Below, piece by piece: positions 1 to 64,000 of a DNA stretch of 64,000 bases. The notes under the pieces were generated by a model that ran no database searches, was not told the DNA's origin, and worked only from the letters and a program-made list of their open reading frames with translations. This stretch comes from Rhodobacteraceae bacterium QY30 (GTDB lineage Bacteria > Pseudomonadota > Alphaproteobacteria > Rhodobacterales > Rhodobacteraceae). Where the stretch lies: NCBI GenBank assembly GCA_002356635.1, contig CP023454.1:2092501-2156500 (forward strand), written 5' to 3'. How positions within the stretch are numbered: the stretch's first letter is position 1; every line of letters begins with the position of its first letter. A program made the position numbers and the translations under genes.

Positions 1-459
1 GGGGTCGATGGCTATGTCGGCTCGATCGCGCCGGGCAAGCTGGCGGACCTGGTCTTCTGGAAGCCGAAGTTCTTCATCGCCAAGCCCGAGGTGACCGTAA
101 AGGGCGGCTTTATCACTCATGGTGCCATGGGCGATCCCGCAGGCTCTCTGATGACCGGTCAGCCGCTCAAGTACCGGCCGCAATACGGCTCCCTGGGGGC
201 GAACCCGGCGAGACTGAGCTATTCCTTCGTGACGCAGGCCGCAATCGATGCGGGCCTGGCCGGCCGGCTCCGCAGCCACCAGACTCTAATGCCAGTCCGG
301 CGCACCCGCACGATTTCGAAGCGCGACATGTATCTGAACAACTCTATGCCGCAGGTCGACATCGACCCCGAAACCTATAATGTCTACGTTGACGGCCGTC
401 GGGCGACTGTCAAACCGGCCAAGACCCTGCCCCTGACCCAACTGTTCTATTTCCGGTAA
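1..459 (+). CDS. ureC: Urease alpha subunit, C-terminal part (5' truncated by window edge)
   Basis: Nickel enzyme hydrolysing urea to ammonia and carbamate in the cytoplasm. The frame is open from base 1 and ends at a TAA at 457-459, giving about 152 residues of the roughly 570 usual for UreC. It reads KLADLVFW, then VKGGFI, AMGDPAGS and YRPQYGSLG, which are the conserved C-terminal blocks of urease alpha (the usual forms are KGG.I, MGD.NASIPTPQP and YRPMFGA). The nickel ligands and catalytic His lie upstream of the window, so activity cannot be judged. ureE follows after 6 bases and ureFGD after that, so this is the tail of the structural part of one operon. Confidence 0.93.
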   Translation, partial: GVDGYVGSIAPGKLADLVFWKPKFFIAKPEVTVKGGFITHGAMGDPAGSLMTGQPLKYRPQYGSLGANPARLSYSFVTQAAIDAGLAGRLRSHQTLMPVRRTRTISKRDMYLNNSMPQVDIDPETYNVYVDGRRATVKPAKTLPLTQLFYFR

Positions 460-465
460 GTCAGG

Positions 466-1056
466 ATGGCAGAGGTCATATCCCGTGTCGTAGGCACCAC
501 CGCCAATCTCGATCCCCATTTCGGGATCGACCCCCTGGTCCTGACATCCGAACAAAGGGCGAGCGGCCATTTCAAAGCCAAGACAATAGGGGGGCGCGAG
601 CTTCGCGTCTCCATGCCGCGGGGGACCGAACTGCAGGATGGGGATGTCCTCTGCTACGACCGGACCTGGGCGATTGCGGTCGCCGCAGCGGAGGAAGAAC
701 TGCTCCTCTTGGAACCCGGAAGCGATCCGATCATGTGGGCGGTGGCCTGTTATCAGTTGGGAAACCTGCACCGGCCCGCACGGTTTCTGGAAAATGGAGT
801 CCTGACGCCGGTGGACCAGATGGTCGTGTCGCAACTGACACATCTCGGGATTCCCTTCCGGTTAGAGCGAAGGGCCTTCATCGGGCGCAGGTTCGGCGCG
901 GCGCATGGGCACCACAGCCACGGGCATGGGCATGATCACGGGCATAGCCATGATCACGGGCAGGCGCAGGCGAACGAGCACGATCATGACTCCCACCGTC
1001 ATTCTCACCCCCACGGTCGCGACAAGACCGCAATCGGGACAGGAGAAGGCAAATGA
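466..1056 (+). CDS. ureE: Urease accessory protein UreE (nickel metallochaperone)
   Basis: UreE binds nickel and hands it to the UreG/UreD/UreF complex that loads the urease active site. The protein is 196 aa. It has an N-terminal peptide-binding-like half and a C-terminal metal-binding half (region WAVACYQLGNLHRPA, close to the family motif AY.LGNRH). The last 40 or so residues are a very long His-rich tail of HGH, HDH and HSH units, which in this family stores nickel. The stop overlaps the ureF start by 4 bases (ATGA), indicating translational coupling. It lies in the standard place between ureC and ureF. Confidence 0.92.
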   Translation: MAEVISRVVGTTANLDPHFGIDPLVLTSEQRASGHFKAKTIGGRELRVSMPRGTELQDGDVLCYDRTWAIAVAAAEEELLLLEPGSDPIMWAVACYQLGNLHRPARFLENGVLTPVDQMVVSQLTHLGIPFRLERRAFIGRRFGAAHGHHSHGHGHDHGHSHDHGQAQANEHDHDSHRHSHPHGRDKTAIGTGEGK

Positions 1057-1775
1057 TCCCGGTCGGATTGGCTGTACCGCCCGGCAATGGCTGCGATCCG
1101 TTCCTGAGCATCCTTCAGGTGACCAGTTCGGCGTTTCCTACCGGATCCTTCAGCCACTCATATGGATTCGAATGTTGGCTGGCGGACCGGACCATCGCGA
1201 CACCGGAACAGGCCGAGGTCCGGCTGCGCGACTGGTTACGATTCACGGTGGCGACCGCGGATGCCGTAGCTGTCGCCCACGCCTTCCGCGAGGTGCTCTA
1301 TGCCGAGATGGCCGGTATCGCCGGACTCAATCGAACGGTTGAGGCACTGAAGCTGAGCCGCGAAGCGCGCGAAGCCTCAGCCAAAAGCGGGGCGGCCTTC
1401 ATGGCGGCATTTCGCGACATCTTTGGGCTGGAGGCGACTGGACGGTTGGCAGTTATCATGGAGGCGCACGGCCAGAAGCCGCACCACGCCGTTGTCTATG
1501 GCGTCGCCTGCGCCGGCATGGGCTGGAGCGAGGCGCAGACTGTCGAAACCTATCTCTATGGCAGCTTTTCAAGCCTTGCTGCGGTTCTCGGGCGGCTTTT
1601 GCCCATCGGCCAGTCAGACTTGCAGCGGATCATCGCCGCAGCGGCACCGCTGATCCTTGAATGTTCCGAGATCGCGCGCGCACGGCCGCTGAACGACATG
1701 TCCACACTCAATTCCGCTCTGGATGTTGCAGCGATGCGGCACGAAAGGTTGCCCTCGCGGCTGTGCATGTCCTGA
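1053..1775 (+). CDS. ureF: Urease accessory protein UreF
   Basis: UreF is a GTPase-gating chaperone that works with UreD and UreG while nickel is inserted into apo-urease. The 240-aa product carries the family signature near residues 18-35 (LQVTSSAFPTGSFSHSYGFE; the usual form is L..S..FP.G.F..S.GLE). It then has the all-helical body expected for UreF, with a late YLYGSFSSLAAVLGRLLPIGQ block. The start codon overlaps the ureE stop (ATGA), and ureG follows after 21 bases. Nothing is missing compared with the usual 220-240 residues. Confidence 0.93.
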   Translation: MIPVGLAVPPGNGCDPFLSILQVTSSAFPTGSFSHSYGFECWLADRTIATPEQAEVRLRDWLRFTVATADAVAVAHAFREVLYAEMAGIAGLNRTVEALKLSREAREASAKSGAAFMAAFRDIFGLEATGRLAVIMEAHGQKPHHAVVYGVACAGMGWSEAQTVETYLYGSFSSLAAVLGRLLPIGQSDLQRIIAAAAPLILECSEIARARPLNDMSTLNSALDVAAMRHERLPSRLCMS

Positions 1776-1796
1776 ACAAACCCTGGGAGATCTGAA

Positions 1797-2411
1797 ATGC
1801 GAAAACCCCTTCGTATTGGAATCTGCGGCCCGGTGGGATCGGGCAAGACCCATCTGCTTGTGCAGCTTCTGCGCACGCTGGGTCCGCACTATTCCGTCGC
1901 GGCCATTACCAACGACATTTACACCCGCGAGGACGCAGATTTCGTAGCCCGTTCGGGCGCGATCGACCCGCAGCGCGTCGTCGCGGTTGAAACCGGCGGC
2001 TGCCCACATACCGCGATCCGGGAAGATGTCTCGATGAACCTGGTCGCCGTCGATGATCTTACCAGCCGGTTCCCCGATCTCGACCTGATCTTCATCGAAA
2101 GTGGTGGTGACAACCTGACAGCCACCTTCAGCCCCGAGCTCGCCGACAGCCACATCTTCGTCATCGACGTCGGTGAAGGCGACAAGATCCCGCGCAAGGG
2201 CGGACCCGGCATCACCCGTTCGCCACTGCTTCTCATCAACAAGATCGACATCGCACAATATGTCGATGCCGACCTCGGCATGATGGCGCGAGATGCCAAG
2301 CGGATGCGTGGCGATCTGCCCGTGGTGTTTGGGAACATGAAGAAAGGCGTCGGCCTGCCAGAGATCATTTCTTGGCTGAAATGCGACGTAATGATGATGG
2401 AGACCACCTGA
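1797..2411 (+). CDS. ureG: Urease accessory GTPase UreG
   Basis: UreG hydrolyses GTP to drive nickel delivery to urease. The 204-aa product shows a P-loop at residues 9-17 (GPVGSGKTH), the metal-binding Cys-Pro-His motif in [16 protein letters not shown], the block [17 protein letters not shown], and the guanine-specificity motif NKID. All of these are diagnostic for UreG rather than the related HypB. An SD-like GGGAG lies about 9 bases before the ATG (ctgggagatctgaaatg). Only one base separates its stop from the ureD start, so the two are very likely translated together. Confidence 0.95.
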
Positions 2412-2412
2412 C

Positions 2413-3279
2413 ATGACGGCACATCCTCGGGTGCTTCCTGATCCGGCCTGGGCTATCGGCAAGCATGCCCTGATGAACCTGGCCGTCCGCCTGCGCAACG
2501 GCCGAACCGAGATCGATCCCAGCAGCTGGCGCATCCCCTATCAATGGCAGGGAACCCACTACCAGGACAACGACGATCAACCCTTCCTGTTGCTCATCAA
2601 CAGCGGCGGTGGTTTTGTCGAAGGCGATACCGCCCATCTGCATGCCACCCTGGACCCCGGCAGCCGGGCGCTGATCACGACCACGGCGGCGAGCAAATTC
2701 TACAAATGCCCTTCGGGTGAGACATCGGCCGAGCATATCACCATCGCAGTCGGCGCTGGTGCGCTACTGGAATATTGCCCTGACGAAGCCATCCCCTTTG
2801 CGGGGTCGCGAGTTCTCCGCCGGACGCGGATCGACATTGCCGAGGATTCACGCCTTTTCGCCACGGACATGATTTCGGCAGGCCGCATCCATTACGGCCG
2901 CAGCGGCGAAGCCTTTGATTTCCATGCGCTGGATTCAGAGTTCGTGGTCAATCTCGACGGCGTCCCGCTGATCATCGACCGGCAGATGGCGACGCAGCCG
3001 GACGAAGTCGCCGCCCTTGCACGCATGTGGGACGGAGCCTGTCATCAGGCCACTGTCATTATCTGGGGCGATCTTCCCGAGGGCATTGAGGATCGGATCG
3101 AGCAGACGCTTGATGGCCTTGGCGGCGTGAAGGCCGGTGCCAGCAGGCAGGGGCGATTGCTGAGTTGCCGGATTCTCGCGGCTGAGACATGGATGTGCCA
3201 TGAAGCGATCCATGAGGTCTGGAAGCACGTCCGTCCTGCCCTCGCCGGCAAACCGGCACGCCTGATACGCAAGTGCTGA
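2413..3279 (+). CDS. ureD: Urease accessory protein UreD (UreH)
   Basis: UreD is the scaffold that binds apo-urease and tunnels nickel from UreG. The 288-aa product has the family blocks LLLINSGGGFVEGD, TTTAASKFYKC and LEYCPDEAIPFAGS. In many alphaproteobacteria ureD is the first gene of the cluster; here it is the last, after ureG, so the layout is (AB)C-E-F-G-D. The gene ends 40 bases before the left end of an IS3-family element, which may have cut off whatever once lay downstream. No terminator is visible in that 40-base stretch. Confidence 0.9.
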   Translation: MTAHPRVLPDPAWAIGKHALMNLAVRLRNGRTEIDPSSWRIPYQWQGTHYQDNDDQPFLLLINSGGGFVEGDTAHLHATLDPGSRALITTTAASKFYKCPSGETSAEHITIAVGAGALLEYCPDEAIPFAGSRVLRRTRIDIAEDSRLFATDMISAGRIHYGRSGEAFDFHALDSEFVVNLDGVPLIIDRQMATQPDEVAALARMWDGACHQATVIIWGDLPEGIEDRIEQTLDGLGGVKAGASRQGRLLSCRILAAETWMCHEAIHEVWKHVRPALAGKPARLIRKC

Positions 3280-3347
3280 CAGACGCGCCGGGGTTGTAGC
3301 GCACCGGGTCTGGCGAAGGTGTATTGACCCAGCGGAATCTGCACAGG

Positions 3348-4169
3348 TTAAGCTGCTAAAGCGAATGCCTCAGCGGGGGTTTTCATGTCCAGCGCCTGGT
3401 GTGGGCGGCGGTGGTTGTAGAAGCTGATCCAGTCGCCGATGGCGCGGGTCGCATGCTGGATGCTGTCGAAGCGCTGGCGATGGATGCACTGCTCTTTCAT
3501 CGTCCGGATCACACGCTCGACCATGCCGTTCTGCTGCGGGCAGTGTGGCGTGATGAACTCCTGCTTCAGGCCGTAGCTCCTGACCAGGGCGGTGTAGGGG
3601 CGGCTGGTGAAGACCAGGCCATTGTCGGACCTCAGAAGGAACTCGGACGTGACCTTTCCCAAGGTGCCGAACCGGTTGATCAGGGCATGCTCCAAGGCGC
3701 TGGCGGCAGTGGTGGCCTTGCCGGATCGCGACAGATGCCAGCCCAACAGTTCGCGGGTATGGCAGTCGATCACCAAGGCCAGCGTGGTCCAGCCGTCGCG
3801 GCCGGACCAGACCCGGCAGAGGTCGGTGGACCAGCGTTCGTTCGGGGCGGTTGCGACCGAGGGCACCGCTTCGATCCGGGGCCGCATGCCGATCGGGCGC
3901 TTGCGGACTTGCCAGCCCTTGATCTGGAAGATCCTCCGAACGGTGTTCTTGTTGAAGCCCAGAAGCCAGGCCACCGTGCGATAGCCGAAGGAAGGCTCCT
4001 TTTCGATCATCGCCTTGATCGGATCGGCGAAGCGCGGATCGACCTTCGGGGTGGCCTTGGTCGGCTTGTAATAGACCGTGCGCCGCGGCACGCCGAACCA
4101 GGCGCAAAGCTTGCTCAGAGGCACCGCGATCCCGTCCGCCAGAAGGCCCTCATGGAGCGTCCGGATCAT
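3348..4169 (-). CDS. IS3-family transposase OrfB (rve integrase domain)
   Basis: Catalytic half of the transposase, 273 aa. After a HTH_21-like N-terminus comes the retroviral-integrase-type core. The expected acidic triad is visible as WSTDLCRV (first D), LLRSDNGLVF (second D) and QNGMVERVIRTMKEQC (E). It closes with the typical FYNHRRPHQALDMKTPAEAF block. The start ATG overlaps the orfA stop (ATGA) and is in the -1 frame relative to orfA, so the protein may be made both alone and as an OrfAB fusion by frameshifting. Confidence 0.93.
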   Translation of the reverse strand: MIRTLHEGLLADGIAVPLSKLCAWFGVPRRTVYYKPTKATPKVDPRFADPIKAMIEKEPSFGYRTVAWLLGFNKNTVRRIFQIKGWQVRKRPIGMRPRIEAVPSVATAPNERWSTDLCRVWSGRDGWTTLALVIDCHTRELLGWHLSRSGKATTAASALEHALINRFGTLGKVTSEFLLRSDNGLVFTSRPYTALVRSYGLKQEFITPHCPQQNGMVERVIRTMKEQCIHRQRFDSIQHATRAIGDWISFYNHRRPHQALDMKTPAEAFALAA

Positions 4170-4483
4170 TTGTCGTCCTCCCGCTCCATGAGGGCCGCCA
4201 GCTTTTTTCTGGCGCGCAGCTCCAACATGGCCTCGCCATAGGCCTCCTGCAGCTCCTTCAGCTGCTTCTCGTATTGCTCGCGGATCTCAAGCGGGTTCGC
4301 ACGCAGAGCATTCTCCATGCCGCGCTTGGCGTCGTCGACCCAGCCTTCGATCTCGGACGGCGAAAGGTCATAGGCCCGACTGGCCTCTGCCACGGTCGTC
4401 TTGCCCTGGATGATCTCGACGACCAGCGCCGTCTTACGCTTGGCCGTCCACCGCTTGATGCTGTCGTCCATCGTCAAACTCAT
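4166..4483 (-). CDS. IS3-family transposase OrfA (helix-turn-helix)
   Basis: DNA-binding half of the transposase, 105 aa. It has an N-terminal helix-turn-helix (ALVVEIIQGKTTVAEASRAYDLSPSEIEGWVDDA) and a C-terminal coiled-coil-like stretch rich in Glu, Lys and Leu, as in other IS3 OrfA proteins. Near its 3' end the codons run through AAAAAAG, the canonical -1 slippery site of the family. The -1 frame is open from that point into orfB. Sequence-identical to the copies at 11431 and, truncated, at 11177. Confidence 0.9.
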   Translation of the reverse strand: MSLTMDDSIKRWTAKRKTALVVEIIQGKTTVAEASRAYDLSPSEIEGWVDDAKRGMENALRANPLEIREQYEKQLKELQEAYGEAMLELRARKKLAALMEREDDK

Positions 4484-4556
4484 CGCTACCGTCTCCTTTG
4501 TAGCATGAGCAGATTTTCACTGGGTCAATACAGTGCCGGGGGGACAAAGTTCACAG

Positions 4557-4590
4557 CAGCGACCGGCTCTGACGCCGTCTCCGGTCGCTG
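4557..4590. repeat. Inverted repeat / hairpin beside IS copy 1
   Basis: CAGCGACCGG and CCGGTCGCTG are perfect 10-base complements around a 14-base loop, 24 bases outside the right end of IS copy 1. The adjoining bases (GCCGGGGGGACAAAGTTCAC) look like the end of some other, lost mobile element, but I cannot name it. Confidence 0.4.
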
Positions 4591-4727
4591 TTGGTAGCGG
4601 CCTGTCGGCTCCATCCTGCGGAAAGCCAGATCGTTCGGAATCAACTGATTCTCTGCGGAAGTCATGTCATTCCGGTGCGCGCGACGTCCCCCGCACCCAA
4701 TGCCCCTCACCGGTTGTACGAATGCAC

Positions 4728-4752
4728 AAAATATAGAGATGATCCATATTTT
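4728..4752. promoter_or_regulatory. AT-rich inverted repeat upstream of the LuxR-type gene
   Basis: AAAATAT and ATATTTT form a 7-base inverted repeat with an 11-base spacer, 28 bases before the first ATG candidate of the downstream regulator. It may be an operator or part of the promoter. This is inference only; no LuxR box consensus is matched. Confidence 0.3.
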
Positions 4753-4779
4753 ATTGGGGTTTTCTGATGTTTCGTCTTG

Positions 4780-5607
4780 ATGACAAGGCAGCCGAAGTTA
4801 TGCTGTGTGTATCCGTCTTGCACGGCTTGTCACATCCAGGAAGTGAGGCTCGCATTGGACGTTACCGTTGAAATTCCATATGCAGATGTCCGTAAACGCG
4901 TTGTCGAAACCGACAGTTTTGATGCCGCCTTCGACATTTTGACGGAAATCACGCAGAGCTTGGGGTTCACCCAAGTTCTCTATGGATATATACCCGCCAT
5001 GCCCCGTCTTCCGAACGGAGACTGGCTGCCGCTGAAGCTGAACCTGCGCAATTTTCCCAATGGCTTCGAGGAGGGATGGGCGCAGTTCATGCGGATCGAT
5101 CCCTACTATCGTGCCTGTTTCGAAACCACCCTGCCCATCGAATGGCATTCCATCCAGAAACGTGCGGATGTATCGAGCCAGCAGCGGCAAGCCTTCCGGT
5201 ATCTGGAGGATTTTGGACTGACAAACGGCATCACGGTTCCGGTCCACCTTCCTTTTGGCAAGTTCGCTGTCATGAGCGCGATCTGCGACAAAAGCTGCCA
5301 CGGCTGGGAAAGCCAGCGGCGGGCGACAGAAGAGGCACTTTTTCGCCTGATGCATGCCTTTACCCGCGGACTGCACGAACGTAGCCTGGAGAGCCAGATC
5401 CCGACCGAACTGCCGCGCGTCCTGACTCCGCGTGAGAAGGAATGCCTGAAATGGGCCTCCGCCGGCAAGACATCGGCCGAGATCGCGCAGATCATCGGCC
5501 GGTCTGTCGAGACGGTCCGCCTGCACATCAAGAATTCCATCGCCAAGCTTGACGCAACCAACCGCGCCCAGGCCGTCGCAACGGCGATAAATCTTGGGCT
5601 GGTGTGA
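4780..5607 (+). CDS. LuxR-family regulator, autoinducer-binding-like domain plus HTH (LuxR solo)
   Basis: Transcription factor with an N-terminal autoinducer-binding-type domain (about residues 40-200) and a C-terminal LuxR helix-turn-helix (LTPREKECLKWASAGKTSAEIAQIIGRSVETVRLHIKNSIAKL). No acyl-homoserine-lactone synthase lies nearby. The family's Asp-Pro (in RIDPYY) and the later Trp (PIEWH) are present. The usual Trp/Tyr pair expected about 10 residues before the Asp is not clearly there, so the ligand may not be a classical AHL. The start is uncertain: the ATG at 4780 has a weak SD, while a TTG at 4855 sits 7 bases after GAGG and gives about 250 aa, closer to family length. It converges on the ABC importer. 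Confidence 0.82.
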   Translation: MTRQPKLCCVYPSCTACHIQEVRLALDVTVEIPYADVRKRVVETDSFDAAFDILTEITQSLGFTQVLYGYIPAMPRLPNGDWLPLKLNLRNFPNGFEEGWAQFMRIDPYYRACFETTLPIEWHSIQKRADVSSQQRQAFRYLEDFGLTNGITVPVHLPFGKFAVMSAICDKSCHGWESQRRATEEALFRLMHAFTRGLHERSLESQIPTELPRVLTPREKECLKWASAGKTSAEIAQIIGRSVETVRLHIKNSIAKLDATNRAQAVATAINLGLV

Positions 5608-5772
5608 CCCGCACATCTGAACGGCCAGCATCGCCTCCGCCGGAAGATGTTCTTTCGAAATGAAAGGAAGCGTCGGGCAGACGGGTAGTCGTGGGAGGCT
5701 ACTCCGTGCCCGTGTTGGTCAAACTACGGCAACAAGGTGGACATCGTTAACGGCGTCTGACTCCTTCATCGC

Positions 5773-5789
5773 GCGGGGACACGCCCCGC
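5773..5789. terminator. GC-rich hairpin between convergent genes
   Basis: GCGGGG-ACACG-CCCCGC forms a 6-bp stem between the luxR-type stop (5607) and the livF/urtE-like stop (5833). There is no T-run on either side, so it is a weak terminator candidate at best. The rest of 5608-5832 shows no gene. Confidence 0.3.
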
Positions 5790-5832
5790 CTACCTGACAC
5801 CGGCGTCCATCGGGCAAATCTGCATTGCGGCA

Positions 5833-6543
5833 TCAGATCGCCAAATATTCCTTTGCCAGCGCCGGATCGTTGAGGGCGTCGGGCCGGACCTCCGCGATGA
5901 TGCGGCCCCTGTCCATGACAAGGCATCGGTCCGCGACCGCCTGGATCAGGCTCAGGTTCTGTTCCACGATAATGATCGTCAGGTCCTGCTGGTCGCGCAG
6001 GCGCCGGATCGTACGCCCAATCTCCTGCACGATCGACGGCTGGATCCCCTCGGACGGTTCATCAAGCAGCATGACCTGGGGATTGCCGACCAAGATCCGT
6101 GCGATGGCCAATTGCTGTTGCTCGCCGCCACTCATGGATCCGGCGGGCTGCTGAAGCCGCTTTTCCAGGATGGGAAAGAATTCGAAGACACGATCGAAAT
6201 TGGACCGAGCCGCATCTCCGACGCCGACCCCCAGACCAAGGTTCGCCGCGACCGACAGCCGGCTGAATATCCCCCTGCCCTGCGGAACATAACCGATGCC
6301 CAGACGGGCGCGGCGCGGTGCGGTCAGGCCGCCGATGTCGCGCCCATTAAGGCGTATCTCGCCGCTCTTGACCGGCACCTCACCTATCAGCGTCTTCATC
6401 AGCGTGGTCTTGCCCACGCCATTGCGTCCGATCACGGCGACTATCTCGCCTGGGGCGACTTCGGTCGAAACGCCGTCGACGATGCGGACACGCCCGTAGC
6501 CTGAAACAACCGAAGACAATCCGATTTTGCTGCACATCATCAT
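5833..6543 (-). CDS. Branched-chain/urea-type ABC importer ATPase, UrtE/LivF-like
   Basis: One of two ATPases that power the importer encoded at 5.8-10.6 kb; cytoplasmic, bound to the permeases. The 236-aa product has a Walker A motif (GRNGVGKTT, residues about 38-46), the ABC signature SGGEQQQL, Walker B (VMLLDEPSEGIQPS) and the switch His region (IIIVEQNL). The GIQPS form after Walker B is typical of UrtE/LivF. Its start overlaps the upstream ATPase stop (6540-6543). It is the last gene of the operon; order and length match urtE of the urtABCDE arrangement, and the urease genes nearby fit urea as substrate. Confidence 0.85.
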   Translation of the reverse strand: MMMCSKIGLSSVVSGYGRVRIVDGVSTEVAPGEIVAVIGRNGVGKTTLMKTLIGEVPVKSGEIRLNGRDIGGLTAPRRARLGIGYVPQGRGIFSRLSVAANLGLGVGVGDAARSNFDRVFEFFPILEKRLQQPAGSMSGGEQQQLAIARILVGNPQVMLLDEPSEGIQPSIVQEIGRTIRRLRDQQDLTIIIVEQNLSLIQAVADRCLVMDRGRIIAEVRPDALNDPALAKEYLAI

Positions 6544-7295
6544 TCGGTCCCCAGGTAAATTTGCCGAACATGCTCGTTCGCGGCGATTTCGTCGAAACTG
6601 CCCTGTGCGAACAGGCGGCCATAGTGCAGCACCGATGTCCGCGCCTTGAGAGAGCGGATAAATCCCATGTCATGCTCGATGACCACGACGGTCATCCCCT
6701 CGGAGTTGACCTCATGGATGATCTCGGCGGTCCGTTCCGTCTCTTCGGCGGACAGCCCTGCCGTCGGTTCGTCAAGCAACAGCAACCGCGGACGCGAAGC
6801 GACCGACATCGCGATCGCAAGCCATTGCTGCTGACCGTGCGACAGGTGCCTCACCAGCCGGTTCTCCACACCGGGCAGCCGGACCTGGCGCAGGATCTCG
6901 CTGACCCGGTCGGGAATTTCCGATGGCCCGCAAGTCCGGCGCAGCGGAATAAAAAGATTCTGAAAGACAGTCAGATCGCCGAAGGTCCGAAGATTCTGGA
7001 ATTTGACCGACAGGCCCAGTCGGGCGCGTTCGAATGCCTGAAGGCGCGTGACGTCGCGGCCATCGTAGTGGATGCTGCCCGAGGTCGGCCGTTCAGTGCC
7101 CATGAGCATCTTGAAGAAAGTGCTCTTGCCCGCCCCGTTCGGACCGAGGACGCAGTGGATCTCGGACCGCACGACCTGAAGCGACAGTCCGTCAAGGGCG
7201 CGGATGCCGCCGTAGTGCTTGGTCACGTTCCGCACGTCCAGGATCACATCGGCGACAACCCCAGGCACGACCCTTTCCAGTGTTGAAGCCTGCAT
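6540..7295 (-). CDS. Branched-chain/urea-type ABC importer ATPase, UrtD/LivG-like
   Basis: Second ATPase of the importer. It shows Walker A (GPNGAGKST), the signature LSHGQQQWLAIA, Walker B (LLLLDEPTAGLS) and a LivG/UrtD-type C-terminus (VVIEHDMGFIRSL). The ABC signature deviates from LSGGQ to LSHGQ, as is common in UrtD. Two starts are possible: ATG at 7319, or ATG at 7295, which shares its A with the upstream TGA (TGATG). I prefer 7295 because it gives tight coupling and has GGGGCGCAGG upstream. It sits fourth in a urtABCDE-like order. Confidence 0.84.
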   Translation of the reverse strand: MQASTLERVVPGVVADVILDVRNVTKHYGGIRALDGLSLQVVRSEIHCVLGPNGAGKSTFFKMLMGTERPTSGSIHYDGRDVTRLQAFERARLGLSVKFQNLRTFGDLTVFQNLFIPLRRTCGPSEIPDRVSEILRQVRLPGVENRLVRHLSHGQQQWLAIAMSVASRPRLLLLDEPTAGLSAEETERTAEIIHEVNSEGMTVVVIEHDMGFIRSLKARTSVLHYGRLFAQGSFDEIAANEHVRQIYLGTE

Positions 7296-8413
7296 CACCT
7301 GCGCCCCCCCTTGAAACATGCGACAATTTCGCGGCGCGAACCGCGCGCCGCCACCAGCCGCCCGATCTGCTCGCCCAAGGCCGAGACAATCCCATCGCGC
7401 GCGACCATCATCGCGAAGATCAGGATGAGCCCGAGTACAAGAAGCGAGACTTCCCCGTAGCGTGACAGTTCCAGCGATAGCCAGCCCAGCGCCACCGTCG
7501 AGACGATGACCGATGCAAGATCCTTACGCCCGCCAACCGCAACCCAAATCACCACCAGGATATTGGGCGCGACGCTGAAGCCATCAGGATGGATATAGGT
7601 GCCCCATGCCGTGTAGAGCGTCCCCGCAAGCCCGGCGATCGCGGCCGAAAGGCAAAAGACCGAAAGCTGCACCAGCCGGATGTCGTAGCCGAACGTCTCG
7701 GTCCGTTCCGAGTCCTCGCGACAGGCAATCAGAATATAGCCGTAAGTCGAATTGACCAGCCACCGCAGACCCAAGAAAACCAGGACAAGGATCGCCAGCA
7801 CCAGCCAGTAGAAACCGGCACTGCGCCCGTCAAAGACCGCGACGGCCTCGCCAAACCCAAGGGTGATGTTGGGAATGCCCGGATCCCCTGCGCTCTCCGG
7901 GCGCAGGCCGTTCATCCCGCCAAGGGCCGCCTTGCCGATCGCATAGCTCGGATCCGCAGTCTGGCGCATGAAAAGGCCAAGAAGCAGCGAGACGATCAGC
8001 ATCAGGATGGCGACATAGACCCCCTTGAGCCGCCGGTAGAACATCAGCCAGCCAAGCACGGCGGCTAGTAACACCGGCGCGACAATGCCCGCGATCAGGG
8101 CGAGATTGGTGTTCCCCGCGCTCTCGATCAGGTTAATGCCCACAACGCCGAAGGCATAACCGCCGACGCAGTAGAACGAGGCCTGCCCCAGGCTCAGGAT
8201 GCCGCAATATCCCCAGATCAGGCAAAGGCTCAATGCCAGCAGGGACGAGATCGCAAGGTTGCTGGCGGTGATGACCTGAAAGCGCGAGGCGTAGAAGGGA
8301 AAGAAGATGGCGACGATCAGGACAAGGATTGCGAAGATCCAGAAAAATGCGCTGTTGCCCAGAGTTTGCGGACCATTCAGCGCAGCAATGATGCGGGATT
8401 GCGGCGGTTCCAT
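7295..8413 (-). CDS. Branched-chain/urea-type ABC importer permease, UrtC/LivM-like
   Basis: Inner-membrane permease of 372 aa with about nine hydrophobic segments (for example FWIFAILVLIVAIFFPFYA and the stretch ending GYCGILSLGQASFYCVGGYAFG). The CGILSLGQ block is the LivM/UrtC hallmark. Although the frame stays open upstream to 8755, the ATG at 8413 is chosen because AGGTGAAC lies just before it and homologous proteins begin near this point. Partner of the permease encoded immediately upstream; together they form the channel. Confidence 0.85.
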   Translation of the reverse strand: MEPPQSRIIAALNGPQTLGNSAFFWIFAILVLIVAIFFPFYASRFQVITASNLAISSLLALSLCLIWGYCGILSLGQASFYCVGGYAFGVVGINLIESAGNTNLALIAGIVAPVLLAAVLGWLMFYRRLKGVYVAILMLIVSLLLGLFMRQTADPSYAIGKAALGGMNGLRPESAGDPGIPNITLGFGEAVAVFDGRSAGFYWLVLAILVLVFLGLRWLVNSTYGYILIACREDSERTETFGYDIRLVQLSVFCLSAAIAGLAGTLYTAWGTYIHPDGFSVAPNILVVIWVAVGGRKDLASVIVSTVALGWLSLELSRYGEVSLLVLGLILIFAMMVARDGIVSALGEQIGRLVAARGSRREIVACFKGGRR

Positions 8414-8418
8414 GCGGT

Positions 8419-9309
8419 TCACCTCTGCACCTTGCGGCTGCGCCGCCGTTCCAGGAAGTCGGAAATGCCGGATGGCATCACAAGAAGCGCGACAAATGCT
8501 GCGGCGAACAGCGAGACATAGCCCAGATACTGATTGACCATGACCGAGAGGAGAGTCTGCACACCCGACAGATAGCCCGCGGCGACTGCCAGGCCGACAA
8601 GTGCGTTCGCCCCGCCCCCCAGAACGACCGTGATGAAAGCCACTGCGGTGTATCCCTGCCCGAAGAAGGGCGAAACCGCCGTCGTCATGGCCAGCATTCC
8701 GCCGGCGACACCGCCCAGCGCGGCGCCGATGGCGAAGGTCGTTGTGTAGATCCACCGCGTATCAATGCCCAGCGCCGCTGCCATGCGGGGGTTTTCGATC
8801 GTCGCCTGCGCCTGGTTGCCGAAGCGGGTCCAGCGCAGAAGGATCCAGATGCCAGCCATCAGCAGGACGGCAACGACGGTCATTGCCATACGGTAGACTC
8901 CGAAGGAGAAGCCTCCAACCGAGAACGAACCGAGCGGCGTGGGCATGTTCAGCGTCGATGGACCGAGGATAAGAAGCGCGCCCTGGCTCAGGACCAGGCT
9001 CAGCCCCCAAGTAACCACAAGCGAAGATAACAGCTGATTGTAGAAATGCCGGACAATCAGCAGCTCCATCACTATACCCGCCAGCCCGGCTGCAATCCCT
9101 GCGCAAAGGACGGCAAGAGGGATCGGCAGGCCGGCGTGATAAGAATAGGTGGCGACATAGGCGCCGATCATCATCAACTCGCCATGCGCCATGTTAATGA
9201 CCCCCATCATTCCGTAGATCAGGATCAGGCCCAGCGCCGCGAGGATCAGGAATGTGGCGTTGTCGAAGTACTGGTAGAGATAGCTGGTCAACTGCCCTGC
9301 CAAGTCCAT
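8419..9309 (-). CDS. Branched-chain/urea-type ABC importer permease, UrtB/LivH-like
   Basis: Inner-membrane permease of 296 aa. It begins MDLAGQLTSYLYQ and runs into LGLILIYGMMGVINMAHGELMMIGAYVA; GVINMAHGE is the LivH/UrtB signature. About eight membrane segments follow. The start at 9309 was chosen over upstream in-frame codons because the family begins shortly before the first helix. The second gene of the operon, it is separated from the binding-protein gene by a short hairpin (9328-9355). Confidence 0.85.
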   Translation of the reverse strand: MDLAGQLTSYLYQYFDNATFLILAALGLILIYGMMGVINMAHGELMMIGAYVATYSYHAGLPIPLAVLCAGIAAGLAGIVMELLIVRHFYNQLLSSLVVTWGLSLVLSQGALLILGPSTLNMPTPLGSFSVGGFSFGVYRMAMTVVAVLLMAGIWILLRWTRFGNQAQATIENPRMAAALGIDTRWIYTTTFAIGAALGGVAGGMLAMTTAVSPFFGQGYTAVAFITVVLGGGANALVGLAVAAGYLSGVQTLLSVMVNQYLGYVSLFAAAFVALLVMPSGISDFLERRRSRKVQR

Positions 9310-9327
9310 GCGTTTTCTCCGCTTGGG

Positions 9328-9355
9328 GTCGCTGCCGCCAAGGGGCAGCAGCGAC
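9328..9355 (-). promoter_or_regulatory. Intercistronic hairpin between binding-protein and permease genes
   Basis: GTCGCTGCC pairs with GGCAGC(AGC)GAC around a short loop, directly after the binding-protein stop on the minus strand. Such hairpins commonly protect the binding-protein message or partly terminate transcription, so that more binding protein than permease is made. The role is inferred. Confidence 0.45.
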
Positions 9356-9370
9356 GTTGTCGTGCCAGTA

Positions 9371-10639
9371 TTACTTGAAGAACGCCGCCCAGGCCGCGTT
9401 GTCCGGCGGCAGGAAGGCACGACCCGGCGCTTCCTTGGTCATGTCGATGCCGATGTCCTTGAGGAAGGCGGGCTCGGTCAGACCAAGATCCTTGATGAGT
9501 TCCAGACTATGGTCGTCCTTGACCTTGAACAGGTAGGTGTTCATCGCAGCATGGTGCTGAGTGCCGCGCAGGGTCCAGGGTCCGCCTGGCGCATCGGGCA
9601 CCGAAATGTCGCCTTCAAGAGCTTGAATCACGGCTTCTGTTTCGGTCGTTTCGGCCTTGGCCCAGGCTGCTGCCATCGCCTTGACCGCGACGTAGCCGAA
9701 GGCCGCGTGTTCGTTGACATAGGGGATGTCTGGATGCAGCGCGCGGATCTTCTTGACGAATTCTTCGCTGGCGGCGCCGGGCACGTCCTCGATATATGCG
9801 GGCGGGACGTACATGTTGGCCAGCGAGGGTGGCGCAAAGCGTTTGTGCTCATAGCCGTCCGAAATGGTAACATTCGACCAGGCGGGGGTCTTCAGGCCCG
9901 CTGCCGCTGCTTGCTGGTAGAACTGTGCATGTGCGGCGCCGACAAGGCAGTGAACCTGAAAGTCCGGCTTGATACCCTGGATCTTGTCGATGGTGGCCTG
10001 CCATTGCGACACGCCGAACGGGAAGTATTCCTCCATCTCAATCTTGCCGCCGTGAAGGCCGGCCGCTGCGCGGACCCACTGCCCGATCGCGCGGCAGAAA
10101 TTGTAGTCCGCTCCGATGAACACCATCCTCGGTCCGAGCGTCTCGATCATCTGCTTGATCGCGGGAACGACCTGCTGTTCGGGGGTAGGACCCGAGAAGA
10201 ATGAATAGTGATCGGCGATACCGCCTTCGCCCTGATTGTTGTGCCAGAAGATGACCTTGTTCCGAACAACCTCCTGCCGCGCGGCCTCGCGCTCGGCCCC
10301 GGTATAGCCTGCCATAACGACATCGGCCTCGTCGTCGAAGACGCACCGCTGCGCCATTTGCTGGTAGCGGGCGACGTCCGACTGGCCGTCATACTGGACA
10401 AGCTTGATCAGTTTCTTTCCGCCATCCACCTCGATGCCGCCGGCATCGTTGATTTCCTTCACGGCCAGTTCATAGCCGTAGGTCTTGGGTGTCGACATGA
10501 TCGAAAAGTCACCGGAAAGATCATCGACGGCGCACAGAATGATCTGGTCCTTGGCGGCAGCGGGCAGCGCCATGAGCGCAAGTCCGATTATTGCCGCCGG
10601 CAGACGCAGCGCCCGCGCGGAGGTTGTCAGAATGGTCAT
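9371..10639 (-). CDS. ABC importer substrate-binding protein, UrtA/amide-binding type
   Basis: Periplasmic binding protein, 422 aa. A cleavable signal peptide is visible (LRLPAAIIGLALMALPAAAKD, with AAA-K as the likely cut), followed by a Peripla_BP_6 fold (IILCAVDDLSGDFS, VVMAGYTGAEREAARQEVV). The gene order binding protein, two permeases, two ATPases is that of urtABCDE, and a urease operon lies 7 kb away, so urea or a short-chain amide is the likeliest ligand. Branched-chain amino acids cannot be excluded from sequence alone. AGGGA 6-10 bases before the ATG supports the start. First gene of its operon. Confidence 0.8.
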   Translation of the reverse strand: MTILTTSARALRLPAAIIGLALMALPAAAKDQIILCAVDDLSGDFSIMSTPKTYGYELAVKEINDAGGIEVDGGKKLIKLVQYDGQSDVARYQQMAQRCVFDDEADVVMAGYTGAEREAARQEVVRNKVIFWHNNQGEGGIADHYSFFSGPTPEQQVVPAIKQMIETLGPRMVFIGADYNFCRAIGQWVRAAAGLHGGKIEMEEYFPFGVSQWQATIDKIQGIKPDFQVHCLVGAAHAQFYQQAAAAGLKTPAWSNVTISDGYEHKRFAPPSLANMYVPPAYIEDVPGAASEEFVKKIRALHPDIPYVNEHAAFGYVAVKAMAAAWAKAETTETEAVIQALEGDISVPDAPGGPWTLRGTQHHAAMNTYLFKVKDDHSLELIKDLGLTEPAFLKDIGIDMTKEAPGRAFLPPDNAAWAAFFK

Positions 10640-10724
10640 GTTGGTCCCTGTCTGTTCTTGGTTGTTGGGCAGCCGTGTATCTGGCTACCCCCGAACGTTA
10701 CGGGCGGGATGACAAACGCATAAG

Positions 10725-10740
10725 TTCCCCGTTTGGGGAA
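10725..10740. promoter_or_regulatory. Inverted repeat upstream of the importer operon
   Basis: TTCCCC-GTTT-GGGGAA lies 86 bases before the start codon of the binding protein. The position suits an operator, perhaps for the LuxR-type protein at the other end of the importer cluster, but this is conjecture. Confidence 0.3.
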
Positions 10741-10860
10741 GGTGGCCTAACGGTCTGAGATTCGACCGGGCCATCCTGGAGATCATCAAGACCAGGTGAC
10801 GTTGCCGCCTCCGGCTAATCCAGTTTGAGGTAGACTCTGGCCAACCGAAAGGACCAGAGA

Positions 10861-10989
10861 TGAAGCGCAGCAGGTTCACCGAAGACCAGATCATCGACAT
10901 TCTGAAAGAGCATGAGGCCGGGGTTTCCGTCGCCGACACCAAGCGAAGCAATTGCTCTGTCGGCTATTCGCCTTGGCTTCGGGGCTGAC
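10861..10989 (+). pseudogene. Relic of another IS3-family orfA (IS407-like N-terminus)
   Basis: An ATG at 10861 opens MKRSRFTEDQIIDILKEHEAG, the recognisable N-terminus of IS3-family (IS407/IS51-type) OrfA proteins. The similarity breaks off after about 27 codons and the frame reaches TGA at 10987-10989. The element is therefore truncated. The 220 bases upstream probably include its left end. It is a different element from the TGTATTGACCC insertion sequence next door. Confidence 0.7.
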
Positions 10990-11127
10990 AGCGCCCTGTC
11001 CGATGCCGAAAGGGCAGCTAAACACGCGGCAGAAAATACGGAACGGCGGCGCCTAGCCGAACAGGAAGGCCGCGTCTGCTTCGATCTGTTCGCGACGTAT
11101 GTTGGCGACCTTTTCACCGGAAGCGAG
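10912..11127 (+). pseudogene. Unidentified coding fragment cut by the IS
   Basis: The frame from 10912 reads LSDAERAAKHAAENTERRRLAEQEGRVCFDLFATYVGDLFTG and runs straight into the IS end at 11128. The Ala/Glu/Arg-rich stretch followed by a V(C)F...YV block resembles the arm-binding N-terminus of some tyrosine integrases, but too little is left to be sure. It is probably a chopped gene rather than a functional one. Confidence 0.3.
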
Positions 11128-11176
11128 TGTATTGACCCAGTGAAAATCTGCTCATGCTACAAAGGAGACGGTAGCG

Positions 11177-11389
11177 ATGAGTTTGACGATGGACGACAGC
11201 ATCAAGCGGTGGACGGCCAAGCGTAAGACGGCGCTGGTCGTCGAGATCATCCAGGGCAAGACGACCGTGGCAGAGGCCAGTCGGGCCTATGACCTTTCGC
11301 CGTCCGAGATCGAAGGCTGGGTCGACGACGCCAAGCGCGGCATGGAGAATGCTCTGCGTGCGAACCCGCTTGAGATCCGCGTGTATTGA
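11177..11389 (+). pseudogene. OrfA of outer IS copy, truncated by nested insertion
   Basis: The first 68 codons of OrfA (identical to the intact copy, through ANPLEIR) read into the inner IS and stop after two foreign codons. The remainder of the gene resumes at 12595 after the CGCG duplication (frame reading EQYEKQLKELQEAYGEA). Functional OrfA can still come from the inner copy. Confidence 0.92.
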
Positions 11390-11430
11390 CCCAGTGAAAA
11401 TCTGCTCATGCTACAAAGGAGACGGTAGCG

Positions 11431-11748
11431 ATGAGTTTGACGATGGACGACAGCATCAAGCGGTGGACGGCCAAGCGTAAGACGGCGCTGGTCGTCGAGA
11501 TCATCCAGGGCAAGACGACCGTGGCAGAGGCCAGTCGGGCCTATGACCTTTCGCCGTCCGAGATCGAAGGCTGGGTCGACGACGCCAAGCGCGGCATGGA
11601 GAATGCTCTGCGTGCGAACCCGCTTGAGATCCGCGAGCAATACGAGAAGCAGCTGAAGGAGCTGCAGGAGGCCTATGGCGAGGCCATGTTGGAGCTGCGC
11701 GCCAGAAAAAAGCTGGCGGCCCTCATGGAGCGGGAGGACGACAAATGA
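11431..11748 (+). CDS. IS3-family transposase OrfA (inner copy)
   Basis: 105-aa helix-turn-helix protein identical to the OrfA at 4166-4483. The A6G slippery run is at 11706-11712. From there the -1 frame is open (AGGPHGAGGRQ) into the orfB start at 11745, so an OrfAB fusion transposase could be made by programmed frameshifting, as known for IS3 elements. AAAGGAG lies 9 bases before the ATG. Confidence 0.9.
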   Translation: MSLTMDDSIKRWTAKRKTALVVEIIQGKTTVAEASRAYDLSPSEIEGWVDDAKRGMENALRANPLEIREQYEKQLKELQEAYGEAMLELRARKKLAALMEREDDK

Positions 11749-12566
11749 TCCGGACGCTCCATGAGGGCCTTCTGGCGGACGGGATCGCGGTGCCTCTGAG
11801 CAAGCTTTGCGCCTGGTTCGGCGTGCCGCGGCGCACGGTCTATTACAAGCCGACCAAGGCCACCCCGAAGGTCGATCCGCGCTTCGCCGATCCGATCAAG
11901 GCGATGATCGAAAAGGAGCCTTCCTTCGGCTATCGCACGGTGGCCTGGCTTCTGGGCTTCAACAAGAACACCGTTCGGAGGATCTTCCAGATCAAGGGCT
12001 GGCAAGTCCGCAAGCGCCCGATCGGCATGCGGCCCCGGATCGAAGCGGTGCCCTCGGTCGCAACCGCCCCGAACGAACGCTGGTCCACCGACCTCTGCCG
12101 GGTCTGGTCCGGCCGCGACGGCTGGACCACGCTGGCCTTGGTGATCGACTGCCATACCCGCGAACTGTTGGGCTGGCATCTGTCGCGATCCGGCAAGGCC
12201 ACCACTGCCGCCAGCGCCTTGGAGCATGCCCTGATCAACCGGTTCGGCACCTTGGGAAAGGTCACGTCCGAGTTCCTTCTGAGGTCCGACAATGGCCTGG
12301 TCTTCACCAGCCGCCCCTACACCGCCCTGGTCAGGAGCTACGGCCTGAAGCAGGAGTTCATCACGCCACACTGCCCGCAGCAGAACGGCATGGTCGAGCG
12401 TGTGATCCGGACGATGAAAGAGCAGTGCATCCATCGCCAGCGCTTCGACAGCATCCAGCATGCGACCCGCGCCATCGGCGACTGGATCAGCTTCTACAAC
12501 CACCGCCGCCCACACCAGGCGCTGGACATGAAAACCCCCGCTGAGGCATTCGCTTTAGCAGCTTAA
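11745..12566 (+). CDS. IS3-family transposase OrfB (inner copy)
   Basis: 273-aa DDE transposase identical to the product at 3348-4169. The catalytic Asp, Asp and Glu are in STDLC, RSDNG and GMVERV respectively. It overlaps orfA by 4 bases. Intact, so the element is potentially active. Confidence 0.92.
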   Translation: MIRTLHEGLLADGIAVPLSKLCAWFGVPRRTVYYKPTKATPKVDPRFADPIKAMIEKEPSFGYRTVAWLLGFNKNTVRRIFQIKGWQVRKRPIGMRPRIEAVPSVATAPNERWSTDLCRVWSGRDGWTTLALVIDCHTRELLGWHLSRSGKATTAASALEHALINRFGTLGKVTSEFLLRSDNGLVFTSRPYTALVRSYGLKQEFITPHCPQQNGMVERVIRTMKEQCIHRQRFDSIQHATRAIGDWISFYNHRRPHQALDMKTPAEAFALAA

Positions 12567-12713
12567 CCTGTGCAGATTCCGCTGGGTCAATACACGCGAG
12601 CAATACGAGAAGCAGCTGAAGGAGCTGCAGGAGGCCTATGGCGAGGCCATGTTGGAGCTGCGCGCCAGAAAAAAGCTGGCGGCCCTCATGGAGCGGGAGG
12701 ACGACAAATGATC

Positions 12714-13529
12714 CGGACGCTCCATGAGGGCCTTCTGGCGGACGGGATCGCGGTGCCTCTGAGCAAGCTTTGCGCCTGGTTCGGCGTGCCGCGGCGCACG
12801 GTCTATTACAAGCCGACCAAGGCCACCCCGAAGGTCGATCCGCGCTTCGCCGATCCGATCAAGGCGATGATCGAAAAGGAGCCTTCCTTCGGCTATCGCA
12901 CGGTGGCCTGGCTTCTGGGCTTCAACAAGAACACCGTTCGGAGGATCTTCCAGATCAAGGGCTGGCAAGTCCGCAAGCGCCCGATCGGCATGCGGCCCCG
13001 GATCGAAGCGGTGCCCTCGGTCGCAACCGCCCCGAACGAACGCTGGTCCACCGACCTCTGCCGGGTCTGGTCCGGCCGCGACGGCTGGACCACGCTGGCC
13101 TTGGTGATCGACTGCCATACCCGCGAACTGTTGGGCTGGCATCTGTCGCGATCCGGCAAGGCCACCACTGCCGCCAGCGCCTTGGAGCATGCCCTGATCA
13201 ACCGGTTCGGCACCTTGGGAAAGGTCACGTCCGAGTTCCTTCTGAGGTCCGACAATGGCCTGGTCTTCACCAGCCGCCCCTACACCGCCCTGGTCAGGAG
13301 CTACGGCCTGAAGCAGGAGTTCATCACGCCACACTGCCCGCAGCAGAACGGCATGGTCGAGCGTGTGATCCGGACGATGAAAGAGCAGTGCATCCATCGC
13401 CAGCGCTTCGACAGCATCCAGCATGCGACCCGCGCCATCGGCGACTGGATCAGCTTCTACAACCACCGCCGCCCACACCAGGCGCTGGACATGAAAACCC
13501 CCGCTGAGGCATTCGCTTTAGCAGCTTAA
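12714..13529 (+). CDS. IS3-family transposase OrfB (outer copy)
   Basis: From the in-frame Met of MIRTLHEGL the 271 or so residues match the other OrfB copies. The frame is open further upstream through the remaining outer orfA tail in the frameshifted phase (from 12570), which is an artefact of the nested insertion. The coding region is intact, but its own orfA has been split, so it would depend on the neighbouring copies for OrfA. Confidence 0.88.
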   Translation, partial: RTLHEGLLADGIAVPLSKLCAWFGVPRRTVYYKPTKATPKVDPRFADPIKAMIEKEPSFGYRTVAWLLGFNKNTVRRIFQIKGWQVRKRPIGMRPRIEAVPSVATAPNERWSTDLCRVWSGRDGWTTLALVIDCHTRELLGWHLSRSGKATTAASALEHALINRFGTLGKVTSEFLLRSDNGLVFTSRPYTALVRSYGLKQEFITPHCPQQNGMVERVIRTMKEQCIHRQRFDSIQHATRAIGDWISFYNHRRPHQALDMKTPAEAFALAA

Positions 13530-13623
13530 CCTGTGCAGATTCCGCTGGGTCAATACAAGCATGGGTATTCAAGGCATATCCACCGCAAGCATCATCACTG
13601 AACGACGATCCACGCCCCGTAGG

Positions 13624-13646
13624 CACCTTGTCCGCTGGACAAGGTG
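13624..13646 (-). terminator. Perfect 10-bp hairpin downstream of the TMADH operon
   Basis: CACCTTGTCC-GCT-GGACAAGGTG is a perfect inverted repeat 92 bases beyond the stop of the last minus-strand gene of the trimethylamine operon (13738). There is no T-run, so it is a possible Rho-assisted terminator or 3'-end stabiliser. Confidence 0.4.
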
Positions 13647-13737
13647 AGCCGCCAGTTCTGGGTGCCTTCTCCAAACATCTCCCGGGTAAGTCTGCCGATT
13701 TTAACGGAGGTCTCGCGGATCGCCGGTTGGCGCGTCG

Positions 13738-13851
13738 TCAGATCTTCGTGACGAAGGTTCTCGCGTTATAAAGCGCGATCAGCGGCAGTCCAATGCAGAC
13801 GACCGTTGCGGCAATAACCCCGTTCATCCCCCAAGCAAAAAATTCAACCAT
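13738..13851 (-). CDS. 37-aa single-span membrane protein
   Basis: The short frame reads MVEFFAWGMNGVIAATVVCIG, then LPLIALYNARTFVTKI and TGA. There is one hydrophobic helix of about 20 residues and a basic end. Its ATG shares the A of the preceding gene's TGA (TGATG), so it is almost certainly translated by coupling from the end of the operon. No family recognised. Its place next to a DMT-type transporter suggests a small accessory subunit or stabiliser of that transporter (inference). A 10-bp hairpin follows downstream. Confidence 0.6.
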   Translation of the reverse strand: MVEFFAWGMNGVIAATVVCIGLPLIALYNARTFVTKI

Positions 13852-14147
13852 CACGCATTCTCCATCAAGCCAGTTTGACGCATACGCTCACGGCCGAAGT
13901 TGTTCAGCCGATAGCGGTTCAGAAGTTTCTCCGAGCCCTTGGGGCTCTTGGGATCGAGGTGCGATTCCAGATGATCGATAAGACCCCCGGCATGCAGGTC
14001 GGTCAGTGTCATGCGAATGGTACCTGTCCAGTAAGCACCCTTCAGCGCGTATTCTTTCAGGATGACCTCGCTGATTTCGTGATCCCACAAGACATTGCTG
14101 CGTTCCAACAACTGCAGGATGCGGCCTTTGATGTGTATTTTCGGCAT
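13851..14147 (-). CDS. 98-aa winged-helix-like protein of unknown function
   Basis: No family name recognised. The sequence (RILQLLERSNVLWDHEIS, TIRMTLTDLHAGGLI) has the helix-turn-helix and wing pattern of small winged-helix proteins such as PadR/MarR-like folds. The charged segment HLDPKSPKGSEKLL may form the wing. The gene sits between the DMT-type transporter (its ATG at 14147 touches that gene's stop) and the 37-aa membrane protein (one-base overlap). It is therefore co-expressed with the trimethylamine operon, and could regulate it or be a structural partner. Confidence 0.7.
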   Translation of the reverse strand: MPKIHIKGRILQLLERSNVLWDHEISEVILKEYALKGAYWTGTIRMTLTDLHAGGLIDHLESHLDPKSPKGSEKLLNRYRLNNFGRERMRQTGLMENA

Positions 14148-15259
14148 TAGTCAGCCCTTTCCACTGCGCGAATGACCTCAAGCACGCCACGGCCTTCGGT
14201 GAACAGAATGAAGCTGCCGATCACGGCAACGGTTGCGCCCACTGCGAACCAGATGTCGGGGGTCAGTCCGCCGAAGATCCACAGATAGACAAGCGACATC
14301 GGGCCATAAAGCGCCGCGATGGCCTGGCCCCGACCGACACCGATCAAGGGGAACGACTTGTACCAGGACACGTAACAGAAGGCGAAGGTCATGCCCATCA
14401 GCACCAGCATGTGCCAGACGCCCGTCTGCGCCAGAGCCGTGCCCATGGCTGTCCAGAACGCATCGCCGGCAAGCATCCAGGCAACCGGCACACCGACTGC
14501 GACCCAGATCAGGAGCTCAGCCGTGAAGCGCAAGGTCAGTCCAACGTCCGGGTCGCTGACGTCCAGCGCACGGCCAGCGACGGCGCCTTCAAGGCCCCAG
14601 CCGATGAAAGCCATCGCTCCGCCGACGTAACCGATCCAGCGGCTGCTGTTTCCTTCAGCGCCCAGATCGCTGATCAGGCCGGGCAGGAAAATGAGAACCG
14701 CGCCGGTGACCAGAACCAGAAGCCCCAGTGCGGCCCGTGCCGTGATCCGTTCATTATACCACAGGCGCGCCAGCATGGCCCCAACAAGCGGGTAAAGCAG
14801 GCCCGCGACGGCGGCAAAGCCCGGCCCGACATAGACCATCGCCACGTAGGTACCGAAAATGGCAAGCCCGCCCGACATTCCGGCCGGCAGATACCACAGC
14901 GAGATTTTGGGCTGACGCAATGTGCGGAAGTATTCGCCGGTCTTGCCAAGCGTTCCGACCCACACAAACATGAAGAACAGCACCGCGATCGCGTTCAGGA
15001 AAGCAACGACCATAGCGGCAAGAAGGTTGCCCGCGTTTCCGCCCTTGGCCAGATCAACAAAGGGCTGTTCGTAGTAAACCGCGTAGCCCGGTACATACCA
15101 GGCCGCCCAAAGGACCGCGCACCAGAACGCCCAGATGAAGCCCCAGCGGACCTGATAATTCCGGCTCTTTGCCCTCAGAGCCTTGAGTTCGGCAAGATCG
15201 ACGCCGCTGTGACCGTGTGTTGCGTCTATGTCTGTCATTCGGCCCTCCCCAGTTGACAT
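14147..15259 (-). CDS. DMT/EamA-type inner-membrane transporter
   Basis: 370 aa with about ten hydrophobic segments (for example GFIWAFWCAVLWAAWYVPGY, AGNLLAAMVVAFLNAIAVLFFMFVW and LLYPLVGAMLARLWYNE). The two-fold repeated layout, the GLLYPLVGAMLARL block and the late GAVLIFLPG helix are typical of the drug/metabolite transporter superfamily. Substrate unknown; being embedded in the trimethylamine operon, it may import the methylated amine or export methylamine or another product. The start could be the ATG at 15259 or the one at MTDIDATHG (15238). A GC-rich hairpin (15301-15325) separates it from the GcvT-like gene. Confidence 0.78.
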   Translation of the reverse strand: MSTGEGRMTDIDATHGHSGVDLAELKALRAKSRNYQVRWGFIWAFWCAVLWAAWYVPGYAVYYEQPFVDLAKGGNAGNLLAAMVVAFLNAIAVLFFMFVWVGTLGKTGEYFRTLRQPKISLWYLPAGMSGGLAIFGTYVAMVYVGPGFAAVAGLLYPLVGAMLARLWYNERITARAALGLLVLVTGAVLIFLPGLISDLGAEGNSSRWIGYVGGAMAFIGWGLEGAVAGRALDVSDPDVGLTLRFTAELLIWVAVGVPVAWMLAGDAFWTAMGTALAQTGVWHMLVLMGMTFAFCYVSWYKSFPLIGVGRGQAIAALYGPMSLVYLWIFGGLTPDIWFAVGATVAVIGSFILFTEGRGVLEVIRAVERAD

Positions 15260-15300
15260 GTTTTAGCGGCCAAGCCGCAGTTTTTAGACATTATTAATTA

Positions 15301-15325
15301 CGGCGCGGCAGCCTCGGCCGCGCCG
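15301..15325 (-). promoter_or_regulatory. Intercistronic hairpin followed by an AT tract
   Basis: CGGCGCGGC and GCCGCGCCG form a 9-bp stem between the GcvT-like gene and the transporter gene. On the minus strand it is followed by TAATTAATAATG. It could partly terminate transcription or set an mRNA processing end. Confidence 0.45.
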
Positions 15326-15343
15326 CAGAGCTTATTTCGCGCC

Positions 15344-16441
15344 TTAGCTGTGGGTGCGCGACTTGTTCGGATCGAAGAACGGCACGGCGTCGACCGTCAC
15401 GTCCACGCCAGTCTGGGGATCGCCCGCCTTCAGAACCGTCCCTTCGGTGATCGTCGGATCAAGGTGCACCAGGGCCAGCGATTTCTTCATCCGATGCGAA
15501 TAGCCGGGGCTGTTGATGATGCCCACATCCTTGCCGTTCAGATAAAGCTTGGCGCCGCCTTCCAGCGGCTCGCTCACTGCGCTGGTGGAAATGCCACCGA
15601 ACTTGACCTTTTCCTTGCCTTCCTTGGCCATCAGCGCCTCGCGACCCATGAAGTCACCCTTCTTGCGCGAAATGGTCCAGCCCAGACCAACCTCCCAGGG
15701 GGTGGTTTCCTCGCTCATGTCGTAGGGGTAGAACAGCAGGCCGGCTTCGATACGGATCTTGTCGAGGCAGTTGAACGAGCAGGCCATTATGCCGTCCTTT
15801 TCGCCTTCGCCCAGGATACTGGTCCAGAGATGAACGACGTCCTTGCGGTCGACGAAGATTTCATAGCCGCGTTCGCCTGAATAGCCGGTGCGCGAGATGA
15901 TCACCTTGCGGTCGAACAGCGTCGTTTCGACCTGATGGAAATAGGCAATGCTGTCGATGTCGGCGGGGGAGAACCGCTGAAGGAACGGCAGCGCCTTCTG
16001 GCCTTGCAGTGACAGGTCATGCAGATCGTCGTCGAAACGAACGTCGACATTGCGGCCTTTGGCAGCTTCCTGAAGTCGCGACAGGCTTTGGCCGGCACCG
16101 TGGACATAAAGGTATTTGTTGTCGTCGATGTGGAAGATGATGTTGTCGTCGCAGATCGTGCCTTCGTCGGTCAGCAGGGGGTTGTAGGCCGACTTGCCCT
16201 TGTAGATCCGGCTCATGTCCCGGGTCGCGACATGGTCGATCAACGCCGAAGCGTCAGGTCCGGTGATCCAGATCTTCTTCAGGCCCGATACGTCGAACAG
16301 ACCCGCAGTCTCGCGGACGGCATCATGCTCCTTTTCAGCGGACGTCCCATAGCTCCAGGCGACGTCCATCTCGTTCCAGTCGCCAAGGCCCGCTCCAAGT
16401 TTCTTATGCTCGTTCTCGAGTTCCGATACGCGTTTGTTCAT
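15344..16441 (-). CDS. GcvT-family (aminomethyltransferase-like) protein 1
   Basis: 365-aa homologue of the glycine-cleavage T-protein, DmdA and the C1-accepting domain of sarcosine/dimethylglycine dehydrogenases, all of which use tetrahydrofolate. The N-terminal T-protein domain has GLFDVSGLKKIWITGPDA and DEGTICDDNIIFHI; CDD corresponds to the family's conserved Asp region. It then has ISRTGYSGERGYEIFV and a C-terminal T-barrel (GDFMGREALM). It lies in the operon with a trimethylamine dehydrogenase and EtfAB, so it probably condenses the methyl-derived formaldehyde or iminium with tetrahydrofolate to give 5,10-methylene-THF (inference). A paralogue of identical length follows the second dehydrogenase. 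Confidence 0.85.
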   Translation of the reverse strand: MNKRVSELENEHKKLGAGLGDWNEMDVAWSYGTSAEKEHDAVRETAGLFDVSGLKKIWITGPDASALIDHVATRDMSRIYKGKSAYNPLLTDEGTICDDNIIFHIDDNKYLYVHGAGQSLSRLQEAAKGRNVDVRFDDDLHDLSLQGQKALPFLQRFSPADIDSIAYFHQVETTLFDRKVIISRTGYSGERGYEIFVDRKDVVHLWTSILGEGEKDGIMACSFNCLDKIRIEAGLLFYPYDMSEETTPWEVGLGWTISRKKGDFMGREALMAKEGKEKVKFGGISTSAVSEPLEGGAKLYLNGKDVGIINSPGYSHRMKKSLALVHLDPTITEGTVLKAGDPQTGVDVTVDAVPFFDPNKSRTHS

Positions 16442-16470
16442 GTCTTGTCCTTTTCTTCAGAGAAGTATGT

Positions 16471-16497
16471 GCGGCCACCGTCTGGCACGGCGACCGC
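16471..16497 (-). promoter_or_regulatory. Intercistronic hairpin after etfA
   Basis: On the minus strand GCGGTCGCCGT pairs with ACGGTGGCCGC (11 bp, two G-U pairs) around GCCAG, 11 bases past the etfA stop. It is one of several hairpins that punctuate this operon. Confidence 0.45.
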
Positions 16498-16507
16498 GAG
16501 GTTGTTT

Positions 16508-17461
16508 TCAGAAGTGATTTTCAAGTTCCGAGGCGATCTCGAACATGTCGCCGACGATGCCGTAGCGGGCGATGCTGAAGATCGAGGCTTCCGGGTCGGT
16601 GTTCACGGCAACGATGTTCTCGACATGCTTCATGCCCCATTGATGCTGGACCGAACCCGAGACGCCCATGGCGACATAAAGCCGGCAGCTTGCCGCAAGC
16701 TGTCCCGACTGCCCGACCTGGCGCGCCTTCGGCAGCCAGCCGTTGTCGGCGATCGGACGCGAACAGCCAAGCGTCGCACCGACCTTGTCGGCGAGTTCCA
16801 GAAACTGTTCGACGTTCGCTTCATCCGCGACGCCACGGCCGATCGACAGGATGAATTCGGAGCCGGGGATGTCGATTCCGCCCGCATCTGCGGGCTGCTT
16901 CCAGCCTTCGTGCTTGGTGGCAATATCCGCGGCGGGCGCCGCCATCTCGGTCACCTTGGCCGAGCCTTGCCCCGACGCCGGTTCAAAGACGTTGGTCCGG
17001 GTCGTCAGCAGCACGGTGTCCTTGCCGGGGAAATCGATGTCCATGAGGACTTTTTCAGCGTATCCCGCGCGGGTCGCGACCAGATCCGCGCCTTCACGCC
17101 GCAGGGCCATCACGTCGGTTGCGAAACCAAGGCCGTTCTTGATTGCCGCGGCCGGCGCGAAGGACCAGGCATCGACGGTGTGTGCCGTCACGATCAGCGA
17201 CGGCTTGCGCTCGGCGACCAGCGCGCCCACGACGGCTTCGATCAGGTCCGGCTGGAATTCATCCGTCGCCTTGACGGCGATGACTTCATCCACGCCTTCC
17301 ACGGACAGCGCGCCCGCCAGCCCTTGGGGATTGGCTGCGACAATGGCCACCGAGAGGGTGTCTCCGGCCTGCTTCACGCCGCGCGCGGCGGTGATGGCTT
17401 CCAGAGAGCTTGAACGCAGTTCGCCATCTCGTTGAATTGCAATGACAATAATCTCGCTCAT
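16508..17461 (-). CDS. etfA: Electron-transfer flavoprotein alpha subunit
   Basis: 317-aa FAD-binding subunit of ETF. The N-terminal half is the variable domain. The C-terminal FAD domain shows GRGVADEANVEQFLELADKVGATLG, a PIADNGWLP block, VAMGVSGSVQHQWGM (the family motif is G.SGA.QH..G) and AVNTDPEASIF, all conserved EtfA signatures. ETF is the known physiological acceptor of trimethylamine dehydrogenase, and here it is encoded in the same operon. It starts 3 bases after the etfB stop. This is most likely a dedicated copy rather than the housekeeping ETF. Confidence 0.92.
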   Translation of the reverse strand: MSEIIVIAIQRDGELRSSSLEAITAARGVKQAGDTLSVAIVAANPQGLAGALSVEGVDEVIAVKATDEFQPDLIEAVVGALVAERKPSLIVTAHTVDAWSFAPAAAIKNGLGFATDVMALRREGADLVATRAGYAEKVLMDIDFPGKDTVLLTTRTNVFEPASGQGSAKVTEMAAPAADIATKHEGWKQPADAGGIDIPGSEFILSIGRGVADEANVEQFLELADKVGATLGCSRPIADNGWLPKARQVGQSGQLAASCRLYVAMGVSGSVQHQWGMKHVENIVAVNTDPEASIFSIARYGIVGDMFEIASELENHF

Positions 17462-17464
17462 CGA

Positions 17465-18250
17465 TCACATCCCCCGGATTTCTTTGATGATCTGTGCCAG
17501 CCGCGCCGCTTGTTCGGCAGCCGAGCCCGTAATCAATTCCGCCTTGCCACGCTGGGGCGCATACATCTTGCGAACGTTGAAGGCCGGCGCCACATCCGAA
17601 GCATCAAGACCAAGATCGTCCAGCGAGAGTTCGTCCACCGGTTTCTGCTTGGCCTGCTTGATGCCGCGCAGCGAGGCATAACGCGGCTGGTTGATCCCCA
17701 GCTGGATCGACAGGACGGCCGGGCACTTGATCGTCATGACCTCTTCAAGCCCACCCTCAAGTTCGCGGCGCAGCGTCGCCGAAGAGGCGCCCGGCTTGTA
17801 TTCAAGGTTGCTGACGACGGCCGCATGCGGCCAGCCCAGAAGCCCCGCCAGCGCCATGCCGGTCGTGGCCGACCCAAAGTCGCTGGATTGCGCGCCGGTG
17901 AAGACCATGTCGGGTTTTTCGCGTTCGACAAGCTTGGCCAGGATGCGCGCGATCGACGTCCCGTCGGCGTTGGCAAGAGCGTCGTCCCAGACCCGGATGC
18001 CGCGATCGGCGCCCTTGGCAAGCGCGGTCCGCAGGGCATCATCCGCATCGTCATCACCGACGATTGCAACGACAACCTCAACCTCGTCGCCGGCGGCTTC
18101 CTTGATCAGCAGCGCCTCTTCGACCGAGAAATGATCGAATTCGTTCAGATCCTTCTCCAGATAGTCTTCATCAACGTCGCGGCCGTCGTCGCGCATCTCA
18201 AATTGGTCATCGAGACTGGCGATCTGCTTCACTGGAACGAGTATCTTCAT
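17465..18250 (-). CDS. etfB: Electron-transfer flavoprotein beta subunit
   Basis: 261-aa partner of EtfA. It begins MKILVPVKQIAS, the usual EtfB opening, and contains VEEALLIKEAAGDEVEVVVAI, DMVFTGAQSSDFGSATTGMALAGLLGWPHA and the C-terminal region with the recognition loop for dehydrogenase partners. Forms the alpha-beta ETF with the next gene and shuttles one electron at a time from the trimethylamine dehydrogenase towards the quinone pool. Confidence 0.92.
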   Translation of the reverse strand: MKILVPVKQIASLDDQFEMRDDGRDVDEDYLEKDLNEFDHFSVEEALLIKEAAGDEVEVVVAIVGDDDADDALRTALAKGADRGIRVWDDALANADGTSIARILAKLVEREKPDMVFTGAQSSDFGSATTGMALAGLLGWPHAAVVSNLEYKPGASSATLRRELEGGLEEVMTIKCPAVLSIQLGINQPRYASLRGIKQAKQKPVDELSLDDLGLDASDVAPAFNVRKMYAPQRGKAELITGSAAEQAARLAQIIKEIRGM

Positions 18251-18271
18251 TCATCCTCTCCAAGTTTTGTG

Positions 18272-19675
18272 TCAGGGTTTCAATGCAGGTTGGTTCCCGT
18301 GCCGGGCCAGTCGGCGCGCGGCAGAGAACCTCACTTGCGGTTCAGGGTCGTCCAGAAGGTCCGCAACAGCGGCATCGTCCAGTCGGGCATGACCGACGAT
18401 CATCGCGCGGTTAAGGGGGTAGGGATCCGCAGCAAGAAGGACCAGCGCCTCCCGCGGGGCTGCGGGATTGAAGACGATGGCGCGGCGGACGTCGGCATCA
18501 TCGTGGCGGGCGATCGCGACCAACCTCTGGGCGGGCGTATTGCGGTTGCGACCAAGCGCACCAAGCACGTCCCGGTCGCTCGTGTTCAAAAGGATGCTGA
18601 TGGCTTCGGCCGGAGCATCCTCGCGAAGCGCCACCCCCGCCTGGACCCAAGGCGCCGGGTCCGCGGCAAGCCGAACAAGAAGATGGGCGGGGCAGGACGA
18701 ATTTCGTGCGACACCGCGCCGAACCTCGGCCTCTTCCGAAGACGCGAGTTCCGCCAGAAGTTCTGCCGACATGTCGGGGTGACGCGCGATCCAGCGCCGG
18801 ACCCAGCTGTCGGGGTCGCGGGCAAGACGTTCGATCACATCCGCCGACAGCTTCGGACGGCGGGCGACAAGGCGGCGAACGCGGGCCGAAGCCTCGTTCA
18901 TGGCATCGACCTCTTCGCCCAGGATCGCCGGGTTGCGTACCGCCGCCGCCCGCACGCTGTCGTCGGGGTCGGTCAGCAGTCGCTCCAGTGCGGATTGGTC
19001 GATCATTGGGTTGGCGGCAAGTTTGCGGCGCAGCCGCACGTCTGGCGCGCTTGTGGCAATTGCCAGAAGGGTCGCGGGGCAGTTCGGATGGGCAACGATA
19101 TCGGCCTTCACCCAATCGTCGCCCAGATCCCACAGTTTCGCCAAGGTTGCGGCATCGGCGGCCGGAGAGGCTGCGATTGCGCGCTGGATCAAGGCGTCGT
19201 CGATGCCTGCCAGCCTCGCGACCACATCCCCAGGCGTGGCAGGGTTCCCGGCGACGGCTTGCTGAACTTCAATCGCATCATCCCGTGACAGGTCGACCAG
19301 AATGGCGGCATCGGCATTCGGGTGCGATGCTAGATAGCGCCGCGCGCGCGGATCGCTGCATTGCGCCATCAGCCGACGCAATGCGCTTGCCGGGGTCGAC
19401 GTGTTCTTGGCCAGGCGCAGCGCAAGGCCGTCATCCGCACCCAGCGAAAGGGCGTCCAGCAGATTTCTGGGGGCATAGGGCGCCGCGGCGACGATCAGCC
19501 GTTGCCGCCGCGTCCCAAGGATCACCGTCTCAAGTTCGGACCGGACCGCCGGCTCGACATGAGAGTAAATGCCAAGCGCAGCATAGAGGTCTCCGACCGC
19601 CAAGACCCGGGCGGTCAGCGCAACACCGTTGCACATGCCGTCAAGGGACCGATTGTCGGAGACCGCCGTCATCAT
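18272..19675 (-). CDS. LRV/HEAT-like repeat protein of the trimethylamine operon
   Basis: About 467 aa made almost wholly of 24-25-residue helical repeats of the type LLALATSPD..VR..VA.NP..P (for example ARRYLASHPNADAAILVDLSRD and VRRGVARNSSCPAHLLVRLAAD), the pattern of leucine-rich-repeat variant (LRV) proteins. No catalytic motif is visible. It sits between the membrane Fe-S oxidoreductase and etfB, so a scaffold or maturation role for the Fe-S/flavin electron chain is plausible but unproved. The frame remains open upstream to 19828; the true start is one of two consecutive ATGs at 19675 or 19672, overlapping the preceding TGA. Confidence 0.72.
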   Translation of the reverse strand: MMTAVSDNRSLDGMCNGVALTARVLAVGDLYAALGIYSHVEPAVRSELETVILGTRRQRLIVAAAPYAPRNLLDALSLGADDGLALRLAKNTSTPASALRRLMAQCSDPRARRYLASHPNADAAILVDLSRDDAIEVQQAVAGNPATPGDVVARLAGIDDALIQRAIAASPAADAATLAKLWDLGDDWVKADIVAHPNCPATLLAIATSAPDVRLRRKLAANPMIDQSALERLLTDPDDSVRAAAVRNPAILGEEVDAMNEASARVRRLVARRPKLSADVIERLARDPDSWVRRWIARHPDMSAELLAELASSEEAEVRRGVARNSSCPAHLLVRLAADPAPWVQAGVALREDAPAEAISILLNTSDRDVLGALGRNRNTPAQRLVAIARHDDADVRRAIVFNPAAPREALVLLAADPYPLNRAMIVGHARLDDAAVADLLDDPEPQVRFSAARRLARHGNQPALKP

Positions 19676-21828
19676 GCCGGCACCGCAGCCGTCTCGGATG
19701 CTTCGTCCTCGTCCTTCGGCTTGGCGTCCAGGCCCATGGCCTCGGCCAGCAGTTCCGTGAGTTCGAGCACCCGGAAGTTGCCTTCGTTGCCCGTGCCTTT
19801 CACGCCGTCTTCCAGCATGTTCAGGCATTTCGGGCAGTTCACCACCAGAACGTCGAGGCCCGGGATCTCAGCCGCTTCAGCAGCGCGGAGTTCGGCGGGT
19901 TTCTTCAGTTCGGGCGGATCGGGCAGCCAGATCCGACCGCCACCGGCGCCGCAGCAGAACGAATTGTCGCGGCTGCGGCCAAGTTCCACCAGATCGACGC
20001 CCATGCTCTGCAGCACCTGACGCGGCGCTTCGGTGCAGTCGTTGATGCGGCCCAGGTGGCAGGGATCGTGGAACGTCACGCGGTAGTCCAGGTTCGCCGG
20101 TTGCGGAATTTTTCCTTCGCGGATCAGGCGCTCGAGCATGGAGCTGGCGTGCTCGATCTCATAGTTGCCGCCGAACTCGGGATATTCGTTCCGGATCGTG
20201 TTGAAGGTATGCGGATCCGTGGTGACGATCGTCTTGAACTGGCAGCTGTTCAGCAGCTCGATATTGGCCTCGGCCAGCGACTGGAACAGGCCCTCTTCGC
20301 CGATGCGGCGGACGTCGTTGCCGGCGGTCTGCTCATCTTCATACAGGATGCCGAAATTGATCCCGGCGGCCTTCAGAATCCGGGCGAAGGTGATCGTGAC
20401 CTTCTGCGACCGCGGGTCGAACGAGGCGTAGTCGCCCACATACCACAGGACATCGACGGGTTCCGTGCGGGCATCCGTGATCTCGAAGTCCAGCTTTTGC
20501 GTCCAGCGCGGGCGCTTGCGCTTGTTTTCACCTAGGGAGTTGCCGGATTTCTGCAGGCTTTTCAACGTCGGCTGAAGGATGGTGTCGAAGTTGCCATCTT
20601 CGATCAGCGCGCGACGCATTTGCACGATCATCGGCAGATGTTCGATGCCAACAGGGCAGATTTCGACGCAGGCGGCGCAGGTGCGGCACGACCAGAGCGT
20701 TTCGGGACGGATCATGTTGACTTCCGTGCCAATGACCTCGATCGGTCCCTCGGGCATGGACGCATGCGAGAGCTTGTCATTCGCCAGTTCGCGCAGACTC
20801 AGGACCAGATCTCGCGGCGACAGCGGATAGCCCGACGCGTTGGCCGGGCAAGCCTCGTGGCACCGACCGCATTTGGTGCAGGCGTCGACGTTCACGAGAT
20901 ACTTGTCCGAAAAGTCAGTCAGCAGGCTGAAACCGATCTTCTCGGCCTCGACGTCGGCCATGGGCATCCGGCGCTTGGCTTCCGGATCGCGGGCCATCAG
21001 CGAACCCATCGCGGTGAAGATATGCTTGACCTTCGTGTAGGGAACGAGGGCGATGAAGGTCAGCGCGAGGATGCCGTGGGTCCACCAGAGGACCATACGG
21101 AAATTGGCCGCACCTTCGGGAGTCATCCCGAAGCCTTTCATCAGTTGGGCCAGAGAAGCCCCAACTGGCGACCACCAGCGGTAATTCCAGACCGCGGGGT
21201 CATTTTGCAGCCAGACCAGGCGCACGGATTCCACCAGGTAGCCAGTCATGCCGATCAGGATCAGCGCCCAGAGGAAGGCCCAGTCTTCCCGCCGATAGTC
21301 CGAACGGTCGTAGTCCGGGTCCTCGGGCGAACGGTCCGGGCGGTGGTAGTTCAGGCGCGGCGGTTTAAGCCAGCCGCGGCGATACATCATGTAGAGCAGG
21401 CCACCGAGGAGCGAGAGTCCCGCAAGATCCATGGCGAGCGAGAAGAAAAGATAGAACGCACCGTGCCAGAAGTGCAGGCCCGTAATAGGACCGGTAATGT
21501 CATGGTCCAGGGTGATGATGCTGGTGCCGATGAAAAGAACGGTGAAGCCATAAAAGATGAACATATGGGCTGCACCAGCACCGCGCGCGCGGCGCTTGAT
21601 CGTCTTGTGATCCAGAACCCGGGCGAACATCGTCCGGAAACGCGGCCAGAATGGCGACCACGCGCCCGCGCGCATCCCACGCCGATATTTGCGTATCTGC
21701 GCCCATACCCCGTACAGGAAAACTCCGATTGCTCCGATGGCGACCACGTAGAAGGTCGTCAGCATCCAGAGTGGGAAGTTATCGAACAAGACACGTGTTA
21801 TGTCTTGTGGATCATGATCGGGGATCAT
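19672..21828 (-). CDS. Membrane Fe-S oxidoreductase, DgcB/EtfD-like (probable ETF:quinone route)
   Basis: 718 aa. The N-terminal third has five hydrophobic helices resembling nitrate-reductase gamma (LTTFYVVAIGAIGVFLYGVW through ALTFIALVPYTKVKHIF). Then come two 4Fe-4S ferredoxin sites (CTKCGRCHEACPANA; CRTCAACVEICPVG) and a C-terminal heterodisulfide-reductase-like part with CCG-type motifs (DPCHLGRINDC...SFCCGAGGGR and NCPKC). This architecture matches DgcB of dimethylglycine catabolism and EtfD-type proteins, thought to pass electrons from ETF to the membrane quinone. Located between TMADH and etfBA, it completes an electron route from trimethylamine to the respiratory chain. Confidence 0.85.
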   Translation of the reverse strand: MIPDHDPQDITRVLFDNFPLWMLTTFYVVAIGAIGVFLYGVWAQIRKYRRGMRAGAWSPFWPRFRTMFARVLDHKTIKRRARGAGAAHMFIFYGFTVLFIGTSIITLDHDITGPITGLHFWHGAFYLFFSLAMDLAGLSLLGGLLYMMYRRGWLKPPRLNYHRPDRSPEDPDYDRSDYRREDWAFLWALILIGMTGYLVESVRLVWLQNDPAVWNYRWWSPVGASLAQLMKGFGMTPEGAANFRMVLWWTHGILALTFIALVPYTKVKHIFTAMGSLMARDPEAKRRMPMADVEAEKIGFSLLTDFSDKYLVNVDACTKCGRCHEACPANASGYPLSPRDLVLSLRELANDKLSHASMPEGPIEVIGTEVNMIRPETLWSCRTCAACVEICPVGIEHLPMIVQMRRALIEDGNFDTILQPTLKSLQKSGNSLGENKRKRPRWTQKLDFEITDARTEPVDVLWYVGDYASFDPRSQKVTITFARILKAAGINFGILYEDEQTAGNDVRRIGEEGLFQSLAEANIELLNSCQFKTIVTTDPHTFNTIRNEYPEFGGNYEIEHASSMLERLIREGKIPQPANLDYRVTFHDPCHLGRINDCTEAPRQVLQSMGVDLVELGRSRDNSFCCGAGGGRIWLPDPPELKKPAELRAAEAAEIPGLDVLVVNCPKCLNMLEDGVKGTGNEGNFRVLELTELLAEAMGLDAKPKDEDEASETAAVPA

Positions 21829-21889
21829 CGCTCTATGGTCCTCTTGTCCTGTTCTAAGCGTTGCCGCCGTCGCGCAACGTCACGAATTG

Positions 21890-21922
21890 GGTGTCCGCGG
21901 GGCGCAATGCCCCGCGGACACC
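21890..21922 (-). promoter_or_regulatory. Perfect 14-bp hairpin between TMADH and the Fe-S oxidoreductase gene
   Basis: GGTGTCCGCGGGGC-GCAAT-GCCCCGCGGACACC is a perfect 14-bp stem 11 bases after the TMADH stop codon. No T-run follows on the minus strand. It probably stabilises the abundant dehydrogenase message or reduces expression of the downstream genes. Confidence 0.65.
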
Positions 21923-21932
21923 ACTCGGTCGC

Positions 21933-24179
<2,247 letters not shown>

Positions 24180-25103
24180 TCAATTTTGAATGTGATCCAG
24201 TTTCCCTGCATCACCTGCGATCAGGAGCGCCGCTCCAAGGAACTTTCGCAGGTCGTCGAAGGTGCAGGGTTTCTCCCCCGACCAGCGGAGCGACCGCTGG
24301 CCGGGGGACGGCTGGCCAAGGGAGGCAAGGTCCAGCCGGACGGCGATGTCGCTTGCAAGTCGCATCGCCTGTGCACGGAATTGTTGGTCGTAAGCGCCCC
24401 AGTGAGCGATTTCCATTCGCAGGTGAAAAAGCGAGCTACGACCACGTCGGGCAATGGCCATCCCGTCGATGTGCTCGACGACACCGCCCCATCGCCTAAG
24501 CGCAATGGCATAGCGGCGGCGCGCTAGACGTTCTCTTCCAGCAAGTCGAGCAACCAGTCCAAGGTTGGCTGTGCTTGTGGCAGATCGAGGATCGTCCTTG
24601 CGGAAGTTCAATCGGGCAACGAGCCAAGCCCATCGCCAAGAACGGACAGCAGAGGGAACATCCCCTCGATACCATGCTTCGAATGCGCCTTCTTGTAACC
24701 GCTCCCAATCGAGGTCGCAGGCGCGCCATCCGGCAGCGCGAGCAAGAAGATATTCAGTATCATGTTTGAAAAGCGAAATATTCGGAACGCAATATTGCAG
24801 AAGGATTAAAGCTCCAATTCTTGCGCCGGATCCATTCCTCCACTTCTCCGCATCCGAATTAGGAACGCGATACTCTGTTGTAGCCGCAAGCCATTTATTC
24901 TTCAGTCGCCCCGCAATGCAGCGTGCGATCCATCCACTGACGTAGGTTGGCATCTCTCCTCCCGAGACAGCTGCCTGCGCAAAGCGACCAGTTTTGTCCT
25001 GTTTGTACCGGATCAGCCCAAGGACCCCAGCCTCTCCCAATGCTGGCCTCGCGCTATTGGAAAGCGTAGCAGGTAGCACCACGCTTCTCAACAAAAATGG
25101 CAC
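24180..25103 (-). CDS. Unrecognised helical/TPR-like protein upstream of TMADH
   Basis: The frame is 307 aa, but the start is uncertain: the first 100 or so codons are AT-rich, poorly protein-like and lack an obvious SD. The convincing part begins near FKHDTEYLLARAAGWRACDLDWERL and contains GAFEAWYRGDVPSAVRSWRWAWLVARL and RSATSTANLGLVARLAGRERLARRRYAIAL, two helix-turn-helix hairpins of tetratricopeptide type (W..A..L, N.G...R..G). No catalytic residue pattern seen. It is co-directional with TMADH, 48 bases upstream of it, and divergent from a GntR-type regulator, so it belongs to the methylamine locus. Function unknown. Confidence 0.6.
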   Translation of the reverse strand: MPFLLRSVVLPATLSNSARPALGEAGVLGLIRYKQDKTGRFAQAAVSGGEMPTYVSGWIARCIAGRLKNKWLAATTEYRVPNSDAEKWRNGSGARIGALILLQYCVPNISLFKHDTEYLLARAAGWRACDLDWERLQEGAFEAWYRGDVPSAVRSWRWAWLVARLNFRKDDPRSATSTANLGLVARLAGRERLARRRYAIALRRWGGVVEHIDGMAIARRGRSSLFHLRMEIAHWGAYDQQFRAQAMRLASDIAVRLDLASLGQPSPGQRSLRWSGEKPCTFDDLRKFLGAALLIAGDAGKLDHIQN

Positions 25104-25144
25104 AAAGCTGTGACGCCCTCCGCTATACTGGTTGACTTTGGTTA

Positions 25145-25162
25145 TATCTGGTACTATCTGGT
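25145..25162. promoter_or_regulatory. Direct repeat TATCTGGT x2, 10-bp phased
   Basis: TATCTGGT occurs at 25145-25152 and again at 25155-25162, exactly one helical turn apart, in the intergenic region between the divergent unknown gene and the GntR/FCD regulator. A candidate operator for that regulator. Confidence 0.4.
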
Positions 25163-25323
25163 TCCATAGTGCGGTTTTTTAAGAAGTATTCGGATGTACA
25201 TTCCTAACTCTAAGAATCACCAAAAGCGCCGAGGATCGCTGTTTCGCCAGTTACACCGCAGCCCCAAGGGGAACCGCTACCCCGAATCAACGGCAGTTGT
25301 TCCGTCATCCATGGTTCGTTCGA

Positions 25324-26088
25324 ATGCATGAGTCGCTTTTGCCCCCGTGGGATTCTGATGGAGAAATCCAGCACCCGATCTCAGCTAGAGCTCGCAATCT
25401 GGCGGATCAGCTTTTTGCCGAGATCTGCGCTGGTACCTACAGCTTCGGGACACGGCTTCCGTCCGAGCGCGTCTTGTCCGAAAATAACGGTTTACCGCGG
25501 AGCGCCGTACGCCAGGCGCTTGGGCTATTGGAAAACTTCAGCGTGATCCGACGTCAACCCGGCAGCAGTTCGGTTGTCTGCTTTCGCAGAAATCAGACTA
25601 AGGCGGACACTACTTCGGCTCCATCTCTATCCGCAGAAGTCAATTTGGCAGAGATCGGCAAGATCACGAGCCCCCTTGAACTTGGGGTCGTGCGATCAAT
25701 CGTAGAACCAGAAATCGCACGACTTGCGGTGCTGAACATGACCGCTCGCGATATCGAAGGCATGAGATCGATCCAAGATGAGATCGAAACCGTAAAGGTC
25801 GATGGTGAGAGATTCGCAGAACTCGAGGACTCGTTCCGAATGCAGATCGCCGCCGGCACCCACAACCCACTTCTCGTTGCGATCTACTCTATGATCAATC
25901 GCGTCAGCCGTGACGCAAGCTGGTCCGTACAGCGACGTTGGCGATTGTCACCCGCCAGGATTCGGGAATATAAATTGCAGAACCGTTCGCTTTGTGAAGC
26001 GATTGAAGAGCGCGACATTGAGAAGGCGGTTGAGTACGTCCGGCTGATGTTGGCCGATTCCCATCAGGAGTTGATGGCGGGTAGCTGA
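25324..26088 (+). CDS. GntR-family transcription regulator, FCD subfamily
   Basis: About 254 aa from the ATG at 25324 (a TTG at 25297 is also possible; no clear SD for either). The N-terminal winged helix has LADQLFAEICAGTYSFGTRLPSERVLSENNGLPRSAVRQALGLLE, the GntR signature with LPSER and R.AVR.AL. The C-terminal helical FCD domain (residues about 110-250) is expected to bind a small carboxylate or metal ligand. It is divergently transcribed from the gene leading into TMADH, the classical position for the operon's regulator. Confidence 0.85.
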   Translation: MHESLLPPWDSDGEIQHPISARARNLADQLFAEICAGTYSFGTRLPSERVLSENNGLPRSAVRQALGLLENFSVIRRQPGSSSVVCFRRNQTKADTTSAPSLSAEVNLAEIGKITSPLELGVVRSIVEPEIARLAVLNMTARDIEGMRSIQDEIETVKVDGERFAELEDSFRMQIAAGTHNPLLVAIYSMINRVSRDASWSVQRRWRLSPARIREYKLQNRSLCEAIEERDIEKAVEYVRLMLADSHQELMAGS

Positions 26089-26115
26089 TGTCGTCCCGAT
26101 CCCGGTCAGCCATTC

Positions 26116-27369
26116 CTAAAGGCGCTGGTCCCACATCTGCCCGCAGGCGCGCATGTGGCGTAGCAGAAGTTGCCCATGACGGTCCCACCAGGAGAGAATG
26201 GAACGCAGTTCGATGATGCGTGCCCGGCCTTCGATAATCCGCACTACCGGCCAAGAGCCTACCAGCGCATTGTCTACACCAAAGAGCTCCCGCCCCCACC
26301 ACTGGGCTTCACCAAAGGCGTTCCGACTGCTCCCACCCATCTTCATTGCGGAGAGAACTACAGCGGGTTCAACAGTCTGAATCTGTTCAACCGCGTTGCG
26401 CCACATCTCCAGGATTGCGCAATAAGCCCATGACACAGAGCTCCACTCTCCCGGAAAACGCCGGTTGAACTCTGCATAGAATTCGTTCGGACGCGGAAAG
26501 TCGATGTCCAGCTTTCCGAGCGCCGGGTCATCGAAATCCGGGAAGTGAAAGATGAATCCTTCCATGAATTCGCGGCTGGTCCGCGCAACAAGTGCGCGAT
26601 AGTTGTCGCAAGTGCACGACACGATCTGACCGCGGAATCCCTGGCGATAGGCAGCCTCAGTCAATGCGTGGACAAACGGCTCGTACGCAGTGTCCCAACA
26701 CAGAATGTCGGGTTTTGCGCTGAGCATCGATGCGACGATCGCCTCAGGATCGTCAGGCGCGCCGGTGTAGAGCACCTCCTTGAGGATTTTGATCCCCGAG
26801 GATTCGAACGCTGCACGATAGGTCGCCAGCGACGGAAGACCGAACGCATCCTTCTGGGCGCAAAGAGACGCTGTGCGCAACTCGGGACGATTTTCTGCCA
26901 ACCAGTCGATGCCCGTCACCACATAAATCGGGTGAACTTCGCAAGGAGCGATAAGGTAAGGTATGTCGGGCGACAGGTCACTGGGCAGCAGCGTGGTGGC
27001 CAAGGTCCGTGATCGCGTAAGGAAGTCGGCAATCACAGGTACCGTGTCGCCGCCGAGCATCAGGATGATCTTGACCCCATGTTCAAGTACAAGTTGCTTT
27101 GCACCGTGCACTGCCCGCGCCGGATCGTACTGATCGTCGTAGGCGACTATCTCGACCGCCCACCGCTGCCCTCCGATCTTCAAGCCACCGTCAGCATTTA
27201 CCCAGTCCGCCCAGATCCGACAGCCTTCAAAACCCGGTCGCCCCCAAGTTGCTGCGTCGCCGGTGAGAGGTGCCAGCACTCCGATTTTGACCGACTCTTT
27301 AGCGCGGAAGTTGTATCGCGGCAGGCTCGCCGTCATCGCAAGGTTAGCACCGAAACGATAAATACTCAT
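26116..27369 (-). CDS. Orphan Peripla_BP_6 solute-binding protein without signal peptide
   Basis: 417 aa, UrtA/LivK/AmiC-type fold (VKIGVLAPLTGDAATWGRPGFEGCRIWADWVNADGG; VEIVAYDDQYDPARAV; KIILMLGGDTVP). The first 27 residues (MSIYRFGANLAMTASLPRYNFRAKES) do not form a convincing signal peptide, and no permease or ATPase lies nearby. It may be a cytoplasmic ligand sensor like AmiC, or its start may be misplaced. It converges on the GntR regulator (28 bases apart) and lies between the two methylamine operons, so a methylated-amine or amide ligand is a guess. Confidence 0.7.
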   Translation of the reverse strand: MSIYRFGANLAMTASLPRYNFRAKESVKIGVLAPLTGDAATWGRPGFEGCRIWADWVNADGGLKIGGQRWAVEIVAYDDQYDPARAVHGAKQLVLEHGVKIILMLGGDTVPVIADFLTRSRTLATTLLPSDLSPDIPYLIAPCEVHPIYVVTGIDWLAENRPELRTASLCAQKDAFGLPSLATYRAAFESSGIKILKEVLYTGAPDDPEAIVASMLSAKPDILCWDTAYEPFVHALTEAAYRQGFRGQIVSCTCDNYRALVARTSREFMEGFIFHFPDFDDPALGKLDIDFPRPNEFYAEFNRRFPGEWSSVSWAYCAILEMWRNAVEQIQTVEPAVVLSAMKMGGSSRNAFGEAQWWGRELFGVDNALVGSWPVVRIIEGRARIIELRSILSWWDRHGQLLLRHMRACGQMWDQRL

Positions 27370-27563
27370 TCGCTTTGCATTCCGCCGGGCGGGGCCGGAC
27401 TGTTAGTCGATGTGAACCACCCCGTGGCTATCATCTGATGATGAAGATCAGGGTCAAGCCGAGCGGACCATTCCTATGGCGCAGATGCAGAATAATCGGT
27501 TTGCGAGTAAGATCAAGACACAAGCCCTGAGGCTAACAGCTCCCCCAGCCAAGGTGAGGATTG

Positions 27564-27677
27564 TTACTCGCTCACTTTTGGCGCCCCCTCACAAAGAGGC
27601 CCCGTCGAGCAAAGCGCAACGGGGCCAGAGATCAGCAAAACGATAGATAGCACAGCGGCGGCTTTGAGCCAATCCAT
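27564..27677 (-). CDS. Possible 37-aa hydrophobic peptide
   Basis: An ATG at 27677, 9 bases after AGGGG, opens MDWLKAAAVLSIVLLISGPV, then ALCSTGPLCEGAPKVSE and TAA: a basic start, one hydrophobic helix, then a small Cys-containing tail. It looks like a small membrane or secreted peptide. The 8-bp hairpin GGCCCCGT...ACGGGGCC (27598-27626) lies within it, so it could be chance in an otherwise empty region. Confidence 0.35.
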   Translation of the reverse strand: MDWLKAAAVLSIVLLISGPVALCSTGPLCEGAPKVSE

Positions 27678-30515
<2,838 letters not shown>

Positions 30516-30804
30516 GCTGACGGGCGACCCGCAATTTCTGGCACGGGCGGCCCCCAGGGACCGTCCGGGCCGGAAAGCACCGCGGGCCGTTACAGACCGA
30601 CGTCCTGCCGCAGTCCGCCAACTCCGCAGATCGAAGGAAGCCCGGATCGATCACCCGATCAACTTGGTGACTTCTATCCGGCTGCCCGTCTGGGTCTTCG
30701 ATCCGCAACACCCTTGGTGTCCTGCTGCGGGTCATCGTCGACAGAAAGAATACCGGCGCGCGAACTCTCGCGCAGTTCGTCTCGATCCTTGAAAGGACAG
30801 TTAA
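30516..30804. other. 289-base spacer between DMADH-like and GcvT-like genes
   Basis: No gene recognised. It ends in GAAAGGACAG, a good SD for the GcvT-like start at 30805. The spacer is long for a simple operon, so a separate promoter here is possible. Confidence 0.4.
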
Positions 30805-31902
30805 ATGACAAAACGCACATCCGCACTTGAAGACATCCACCGTTCGCTTGGCGCCGGACTTGGCGAATGGAACGACATGGATGTTCCCTGGAGCTACGCC
30901 TCGTCGGCCGACAGGGAACTCGACTCGGTCCGTGAAGCAGCCGGGCTGTTCGACCTGACCGGGCTCAAGAAGATCTGGGTCAAGGGACCTGACGCCGCCG
31001 CCGTGATCGACAAGGTCTCGCCGCGCGACATGAGCAAGGTCGGAAAGGGCAAGGCCGCCTATTGCCCGATCCTGACAGATGAAGGCACGATCTGCGACGA
31101 CGTCATTATCTACCGCATCGAGGACGACAAGTACCTGTTCGTCTACGGCACCGGCACGGGCCACGAACGCCTTGCGCTGGCGGCAAAAGGAAAGAACGTC
31201 ACGCTGGAAAAGGACGACGACCTGCACAGCCTGTCGCTGCAGGGTCCCAAAGCGGTGAAGATCCTCGATGCCAACAGCCCCGCGGACCTTGCATCCCTGG
31301 ATTTCTTCGGTCTGGTCCAGACCGAGCTGTTCGGCCGCGAGGCGATCGTATCCCGCACCGGCTATTCGGGCGAACGCGGCTATGAAATCTTTGTGGACCG
31401 GAAAGACGCTGTCGACGTCTGGAATGGCATCCTTAAGGCGGGTGAAAAGGAAGGCGTGCTGCCGTGTTCGTTCACCTGCCTCAACAAGGGCCGGATGGAA
31501 GCCGGACTTCTTTTCTATCCCTTCGACATGAACGAAGCCCATACCCCTTGGGAAATGGGCCTGGGCTGGGCCGTGTCCAAGAAAAAACCCGACTATCTGG
31601 GGAGGGAAGCGGTGCTGAAAAGCGAAGGCAAGGAAAAGATCCGGCTTGCCGGTGTTTCCTGTCCCTCCAGCGCCGGTGTCATCGCCGGAGGAACCGACCT
31701 TTTCCTGAACGGGCAGAAGGTCGGCGTGGTCAGCAGTTCCGAATACTCGCACCGTCTGGGCAGATCTCTGGGGCTAGCCCATCTCCAGCCTGGCATTGCC
31801 GAAGGCGCAAAGCTGAAATTGGGCGATGACGCTGCTGCACAGGAAGTTACCGTTGAGGAACTTCCGTTCTACGACAAGGAAAAGAAGCGCATGCGCATGT
31901 GA
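30805..31902 (+). CDS. GcvT-family (aminomethyltransferase-like) protein 2
   Basis: 365 aa, exactly the length of the paralogue at 15344 and alignable throughout: GLFDLTGLKKIWVKGPDA, DEGTICDDVIIYRI, SRTGYSGERGYEIFVDRKDA and WEMGLGWAVSKKKPDYLGREA. Both retain the CDD acidic motif and the C-terminal barrel of T-protein-type folate enzymes. It lies 289 bases after the DMADH-like gene. The repetition of a dehydrogenase plus a GcvT-like gene in both loci suggests that each enzyme has a dedicated tetrahydrofolate C1 acceptor (inference). Either could also be a methyltransferase acting on another methylated amine. Confidence 0.85.
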   Translation: MTKRTSALEDIHRSLGAGLGEWNDMDVPWSYASSADRELDSVREAAGLFDLTGLKKIWVKGPDAAAVIDKVSPRDMSKVGKGKAAYCPILTDEGTICDDVIIYRIEDDKYLFVYGTGTGHERLALAAKGKNVTLEKDDDLHSLSLQGPKAVKILDANSPADLASLDFFGLVQTELFGREAIVSRTGYSGERGYEIFVDRKDAVDVWNGILKAGEKEGVLPCSFTCLNKGRMEAGLLFYPFDMNEAHTPWEMGLGWAVSKKKPDYLGREAVLKSEGKEKIRLAGVSCPSSAGVIAGGTDLFLNGQKVGVVSSSEYSHRLGRSLGLAHLQPGIAEGAKLKLGDDAAAQEVTVEELPFYDKEKKRMRM

Positions 31903-32134
31903 GACGGAAGCATCTGGCTACTGAACCCTATGCCCGGAAGGAAAAGCCTTCCGGGCAATGTGCGAGCATCGGCCTGAGGAATCTGCCCGGATCGCGTGAG
32001 ATCCAGGAATATCAACCACGGCCAATTGCGCCCAAGCGGCTTCAGCAGCGGATCCGGAATAGCTGACGTCGACCTGCCAAGACAGTGGAGCCGAAGAGCT
32101 CCTCGAATCAAGAGAACAACAGCGGGAGGGTCAA

Positions 32135-33844
32135 ATGACTCTTGAACGAACGGAAACTCCTTCGGCTACGCATTCAGGAGAAATGATACGCGCACTCACA
32201 TGGCGGGGCGCCTTCTGGGTCGCGGCCGGTGTTCCGCCATTGGTGCTTTTTTCACTCGGCGGCATTGCCGGAGTGGCCGGAAAGATGGCCTTTGTGGTTT
32301 GGATTATCTCTATGGTGATGGGGTTCTCTCAGTCCTTCACCTATGCCGAGATGGCTGGAATGTTCGGCAACAAGTCCGGTGGAACCTCTGTCTACGGTGC
32401 GACGGCCTGGCTCCGCTATTCGAAGTTGATCGCTCCACTCTCAGTCTGGTGCAATTGGTTCGCTTGGAGTCCCGTCCTGTCCTTGGGATGCGCAATCGCT
32501 GCCGGCTATATCCTCAACGCCCTTTTCTCCATTCCTGCGGCGGACAGCCAGGCAGTGCTGGACTGGATGGCGACTCATGCAGGCGCCACCTCCGAAGATG
32601 CGATCGCTGCGCTGACCCCCGCTGTACGGACATGGTCCGCTGTCGACTTCGCCATACCGGGTCTCGGGACGCTGCATTTCAACGCTACCTTTGTGATCGG
32701 CACAGTCCTCATGCTGATCATCTTCGCGATCCAGCATCGCGGCATTTCCCAGACGGCTAGAGCGCAAAAATGGCTCGCCATCGTCGTGCTTGTGCCCCTT
32801 CTCCTCGTCGGTCTCGTGCCAATCCTCAACGGCTCGATCATCGAAGCCAATGTGACCGGGCTTCTGCCCCCGACTACCGCCTATTCCGGTGAGAACGGCA
32901 CTTGGAGCGTTGGAGGCTGGACCCTGATCCTCGGCGCGCTTTATATCGCCGCCTGGTCCACCTATGGTTTTGAAACTGCCGTCTGCTACACTCGAGAGTT
33001 CAAGAACCCGGAACGGGATACTTTCCGCGCTATCTTCTTTTCGGGGCTGCTCTGCATAGTGTTCTTTTTCCTGATCCCATTCTCTTTCCAAGGGGTGTTC
33101 GGGCTCAAAGGGATGCTCGCTCCCGGAATCGTCGATGGCACGGGGATTGCTGAGGCGCTTGGCAGCATGATCAGCGCCGGGCGGGTAGTGACGCAGATCT
33201 TCGTGATCCTGATGATCCTTGCGTTGTTCCTTGCCATCATGACGGCCATGGCAGGCTCGTCGCGGACACTTTACCAAGGGTCCAAGGATGGTTGGTTGCC
33301 GCGCTATCTGAGCCATGTCAACGATCATGGAGCGCCGACCAGTGCCATGTGGACAGATCTCGTGTTCAACCTGTTCCTGTTGGCACTTGCTTCTGATCCG
33401 GCTGGATACTTCTACGTCCTTGCGATTTCGAACGTGGGATACATCATGTTTAACTTCTTCAACCTCAACGCGGGCTGGATCCACAGGATCGACTCGCCAC
33501 ACCTGCCCCGCCCCTGGAAAGCACCGGTTCTCCTGATCGCGTTCAACACGATGCTGGCCTTCGTGAACGCGCTCTTCCTTGGGGCTGGATCCAAGGTCTG
33601 GGGCTATTCCGGCGCGCTATGGTCAGGACTGATCTTCGCTTCCTTCATCCTGCCGGTGTTCTGGTTCCGTCACTACTACCAGGATGGCGGTCGCTTCCCC
33701 CCCCAGGCCCTCATTGATCTCGGACTCCCGGCGGACGGCCATACGCTGGGCGAACGTCGTGCTGGTATTTGGCCCTACCTGGCGCTGGCTGCGGGTGCGG
33801 CAGTGGTGGTCTGGGCAAACTGGTTCTTCCAGCTACCTGCATAA
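32135..33844 (+). CDS. APC-superfamily amino-acid/amine permease
   Basis: 569-aa inner-membrane protein with about 12 hydrophobic helices. The first helices (PPLVLFSLGGIAGVAGKMAFVVWIISMVMGF) and the block GNKSGGTSVYGATAWLRYSK are of the APC (amino acid-polyamine-organocation) type. GGGAGGGTCAA provides an SD. It follows the DMADH-like and GcvT-like genes on the same strand, so uptake of dimethylamine, another methylated amine or a related amino acid is plausible. Substrate not deducible from sequence. A 9-bp hairpin follows the stop. Confidence 0.8.
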   Translation: MTLERTETPSATHSGEMIRALTWRGAFWVAAGVPPLVLFSLGGIAGVAGKMAFVVWIISMVMGFSQSFTYAEMAGMFGNKSGGTSVYGATAWLRYSKLIAPLSVWCNWFAWSPVLSLGCAIAAGYILNALFSIPAADSQAVLDWMATHAGATSEDAIAALTPAVRTWSAVDFAIPGLGTLHFNATFVIGTVLMLIIFAIQHRGISQTARAQKWLAIVVLVPLLLVGLVPILNGSIIEANVTGLLPPTTAYSGENGTWSVGGWTLILGALYIAAWSTYGFETAVCYTREFKNPERDTFRAIFFSGLLCIVFFFLIPFSFQGVFGLKGMLAPGIVDGTGIAEALGSMISAGRVVTQIFVILMILALFLAIMTAMAGSSRTLYQGSKDGWLPRYLSHVNDHGAPTSAMWTDLVFNLFLLALASDPAGYFYVLAISNVGYIMFNFFNLNAGWIHRIDSPHLPRPWKAPVLLIAFNTMLAFVNALFLGAGSKVWGYSGALWSGLIFASFILPVFWFRHYYQDGGRFPPQALIDLGLPADGHTLGERRAGIWPYLALAAGAAVVVWANWFFQLPA

Positions 33845-33863
33845 CAGGGTTCAACAAGGCAGA

Positions 33864-33886
33864 AGGGCGATCTTCACGATCGCCCT
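33864..33886 (+). terminator. Hairpin after the permease gene
   Basis: AGGGCGATC-TTCAC-GATCGCCCT is a perfect 9-bp stem starting 20 bases after the permease stop codon, followed by TGAT. Probable transcript end for the dimethylamine locus, though the T-run is short. Confidence 0.6.
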
Positions 33887-33963
33887 TGATATCGCGAGGA
33901 GCAAGAGTAAGGTTTTAAACCGCATCGCTGTGCGGACGCTCCTTCTTCGCCTTTTTGGCCTCA

Positions 33964-34368
33964 CGAGCACGCGCGGCTTTGACGCTGCGGGCGTTGGTCG
34001 GCGTTGGGAAGGGGCGTGGACGGTCGATGGGCTGAACACGGCGATCCTTGCAGGGGCGACCACGTCGGCGCGACGGGCCGGGTGGTATGCGCGGAACAAC
34101 CCATGGATCGCTGCGGTGGTGGACTGCCTCGTGGGGTAATGTCGTCGGCGCGGGGATCAAGCCGCAATCCACGCATCCCGACCGTGCGGTGCGCGAACGG
34201 CTTCAGGTGCTGTGGCTGCGCTGGACCGATCATGTCGATCCGGGTGGGCTCGCGGATTTCTACGGGCTGCAGGCCATGGCCGTACGAGCGATGGTCGAGG
34301 GTGGCGAGAGTTTCGCGCGGCTGCGGGTGGTGCAGGATGCGGCCGCCGTCCCCCTGCACATCGACTAG
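33964..34368 (+). pseudogene. Frameshifted fragment of a lambda-type phage portal protein
   Basis: In one frame: RRWEGAWTVDGLNTAILAG, then RRAGWYARNNPWIAAVVDCLVG and a stop at 34137. In the +1 frame the similarity carries straight on as NVVGAGIKPQSTHPD, LWLRWTDHVDPGGLADFYGLQAMAVRAM and GESFARLRVV, ending at TAG 34366-34368. These are consecutive blocks of the lambda gpB-type portal family (ARNNP...V...VG.GI.PQ; DFYG.Q...R...EGE.F.R). One frameshift near 34134 plus loss of both ends shows a dead prophage relic. 34369-34590 holds nothing recognisable. Confidence 0.75.
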
Positions 34369-34590
34369 GAGCACCTCACCGGCTCATGCCAGTTTTTCTG
34401 ACACTGCCGATGAGAAGCCGCCTCAGGCTCGCATGCCGTCCGAAGGACTCGAAACCAGACGTCGCAGGTCATCAGTTGTTTTGCGGGGAGAAATTTTGCG
34501 CCTCTCCGGTTTTTGCGGGCCTGGTTAACCGCAGTCCGGTGCGGTGGAGAGCCGGGGAAAGCGGGCGCTTGGGCTTTCCGACCGCTGGCT

Positions 34591-34630
34591 GAAAAGAGAA
34601 ACGGGCTGCACGCGCGAGCGTGCAACCCGC
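34591..34630 (-). terminator. Intrinsic terminator of the NCS1 permease gene
   Basis: On the minus strand GGGTTGCACGC-TCGC-GCGTGCAGCCC (one mismatch) is followed by GTTTCTCTTTTC: a strong stem and a T-rich run about 20 bases beyond the permease stop. Confidence 0.75.
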
Positions 34631-34649
34631 AAGCAGAATGTGAGGCGCG

Positions 34650-36278
34650 CTATTCGGCCACCACGCCCTCACCTATATCGTAATCGCTGGAGGCGCGAGC
34701 TTCGGCGCGGGCAGCTACGAGGAACTGGGCGCTGTCCGAGGCGCAAGCCAGACAGATCGGCGCGTGATTGGACGAGGGATCTCGGTCCATCTCATGCGCA
34801 ATATAAGCCTGGTTGCAGTGGTGACAGCGAATGCGCGCCGACCAAGGATCATCAACCTCCTTGCGAGGGTCGTTGGGACGCTCTTTGACGAACCAGCTGC
34901 GGCGCGCGACCATTAGCGCCGCGACATAAATCGCCACGGCGATCACAAGTGTTGCTGGAGGTGCCCAAATCGCGCCGAAGCTGCCGCCAAAGATCATCAT
35001 CAGACAGCCGACAGCTGAGGCGATGATCCAGGCCCCAAGGCCGCCCGGATTGATCATCGGCACACGGCCGGGACGGAATTCCAGTGAGTCTGGCTTAATG
35101 CCGCGTATGTAACACCAGCCGATGTGAGTAAGCGCGACGCCGACCCAAGCAACGATGATAACTCCCTGGAATTGCAGCGTCAGAAGAAGGTAGCTAAAAA
35201 CATTGGTCAGCATGACGAGGAAAATAACCACTGTCATGATGATCACCCAAACCGTGCGCGGCCACGAGATTTTGAAGGCTCGAGCGAAGAAATTTTGCAT
35301 ATTGGTGGATGATAGATAGAAGTTAATCGTGTTGATCCGGGTTTGGCTGGCCCACACGAGAAGCACGCCGAATGGTCCCATCAACGCTACGATACCGATG
35401 ATCGCCGATGTTTCCGACAGTTGCCCTTCAATAGGGATTGTGAAGGTGATGAACATGCCCACAGCGCCGTTAATCAGCAGAGTTACAATATAGAAGGGAA
35501 TGCCAAAAGTGATGTTACCGTTAAAGGCGGAATCCTCCTTGCGGCCGAAGCGGGCGACGTCCCAAGTCATCATCACAACCACCCAAACGCCCATGTAAAC
35601 TGTAAAGGCGAACCACCAGCCTGGGACGCCCAGAGCGACGGCACTCGTAGGGAGCTGGGTTAGCCATGCGCCGGAATAGCCGTGATCGGCGATGGCCCAG
35701 ACGACGCAGGCCAGAAGGCCGAATACATAAAGCGGCAAAAGGATGCCGTTGATCCGGTCCAGCCATGTCCGTACACCGCGCATCACCAGAGGTGCACTGT
35801 AAAGGCAAACGATGAAATACCACACGCTTATCGGGCCGCCGAAATAGTCCTGAAGTGCAATGGCGACGATCGACCCTTCGGCGATGGCGTAATAGGTAAT
35901 CGTGACGCCGAACAGGAGGGCGGCGAAGGTCGCGCCAACCTGCCCGAAGACCGCGCGTGAGAATAGCGCCACACTGGTGCCGCTGCGGGCGGCGAAGCGC
36001 GCGGCAATGTTGCACATAATACCATAGACGACTGAGGATAATGCGATGCCGATTAGCGTGTTGATGGTGCCAACCGTCAAGGCGACGGTGCTGCCTACAA
36101 CGACCCAGAACATCGCGCTCATGAGGCCGAACCAAGCCATCGAAAGCGAAAAGCGGGTACTGCGCCATGTCGGCGGAACAATATGAAGAGAAAAATCCTC
36201 GGCCGCAGCTTGGCGGAGGACTTCGGGTTCGTCGTGATAAATGATCTCTGGGCGAGGTATCGTCCGGGATGCAGTCAT
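34650..36278 (-). CDS. NCS1-family permease with C-terminal zinc-ribbon-like tail
   Basis: 542 aa from the ATG at 36278 (MTASRTIPRPE; GGAG at two positions just upstream), preferred to the open extension up to 36407. The core has about 12 helices with NCS1 (nucleobase/hydantoin/allantoin) character: WRSTRFSLSMAWFGLMSAMFW, ARFAARSGTSVALFSRAVFGQVG and GVRTWLDRINGILLP. After the last helix comes an unusual soluble tail, CHHC(16)...CLAC, i.e. two CxxC pairs separated by about 20 residues, as in a zinc ribbon. Lying downstream of hyuAB, it probably imports a hydantoin, cyclic amide or nucleobase derivative. Confidence 0.82.
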   Translation of the reverse strand: MTASRTIPRPEIIYHDEPEVLRQAAAEDFSLHIVPPTWRSTRFSLSMAWFGLMSAMFWVVVGSTVALTVGTINTLIGIALSSVVYGIMCNIAARFAARSGTSVALFSRAVFGQVGATFAALLFGVTITYYAIAEGSIVAIALQDYFGGPISVWYFIVCLYSAPLVMRGVRTWLDRINGILLPLYVFGLLACVVWAIADHGYSGAWLTQLPTSAVALGVPGWWFAFTVYMGVWVVVMMTWDVARFGRKEDSAFNGNITFGIPFYIVTLLINGAVGMFITFTIPIEGQLSETSAIIGIVALMGPFGVLLVWASQTRINTINFYLSSTNMQNFFARAFKISWPRTVWVIIMTVVIFLVMLTNVFSYLLLTLQFQGVIIVAWVGVALTHIGWCYIRGIKPDSLEFRPGRVPMINPGGLGAWIIASAVGCLMMIFGGSFGAIWAPPATLVIAVAIYVAALMVARRSWFVKERPNDPRKEVDDPWSARIRCHHCNQAYIAHEMDRDPSSNHAPICLACASDSAQFLVAARAEARASSDYDIGEGVVAE

Positions 36279-36499
36279 GACTCCAACTCCTGTTGTTTGA
36301 ATTTCTGCCGAAGTCGGAAAACCGGGCGTTACAGTCGGACTGAAGGCCGCCTGTTCAGCGCGGGCCTTCGTGACGCTGTCACTCGTGAACTGTCCTGAAC
36401 GCTTCAAGCTTACTTGTCACACCGAAGGCCGGGACCGACGAGACTTTAAAGCTGGCGACGTGCAGAAACAGGGGCCGGCGTCCGTTTGGATTTTTTGGA

Positions 36500-36514
36500 T
36501 TCGAAGACTTCGAA
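36500..36514. repeat. Palindrome TTCGAAG-A-CTTCGAA
   Basis: A perfect 7-bp inverted repeat with a one-base centre in the hyuB-permease spacer, immediately after the hyuB-side hairpin. May be part of the terminator region or an operator for the permease gene. Confidence 0.3.
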
Positions 36515-36518
36515 GGAA

Positions 36519-36542
36519 GGGCGGCGGTTAGCCTCGCCGCCC
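36519..36542 (-). terminator. GC-rich hairpin after hyuB
   Basis: GGGCGGCG and CGCCGCCC form an 8-bp stem 21 bases beyond the hyuB stop (minus strand), followed by TTCCTTCG. Partial terminator or processing site between hyuB and the permease gene. Confidence 0.45.
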
Positions 36543-36562
36543 TCTCAGATGGGGGCGTGCGA

Positions 36563-38650
36563 TTAGGCGGCGGCCCGGAGCCTTTCTGTTGCTTCTTGGC
36601 TCAGAACGTTAAGGGTCTTACCCCAGTAAGGGACAACCCGGCGTTTCATCATCTCGCGGAAAGTATGTGTCGTATTTGACAGGAGGTTCCCGTTGCCCCA
36701 GTCAAGAATGACGCCATATTGACGGACGCAATCCATGACGTTGTACGTGCCCGCACGGTAGCCCGCCGCGATGGTTTCCGGGTCCACGTCCAGCCAGCCC
36801 ATACGGGCATCGGCGATACGCTTACGCTCCGCCAAAGTCGCGGCCTCGTCCACTTCGTAATGCGCGAGGTCTTTGTCCACCACCTGGATAACGACGCCGT
36901 AGTCGATCCGTGCACGTTCCACGCTGACATACTCGTCGGCAACGTCCTCACAAACCAATTGCGGATCGCGCATCAAAGGGTCTCCGACCCCGCCCCCACC
37001 GGCCGACGGGCGCGTGAATACGTCGTCCAACTCGATCGGGAGGTTCGAGAAGATCGAGCCGAGGTAACGCTCCCTCTCGGTGCCCTTGTTAAGCCATACG
37101 CCATGCGGGATCGAGGGCAGTCCGCCCCACATGCCCCATGTAACGGACCGCTCGCGGTCACAGCAGTAGGAGACTACGATCCGTTCGCCCTCGAAGACGG
37201 AACCGCCCTTTTCGGCGCCAAGACCGCCGCGGGCCTCGCCGGGACCCGCAGAGTCCTGCACAAAGTCGTGGCACTTGGTGAGGACTGGCGCGAGCCGCTC
37301 CTGTCCTTCAAGGGGCTGGATCCCGTACTGGGCGCCGAACACGGGAGCAGTGGCGTTGAAGCCGTCGCGTCCGTTGCGCCCCCCCCAGCCGCCAGCCATC
37401 CAATCATACCACATGAAGTAGGGGCGGCCCTGAAGTCGTGTGTCGCGCCCCCCGACCAAAAGGTATTCCAGGTTGAAGGCGCAACCCATCGTCCTTTCGG
37501 GCAGAATGTCCGCCCAAAGACCGAAAACAGAGTTCATCAACTTCTCGAAGGGGCCAGAGCAAAAGCCCGCGCAAGGGCTTGGCCATTCGGCGTTTACGAC
37601 AGTCCCCGGCTCGCCCACGTTCACCGTAACTGCCCGGTACAGGCCCGAGTTCAACGGAAGATCGGGGAACTGATATTTGGTTCCCGCAACGATTCCGGCG
37701 AAAGAACCCCCATAGGCAGCATTCAGGAAAGTAGAGATTTGGGGATGCGATCCGGACAGATCGTAGTGGGCGTGATTGCCGTCGATAGTGAACTTGATTT
37801 TGATCGGAATTAGGCCCTCTTCGAGCTTTGGATCCTGATCGATGTAGTCCTCGGCATACCAGGTACCGTTTGGCAATTCGGCCAGGCGATTGCGCATCAG
37901 AACTTCGACCCAGTCCTGCACTTCGCGGAACGCCGTCTTGATGGTCTCAACGCCGTATTTGTCGCAAAGGCGCTGGATCTCGCGCTCGGCAACGGCCGTG
38001 GCCTCGGCCTGAGCCTGCATGTCGCCGATTACATCGCCCGGATTGCGGGTATTCGATGCGATCATCCGCGCCACATCACCCAGCCAAACCCCTTTGCTCC
38101 AGACACGCGTAGGCGTGATGCGGAGGCCCTCGCCCATATGATCCAACGCTGTGATATTGAACGAGCCGGGCGTGGCTCCGCCCATGTCCGCCCAGTGACC
38201 GTTGGCCTGCGACCAGCCGATCAACTCACCTTTATAGAACATAGGCCGCAGGATGCGGGTGTCGTTGAAGTGGCTGCCGCCGCGGAACGGATCGTTGATG
38301 ATAAAGACGTCGCCGGGATGGATATCGCCTTCGAACTCTTCAATGACCGCTTTGCAGGTGTAGTGCAGCGTGCCCACGTGCGCCGCAATGTCGCCGGTGC
38401 CCTGCATCACCAGGTTGCCCTGCGGATCGCTGAGTCCGGATGAGAAGTCGCGGCAGTAGATTACGAAGGAGTAGCAGGTCCGCAGCAGTTGCTCCGCCAT
38501 CTGGTCGACGATGTTAACGAAGGCATTGCGCAGCACCTCGAAAGTAATCGGGTCAAGCTCGGACTTGAACACCGTCATGCGTTCGGACGGGGGCGGCGGG
38601 AATTGAATGCCTTTGTCGGACAGTCCGATGATTTGTTTCTTGCCGGTCAT
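36563..38650 (-). CDS. hyuB: Hydantoinase/oxoprolinase subunit B (HyuB family)
   Basis: About 695 aa, partner of HyuA in ATP-dependent ring-opening of N-methylhydantoin, 5-oxoproline or similar cyclic amides; the family also includes acetone carboxylases and caprolactamases. Conserved blocks: FKSELDPITFEVLRNAFVNIVDQMAEQLLRT, YCRDFSSGLSDPQGNLVMQGTGDIAAHVGTL and HPGDVFIINDPFRGGSHFNDT. Start: ATG at 38659 directly abuts AAGGAGG, so the second ATG at 38650, 9 bases after that SD, is preferred. The C-terminal 80 residues (VVIQVVDKDLAHYEVDEAATLAERKR onward) are an extra tail. Same operon as hyuA. Confidence 0.88.
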   Translation of the reverse strand: MTGKKQIIGLSDKGIQFPPPPSERMTVFKSELDPITFEVLRNAFVNIVDQMAEQLLRTCYSFVIYCRDFSSGLSDPQGNLVMQGTGDIAAHVGTLHYTCKAVIEEFEGDIHPGDVFIINDPFRGGSHFNDTRILRPMFYKGELIGWSQANGHWADMGGATPGSFNITALDHMGEGLRITPTRVWSKGVWLGDVARMIASNTRNPGDVIGDMQAQAEATAVAEREIQRLCDKYGVETIKTAFREVQDWVEVLMRNRLAELPNGTWYAEDYIDQDPKLEEGLIPIKIKFTIDGNHAHYDLSGSHPQISTFLNAAYGGSFAGIVAGTKYQFPDLPLNSGLYRAVTVNVGEPGTVVNAEWPSPCAGFCSGPFEKLMNSVFGLWADILPERTMGCAFNLEYLLVGGRDTRLQGRPYFMWYDWMAGGWGGRNGRDGFNATAPVFGAQYGIQPLEGQERLAPVLTKCHDFVQDSAGPGEARGGLGAEKGGSVFEGERIVVSYCCDRERSVTWGMWGGLPSIPHGVWLNKGTERERYLGSIFSNLPIELDDVFTRPSAGGGGVGDPLMRDPQLVCEDVADEYVSVERARIDYGVVIQVVDKDLAHYEVDEAATLAERKRIADARMGWLDVDPETIAAGYRAGTYNVMDCVRQYGVILDWGNGNLLSNTTHTFREMMKRRVVPYWGKTLNVLSQEATERLRAAA

Positions 38651-38684
38651 GCCGGTCATCCTCCTTGTTGATGGTTAAACGTGC

Positions 38685-40757
38685 TTACGCCGCGCCAAGC
38701 CGGATCTGGATGTTCAGCCACTCGTCGATGTAGGCCACGTCGCCGGGCGGAATGACGGTGGTGGAGTCGAGCTGGTCGATAACGGCGGGACCGTTAATCG
38801 TGACGCCAGGCGGCAGTGTTTCGCGATCGTAGAGGTTGGTGGTCACGGCCTTCGAATGTCCGTGGAACCACGCCTCGCGGGTCCCCTTCGGAACGGCTTT
38901 GGCGTTCTTGTCGATGGTGATCTTCGGGAAGGACGGCTTTGGAGTCACGCCGATGGCCCGCACAGTTAACCGATAGATTTCCACAGGGAAATCCTCGCGG
39001 CGGAAATTGTGGGCCTTTTCATATTCGTTGTGGAAGATGCTCAGCGCCTCATCCATTGACTTGATCTGCCCCGGCACTGGCACGGCGAGTGAACGCCACT
39101 GACCGCGATAGCGCATGTCTACGAACCGCTGGAAGGTCATGTCCTTGTCGGCCACTCCGTCACGTTGCAGCCGGTCCCGTCCCTCGGTCTCCAGTTTCTT
39201 GAACGCAGCTTCAACATCGGCCGGCTTGGCCGAGGCCGCGTCCTCGAAGAACATCTGGGTCACATCATGCTGTACGTCGACCAACATGCAGCCCACCGCC
39301 GACGTCACCCCTGGATTTGGAGGAACGATTACGACCGGAATGTTCAACTCGCGAGCGATGTCGACACCGTGCAACGGACCTGCCCCTCCGAAGGCCACCA
39401 GTGCAAAGTCGCGCGGGTCATGACCACGAGCGATCGAGATCAACCGCACCGCATCGGCCATGTTGGCATTGGCGACGCGCAAGGTTGCAAGCGATGCTTC
39501 GATTATGCCGAGGTTTAGCGGTTTGGCGATCTTTTCCATCGCGACCAGGGCGGCATCGCGATCCAGCGATTTCTTACCACCAGCAAGTGTGGTCCCGACC
39601 CGGCCAAGGATGATGTTTGCATCAGTATTGGTCGGCTCCGTGCCCCCCGCCTTGTAGCAGGCCGGCCCCGGCAATGAACCTGCTGATTGCGGTCCATTGC
39701 GAAGTGATCCTGCCTTGTCCAGCCAAGAAATCGAGCCGCCGCCCGCGCCAATAGTCAGGACTTCGATCGATGGGAAACAGATCGGATGGCCCCAGTCCAC
39801 CTCCCATTTGTCGGTCGTCCGCAGGTGGCCGTTCTCGGCAAGAGAGATATCCGCCGAAGTACCGCCCATATCTAGGCCAATGGAGTTCTTGAAGCCGCAA
39901 AGCTCGGCAAAGTATTTGCTGGCGATGGCACCTGCCGCGATTCCGGAAGCGGCCAACCGAGCCGCGTATTTTTCGGCCGTCGCTGGTGTCATGACCCCGC
40001 CACCGGAATGGAGCAGCAGAACGTCGGGCTCGTATCCCGCCTCCGTCGTCCTGCGGTCAATATCGCGGGCATAGGGACGGATGATTGGCGCGAGGATGGT
40101 ATTCGCCACTGTGGTAGAGAAGCGATCATCCTCGAAGATCTCAGGATGGGTTTCGTGCGAGGTCGAAATGGCGATATCCGGTCCAAGGACCTCAGCGAGA
40201 ATTTCCGCCATTCTCTGTTCGTGGACACCGTTGACATATGCGTTGATGAAGCAAACAGCGACGGCATGCACATTGCGCTTCTTCAGAATGCGCGCAATTT
40301 CGCGCGCCCGCGCCTCGTCCAGTGGCTCGATAATTTCGCCGCGATAATTGATGCGTTCACGGACGGTAAAACGGTCCCGCCGACGTACATAAGGCGGCGT
40401 ACCTTCCTTATAAGCGTCCCAAGGATCTTCACGGGTACCGCGCCCGATTTCGAGAACGTCGCGGAAGCCCTCGGTGGTCACCATCGCAACGGGCTTGAAA
40501 TTACGGGTGATCAGCGCGTTGGTCGCGACGGTAGTGCCATGTGTGAAAAGGTCGACATCATGCCAGTCGATATCGGCAGCCGCGGCACCGTTCATGATGG
40601 CGTCGATCGGATTGGCCGTACTGGGAACCTTAGCAACGGTCTGGATTCCGTTTGAGTCTAGAACGAATACGTCGGTAAACGTTCCGCCAACGTCAATTGC
40701 CAATCGAGTTCGCGCCCGCGTCGGGGCCGAGCCTGCGCTCGCTCCGTCCATGCTCAT
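38685..40757 (-). CDS. hyuA: Hydantoinase/oxoprolinase subunit A (HyuA family)
   Basis: 690 aa from the ATG at 40757 (AAAGGGATTACAA upstream). ASKHA-type ATP-binding motifs are visible: RLAIDVGGTFTDVFVLD at the N-terminus, GLDMGGTSADISL in the middle and VAFGGAGPLHG further on. These are the HyuA/OplA hallmarks. The enzyme phosphorylates its cyclic amide substrate at ATP cost while HyuB completes hydrolysis. With AmiC/AmiR-like sensors upstream and an NCS1 permease downstream, a hydantoin or lactam is the likely substrate. N-methylhydantoin would connect to the methylamine theme (inference). Acetone carboxylase is less likely because no third subunit gene is seen. Confidence 0.88.
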   Translation of the reverse strand: MSMDGASAGSAPTRARTRLAIDVGGTFTDVFVLDSNGIQTVAKVPSTANPIDAIMNGAAAADIDWHDVDLFTHGTTVATNALITRNFKPVAMVTTEGFRDVLEIGRGTREDPWDAYKEGTPPYVRRRDRFTVRERINYRGEIIEPLDEARAREIARILKKRNVHAVAVCFINAYVNGVHEQRMAEILAEVLGPDIAISTSHETHPEIFEDDRFSTTVANTILAPIIRPYARDIDRRTTEAGYEPDVLLLHSGGGVMTPATAEKYAARLAASGIAAGAIASKYFAELCGFKNSIGLDMGGTSADISLAENGHLRTTDKWEVDWGHPICFPSIEVLTIGAGGGSISWLDKAGSLRNGPQSAGSLPGPACYKAGGTEPTNTDANIILGRVGTTLAGGKKSLDRDAALVAMEKIAKPLNLGIIEASLATLRVANANMADAVRLISIARGHDPRDFALVAFGGAGPLHGVDIARELNIPVVIVPPNPGVTSAVGCMLVDVQHDVTQMFFEDAASAKPADVEAAFKKLETEGRDRLQRDGVADKDMTFQRFVDMRYRGQWRSLAVPVPGQIKSMDEALSIFHNEYEKAHNFRREDFPVEIYRLTVRAIGVTPKPSFPKITIDKNAKAVPKGTREAWFHGHSKAVTTNLYDRETLPPGVTINGPAVIDQLDSTTVIPPGDVAYIDEWLNIQIRLGAA

Positions 40758-40799
40758 TTGTAATCCCTTTCGAGCTGCGCCTGGCAAAGCGATGCACAA

Positions 40800-40911
40800 T
40801 GGGCGAATTGGCCCAGTGATCGATTGCGTAAGCATTTCATTTTAAGAGGGGGAGGTAGCATCACCTGATGCATGCAGCATCCAGCGAGGCTTTGCATTCT
40901 TTGTTGAATGC
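40800..40911 (-). promoter_or_regulatory. Leader of hyuA with a series of small hairpins
   Basis: Reading the minus strand towards hyuA: GCATTC-AACAAA-GAATGC (40894-40911), GATGC-TGCAT-GCATC (40867-40881), an overlapping, mutually exclusive GCATC-AGGT-GATGC (40858-40871), and TGGGC-CAATTC-GCCCA (40800-40815). Two have six-base loops. Tandem hexaloop stem-loops are the known targets of ANTAR proteins such as AmiR, encoded upstream, but the consensus loop bases A1/G4 are not both present. The rest of 40758-41124 shows no gene. Confidence 0.4.
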
Positions 40912-41124
40912 GCATCACAACATTACGCGAGGGCCATCCAAAATGGCAAACCTTTTTTTGAACCGCTGCAGCAGCGAAACTGTGCCAAAAAGTAGATTAA
41001 AAACATCGGGATGACGGAGAGAGTATTATGCCGCATCGCAGAGTTTTCAGTGCTGCGGTCCAACCTTATGGATGGCATAATCCCATTTTGCTCCGCTCCC
41101 TAGGCGCCTGCTCCGACCACCGAA

Positions 41125-41480
41125 TCACACCAACTGCAGCAGGAACGGTTTGGTCTCCACGTTGGGTGTGAGTCGTGCGGTGGCGGCCGTTTGGTTCGGC
41201 TCACATTTTCGCTGAGCCGAATGCGACGGCGCGAGAAAGTTGGTGGGTGCTTCTCGGCCGATGGGGTTTTCAGATACTTTCAAGCATCGGCGTGGTCTCG
41301 GCCACATGCCGGTGTCAGGTGGGGCAATCGAGGGGTATTCTCCGGCCCATTTCTCGTCGAAGGCATCCAGCTGGCGGGCGGCCTCCTCAGCGATCGTGGC
41401 CTCGTAGACCGGGCGCACGTCGGCGGCCAGGGCGCGCGGTCCCTCCAGCTGCAGAAGTACATCGAATACCGGACCAGGTG
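41125..41480 (-). pseudogene. IS256-family transposase relic
   Basis: The frame contains ALAADVRPVYEATIAEEAARQLDAFDEKWAGEYPSIA, which corresponds to the IS256-type block (D.R.IY.A.T...A...L..F..KW...YP). The downstream part expected for the family (the IESLN region) is missing, replaced by unrelated sequence. Confidence 0.65.
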
Positions 41481-41499
41481 GATCAGCCATACATAAAAA

Positions 41500-41736
41500 A
41501 CCAGGAACTTTCGCGGATCTATGTCTGGATATGTGCCCCTCCGCCGCGCGGCTCGCGTTCGACCAGTGCCATCCCGTCATATCCGCGATCCGCAAACATA
41601 AGCCCGGCAGGCGGCGCACCCTCATCGACCACCGCGAGGATCTTGGTGCACGGTCATCCACTAGGGCCGAACAACGGCGCGATCCTTTCGGCCCGTGGCA
41701 GTTTTGATGGGAGCGGACGGTGGAACCGTCGATCAA
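41500..41736 (-). pseudogene. IS5-family transposase relic
   Basis: The frame starts MIDGSTVRSHQNCHGPKGS, matching the IS5-type DDE block (MIDGS.VRAH....GAKGG). It then gives diverged pieces (AEGHISRHR) of the later region. Several frame changes are evident and no full gene can be assembled. Together with the IS256 relic it separates the amiR-like gene from hyuA. Confidence 0.65.
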
Positions 41737-41863
41737 CTGAAATAGGATCGGTTACAACTGCCACTTCTCGTCGCTCGAGCGGACCGCGCCATCGCTACAG
41801 TCTGCCATCAGTGAAAATGAACCCGCCACGGCGCAGTCCTCAAGGCCGTATTGACACCCCCTC

Positions 41864-42514
41864 CTAGTCTCCCCTCGGCACCGCCTCGTCTTCGTGCCAC
41901 TTCAGACCCGACAGAAGATCGTTGGAGACGGCATCCACCGTGGTGCGCCGCCTCATTGCCAGTTGGCGCAGCAACCGGTAAGCTTCCTTCTCCGAGTGGT
42001 TGTCGATCAACATGATCGCTAACTTGGCCCGTTCGACGATCCGGCTGGCCTCAAGCTTGGCCTGCAACCGTTCTAAATTTAGCCGCAATCTTTGTTCTCG
42101 GCGGTAATTATTTACCGCCGCCAGCAGGTTGGTCAAGATTCCGAAAGGGCGGATCGGGAGGCCGATCACTGCGTTGACTCGCATGTTCAACAGCCGGTCG
42201 ATGGACAACGGGTTTTCGTAGTCGATTACCGCGATCAGCACGGCCGACGGGTTCTCGGCCTCCCAATGAAAGGCCAGTTTACTTTCAATAACCCTGTCGA
42301 CCATCACGAAAATTATGTCAATATCCGCGTGGTAAGTCTGCGGTGGTGGCCAAGACTCCTGCACCTCGCAGCCGATCCGCTCCAAATGGGAGCGGAGCGC
42401 CACTCCCTCGCCACCCTCGGGCTGAACAAGAAGGAACTTCAGAGTCCGCAGATCCTTGATCAGGAACGGATGCTCCTTCTTGCTGGCGAAAGGTTCGCTT
42501 CGTCCTAGCCGCAT
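41864..42514 (-). CDS. AmiR-like antitermination regulator (ANTAR domain)
   Basis: 216 aa. A pseudo-receiver N-terminal domain (LKFLLVQPEGGEGVALRSHLERIGCEVQESWP) lacks an evident phosphorylation Asp set. A coiled coil (NYRREQRLRLNLERLQAKLEASRIVERAKLAIMLIDNHSEKEAYRLLRQLAM) leads into a C-terminal ANTAR RNA-binding three-helix domain. The family member AmiR binds leader RNA hairpins and prevents termination, and is held inactive by AmiC until an amide binds. The AmiC-like gene lies directly upstream on the same strand. The target is probably the hyuA leader 1.1 kb downstream (inference). Confidence 0.82.
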   Translation of the reverse strand: MRLGRSEPFASKKEHPFLIKDLRTLKFLLVQPEGGEGVALRSHLERIGCEVQESWPPPQTYHADIDIIFVMVDRVIESKLAFHWEAENPSAVLIAVIDYENPLSIDRLLNMRVNAVIGLPIRPFGILTNLLAAVNNYRREQRLRLNLERLQAKLEASRIVERAKLAIMLIDNHSEKEAYRLLRQLAMRRRTTVDAVSNDLLSGLKWHEDEAVPRGD

Positions 42515-42612
42515 TTCAGATTCCTCGGCCGAAGAATGACCACTGAATATGATCTAGTTCGATCAATGACCGCACGATGATGCCTGCCAGATAAGCCACA
42601 GAGCAAATCGCT

Positions 42613-43761
42613 TTACAAAGAAGTATCGGGTGGAAACTCTTCTTCAGGGACGAGCGAGTAGGTAGTCCGATAGGGGTCCGGCAAGACGGACTGGCTCGTT
42701 TTCGCGACGATCTCGAATTGCCCATCGCTGCGCGCGATTCCGATTTTTGGCCAGACATGGCAATGGGAATTCAGTTCGTCAATTTTGATCAGTCCCTGCG
42801 GCGCATCGAAGGACGCCCCGAGCATTCCCGCCCGGACTGCACCGATACTATCGGAACTCTTGCGCATTGCCTGAGCAACTACGTGCGCCTGCGTGTATGC
42901 CGCATCCCAACACATATTTGCGCGCGGATCCTCTCCCTTGACCGCCCTATAACGAGCAAGGCAAGCCAAATTTGCCGAATTTGTTTGCGACGCAAAATAA
43001 GTTGCGGCAGTAATATGCCCGACAGTGGCCGATGCACCGATTTCCTGTATGTCTGCTTCACTGGTTGTCAAGCTTGCGACCAGCATCCGATTTGAATCTA
43101 AGCCATTTTCAATATATGCTCTATAGAACTTCAGGTTTAATAGGCCGACGAAATTATTAAAGATGATGTCCGGGCTATACCGTTTGATTTCCTTTATCAA
43201 TGCGTCGAAATCTCTGTCGCTCGCACTCTCCCCCAGGTAGCATTCTCCTAAAATCTCTCCGCCACCGGACCGAATAAGATCGCCCATGATTCTTCCGGAC
43301 TCTCGTGGCCAGACATAGTCCGATCCAACGACATATAGCCGAGGAGAGTAATTTTGCAGAAGATAAACCGCCAGGAACAGGCTGTTCTGGTTTGGCACCG
43401 CGCCGAAATACATGGCGTTGTCTGAGTATTCGAAGCCCTCGTACTGTGCGGGATAGCAAAAAAGTCCAGTTTCCCGATCTAGAACACTCAGAACTGCCTT
43501 GCGCTGGCTGGAGGTATAACCGCCGAGAATGATTTTGACCTGGTTCTCCGTCAGAAGGCTTGCGGTCATCGTTTGATATGCCGCAGGTTCTCCCCTCGGG
43601 TCGCGATAAAAGGGGATCAACTCCCGCCCATTGATTCCCCCCGCCGCATTAATTTCCGCTATGGCGAACTCGGTCGCCGCCAGCATGCTTCGCTCCGTTA
43701 CGGCAGTTCGACCTGTCGTGGAAAACAGGACGCCGATATGAATAGGTTGGTCGCTTCTCAT
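42613..43761 (-). CDS. AmiC-like cytoplasmic amide/urea sensor (Peripla_BP_6 fold)
   Basis: 382 aa with no signal peptide (starts MRSDQPIHIGVLFSTTGRTAVTERSMLAATEFAIAEINAAGG). This is the Peripla_BP_6 fold of AmiC, the negative regulator that senses short amides in Pseudomonas. Further blocks: GGYTSSQRKAVLSVLDRETGLFCYPAQYEGFEYSDNAMYFG and NNFVGLLNLKFYRAYIE, both close to AmiC/UrtA proteins. It is followed 98 bases later by the AmiR-like gene, recreating the amiC-amiR order. AmiC releases AmiR upon ligand binding; here the ligand may be a hydantoin, urea or amide. Base composition is lower in GC than neighbours, suggesting transfer. Confidence 0.82.
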   Translation of the reverse strand: MRSDQPIHIGVLFSTTGRTAVTERSMLAATEFAIAEINAAGGINGRELIPFYRDPRGEPAAYQTMTASLLTENQVKIILGGYTSSQRKAVLSVLDRETGLFCYPAQYEGFEYSDNAMYFGAVPNQNSLFLAVYLLQNYSPRLYVVGSDYVWPRESGRIMGDLIRSGGGEILGECYLGESASDRDFDALIKEIKRYSPDIIFNNFVGLLNLKFYRAYIENGLDSNRMLVASLTTSEADIQEIGASATVGHITAATYFASQTNSANLACLARYRAVKGEDPRANMCWDAAYTQAHVVAQAMRKSSDSIGAVRAGMLGASFDAPQGLIKIDELNSHCHVWPKIGIARSDGQFEIVAKTSQSVLPDPYRTTYSLVPEEEFPPDTSL

Positions 43762-44120
43762 AATTGCGCAACTCTTCCTAGGGACCGGGCGGCCGGGCTA
43801 GACCGGCAACCATCCCAGAATCCGGGTGCTTTCTACAAGCTTGCACCAACAGTAGGCGGGCCGCACGGTCGGGTCAACGTGCACCGCCGACATGGACATT
43901 CCTCGTGTCACCTACGGCTTGAGACTCGTCGCCGGGCTACCCGGTTCTGGAGTTTCCGGGCTTTATCGAAGCAGGGACGGGTTCTCTGCCGGGATCTGCC
44001 GCCGCCTGCGTTTTAGTTAATCGCGCCGAAAGGTTTGTCCTCGTAGCAGTATCTGAGCCAAGCTTCCATCCAGGGCACTGCGATCGCCAGGAACCCGCTG
44101 AAGTTCAGGCTGCGCAGTAG
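43762..44120. other. Intergenic debris upstream of the AmiC-like gene
   Basis: No complete gene. On the minus strand about 44013-44115 an open frame ends FLAIAVPWMEAWLRYCYEDKPFGAIN and stop, which looks like the C-terminal remnant of a real but unidentified protein. The promoter of the AmiC-like gene should lie at 43762-43850. Confidence 0.35.
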
Positions 44121-44303
44121 AACCGGGTACGCCGGGGCGCTCTAAAGCCATGGCAGGGCAACCGCTACCGTTCGCTCTCCGCCGTGGCCCGCGCCATCAC
44201 CGGCGCGCAATGGTCGGGCCCGCGGTTCTTCGGGCTGAAGGCCGCGCCGGCCAGCCGCCCGGGCACGACGCCGCGACAGCGGCGCGCGGGAGGCGCGCCA
44301 TGA
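44121..44303 (+). pseudogene. C-terminal remnant of a DUF2924 protein
   Basis: In the frame ending TGA at 44301-44303 the text reads WQGNRYRSLSAVARAITGAQWSGPRFFGL. This is the C-terminal signature of DUF2924 proteins, which are regularly encoded immediately before large serine recombinases of this type. The 5' part has been lost (in-frame TAG at 44118). Its stop overlaps the recombinase start (ATGA), so the original translational coupling is preserved. Confidence 0.75.
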
Positions 44304-46003
44304 GAACCGCCAAGACGCGCCCCGCCGGGCTGCGCTGTGCGATCTATACCCGCAAGTCGACCGAGGACGGGCTCGAGCAGGAGTTCAGCTCGCTCGATGC
44401 CCAGTACGAGGCCTGCGCCGCCTATGTCGCGAGCCAGAAACACGAGGGCTGGAAGCTGGTGGCGACGCGCTTCGACGATGGCGGCCTCTCCGGCGGCACG
44501 CTCGAGCGCCCGGCGCTGCAGCGGCTTCTGGCCGAAATCGACGCCGGACGCATCGCCATGGTGGTGGTCTACAAGATCGACCGCCTGACCCGGTCGCTGG
44601 CCGACTTCGCCCGGCTCGTCGAGCGGCTCGACGCAGCCGGCGCTTCCTTCGTCTCGGTGACGCAGGCCTTCAACACCTCGACCTCGATGGGACGCCTGAC
44701 GCTGAACATGCTGCTCAGCTTCGCGCAGTTCGAGCGCGAGGTCACCGCCGAGCGGATCCGCGACAAGGTCGCCGCCTCGAAGCAGAAGGGGTTGTGGATG
44801 GGCGGCATCCTGCCGCTCGGCTACGATGCCCATCCCGATCCGAACCGTCGCGAACTGGTCGTCAACGAGGCCGAGGCCAGAACCGTCGCCGAGATCTTCG
44901 CGCTTTACGATCAGCACGGCTGCCTGCGCCAGGTCGAGCTGGCGGCGCGGGCGCGCGGCCTCGCCTCGAAGCGGCACCGCTTCCGGACCGGCAACAGCCG
45001 CGGCGGCGGGCCGCTGTCGCGCGGCCAGATCCATTACCTGCTGACCAACCCGGTCTATCTCGGCCGCATCCGCCACAAGGACATCGATCATCCCGGCCTG
45101 CATCCGGCGATCATTCCGCCTGATCTCTGGGAGCGGGTCCAGGCCGGCCTGCTCGAAGCCCGGGCCCGGCCGCGCGGCCGCAGGGGCCTCGCCGCGGCAC
45201 CCACATCGTCGGGCAACCGGGACAGTGCCGCGGCCCTGCTCGGCCGGATCCGCGACGAGACCGGCGATCTGCTCACCCCGAGCCACACCCGCCGTCATGG
45301 CCGGCGCTACCGCTATTATGTCTCGAACCGCCTGCTCGCCGGCGGACCCGACCCCGCCGGCTGGCGGCTGCCGGCCGAGGAGCTGGAGCGAAGCCTCGCC
45401 ACGCTCATCATCGATCATCTCGACGTTGTGGCCCGCGAGCACCGGATCCTCGCCACCCCCGAGGCCGGCAGCGCCGAACGCCTCGCCGCCAGGCTGGCGG
45501 CGCTGGCCGGTCGGTGCCGCGCGGGGCAGCCTTCCCTCGCGCTCGGGTTCCTTGCCGCTGCAACCCTGGAGCGCGGCAAGGTGCATCTCGCTCTCGACGC
45601 TGGCCGCCTCGCGGCGGAGCTCGCTGTCAAACCCGAAGCCCTGGCTGCGGAGCTCCTGCACTGCAGCGCCGACTTCTGCCGGCGGCGGCGCGGCATCGAG
45701 ACCCGCATCGTCACCGGATCCCGCGCGGTCCTGCCCGATCCGACGCTGATCCGCATGCTCGCCACCGCCCGGCGCTGGTCGCTGGCCCTCAGAGCCGGAG
45801 ACAGCCTCGCGGCGATCGCCGCCCGCGAAGGCCATTCCGAATCCTACCTGCGCACCCGGCTGGCGCTCGCCTTCCTGGCGCCGAAGCTCCAGGCCGCGAT
45901 CCTCGCCGGCACCCAGCCGATCGATCTGAGCCTCGAACGCATGGTCCGCCAGGGCGTGCCGCTCGACTGGGTCGAGCAACAACGCCTCTACGGCGGCGCC
46001 TGA
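44300..46003 (+). CDS. Large serine recombinase
   Basis: 567 aa. The N-terminal resolvase domain (RCAIYTRKSTEDGLEQEFSSLDAQ, with the catalytic Ser in YTRKST) includes VVVYKIDRLTRSLADFARL and the block SFAQFEREVTAERIRDK. It is followed by the Recombinase domain (GYDAHPDPNRRELVVNEAEARTVAEIF) and a long C-terminal region with helical DNA-binding character, no obvious zinc ribbon, ending in a HTH-like segment (LAAIAAREGHSESYLRTRLALAFLAPKLQAAIL). Likely integrase/excisionase of a genomic island. It lies 300 bases from a tRNA-Ser gene at the edge of the accessory region. The upstream frame extension to 44150 is the overlapping DUF2924 relic. Confidence 0.9.
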   Translation: MRTAKTRPAGLRCAIYTRKSTEDGLEQEFSSLDAQYEACAAYVASQKHEGWKLVATRFDDGGLSGGTLERPALQRLLAEIDAGRIAMVVVYKIDRLTRSLADFARLVERLDAAGASFVSVTQAFNTSTSMGRLTLNMLLSFAQFEREVTAERIRDKVAASKQKGLWMGGILPLGYDAHPDPNRRELVVNEAEARTVAEIFALYDQHGCLRQVELAARARGLASKRHRFRTGNSRGGGPLSRGQIHYLLTNPVYLGRIRHKDIDHPGLHPAIIPPDLWERVQAGLLEARARPRGRRGLAAAPTSSGNRDSAAALLGRIRDETGDLLTPSHTRRHGRRYRYYVSNRLLAGGPDPAGWRLPAEELERSLATLIIDHLDVVAREHRILATPEAGSAERLAARLAALAGRCRAGQPSLALGFLAAATLERGKVHLALDAGRLAAELAVKPEALAAELLHCSADFCRRRRGIETRIVTGSRAVLPDPTLIRMLATARRWSLALRAGDSLAAIAAREGHSESYLRTRLALAFLAPKLQAAILAGTQPIDLSLERMVRQGVPLDWVEQQRLYGGA

Positions 46004-46301
46004 CCCTCTCTCCAGAACTTGCTCGTCGTGTCCGAGGGCGCGCGACCAGTGGTCGCCGATGCCCTCTCCTCCCGAAAAAATCGGGGGGCTGCAAAACTGG
46101 CGAAAGTCCCTGTTAATTCCCTGTTTCCGGGTGCTGTCAAAAACCGAACCGGCTTCGATGGCGCCCTGAGACGCCTGCCGCTGTCCGCCGCGATTCGAGC
46201 ATTGCCCGCGTGTCTCAGCTGGCATAGCCTTCAGGCAAGCTGCCGAAATGACGCGACAATCTGCAGGGATTTCCTTCAGAGACCGTAGAGACTGGGGTGG
46301 C
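46004..46301. other. Spacer between recombinase and tRNA-Ser
   Basis: About 300 bases with no recognised gene. An attachment site for the neighbouring recombinase might lie here, but no direct repeat of it was identified in the window. Confidence 0.3.
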
Positions 46302-46391
46302 TGGCGGACAGTGAGGGATTCGAACCCTCGAGACGGTCTCCCGCCTACACACTTTCCAGGCGTGCGCCTTCGACCACTCGGCCAACTGTCC
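46302..46391 (-). tRNA. tRNA-Ser, anticodon GGA
   Basis: On the minus strand GGACAGTTGGCCGAGTGG begins a class II tRNA of 90 bases including an encoded CCA. The acceptor arms GGACAGT/ACTGTCC pair, the D-arm has GCCGAGTGGTCGAAGGC, the anticodon loop reads CTGGAAA (anticodon GGA), there is a long variable arm (GGCGGGAGACCGTC), and the T-arm has GGTTCGAATCC. This defines tRNA-Ser(GGA). It marks the transition from accessory DNA to chromosome-like genes. Confidence 0.95.
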
Positions 46392-46615
46392 GTGGCGCGC
46401 TGCATATCCTTTTCCTGCGGGACTGCGCAAGGGGCGTGGCGCAGGTATGAGGAAGAATTCCTGCGCCGCGGCTCCAAGGGGCGCGGACCGGTTGACACTC
46501 ATGCCGACAAGTTACGGCCAGATGCCGACGGTCGGCCAGGGGGACTTCACCCATCTCATGCATCCAGCCGGGCTGTCCGAACGATCGGCGGACGCCCGGG
46601 CTTGCCCTGCCCGCT

Positions 46616-47848
46616 TTACAACACCCGGTCCAGCGCGGCGATCAGGCGCTGGATTTCGGCGGGCGTCGTGTAGTGGGTGAAGGACAGGCGCAAGACCCCC
46701 TTTTCAAGGTCGACACCCATCGCGCCCAGCGGCCGCACGGCGTAGAAGTCCCCGGCCCAGCAGTTGATGCCGTGCCCCGCCAGTGCGGCCGAAACCGGTT
46801 CGGCCGCGCGGTCCAGTGCAAGCGCGATCGTGGGCGCGCGGCGGGCAGCGTCGCGCGGGCCGATCAGGCGCAGGTCATTGCGGGCGGCCAGGTAGTCCAG
46901 CAACGGCTGCGCCAGCGCGACTTCATGCGCGCGCATCAGGTCGTGAACCTGCGCCGCGCGCCGTCCTGCATCCGGTTCGGGTGCGAAGTGGTGGGCATGG
47001 AGCGCATCGAAGTAATCCGCGATCCCGGCGCAGGCGGCCACCTGGGCATGGTCCGGCCCGGCAGGCGTGAAACGCTTGTACAGCGTCTCGCCGTTGAAGT
47101 AGTGGCCCTGGTTCGGCAGGCGCATCCCCAGGTCACGGCGAAGGACCATGATCCCCTGATGCGGGCCATAGACCTTGTAGGCCGAGAACAGGTAGACGTC
47201 CGCACCCAAGTCGCCCACATCGGGCAAGCCATGCGGCGCATAGCTGACCCCGTCGACGCAGGCAAAGGCCCCCGCCGCATGGGCCATCGCCACGATCTCC
47301 TTCACGGGGTTGATTTCGGCGACGACGTTCGAGCAATGCGGAAAACAGACCAGCCGCACCAGTCCATCCGCCAGGAGGGGCTTCAGCGCCTCGGGGTCCA
47401 GACGCCCGGTTTCCGGATCGATCCGCCATTCGCGGATATCCATGCCTTCATCCCCCAGCCTCCGCCAGGGCCCCGAATTCGCCTCGTGGTCCTGGTTCGT
47501 CACGACGATGGCCGCGCCTGGCTCAAGCCCCTGCCGGAAGGCCTGCGCCAGGACATAGGTGTTGGCGGTGGTCGAGGGGCCGAAGCTCACCTCGTCGGCC
47601 GCGACGCCCAGCATCGCGGCCAGGCGGGCGCGTGCCTCGTCCATCTCGGCGCCGCCGGCGGACGAAGCGGCATAGGGGCCGTAGGGCTGCACCTTCCTTT
47701 CGCGGTAAAAGCGCGTCAGCCGGTCGATCACCTGCCCGCAGGCGTAAGAGCCGCCGGCGTTTTCGAAGAAGGCCTTTTCGGCCAGGTCCGGCACGGAAAA
47801 GGCCGGGAACTGGCTGCGAACGAAATCAAGATCAAGTGCGGTCATCAT
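46616..47848 (-). CDS. Class V aminotransferase / cysteine-desulfurase-like PLP enzyme
   Basis: About 410 aa with the fold-type I PLP signature: FFENAGGSYA (N-terminal block), SFGPSTTANTYVLAQAF, VTNQDHEANSGPWRRL, and VYLFSAYKVYGPHQGIMVLRR, in which the Lys of SAYK is the expected Schiff-base residue. The C-terminus ends LRLSFTHYTTPAEIQRLIAAL. It belongs to the aminotransferase class V family that includes cysteine desulfurases and related lyases. No catalytic Cys loop is obvious, so a desulfurase role is not claimed. Starts with two ATGs (47848, 47845). Single-gene unit between the tRNA and acuI. Confidence 0.82.
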   Translation of the reverse strand: MMTALDLDFVRSQFPAFSVPDLAEKAFFENAGGSYACGQVIDRLTRFYRERKVQPYGPYAASSAGGAEMDEARARLAAMLGVAADEVSFGPSTTANTYVLAQAFRQGLEPGAAIVVTNQDHEANSGPWRRLGDEGMDIREWRIDPETGRLDPEALKPLLADGLVRLVCFPHCSNVVAEINPVKEIVAMAHAAGAFACVDGVSYAPHGLPDVGDLGADVYLFSAYKVYGPHQGIMVLRRDLGMRLPNQGHYFNGETLYKRFTPAGPDHAQVAACAGIADYFDALHAHHFAPEPDAGRRAAQVHDLMRAHEVALAQPLLDYLAARNDLRLIGPRDAARRAPTIALALDRAAEPVSAALAGHGINCWAGDFYAVRPLGAMGVDLEKGVLRLSFTHYTTPAEIQRLIAALDRVL

Positions 47849-48033
47849 GCGCCCCTATCGGTCCAAGGTATGGCCGGGGTCCGGGGCAGGAAAACGCAGA
47901 CCTTTCCGATCAGGCAAAATCCCCAAACCGCGGCAGGTCTTCCAGCCAGCCGCGGGCGAACCTGCGGCAGATCCGCGAAGGTACTCGCGGTTCATTCCGA
48001 GTGATAGCGGGACAAGACCCGCCTGAAAAGGGG

Positions 48034-49020
48034 TCAGGCGTTCACGTCCACGACCACGCGGCCCTGAACCGCCCCTTTCAGGATCGCGGCCCCCAGGTCC
48101 GGCAGTTCCGAAAGCGTGGCCATCCGGGTCATCGCCGCCAGCCGGTCCAGCGGAAGGTCACGGGCGATGCGGTTCCAGGCCTCGATCCGCCGTGGCGTCG
48201 GGCACATCACGCTGTCGATGCCCAGAAGGTTCACTCCCCGCAGAAGGAAGGGGATCACCGTTGCCGGAAGCGCGGTGCCCCCCGCCAGCCCGACCGCCGC
48301 GACGGACGCGCCGTAGCGCATCTGCCCCAGCACCCGCGCCAGCATCGCCCCACCGACCGCGTCGATGCAGCCCGCCCAGGTTTCGCTTTCCAGGGGGCGC
48401 TTCACCGTCTCGGCCAGATCGGCGCGCGGCACGATCCGCGCCGCCCCCAGGTCGCGCAGATAGTCTTCCGATTCCGGGCGCCCGGTCACGGCGGCCACCT
48501 GATAGCCCAGGTTCGACAGGATCGCCGTCGCAACCGAGCCGACGCCCCCCGCGGCGCCGGTCACCAGAACCTCGCCCTGCCCCGGCGTCAGCCCGTGATC
48601 TTCCAGCGCCAGGATCGCCAGCATGGCGGTCAGCCCGGCGGTGCCGACGGCCATCGCCTCCCGCGTGCCGATCGCTTCGGGAAGCGACACAAGCCAGTCC
48701 GCCTTCACCCGCGCCTTCTGGGCGTAACCGCCCCACCGCGTCTCGCCGACCCGCCAGCCGGTCAGCACGACCGCCTCGCACGGATGAAAGCGCGGATCAT
48801 CGGAACGCAACACCCGTCCGGCGAAATCGACCCCCGGCACATGCGGATAGGTCTTCACCAGTCCGCCGCCGGGTCCGATGCACAGCCCATCCTTGTAGTT
48901 CAGGGTGGAATATTCAACCGCCACCGTGACCTCGCCTTCGGGCAGCAGCCCCTCGTCAACGTCGCGAACGGCGGCATGGGTCACGCCCTCGGCATCCTTC
49001 TCGACCAGCAGCGCGCGCAT
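48034..49020 (-). CDS. acuI: Acryloyl-CoA reductase AcuI / YhdH-type zinc-free alcohol dehydrogenase
   Basis: 328-aa MDR-superfamily NADPH oxidoreductase. The opening MRALLVEKDAEGVTHAAVRDVDEG and VEYSTLNYKDGLCIGPGGGLVKTYPHVPGVDFAG, the nucleotide fold VLVTGAAGGVGSVATAIL and the late LLRGVNLLGIDSVMCP are typical of AcuI/YhdH. In Rhodobacter and roseobacters AcuI reduces acryloyl-CoA to propionyl-CoA, detoxifying acrylate from DMSP or 3-hydroxypropionate metabolism. No acuR or dddL neighbour is seen, so the assignment within the family is probable, not certain. Confidence 0.8.
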   Translation of the reverse strand: MRALLVEKDAEGVTHAAVRDVDEGLLPEGEVTVAVEYSTLNYKDGLCIGPGGGLVKTYPHVPGVDFAGRVLRSDDPRFHPCEAVVLTGWRVGETRWGGYAQKARVKADWLVSLPEAIGTREAMAVGTAGLTAMLAILALEDHGLTPGQGEVLVTGAAGGVGSVATAILSNLGYQVAAVTGRPESEDYLRDLGAARIVPRADLAETVKRPLESETWAGCIDAVGGAMLARVLGQMRYGASVAAVGLAGGTALPATVIPFLLRGVNLLGIDSVMCPTPRRIEAWNRIARDLPLDRLAAMTRMATLSELPDLGAAILKGAVQGRVVVDVNA

Positions 49021-49199
49021 CGTCCCCTCCCTCCGGCCCGGTGTCTTTGGCCCCAGTCAATGCCCCGCCCGGCGCGCGGTCAAGCCACGACTTCATCCCG
49101 GGCCGCGCCCGACGCGGCTTCCTTCCTCGATCACAGGGCTTGTTGCACCGCGCTTTTCCGGTCTAACCTCTTGCCAGGCTGAACAAACGGGGATCCACA

Positions 49200-50249
49200 A
49201 TGAAGAAACTGCTGCTTGCCACCACGCTTGCCGGAACGGTCCTGGGGGCCCTGCCCGTCCGCGCGGCTGACCCGGAACTGCTGGTCTTCGACTGGGCCGG
49301 CTTCGAGGTCGAGGGCCTGACCGCCGCCTACAAGGAAAAGAACGGCGACAACCCCACCTATTCCTTCTACGGCTCGGATGACGAGGCGTTCCAGAAGGTC
49401 GCCTCCGGCTTCAAGGCCGATGTCGTGCATCCCTGCACGCAGATGGTGTCGAAATACCGCGAAGCCGGCCTGATCGAACCCTGGGACACATCGAAGATCC
49501 CGGAATTTGCCAATATCGACCCCAAGTTCCTCGCGTCGAGCGTGGTCAAGGATGACGGCGGCCTCTGGTACCTGCCGACCGATTGGGGCGTTACCGCGAT
49601 CGCCTACAACAAGGACGAGGTTCCGGAAGAAGACGTGGCCTCGCTCCAGGTCTTTGCCGATCCGAAATACGCCGGGCGCGTGTCGATCCCGAACTCCTCA
49701 GACGACGTCTGGGCGCTGGCCTACCTGGCCACGGGTGTGACCGACTGGACCGAGATTTCGGACGAGCAGTTCAAGGCGGCCGCCGACTGGCTGCGCAAGG
49801 TCCATCCGAACATCCGCAGCTACTGGAACGACCCGGCCGAGATGAGCCAGATCATGGCCTCGGGCGAGGTTCTGATCGCCTGGTCCTGGAACGATGGCGT
49901 CAACTACCTCAAGAAGGACAACTACCCGGTCGGCTTCCAGCGTGCGCCGAAGGAAGGCATCTCGACCTGGTACTGCGGCATGGTCAACATGAAGGACGGC
50001 CCCGGCAAGGAAGAAAAGGCCTATGATTTCGTGAACTCCTGGATCCGCCCCGAAGCGGTCCCCGCCCTGATCGATGCGATCGGCTACGGCCATGCCAACG
50101 TCAAGGGCATGGCGGCCGTCGACCAGAAGACCCTGGATGACGCGGGTCTCGGAGCGATCACGGTGCCGATCCTGGCGCAGACCCCGAACTCGAACGCGCT
50201 GCGCGAAAAGCAGCTTGCCGAATTCGAAAAGATCAAGTCCGGATTCTGA
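49200..50249 (+). CDS. PotD-like periplasmic binding protein (polyamine-type)
   Basis: 349 aa with a signal peptide (MKKLLLATTLAGTVLGALPVRAAD, cut likely after ARA or AA). The body reads LLVFDWAGFEVEGLTAAYKEKNG, KADVVHPCTQMVSKYREAGLIEPWD, VKDDGGLWYLPTDWGVTAIAYNKDEV and VLIAWSWNDGVNYLKK. This is the SBP_bac fold of spermidine/putrescine (PotD/PotF) and related binding proteins. No permease or ATPase follows; instead a strong terminator does, so the rest of the importer is elsewhere. The FbpC-like orphan ATPase at 54042 is not in the same transcript. ACGGGGATCC upstream is a weak SD. Confidence 0.82.
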   Translation: MKKLLLATTLAGTVLGALPVRAADPELLVFDWAGFEVEGLTAAYKEKNGDNPTYSFYGSDDEAFQKVASGFKADVVHPCTQMVSKYREAGLIEPWDTSKIPEFANIDPKFLASSVVKDDGGLWYLPTDWGVTAIAYNKDEVPEEDVASLQVFADPKYAGRVSIPNSSDDVWALAYLATGVTDWTEISDEQFKAAADWLRKVHPNIRSYWNDPAEMSQIMASGEVLIAWSWNDGVNYLKKDNYPVGFQRAPKEGISTWYCGMVNMKDGPGKEEKAYDFVNSWIRPEAVPALIDAIGYGHANVKGMAAVDQKTLDDAGLGAITVPILAQTPNSNALREKQLAEFEKIKSGF

Positions 50250-50271
50250 TCCGCTGGCGGAAAGGAAAAAA

Positions 50272-50308
50272 GGGGCCGGTCCTTCACGGATCGGCCCTTC
50301 TTCTTTTC
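50272..50308 (+). terminator. Intrinsic terminator after the PotD-like gene
   Basis: GGGCCGGTCC-TTCAC-GGATCGGCCC (one G-U pair) is followed by TTCTTCTTTT, a textbook Rho-independent terminator 23 bases after the stop codon. Confidence 0.88.
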
Positions 50309-50362
50309 GGAAAATATCCGCGGGGGGCGTTCCGGCACGGAACGGGGGGCGGCAGCCCCCGG

Positions 50363-51205
50363 CTACAGCCTCACCCCGCGCCGTCCGGCCAGATCGGTGA
50401 AGTACTGCCAGGCCACCCGCCCCGACCGTGATCCGCGAGTCGCCTGCCACTCGATCGCCTCGGCGCGCAGCGTGGCGTCATCGATCGCGATTCCATGCGC
50501 ATCGCAATAGCCGCGGATCATCGCCAGGTATTCGTCCTGCGTGCAGGGATGGAACCCCAGCCACAGCCCGAAGCGGTCCGACAACGACACCTTCTCCTCC
50601 ACCGCCTCGCCGGGATTGATCGCGGTCGAACGTTCGTTCTCGATCATGTCGCGCGGCATGAGGTGACGGCGGTTCGATGTGGCGTAAAGGATCACGTTCG
50701 CGGGCCGCCCTTCGATCCCGCCATCTAGCACCGCCTTCAGCGACTTGTAGTGCTGGTCGTCATGGCTGAAGGACAGGTCGTCGCAGAACAGCACGAACCG
50801 ATGCGCCGGGGAAGATCGCAGAACGGCCAGAAGCCGCCCGACGCTTGGCAGGTCTTCCCGGCTCAGTTCGACGATCTTCAGCGGATGCCCGCGCCGGTTG
50901 ACCTCGGCGTGGATGGCCTTCACCAGGCTCGATTTTCCCATGCCCCGCGCGCCCCACAAAAGCGCATTGTTGGCCGGAAACCCTTGCGCGAAGTGCAGCG
51001 TGTTGGCCAGAAGCGTGTCGCGCGACCGGTCGATCCCCAGCAGCAGCGACAGATCCACCCGCGCCACCTCGGCCACCGGCTCCAACCGGTCAGGCTCGGT
51101 GTGCCAGGCAAAGGCCTGCGCCGCGTCCGGGTCGGGAGCCGGCACCGGGGCCGGTGCCAGCCGTTCAAGCGCCGCGGCGATGCGGAAAAGCGGATCGTCG
51201 GTCAT
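50363..51205 (-). CDS. DUF815 AAA ATPase
   Basis: 280 aa from MTDDPLFRI (ATG at 51205, 8 bases past the tatC stop), rather than the overlapping longer frame. Walker A is ALLWGARGMGKSSLVKA; the Walker B region is RFVLFCDDLSF. YATSNRRHLMPR and a sensor-2-like C-terminus follow. DUF815 proteins are AAA-type ATPases of unknown function. The gene regularly follows tatABC in Rhodobacteraceae, as here, and probably shares the transcript. Confidence 0.85.
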   Translation of the reverse strand: MTDDPLFRIAAALERLAPAPVPAPDPDAAQAFAWHTEPDRLEPVAEVARVDLSLLLGIDRSRDTLLANTLHFAQGFPANNALLWGARGMGKSSLVKAIHAEVNRRGHPLKIVELSREDLPSVGRLLAVLRSSPAHRFVLFCDDLSFSHDDQHYKSLKAVLDGGIEGRPANVILYATSNRRHLMPRDMIENERSTAINPGEAVEEKVSLSDRFGLWLGFHPCTQDEYLAMIRGYCDAHGIAIDDATLRAEAIEWQATRGSRSGRVAWQYFTDLAGRRGVRL

Positions 51206-51212
51206 GCCAGGC

Positions 51213-52070
51213 TCAGCTTGCAGGGGTTTCGTCTTCGTCCTCATCGACCCACAGCCCCTCGGCCCGCAGCCGCGCCTCGCGCGCCTTTTCGATGCGGCGG
51301 ATCAGGAAGATCGAGATTTCGTAAAGCGGATAGATCGCGGTGAAGAGCATGATCTGGCTGATCACATCAGGCGGCGTCGCCACCGCCGCCAGCACCAGGA
51401 TCGCCACCAACGCGTATTTCCGCACGCTGGCCAGACCCGCCGCACTGACCATCCCGGCCTTGCCCATCAGCGTCAGCAGGACCGGCATCTGGAAGCACAG
51501 GCCGAAGGCCAGGATGAACTTCATCGTCAGGCCCAGGTATTCCTGCATCGAGCCCTGGAACACGATCCCCGCCAGATGCTGAGTCAGGGCATCCTTCTCC
51601 GGACTCGCGGTTTCACCGGGAAGCTGCTGGAAACTCAGGAAGAAGTTATATGCGACCGGCAGCACGAAGTAGAATGCGAAGGCCGCGCCGACCAGAAACA
51701 TCACCGGCGAGGCGATCAGGAACGGCAGGAAGGCATTGCGCTCGGACTTGTAAAGGCCCGGCGCCACGAAACGCCACAGCTGATAGGCGATGACCGGGAA
51801 GGCCGCGATCAACCCGCCGAAGATGGCGATGTTCATCGAAACGAAGAAGCCTTCCTGCGGCTTGATCAGTTGCAGGGTGCAAGCCTGCCCGCGTTGTGCC
51901 AGTTCATTGCAAAGCGGCTGCGACAGGAAGTTGAAGATCGGATTGGCCAGCGGATAGACCGCGAAGATCGCCACGACCAGCGCCGCCAGCGACCACAGGA
52001 TCCGGGTACGCAACTCGGCCAGATGCTCTACCAGCGGGGCCGTGCTGTCGTCGATGTCATTGGCGCTCAT
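51213..52070 (-). CDS. tatC: Twin-arginine translocase subunit TatC
   Basis: 285 aa with six hydrophobic helices. Family motifs: [18 protein letters not shown] at the start, [61 protein letters not shown], and [20 protein letters not shown]. TatC is the docking subunit that recognises twin-arginine signal peptides. The start overlaps the tatB stop (52067-52070, ATGA). The C-terminus carries an acidic cytoplasmic tail ([10 protein letters not shown]). Confidence 0.95.
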
Positions 52071-52729
52071 GTCGTGGTTTTCTTCCGCCGGGGGGTCTTG
52101 GGAGCAACTTCCGCGCCGGGTTCAGCCGCTTCGGCCACCTTGCGCCGCCGGGCGACGGGCGCCTTCGAGGCGCCTTCGGCATCCACGGCCGCACGGACGC
52201 GCGCGGCCCGGGGCCGGGGTGCCTTCGTGGCCGCCGGCGCGGCATCGGCTGCGGGGGCCGCAGCCTCGGGATCCGGGATCAGGGCGGTGGTCGGATTGGC
52301 GCGCTCCGCCGCCTTGGCGGCCAGCTTGTCGGCCAGCGCCTGGGTGGCGGGGCCGCGCGCTGCGGGGGATGCGCCGTCGGGGGCCGCGCCGGTTTCAACG
52401 GCGGCGGTTCCTCCCGCCGCTGCTGCCGCTGCGGCTGCGGGCGTCGTCAGGTTCGGCTTCCAGGCCTCGAACTTCGAGGCGGCGCTTTCCAGGGCATCCA
52501 GCCCCAGCGCCTTTTTCGACGTGATGTTGCGCAGGTCCTTCGTCGCCTCGTCCAGACCCGACTCCTTGGCCGCGGTTTCCATCGCGCTCGAGAACTCCCG
52601 CGCCATCGACCGCGCCTTGGCCGTGAACCGTCCCAGCGTGCGGAACATCTGCGGCAGATCCTTGGGGCCGACGACGATCAGCGCGACCACGCCGATGAGC
52701 ACAAGCTCACTCCAGCCGATATCCAACAT
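52067..52729 (-). CDS. tatB: Twin-arginine translocase subunit TatB
   Basis: 220 aa. The N-terminal hydrophobic helix and hinge ([33 protein letters not shown]) are the TatB signature, with the Glu of the membrane helix and GPKDLP. An amphipathic helix follows, then a long low-complexity Ala/Pro/Lys-rich cytoplasmic tail. It works with TatC in substrate recognition. Coupled to tatC by a 4-base overlap and 27 bases downstream of tatA. Confidence 0.95.
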
Positions 52730-52756
52730 GCGCGATGCCTTCCTTCTGGACCCGGA

Positions 52757-52966
52757 TCAGACCTTGTCCTTCTCCGCCGGGGTCACGTCGCGGGCGGCGC
52801 TGGCGGACGCGGATTCAATCTCGTCCGAGCCATCCTTCACGCCCTTCTTGAAGGCGGTGATGCCACGCCCGACCTCACCCATCAGCGACGAAACCTTGCC
52901 GCGACCGAACAGCACCAGAAGGACGATGCCGATGACCAGAATTTCCGTCAGACCAAAACGTCCCAT
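52757..52966 (-). CDS. tatA: Twin-arginine translocase subunit TatA
   Basis: 69 aa, the pore-forming subunit. One membrane helix (LTEILVIGIVLLVLFGRGK), the FGRGK hinge, then the amphipathic helix VSSLMGEVGRGITAFKKG. GAAAGGGGAAG upstream of the ATG is a good SD. First gene of tatA-tatB-tatC-DUF815. Confidence 0.95.
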   Translation of the reverse strand: MGRFGLTEILVIGIVLLVLFGRGKVSSLMGEVGRGITAFKKGVKDGSDEIESASASAARDVTPAEKDKV

Positions 52967-53397
52967 GGGACTTCCCCTTTCGAGTCTTTGCCGCAGGCCC
53001 CCGGCCCCGTGCCGGATCCTGCCTTCCGATGCAGATTATTCCTGCCGGAAGCCCGCTCCAAGGGGCATCGGCGGCGCAGTCGGGCGCAGTGGCCCGCGCC
53101 CGGGCAAAGTCCCTGTCACGCCGCCGTGATCCCAAGTTTGCATTCCTTCTCAAATAGCTGCGTTTGCAGGAAAAAATAGCGATGCCTGCAAGCAAAGGCC
53201 CTTTGCGGTCCGCCACCGGCAACTGACAAGATGCTGTCAGTTGCCCCGGTCCGGACAACCCGCATCAACCTGTCCGGCCGCCCCTTTGCGCCCTGCCACC
53301 GTTGCGAATTGCGATTCCCGGCGCGCGCGCGATGCGCTGTCTTGCTTCGCCCGGTCCGCCGGCTTGACCTTGGCCGCGCGTCGGGGGACGGTGCCGC
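52967..53397. other. Divergent intergenic region between tatA and the WYL regulator
   Basis: 431 bases with no gene recognised. It must hold the promoters of the tat operon (leftward) and of the WYL-type regulator (rightward). It contains a perfect 11-bp inverted repeat at 53218-53245. Confidence 0.5.
53218..53245. promoter_or_regulatory. Perfect 11-bp inverted repeat upstream of the WYL regulator
   Basis: GGCAACTGACA-AGATGC-TGTCAGTTGCC, 153 bases before the regulator start. The symmetric CTGACA-N6-TGTCAG core has the shape of a dimeric HTH operator. No T-run follows it, so operator is favoured over terminator. Confidence 0.55.
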
Positions 53398-54069
53398 ATG
53401 CGCCGTTCAAACCGCCTGTTCGACCTGATCCAGATCCTGCGGGATGGCAAGCTGCACCGCGCGGCCGATCTGGCGCGGGCGCTCCATGTCTCGACCCGGA
53501 CGATCTGGCGCGACATGGCTACGCTCAGCGCCTCGGGCCTGCCGGTCGAGGGGGAACGCGGAATCGGCTATCTGCTGCGCGATCCGATCACCCTGCCCCC
53601 CGTCGCCCTCACCCGGGAAGAGTTTGAGGCACTGCGGCTGGGAATGGCGCTGGTGGCCAGTGCCGCGGACCCCGGCATTGCCCGGGCGGCGGGAAGCCTG
53701 CGCGCCAAGATCGCCGCCGTCGCCCCTCAGGGCGCCGACGAAGGCACGGATTCCTTTGTCTTTTCCAGCCCCGAAGCAGCGAAGGCGGCACCCCACCTGG
53801 GGCTGATCCGGCGCGCGTTGCGCGAACACCTGACGCTCCAGATGGTTTATGCCGATCCCGGACAGCCGGAAACACGCCGCCGCATCCGGCCCTTGCAGCT
53901 GGAATTCTGGGGGAAGGTCTGGACCTTGACCGCCTGGTGCGAATGGCGGGGCGATTTTCGCGTCTTCCGCATCGACCGGATCCTGTCGCTGACCCCCGAT
54001 GGCGGCGCCTTCCTGCCCGAACCGGGCAAGACGATCGAAGCCTACCTGACCCGGTTCGACGCCACCTGA
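53398..54069 (+). CDS. YafY-type HTH/WYL-domain transcriptional regulator
   Basis: 223 aa. N-terminal HTH_11 (RSNRLFDLIQILRDGKLHRAADLARALHVSTRTIWRDMATLSASGLPVEGERGIGYLL) and a C-terminal WYL domain (LTLQMVYADPGQPETRRRIRPLQLEFWGKVWTLTAWCEWRGDFRVFRIDRI). WYL regulators respond to nucleic-acid or small-ligand signals. It converges on and overlaps (28 bases) the end of the FbpC-like ATPase gene. The inverted repeat upstream is a candidate autoregulatory site. Confidence 0.88.
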   Translation: MRRSNRLFDLIQILRDGKLHRAADLARALHVSTRTIWRDMATLSASGLPVEGERGIGYLLRDPITLPPVALTREEFEALRLGMALVASAADPGIARAAGSLRAKIAAVAPQGADEGTDSFVFSSPEAAKAAPHLGLIRRALREHLTLQMVYADPGQPETRRRIRPLQLEFWGKVWTLTAWCEWRGDFRVFRIDRILSLTPDGGAFLPEPGKTIEAYLTRFDAT

Positions 54070-55160
54070 TCCTGCGGAAAGACGAAACAGCGGTCGCGCC
54101 GGATCATCACCCACATCACCGTTCCCGGCCGCGGCAGGAACACGCCCGGAACGGTGGCCCTGAGCGTGACATCACCGAAGTCCATGCGGAACTCGACCAG
54201 GCTTTCCCGCCCCATGAAACGCGACCGGGCCACCGTGCCGCGCGCGGCCGTGCCGTCCTGCGGGGTGGGCAATGGCCCGCTGCCCCTGCGGTCGAAATCC
54301 AGCTTCAGATGCTGGGGCCGGATGACGATGTCGACGGCGGTGCCGTCCGGCACCCCGGGTGTCAGGAACTGGCCGAAGGGCGTCTCCGTCAGCGCCCCTT
54401 CGACCACGGCTTCCAGAACGTTGATGTCCGAAAAGAAGGCGGCCGCCTTGCGGTCGACCGGGGCATTGTAAAGATTGTAGGGCGCGCCGCTCTGGACGAT
54501 CCGGCCACCGCGCATCAGCGCGATCTCGTCCGCCATCCGCATCGCTTCGTGCGGCTCATGCGTGACCAGAAGGACAGCCGTGCCTTCTTCCTTCAAGAGC
54601 GCCAGCGTGTCGTCCCGGATGCCGTCCCGCAACCGCTCGTCCAGGCCCGAGAAGGGCTCATCCATCAGCAGGATCCGCGGGCTGGGCGCCAGCGCCCGTG
54701 CAAGCGCCACCCGCTGCTGTTCACCCCCCGAAAGCTCATGCGGGAACTTCGGGCCAAAGCCCGACAGGGCCACCCGCTCCAGCAACTGATCGACCCGCGC
54801 GGCACGGCCCGGCGCGCGTCGGGCCAGCCCAAAGCCGACGTTGTCCGCCACCGACAGGTGCGGAAAAAGCGCAAAGTCCTGAAACATCAGGCCGATGGCG
54901 CGTTCCTCGGGCGGAAGGTGCAAGGTGTCGTCACTGACCACCTTCCCATCGCTCAGGATCCGGCCGGCGTCCTGCCGGTCCACCCCCGCGATGATTCGCA
55001 GCGTCGTGGACTTGCCGCAACCGGAGGGGCCGAGCAGGCAGGTGACCTGCCCCGCCGCGATGCTGAGCGAGACATCATCGACGACGGCGCGCCCGCCGAA
55101 GAAACGGCGAAGGCCCTCGACTTCCAGGCGAGCGTGCGGAAGGGGCGTGGACTGGAGCAA
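54042..55160 (-). CDS. FbpC/PotA-like ABC transporter ATPase (orphan)
   Basis: 372 aa. Walker A GPSGCGKST, Q-loop GLMFQDFALFPHLSV, signature LSGGEQQRVALARAL, Walker B ILLMDEPFSGLDERL, H-loop LVTHEPHEAM, then a TOBE-like C-terminal domain (VDIVIRPQHLKL), as in iron(III), thiosulfate or polyamine importers. The longer frame runs into the neighbouring SDR gene. I choose a TTG at 55160 (LQSTPLPHARLEVEGLRRFF), 8 bases after AGGA, because no suitable ATG exists. No permease genes are adjacent: upstream is an SDR gene, downstream a convergent regulator. Confidence 0.82.
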   Translation of the reverse strand: MLQSTPLPHARLEVEGLRRFFGGRAVVDDVSLSIAAGQVTCLLGPSGCGKSTTLRIIAGVDRQDAGRILSDGKVVSDDTLHLPPEERAIGLMFQDFALFPHLSVADNVGFGLARRAPGRAARVDQLLERVALSGFGPKFPHELSGGEQQRVALARALAPSPRILLMDEPFSGLDERLRDGIRDDTLALLKEEGTAVLLVTHEPHEAMRMADEIALMRGGRIVQSGAPYNLYNAPVDRKAAAFFSDINVLEAVVEGALTETPFGQFLTPGVPDGTAVDIVIRPQHLKLDFDRRGSGPLPTPQDGTAARGTVARSRFMGRESLVEFRMDFGDVTLRATVPGVFLPRPGTVMWVMIRRDRCFVFPQDQVASNRVR

Positions 55161-55258
55161 GCCGTTTATCCTGATGCTTTTCGTCGGGCTTGGGTTATCA
55201 GCGCAATCCCGTGGCCGCAAGGGCGGGATGCCGCGCCGCGACATCGGCGGCCCTCCGG

Positions 55259-56035
55259 TCACATCGTCATGTTCGTCGCCCCGCCGTCCAGAAGGATGTT
55301 CTGCCCCACGATGAACCCCGCGTGGACCGAGCAGAGGAAGGCGCACATCGCGCCGAATTCGGCCGGCGTCCCATAGCGGCGGGCGGGAATCGTCGCCATT
55401 CGCTGCTGTGCGGCCTCCTCGATCGTGATGCCTCCGGCCCGGGCCACGGCGGTGTCCAGCGATATGGCGCGGTCGGTGGCGTGGATGCCCGGCAACAGGT
55501 TGTTGACCGTCACCCCTTGCGGCGCGACCTGCCGCGACATGCCGGCGACAAAGCCGGTCAGTCCGGTTCGGGCAGTGTTCGACAGCCCCAGCGCGGGAAT
55601 GGGCGCCCGCACCGCCTGCGAGGTGATGTTGACCACGCGCCCCCAGCCCCGCGCCGCCATGCCCGGCACCAGCGCCTGCATCAGCGCGATCGGCGCCAGC
55701 ATGTTCGCATCCAGCGCCTTGATGAAATCCTCCCGTCCCCAGTCGGTCCAGGTGCCCGGCGGCGGGCCGCCCGCATTCGTCACCAGGATGTCGACAGGCC
55801 CCTCAGCCAGCACCCCCGCGCGCCCGGCCTCGGTGGTGATGTCGCCGGGCACGGTGACCACGTGCACCCCGAACCGCGCCCGCAGATCGGCGGCGGCGGC
55901 CTCCAGCGCCTCGGCGCCGCGGGCGTTCATCACCAGGTCCACCCCCGCCTCGGCCAGCGCCTCGGCGCAGCCCCGCCCCAACCCTTTCGACGCGGCACAG
56001 ACCAGCGCCCGCTTGCCCGAAATCCCCAGATCCAT
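55259..56035 (-). CDS. Short-chain dehydrogenase/reductase (SDR)
   Basis: 258 aa from MDLGISGKRALVCAASKGLGRGCAEAL (ATG at 56035, 8 bases after GGGGGAA; an ATG at 56041 is too close to that SD). It has the Rossmann motif with ASKGLGRG in place of TGxxxGxG, NAGGPPPG, a catalytic Ser in NITSQA, and the C-terminal GQNILLDGGATNMTM typical of classical SDRs resembling 3-oxoacyl-ACP reductases. The usual YxxxK is diverged: the equivalent position reads LSNTARTG, without the Tyr. Such lines are common among the SDRs resembling YxxxK-less FabG-like proteins. Substrate unknown. Confidence 0.82.
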   Translation of the reverse strand: MDLGISGKRALVCAASKGLGRGCAEALAEAGVDLVMNARGAEALEAAAADLRARFGVHVVTVPGDITTEAGRAGVLAEGPVDILVTNAGGPPPGTWTDWGREDFIKALDANMLAPIALMQALVPGMAARGWGRVVNITSQAVRAPIPALGLSNTARTGLTGFVAGMSRQVAPQGVTVNNLLPGIHATDRAISLDTAVARAGGITIEEAAQQRMATIPARRYGTPAEFGAMCAFLCSVHAGFIVGQNILLDGGATNMTM

Positions 56036-56328
56036 GCGCATTTCCCCCGACTGACAGGCACCAAGTGTACCAGTGCCCGGCCACGGAGCAAAGCCTGCCG
56101 GATGGCCGGGCGGGCGCCCGTGCCCGACGCGCCACCCCGCGGACTTTCCCGTCCCCCGCAGGCCCGCGCCCGCGCAAAAGCCCCCTCGCCCGCGTGAAAA
56201 GACAACCCAAGACGGAGTCCTGCGCAGATCCGCACAGCCGCCTGCGACAATCGCGCACGATGCCTCGTCTTGACGCAACGGGGCTGGTCATGTGCAATGA
56301 ACGCCTTATTTCAGCCATTTTTTACCAC

Positions 56329-57315
56329 ATGACCTCGGCCCCATTTCGCGCCCAGCCCCCCTACACTTCTCATGCCTACCGTGCCGAGGCGCTGCGCGTC
56401 ATCGCGGGGGCTTGCCTGGGCGAAAACCTGGCGGGTGACACCGCTGTGCCGGGAGACGTCTACCGCCTGGACGGTGCGGCAGAGCTTTTGCCGCTGCCGC
56501 TGACCCGGCCCTGCATCGGCGGCGAGAACGGCGCCGGGCAGCAGGACGGGGGCGGCCTGCGTCCGCTGCGGCTTTTGACCTTGCTGTCGGGCTACGGGGA
56601 ACGGGGCGATGTGCTGTTGGTGGAAGGCGCCGGTATCGGCCGGATGGCGGTTCCGCTGTCGCCGCTTTGCCCCCGCGCCGATTACACGCTGATCGACGTG
56701 GGTCCGGTTCCGGCGGGCCTTCGCGTGGCGGACATCGTCTGCGCGGCCTTTGCGCCCGGCACCCGCATTGCGCGCCCCGACGGAAGTCTCTGCCCCATCG
56801 GCAGCCTGTCTCCGGGGGATCTGGTCCTGACGCGCGACAATGGCCCCCAGCCGATCCGCTGGATCGGTCGCGTCACGCTCAGCGCGCGGGGCCACCTGGC
56901 CCCGGTGGTCATTTCGGCCGGGGCATTGGGCAACATCGGCGACCTGGCGGTCAGCCCCGGGCACCGGATCTTCGTCTACCAGCGCGGCACCGGCCGGATC
57001 GGCGCCAGCGCGGCGCTTCTGGTCCAGGCGCGCCATCTGGTCGACGGCGAACGCATCTACCGCCGCGAGGGGGCCTATGCGGATTATATCAGCCTGGTGT
57101 TCGACCGGCATGAAATCCTGTTTGCCGAAGGCGTGCCGGTCGAAAGCCAGATGATCGGCCCGGCGATCCTGCCCGTCCTGCCCGATCCGCTGCCCGCCCA
57201 GATCCACGCCCGGCTTCCCGGCCTGGCGCAGACAGGCCATGCCGCGCCCGAACCCCCGGCCGCGTCCCTTGTGGAATTGCGCAACCGCGTCCTGCACGGT
57301 GCGGGCCACGCGTGA
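56329..57315 (+). CDS. Hint-domain (Hedgehog/intein-like) protein
   Basis: 328 aa from the ATG at 56329 (an ATG at 56290 in frame is an alternative). The N-terminal 130 residues are of unknown fold. The Hint_2-type domain begins at CAAFAPGTRIARPDGSLCPIGSLSPGDLVLTRDNGPQPIRWIGRV, with the expected Cys at its start, and runs through SPGHRIFVYQ and LLVQARHLVDG. Such proteins are frequent in Rhodobacteraceae, often many per genome. The biological role is unknown; self-processing has been proposed. Single-gene unit between the SDR (divergent) and prfC. Confidence 0.8.
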   Translation: MTSAPFRAQPPYTSHAYRAEALRVIAGACLGENLAGDTAVPGDVYRLDGAAELLPLPLTRPCIGGENGAGQQDGGGLRPLRLLTLLSGYGERGDVLLVEGAGIGRMAVPLSPLCPRADYTLIDVGPVPAGLRVADIVCAAFAPGTRIARPDGSLCPIGSLSPGDLVLTRDNGPQPIRWIGRVTLSARGHLAPVVISAGALGNIGDLAVSPGHRIFVYQRGTGRIGASAALLVQARHLVDGERIYRREGAYADYISLVFDRHEILFAEGVPVESQMIGPAILPVLPDPLPAQIHARLPGLAQTGHAAPEPPAASLVELRNRVLHGAGHA

Positions 57316-57354
57316 TTGCGCGACGGCCAAGGTCAGGCTAAACCCCGCGCCATC

Positions 57355-58950
57355 ATGTCGAACCGCGCCCCCCTCCCGCCCGAAATCGCCCGCCGCCGGA
57401 CCTTTGCGATCATCTCGCATCCCGACGCCGGCAAGACCACGCTGACCGAAAAGTTCCTGCTGTTCGGCGGCGCGATCCAGATGGCCGGCCAGGTCCGCGC
57501 CAAGGGCGAGGCGCGGCGCACGCGGTCCGACTTCATGAAGATGGAGCAGGAGCGCGGGATTTCGGTTTCCGCTTCTGCCATGTCCTTCGACTTCGGCCCC
57601 TACCGCTTCAACCTGGTGGACACGCCGGGCCACAGCGATTTTTCCGAAGACACCTTCCGCACGCTGACCGCGGTGGATGCCGCGGTCATGGTCATCGACG
57701 GCGCCAAGGGGGTGGAAAGCCAGACGCGCAAGCTGTTCGAGGTCTGCCGCCTGCGCGACCTGCCGATCCTGACCTTCTGCAACAAGATGGACCGCGAAAG
57801 CCGAGACACGTTCGAGATCATCGACGAGATCCAGGAAAGCCTGGCCATCGACGTGACGCCTGCGTCCTGGCCGATCGGCATGGGCCGCGATTTCGTCGGC
57901 GCCTACGACCTGCTGAACGACCGGCTGGAGATCATGGACCGCGCCGACCGCAACAAGGTGGCGGAATCGGTCAAGATCACCGGTCTGGACGATCCGAAAC
58001 TGGCCGACCACATCCCCGCCGACCTGCTGGAAAAGCTGCGCGAGGAAGTCGCCATGGCGCGCGAGCTTCTGCCCGCCTTCAACCACCAGTCGGTGCTGGA
58101 AGGCCACATGACGCCGATCTGGTTCGGAAGCGCGATCAACAGCTTCGGCGTCAAGGAACTGATGTCCGGCATCGGCGCCTACGGACCCGAACCGCAACCC
58201 CAGGCCGCAGCCGAGCGTCAGATCGATCCGGCCGAGGACAAGGTGGCGGGCTTTGTCTTCAAGGTGCAGGCCAACATGGACCCCAAGCACCGCGACCGGG
58301 TGGCCTTTGTCCGCCTCGCCTCGGGCCATTTCGAACGCGGGATGAAGCTGCTTCACGTCCGGTCGAAGAAACCGATGGCGATTTCGAACCCCGTGCTGTT
58401 CCTGGCGGCCGACCGCGAACTGGCCGAAGAGGCCTGGGCGGGCGATATCATCGGAATCCCGAACCACGGCCAGCTGCGCATCGGGGACGCCCTGACCGAA
58501 GGCGAAAGCCTGCGCTTCACCGGAATCCCCTCTTTCGCGCCCGAGCTTTTGCAGACGGTCCGCGCCGGCGATCCGATGAAGGCCAAGCATCTGGAAAAGG
58601 CGTTGATGCAATTCGCCGAGGAAGGTGCCGCCAAGGTATTCAAGCCCTCCATCGGTTCGGGCTTCATCGTCGGCGTCGTGGGCGCCCTGCAGTTCGAGGT
58701 TCTGGCCAGCCGGATCGAACAGGAATACTCCCTGCCCGTGCGGTTCGAACCGACGCAGTTCACCTCGGCGCGCTGGGTGGCGGGGGAAAAGGCGGCGGTC
58801 GAGAAATTCGTGGCGGCGAACAAGGGCCATATCGCGCATGACCATGACGGCGATATCGTCTACCTGACGCGCTTGCAGTGGGACATCGACCGCATCGTCC
58901 GCGACTACCCGGATGTGAAACTGACCGCGACCAAGGAAATGATGGTCTGA
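57355..58950 (+). CDS. prfC: Peptide chain release factor 3 (GTPase)
   Basis: 531 aa from MSNRAPLPPEIARRRTFAI. G-domain motifs: SHPDAGKTTLTE (G1), RGISVSAS (switch I), DTPGHSDFSEDTFRTL (G3), NKMDRESRD (G4). The C-terminal parts (PVLFLAADRELAEEAWAGDIIGIPNHGQLRIGD, and the RF3_C region GVVGALQFEVLASRI) are diagnostic for RF3 rather than EF-G. It recycles RF1/RF2 from the ribosome after peptide release. The frame extends upstream to 57316, but the ATG at 57355 fits the family length. Confidence 0.96.
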   Translation: MSNRAPLPPEIARRRTFAIISHPDAGKTTLTEKFLLFGGAIQMAGQVRAKGEARRTRSDFMKMEQERGISVSASAMSFDFGPYRFNLVDTPGHSDFSEDTFRTLTAVDAAVMVIDGAKGVESQTRKLFEVCRLRDLPILTFCNKMDRESRDTFEIIDEIQESLAIDVTPASWPIGMGRDFVGAYDLLNDRLEIMDRADRNKVAESVKITGLDDPKLADHIPADLLEKLREEVAMARELLPAFNHQSVLEGHMTPIWFGSAINSFGVKELMSGIGAYGPEPQPQAAAERQIDPAEDKVAGFVFKVQANMDPKHRDRVAFVRLASGHFERGMKLLHVRSKKPMAISNPVLFLAADRELAEEAWAGDIIGIPNHGQLRIGDALTEGESLRFTGIPSFAPELLQTVRAGDPMKAKHLEKALMQFAEEGAAKVFKPSIGSGFIVGVVGALQFEVLASRIEQEYSLPVRFEPTQFTSARWVAGEKAAVEKFVAANKGHIAHDHDGDIVYLTRLQWDIDRIVRDYPDVKLTATKEMMV

Positions 58951-59290
58951 CCGACCGGCTGATGATTCGCGCAAATGCATTCTGCAATGCATTTCGCGGA
59001 TTGCCCGGGGCGATCAACCGCTGGTTGCGCGACTGTTGCAGCAGAAAATCGCCGCTAGAATTTCCATTCCAGAGACAGTCTTAACCGCACCTTTGAACTG
59101 TCCAATCTGCGGCGGCATCGCGGCGCAACGCCTTATTATTGTCGCATTCTCTGAAAAAACTCTCATTGTCGCGGGAATGTGGACCCTTTGTTCGGCACCT
59201 GGTCAGGCGCCCCAAAGGCCCAAGTCCCCCGACAGCTGGTGTATCGCGGGTGCATTTGCACCTTGGGCTGCATCAATCGCCCACTGGACG

Positions 59291-59325
59291 GGCGCCTTCG
59301 GGTCTCACACCCCCCGAAAGGCGCC
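59291..59325. repeat. Strong hairpin in the helicase upstream region
   Basis: GGCGCCTTCGGG pairs with CCCGAAAGGCGCC (12 bp, one bulge) around TCTCACACC. It is immediately followed by GAAGGTGGGGATTGC and two further GGGGAT repeats. Unassigned RNA structure. Confidence 0.5.
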
Positions 59326-59624
59326 GAAGGTGGGGATTGCGGCTCCGATGCCTCGGCATGGGGATTGAACGGTGGGGATAGCCGCTATTTCGCGGTCATG
59401 CGTTGCGATTGCCGGCTCACACCCCCGGCAACGAACGAAGATCCCTTGTCCGCAAAAATCCCCGACGTCACCCTCGTGGGTTTCCCCACGAGACGCAACT
59501 CACAGCCGGACGCCCTGGAAGGGGCCGGCCCCTGCCCCGGCAGGAAGATGAACTGAAAGGACCGCGGCCGCCGACCAACGCCACAGACACACTCAGATAT
59601 CACAACACACCCACACCACGATAC

Positions 59625-59654
59625 GACGCCGCCCGTTGCACACCGGGCGGCGTC
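59625..59654. repeat. Perfect 11-bp hairpin in the helicase upstream region
   Basis: GACGCCGCCCG-TTGCACAC-CGGGCGGCGTC. There is no T-run, so it is not a convincing terminator; it may be part of a structured RNA. Confidence 0.5.
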
Positions 59655-59735
59655 AACGTCTGAGAGATGGCCCGCGCTGTTGGGAGTTCGCACCCCAAGT
59701 TGACCACCGGCATGTTTTGGACTAAGGCGAAAAGG

Positions 59736-59756
59736 CCCGCATCCGGCGGGTTTCTC
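59736..59756 (+). terminator. Terminator-like hairpin 40 bases before the helicase start
   Basis: CCCGC-ATCCG-GCGGG followed by TTTCTC on the plus strand, with AAAAGG before it. It would end a transcript coming from the upstream intergenic region, or act as an attenuator in the helicase leader. Confidence 0.55.
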
Positions 59757-59796
59757 GGGGCGCCCGATCAGTCGCGTCCCTTCACCTTGCGGTCCG

Positions 59797-61431
59797 ATGC
59801 CGCAGACATGGACGCTTATGACACTTTTCACCGATCTGAAACTGGACCCGAAGGTCCTGCAAGCCATCGCAGAAGCCGGCTACGAAACCCCGACTCCGAT
59901 CCAGGCAGGGGCGATTCCGCCCGCGCTGGAAGGCAAGGACGTGTTGGGCATCGCCCAGACTGGCACCGGCAAGACAGCATCCTTCACGCTCCCGATGATC
60001 ACCCTTCTGGGCCGCGGCCGTGCCCGCGCCCGGATGCCCCGCAGCCTGGTCCTGTGCCCGACGCGTGAACTGGCCGCCCAGGTAGCCGAGAACTTCGACA
60101 TCTATGCCAAGCACACGAAGCTGACCAAGGCGCTGCTGATCGGCGGGGTCAGCTTTGGAGAACAGGACAAGCTGATCGACCGCGGCGTCGACGTGCTGAT
60201 CGCCACGCCGGGCCGACTGCTGGATCATTTCGAACGCGGCAAGCTTCTGCTGACCGGCGTGCAGATCATGGTCGTCGACGAAGCCGACCGGATGCTGGAC
60301 ATGGGCTTCATCCCCGACATCGAACGGATCTTCCAACTGACGCCCTTCACGCGCCAGACCCTGTTCTTTTCCGCCACCATGGCGCCCGAGATCGAGCGGA
60401 TCACCAACACCTTCCTTCACGCCCCCGCGCGCATCGAAGTGGCGCGTCAGGCCACGACGTCGGACACCATCGAGCAGCGCCTGCTGGAGCTGGCCCCCAC
60501 GCGCCGTGACCAGACGGCGAAGCAGAAGCGCGAGTTGTTGCGCGCCGTCATCCGCGCCGAAGGCAATGCCTGCACCAACGCGATCCTGTTCTGCAACCGC
60601 AAGACCGAAGTCGATATCCTGGCCAAGTCGCTGAAGGCGCACGGGCTGGATGCCGCGCCGATCCACGGCGACCTGGAGCAAAGCCAGCGGACCAAGACGC
60701 TGGACGACTTCCGCGAAGGCACCTTGCGGTTCCTTGTCGCCTCGGACGTCGCGGCCCGCGGTCTGGACATCCCGGCCGTCAGCCATGTGTTCAACTTCGA
60801 CATCCCGAGCCACGCCGAGGATTACGTTCACCGCATCGGCCGTACCGGTCGCGCCGGCCGCAAGGGAACGGCGATCACCATCGTCACGCCGGCCGATCAG
60901 AAATACCTCGACGCGATCGAGGCGCTGATCAAGAACCCGATCCCGCGCGCGCCCTTCCCCGAAGGTTTCGAACTGTCGCAAGCCGCGCAAAGCGCCCCGC
61001 GCCCGCGCGACGACGAAAAGGGCAAGGGCCGTGGACGCGGCCGCAAGTCCGACAGCGACCACCGCAAGCCGCGCCGGTCCGAAACCGAGGCCCCGGTGCT
61101 CGAGGAGGCCCTGGCCGAAGGCGCGGCGGTTGCCGAAGCGCCCGCCCAGCCGGAACGCAGCCCCCAATCCGACGATCATCGCCGTGCCGGACGCTCCGAC
61201 GACCGCCGCCCGCCGCGCGACGACTCCCGCCGGGACAGCCGCCGCGAAAGTCACCGGGACGGCACGCAGGGGTCGCGCGACGGACACCGGGACCGCGACG
61301 GCCATCGCACCGGCCGCCGCGAGGATCGCAGCGATCATCCGGTGATCGGCATGGGCGACCACGTTCCCGATTTCCTGCTGCGGGGACTGCCCACGTTGAA
61401 GCCATCCGGCGACGACGACACCGAAGAATGA
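59797..61431 (+). CDS. DEAD-box RNA helicase, RhlE-type
   Basis: 544 aa (537 if the second ATG at 59818, MTLFTDLKL, is used). Motifs in order: Q motif TPIQ, I AQTGTGKT, Ia PTRELAAQ, Ib TPGRL, II DEAD, III SAT, V SDVAARGLDIP, VI HRIGRTGRAGR. The C-terminal 150 residues are a low-complexity basic RNA-binding tail rich in Arg, Asp and Ser (GRGRGRKS, DRRPPRDDSRRDSRRESHRDG). It unwinds RNA duplexes, usually important for ribosome assembly or mRNA decay in the cold. It converges on rnj, sharing a terminator. Confidence 0.92.
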   Translation: MPQTWTLMTLFTDLKLDPKVLQAIAEAGYETPTPIQAGAIPPALEGKDVLGIAQTGTGKTASFTLPMITLLGRGRARARMPRSLVLCPTRELAAQVAENFDIYAKHTKLTKALLIGGVSFGEQDKLIDRGVDVLIATPGRLLDHFERGKLLLTGVQIMVVDEADRMLDMGFIPDIERIFQLTPFTRQTLFFSATMAPEIERITNTFLHAPARIEVARQATTSDTIEQRLLELAPTRRDQTAKQKRELLRAVIRAEGNACTNAILFCNRKTEVDILAKSLKAHGLDAAPIHGDLEQSQRTKTLDDFREGTLRFLVASDVAARGLDIPAVSHVFNFDIPSHAEDYVHRIGRTGRAGRKGTAITIVTPADQKYLDAIEALIKNPIPRAPFPEGFELSQAAQSAPRPRDDEKGKGRGRGRKSDSDHRKPRRSETEAPVLEEALAEGAAVAEAPAQPERSPQSDDHRRAGRSDDRRPPRDDSRRDSRRESHRDGTQGSRDGHRDRDGHRTGRREDRSDHPVIGMGDHVPDFLLRGLPTLKPSGDDDTEE

Positions 61432-61432
61432 C

Positions 61433-61456
61433 AAAGGGCCCCGCGGGGCCCTTTTT
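61433..61456. terminator. Intrinsic terminator between the helicase and rnj
   Basis: AAAGGGCCCC-GC-GGGGCCCTTTTTT is a near-perfect stem with T-runs on both strands, serving the two convergent genes. Confidence 0.92.
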
Positions 61457-61480
61457 TCATGGCGCAGGGGGCGCCAGGCC

Positions 61481-63160
61481 CTATTCGGTCGTCAGGCGGC
61501 TGACCACGACGATCACCTCGGGCTTCTTGCCGACTTCTTCCATCGACACCTGACGCGCGATCCGACGCAGCTGCTCTTCCAGCTTGTCGTCATCGGTCAG
61601 CGTGCGGCTGTCGGCGCGGTCAAGGAACTCGGTCAGGTCGGACTCGATCTCGTCGGCCAGCGGACGCCCCGATTTGCCGGTTTCGGCCAAGCCCGACATT
61701 TCCACCCAGGCATCGCCCAGCGGCCGGTCTTCCTCGTCCAGAAGCACCGTCACCATGACCAGACCATTCAACGCCATGCGGATCCGGTCACGCACCACGC
61801 CGTCGAGCGCCCCGATCAGAACCGTGCCGTCCAGATAGATCCGGCCCGTCTCGACATGTCCCGCGACGACGGGACGGTCGCCCGTGATGTCGACCATCAA
61901 CCCGTTCGTCGGGATGATCGAGGCGATGCCCTTCGGCGCCGCAAGCGAGGCATGTTCGCGCAGGTGGCGGTGTTCGCCATGCATCGGCAGCAGGATCTGG
62001 GGGCGCATCAGGTCATGGATCGCTTCCAGATCCGGTCGGTTCGCGTGGCCCGAGACGTGGTACAGCCCGCCGTGGTCATCCACCACCTCGACCCCCTTCT
62101 CCGACAGAGCGTTCCAGATCTTCAGAACGTCCCGCTCGTTTCCCGGGATCGTCTTCGAGGAGAACAGGAACATGTCGCCCTCCTTCATCTCGACCCCCAG
62201 ATACTTGCCGCGCGCCAGCTGAGCGGCGGCTGCGCGGCGTTCGCCCTGGCTGCCGGTAACGATCAGCATCAGGTGATCGCGGGGCACATCGCTCGCCTCT
62301 TCCGGGGACAGGACGGCCGGAAAATCGGTCAGCACCCCGCTTTCCTGTGCCGCCGTCAGCATCTTGCGCATGGCGCGCCCCATCAGGCAGACGGAACGTC
62401 CCGCAGCCTTGCCGGCCTCGGCCAGTGTCTTCAGCCGCGCAACGTTCGAAGCGAAGGTGGTGGCGACGACCATGCCTTCATGCCCCGCCACCAGCGCGCG
62501 GATCGGCTCGGCCAGCGTGGCCTCGGACCGGCCGGGCAAGGGGGAAAAGACGTTGGTTGAATCGCAGGCCAGCGCCTTGATGGGCCCCGACTCCTTGGCG
62601 ATCGTGTGCCATTCCTGGGCGTTGAACGGCTCCCCCACCACCGGACTGCCATCCAGCTTGAAGTCGGCCGTGTGCACGATCCGGCCCGCGGCCGTGTCGA
62701 TGACCAGGGCCGAACTTTCCGGGATCGAATGGCTGACGGGCACATATTGCACCCGGAAGGGGCCCACCTCGGTCACGGCCGGGCGCGGTCCGACGACGCG
62801 CAGCTGGTCGGTCGGTTGCCCCGCGTCTTCCAGCTTCATCTTCGCGATCAGTGCAGTGAAGGGCCGGGCGTAAACCGGCACCCGCAGCCGCGACCACAGG
62901 TGCCCCACGGCGCCCACATGGTCTTCGTGCGCGTGGGTGATGAAGATCGCCTCGATCCGGTCCCGGTTTTCGACCAGCCACGAGATGTCGGGCATGATCA
63001 GGTCAACCCCGGGCGACGTGTCCATGTCCGAGAATGCCACGCCCAGATCAACGACGATCAGCCGCTCCTGTCCGGGGGCGCCGTGGCCATAGACGTAACA
63101 GTTCATGCCGATTTCACCGGCGCCGCCGAGGGGAAGATAGATCAGACGTTCCGCGCTCAT
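61481..63160 (-). CDS. rnj: Ribonuclease J
   Basis: 559 aa. Metallo-beta-lactamase fold with the zinc motif THAHEDHVGAVGHLW (HxHxDH), then the beta-CASP domain (ACDSTNVFSPLPGRSEATLAEPIRAL; VTGSQGERRAAAAQLARG; HVSGHANRPDLEAIHDLMRPQILLPMHGE) and a C-terminal dimerisation domain. RNase J is an endo- and 5'-3' exoribonuclease that processes rRNA and degrades mRNA. The start overlaps the coaX stop by 4 bases (63157-63160). The pairing coaX-rnj is common in Rhodobacteraceae. Confidence 0.95.
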   Translation of the reverse strand: MSAERLIYLPLGGAGEIGMNCYVYGHGAPGQERLIVVDLGVAFSDMDTSPGVDLIMPDISWLVENRDRIEAIFITHAHEDHVGAVGHLWSRLRVPVYARPFTALIAKMKLEDAGQPTDQLRVVGPRPAVTEVGPFRVQYVPVSHSIPESSALVIDTAAGRIVHTADFKLDGSPVVGEPFNAQEWHTIAKESGPIKALACDSTNVFSPLPGRSEATLAEPIRALVAGHEGMVVATTFASNVARLKTLAEAGKAAGRSVCLMGRAMRKMLTAAQESGVLTDFPAVLSPEEASDVPRDHLMLIVTGSQGERRAAAAQLARGKYLGVEMKEGDMFLFSSKTIPGNERDVLKIWNALSEKGVEVVDDHGGLYHVSGHANRPDLEAIHDLMRPQILLPMHGEHRHLREHASLAAPKGIASIIPTNGLMVDITGDRPVVAGHVETGRIYLDGTVLIGALDGVVRDRIRMALNGLVMVTVLLDEEDRPLGDAWVEMSGLAETGKSGRPLADEIESDLTEFLDRADSRTLTDDDKLEEQLRRIARQVSMEEVGKKPEVIVVVSRLTTE

Positions 63161-63936
63161 GTGTTGCCCTGCTCTTTGTTGTAATTGTGAATAAGGACGA
63201 GGCCATGCATAGTCAGATCGTCCTCAATGCTTTCGAAAAGTGAAAATCCCTGACCGAACAGCGACGCCAGGCCGCCGGTGGCGATCACCCGCATCGGGCG
63301 GTCACGCTCCAGCCGGATCTGGCGCACGATGCCTTCGACCAGGCCGATGTAGCCCCAGAAAACCCCCGACTGCATGCAGGCCACGGTGTTGCGCCCGATG
63401 GCGCTGGCGGGCATGGTCACGTCGACATGGGGCAAGGCCGCGGCGGCATTGTGCAGCGCTTCGAGGCTGAGGTTGACCCCCGGCGCGATGGCCCCGCCGA
63501 TATAGGCCCCATCGGTGTCGACCACGTCGAAGGTGGTGGCCGTCCCGAAGTCGACCACGATCAGGTCACCGCCATGCCGATCGAAACCCGCCACCGTATT
63601 GACCAGCCGGTCGGGGCCGACGGTGGTTCCGGCGTCGACGCGCGGCGCAACCGGCAGCAGGCAGTCGGGCCGCCCCACCACCAGCGGACGGCAGTCGAAG
63701 TATCGGTTGCACAACACACGCAGGTTGAAGACCACGCGCGGCACGGTTGACGAGATGATCGCGGCGTCGATCTTCACCGGCAGCTTGTGATGTTCCATCA
63801 GAGTCGAGAACCAGACGTAATATTCATCCGCGGTTGTCTGGTGCGCGGTCGAGATCCGGAAGGTACAGAGGAACCGACTGCCATCCCAGACAGAGAAAAC
63901 GGTATTGGTATTGCCGGTATCGATGCAAAGCAGCAT
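63157..63936 (-). CDS. coaX: Type III pantothenate kinase
   Basis: 259 aa. ASKHA-type ATP-binding motif MLLCIDTGNTNTVFSVWDG, VDAGTTVGPDRLVNTVAGF, DFGTATTFDVVDTDGAYIGGAIAPGVNLSLEAL (the CoaX signature) and ATGGLASLF. It catalyses the first step of coenzyme A synthesis, phosphorylation of pantothenate. Overlaps rnj by 4 bases, so translation is coupled. A birA-like gene end lies 12 bases upstream. Confidence 0.94.
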   Translation of the reverse strand: MLLCIDTGNTNTVFSVWDGSRFLCTFRISTAHQTTADEYYVWFSTLMEHHKLPVKIDAAIISSTVPRVVFNLRVLCNRYFDCRPLVVGRPDCLLPVAPRVDAGTTVGPDRLVNTVAGFDRHGGDLIVVDFGTATTFDVVDTDGAYIGGAIAPGVNLSLEALHNAAAALPHVDVTMPASAIGRNTVACMQSGVFWGYIGLVEGIVRQIRLERDRPMRVIATGGLASLFGQGFSLFESIEDDLTMHGLVLIHNYNKEQGNT

Positions 63937-63948
63937 GGCGGAACCTGA

Positions 63949-64000
63949 TCAGAAATAGATGTCTGCGGCGGGAATGGTGCGGGGGCCCTGTGGCGTGGTC
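63949..64000 (-). CDS. C-terminal end of a probable biotin-protein ligase (cut by window edge)
   Basis: Only the last 16 codons are present, reading TTPQGPRTIPAADIYF and TGA at 63951-63949. The pattern TP.G.R.I.A.D.YF matches the C-terminal BPL_C strand of BirA proteins, and birA is the usual gene upstream of coaX in this family. Evidence is short, so the identification rests mainly on context. Confidence 0.55.
   Translation of the reverse strand, partial: TTPQGPRTIPAADIYF

Follow-up and report, generated by a model that had tools for sequence, protein, structure and literature searches.

The window, a stretch of 64,000 nucleotides from Rhodobacteraceae bacterium QY30 (contig CP023454.1, positions 2,092,501 to 2,156,500), carries on its minus strand a run of five genes identified by Pfam and NCBIfam domains. 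It begins with an AmiC-type cytosolic ligand sensor of 382 aa (42613-43761, Peripla_BP_5) and a 216-aa AmiR-type protein with AmiR_N and ANTAR domains (41864-42514), and continues with HyuA, the A subunit of an ATP-dependent hydantoinase/oxoprolinase (38685-40757, with both DxGGT motifs), the HyuB subunit (36563-38659, with Asp-His-Asp-His metal ligands) and an NCS1-family permease (34650-36278), which lies outside the coordinates covered by the first-pass annotation. The hyuA and permease reading frames were called as 38685-40835 and 34650-36407, respectively; the true start of hyuA is probably 40757, and 36278 is the probable start of the permease. The first-pass annotation had placed a signal-peptide-less AmiC and an ANTAR protein upstream of hyuA-hyuB-permease on one strand, and the domain searches confirm each of these genes. 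The gap of about 1.1 kb between amiR and hyuA contains IS256 debris, including a transposase remnant (41288-41482), which suggests that hyuA is probably transcribed from a start of its own. A promoter scan revealed no promoter excess.

Upstream of amiC, at 44150-46391, a large serine recombinase adjoins a tRNA-Ser gene. An island at this position was considered and discarded: no direct repeat of the tRNA end was found, and the recombinase next to amiR in P. versutus is only 26% alike. Two paralogous sets, each comprising an OYE-type flavin dehydrogenase and a GCV_T-like aminomethyltransferase, occupy 15344-24131 and 28293-31902, one of them together with ETF, Fe-S and LRV/HEAT-repeat proteins, and look like systems for methylated-amine oxidation. 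The earlier proposal that the locus is tied to methylamine, urea or creatinine metabolism is not supported, since such genes are not constant neighbours at the orthologous loci examined, whose flanks differ.

A scan of the genome collection with AmiC recovered orthologues in Pseudogemmobacter, Paracoccus, Cypionkella and Labrys. Close orthologues of the system occur in 12 further genomes; four loci besides the window keep the order amiC-amiR-hyuA-hyuB-permease and the others are rearranged. A genus-mate matches the window in all five genes and their order, an additional IS lying between amiR and hyuA. In P. versutus hyuAB lies ahead of amiCR, in Labrys a permease-hyuB-hyuA run is convergent with amiCR, the arrangement is also convergent on a plasmid record of P. 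aminovorans, and on P. aminophilus pAMI4 amiCR is located 121 kb from hyuAB-permease. Across 125 genomes of the Paracoccus genus group, orthologues of AmiR (at least 70% identity) and of HyuA (at least 89% identity) are found in the identical five genomes, and the seven genomes of the group having only HyuA homologues of 53-57% carry neither an AmiR orthologue nor the leader motif described below. Because it is kept in other genomes, the linkage of amiCR with hyuAB-permease is more than chance; the association of AmiC/AmiR with HyuAB and a permease, as first annotated, is thus borne out, whether the order is preserved or rearranged.

The closest solved structure to the sensor is AmiC 1pea (E 4.9e-68). 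The protein begins MRSDQPIHIGVLF, no signal peptide being detected, and combines the features of an AmiC sensor, namely a Peripla_BP_5 fold, a cytosolic form and a position adjoining amiR. Numbered as in P. aeruginosa AmiC, the pocket residues Ala106, Gln107 and Trp152 are present in the AmiC of every HyuAB-linked locus, including a distant one, whereas the P. aeruginosa protein has Thr106, Pro107 and Tyr152, and AmiCs linked to amidase or urea genes have Thr/Gln106, Leu107 and Tyr/Phe152. Positions 83, 85, 104, 150 and 233, which we take to be the amide contacts, are unchanged, save for Thr233 in the Klebsiella protein. Since the changes at 106, 107 and 152 go in step with HyuAB linkage, they point to a different amide ligand that would be shared across this branch. 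Ahead of amiC, the alignment reveals a candidate promoter-like site, TTGACC-17-TACTGT (43849-43877, minus strand), whose TTGACC is conserved in ten orthologues; the leader of amiC itself holds no hexaloop common to the orthologues.

With respect to AmiR, the AmiR_N and ANTAR domains score 103.7 and 46.1 bits against Pfam cut-offs of 27 and 27.3, and the best solved structure is AmiR 1qo0 (E 2.8e-23). No other ANTAR gene is present in the 3.55-Mb genome. In a tree with several long branches elsewhere, all AmiRs linked to HyuAB, among them the distant one, group in a single clade with support 99/98.

The hyuA leader follows a promoter-like site, TTGCCA-18-TAATGT (40920-40949, minus strand), so named by resemblance only and lying in a block conserved in the alignment. 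Its 3' end is 8 nt ahead of hairpin 1, GCAUUC-AACAAA-GAAUGC (40894-40911, minus strand), which has a 6-bp stem and a six-base loop and is a candidate AmiR site. The position of this hairpin is constant: all 12 clade leaders read have it 148-161 nt ahead of the start codon, and folding predicts it at a probability of at least 0.86 in every leader. Its loops read AACAAA, AACAAC or AACAGA, and AGAAUC in one genome (G442), only A1 and A4 being invariant. At the third stem pair, seven sequences have A-U, three have G-C and a single one has G-U; the covariation score was reached by 12 of 500 shuffles, and just one pair of the hairpin is altered on both sides. The leader matches no curated RNA family in Rfam. 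Searched with a degenerate pattern of the hairpin, nine system-bearing genomes each gave exactly one match, upstream of hyuA every time, and there was no match in reversed controls or in a genome devoid of an AmiR orthologue; in the window's genome the motif occurs nowhere else. Matches in G434, G543, G524 and G438:C4, which have no adjacent hyuA and three of which fall inside long open frames, were taken as chance. By chance alone, hexaloop hairpins are not uncommon; the argument is therefore based on conservation and co-occurrence and not on a hairpin being present.

In this regard, ANTAR proteins need positions 1 and 4 of a hexaloop (PMC3369931). As these positions are invariant in hairpin 1, and as the hairpin tracks AmiR and stays at hyuA on pAMI4, where the genes are apart, the most likely conclusion is that this RNA is the target of AmiR. 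Against such a reading stand the limited covariation of hairpin 1 given above and the A4 of the loop, where EutV requires G4 (PMC3369931, PMC8934654); moreover, co-occurrence in most genomes is also explained by genes travelling as a cluster. ANTAR residues that contact RNA in EutV (PMC8934654) are largely preserved, K149, Y164, R168, M172 and R175 being retained in the clade, but every member of the A4 clade has Ser or Cys at the position of EutV Arg142, a residue that helps to hold G4. A tie between this substitution and the A4 loop is only suggestive, because other AmiRs vary at this position as well.

The inverted repeat also lends itself to a reading at the level of DNA. GCATTC-N6-GAATGC forms a perfect palindrome in the majority of copies, directly downstream of the -10 element, as would befit the operator of an unlinked transcription factor, with amiCR a mere passenger. 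Yet the symmetry is broken in P. aminovorans (GCGTTC...GAATGC), where the RNA pair is retained as G-U, and in Labrys (ACGTTC...GAACGC); positions 1 and 4 of the loop are invariant although the loop is asymmetric; and in the genomes checked the motif follows the AmiR orthologue, no other common regulator gene being seen. We therefore consider a DNA operator improbable. Even less probable is that the hairpin merely stabilises the hyuAB mRNA and that AmiCR has its target elsewhere. Hairpins at the 5' terminus do protect mRNAs, but stabilisation does not need invariant bases at loop positions 1 and 4, and the motif of a genome whose only ANTAR gene is amiR is found nowhere but at hyuA.

Beyond hairpin 1, the leader comprises hairpin 2 (40861-40887, minus strand), with a 5-nt loop and a covarying stem whose pairs are changed on both sides, a C-rich, G-poor tract immediately 3' of it (40844-40860, minus strand) that is a possible Rho site, and a hairpin 3 region (40784-40827, minus strand) upstream of the hyuA ribosome-binding site. 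Occlusion of this site is not favoured, as it is mostly accessible in the predicted folds, except in Labrys. In the hyuA leaders of the window clade no second hexaloop with A1 and A or G4 recurs beyond hairpin 1, and the 12 leaders have a single A1/A4 hexaloop in place of a dual hexaloop in which each loop carries A1 and G4. A terminator scan found no intrinsic terminator on the minus strand of the window's hyuA leader, and no U tract follows hairpins 2 and 3 in the orthologous leaders.

An A1/G4 loop and a terminator-like site are found only in a distant version of the module (locus L120, genome G579), from the taxonomic order to which Labrys belongs. Its genes are arranged as in the window, with identities of 54% (amiC), 44% (amiR), 57% (hyuA), 68% (hyuB) and 42% (permease). 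Directly after its -10 element, in a place matching hairpin 1, lies CGUCGC-AAAGAU-GCGAUG (9171-9154), followed by UUUUUG; its loop is of the canonical ANTAR A1/G4 type and may close one extra A-U pair. A further leader hairpin, GCGGACGAAGCCGUUCGC (about 9094-9068), is followed by CUUUU. Intrinsic termination may therefore exist in the distant module, though not in the window clade.

These leaders bear on the first-pass annotation, which set the antitermination of amidase by AmiC/AmiR in Pseudomonas beside a possible control of HyuAB. In classical antitermination, AmiR would stabilise the 5' hairpin and a hidden second one, preventing a terminator from forming in the leader; P. aeruginosa AmiR is described as acting in this way (PMC3369931), and the A1/G4 loop and the hairpin with U tract of the distant leader are in line with it. 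The window clade, lacking a recurring second hexaloop, U tracts at hairpins 2 and 3 and a leader terminator, does not support it, and we regard this mode as unlikely here. What is supported of the original proposal is the control of HyuAB, most likely exerted at the hyuA leader on account of the conserved hairpin, the co-occurrence and the single AmiR clade; antitermination in the Pseudomonas manner is not.

Taken together, the data make it probable that AmiC/AmiR is a dedicated, one-target amide-sensing switch acting on the hyuA leader hairpin, despite the A4 of the loop and the lack of a second hexaloop and an intrinsic terminator. In the cytosol, AmiC would bind a small ligand of amide type, most probably the cyclic amide on which HyuAB acts or a compound closely related to it. 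By analogy with Pseudomonas AmiC/AmiR, from which the direction of control, induction on ligand binding, is taken over, AmiC would hold AmiR when the ligand is absent and free it when the ligand is present. Freed AmiR would then raise expression of hyuA, hyuB and the permease gene by binding the hexaloop hairpin located at the very 5' terminus of their common mRNA. Since the loop is A1/A4 and single, the output is probably not dual-hexaloop antitermination at an intrinsic terminator; it may instead be relief from Rho-dependent termination, protection of the mRNA or some other effect in the leader, and Rho-dependent attenuation is a fair guess in view of the C-rich, G-poor tract.

As for the enzyme, the two DxGGT ATP motifs in subunit A and the Asp-His-Asp-His metal site in subunit B assign it to the HyuAB/oxoprolinase family (PMC8453981). 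Caprolactam is an unlikely substrate because HyuB is devoid of the vicinal cysteines and Tyr136 of the CapB pocket (PMC8453981) and because the NCBIfam equivalog scores for caprolactamase, 490 and 316 bits, are below the cut-offs of 1000; lactams, hydantoins and imides are all possible. A literature search on lactam hydrolases returned nothing on this HyuAB branch. Reading the substrate from neighbouring genes was tried and abandoned, as the HyuAB homologues of 55-61% that lie with GABA-type genes (Halomonas) or molybdenum hydroxylase genes (Rhizobium) include no orthologue. A 61% HyuB homologue on a Halomonas plasmid (L060) is accompanied by cytosine permease and succinate-semialdehyde dehydrogenase/aminotransferase genes and possibly represents a 2-pyrrolidinone-opening branch. 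The NCS1 permease ends in a zinc-ribbon-like tail, CHHC...CLAC (CxxC...CxxC; 34650-34870, minus strand), which is kept in the clade and absent from the distant module and, to our knowledge, is unusual for an NCS1 permease.

More tentatively, and as a possibility to which we give somewhat less than even weight, this ANTAR clade may have switched its RNA specificity from G4 to A4 at the one base-specific contact (Ser/Cys matching EutV Arg142), with a single 5'-terminal hexaloop devoid of an intrinsic terminator and a changed AmiC pocket, in controlling the ATP-dependent opening of cyclic amides. The locus would add ATP-dependent ring-opening enzymes to the amidases as targets of AmiC/AmiR control; no paper tying ANTAR or AmiCR to HyuAB was found in the literature searched. 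The A4 clade and its G4 distant sister offer a natural pair for probing base-specific recognition of RNA by ANTAR proteins and also bear on whether one hexaloop suffices, and the AmiC pocket signature provides a route to the ligand and hence to the substrate of this HyuAB branch.

Compared with P. aeruginosa AmiC/AmiR (1pea, 1qo0), the system shares the cytosolic sensor with its ANTAR partner and the residues at AmiC positions 83, 85, 104, 150 and 233, but it goes with HyuAB and a permease where the Pseudomonas pair goes with an amidase operon, has the pocket changes T106A, P107Q and Y152W and a single A1/A4 hexaloop with no intrinsic terminator seen, and its AmiRs form a clade of their own. 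The AmiCR pairs next to urtABCDE or amidase genes in Roseibium, Caballeronia and Klebsiella plasmids are homologous, but are linked to amide/urea transport and amidases and have the T/Q106, L107, Y/F152 pocket. With the dual-hexaloop RNAs targeted by EutV, NasR and AmiR, hairpin 1 has in common a six-base loop with invariant positions 1 and 4, a short stem and a location in the leader, and differs in its A4, in being the only hexaloop and in sitting at the transcript start. Finally, HyuAB departs from CapAB (6yra) in the CapB cysteines, Tyr136 and the caprolactamase scores, while sharing with CapAB and N-methylhydantoinase (7hk5) the ATP motifs and the Asp-His-Asp-His metal site.
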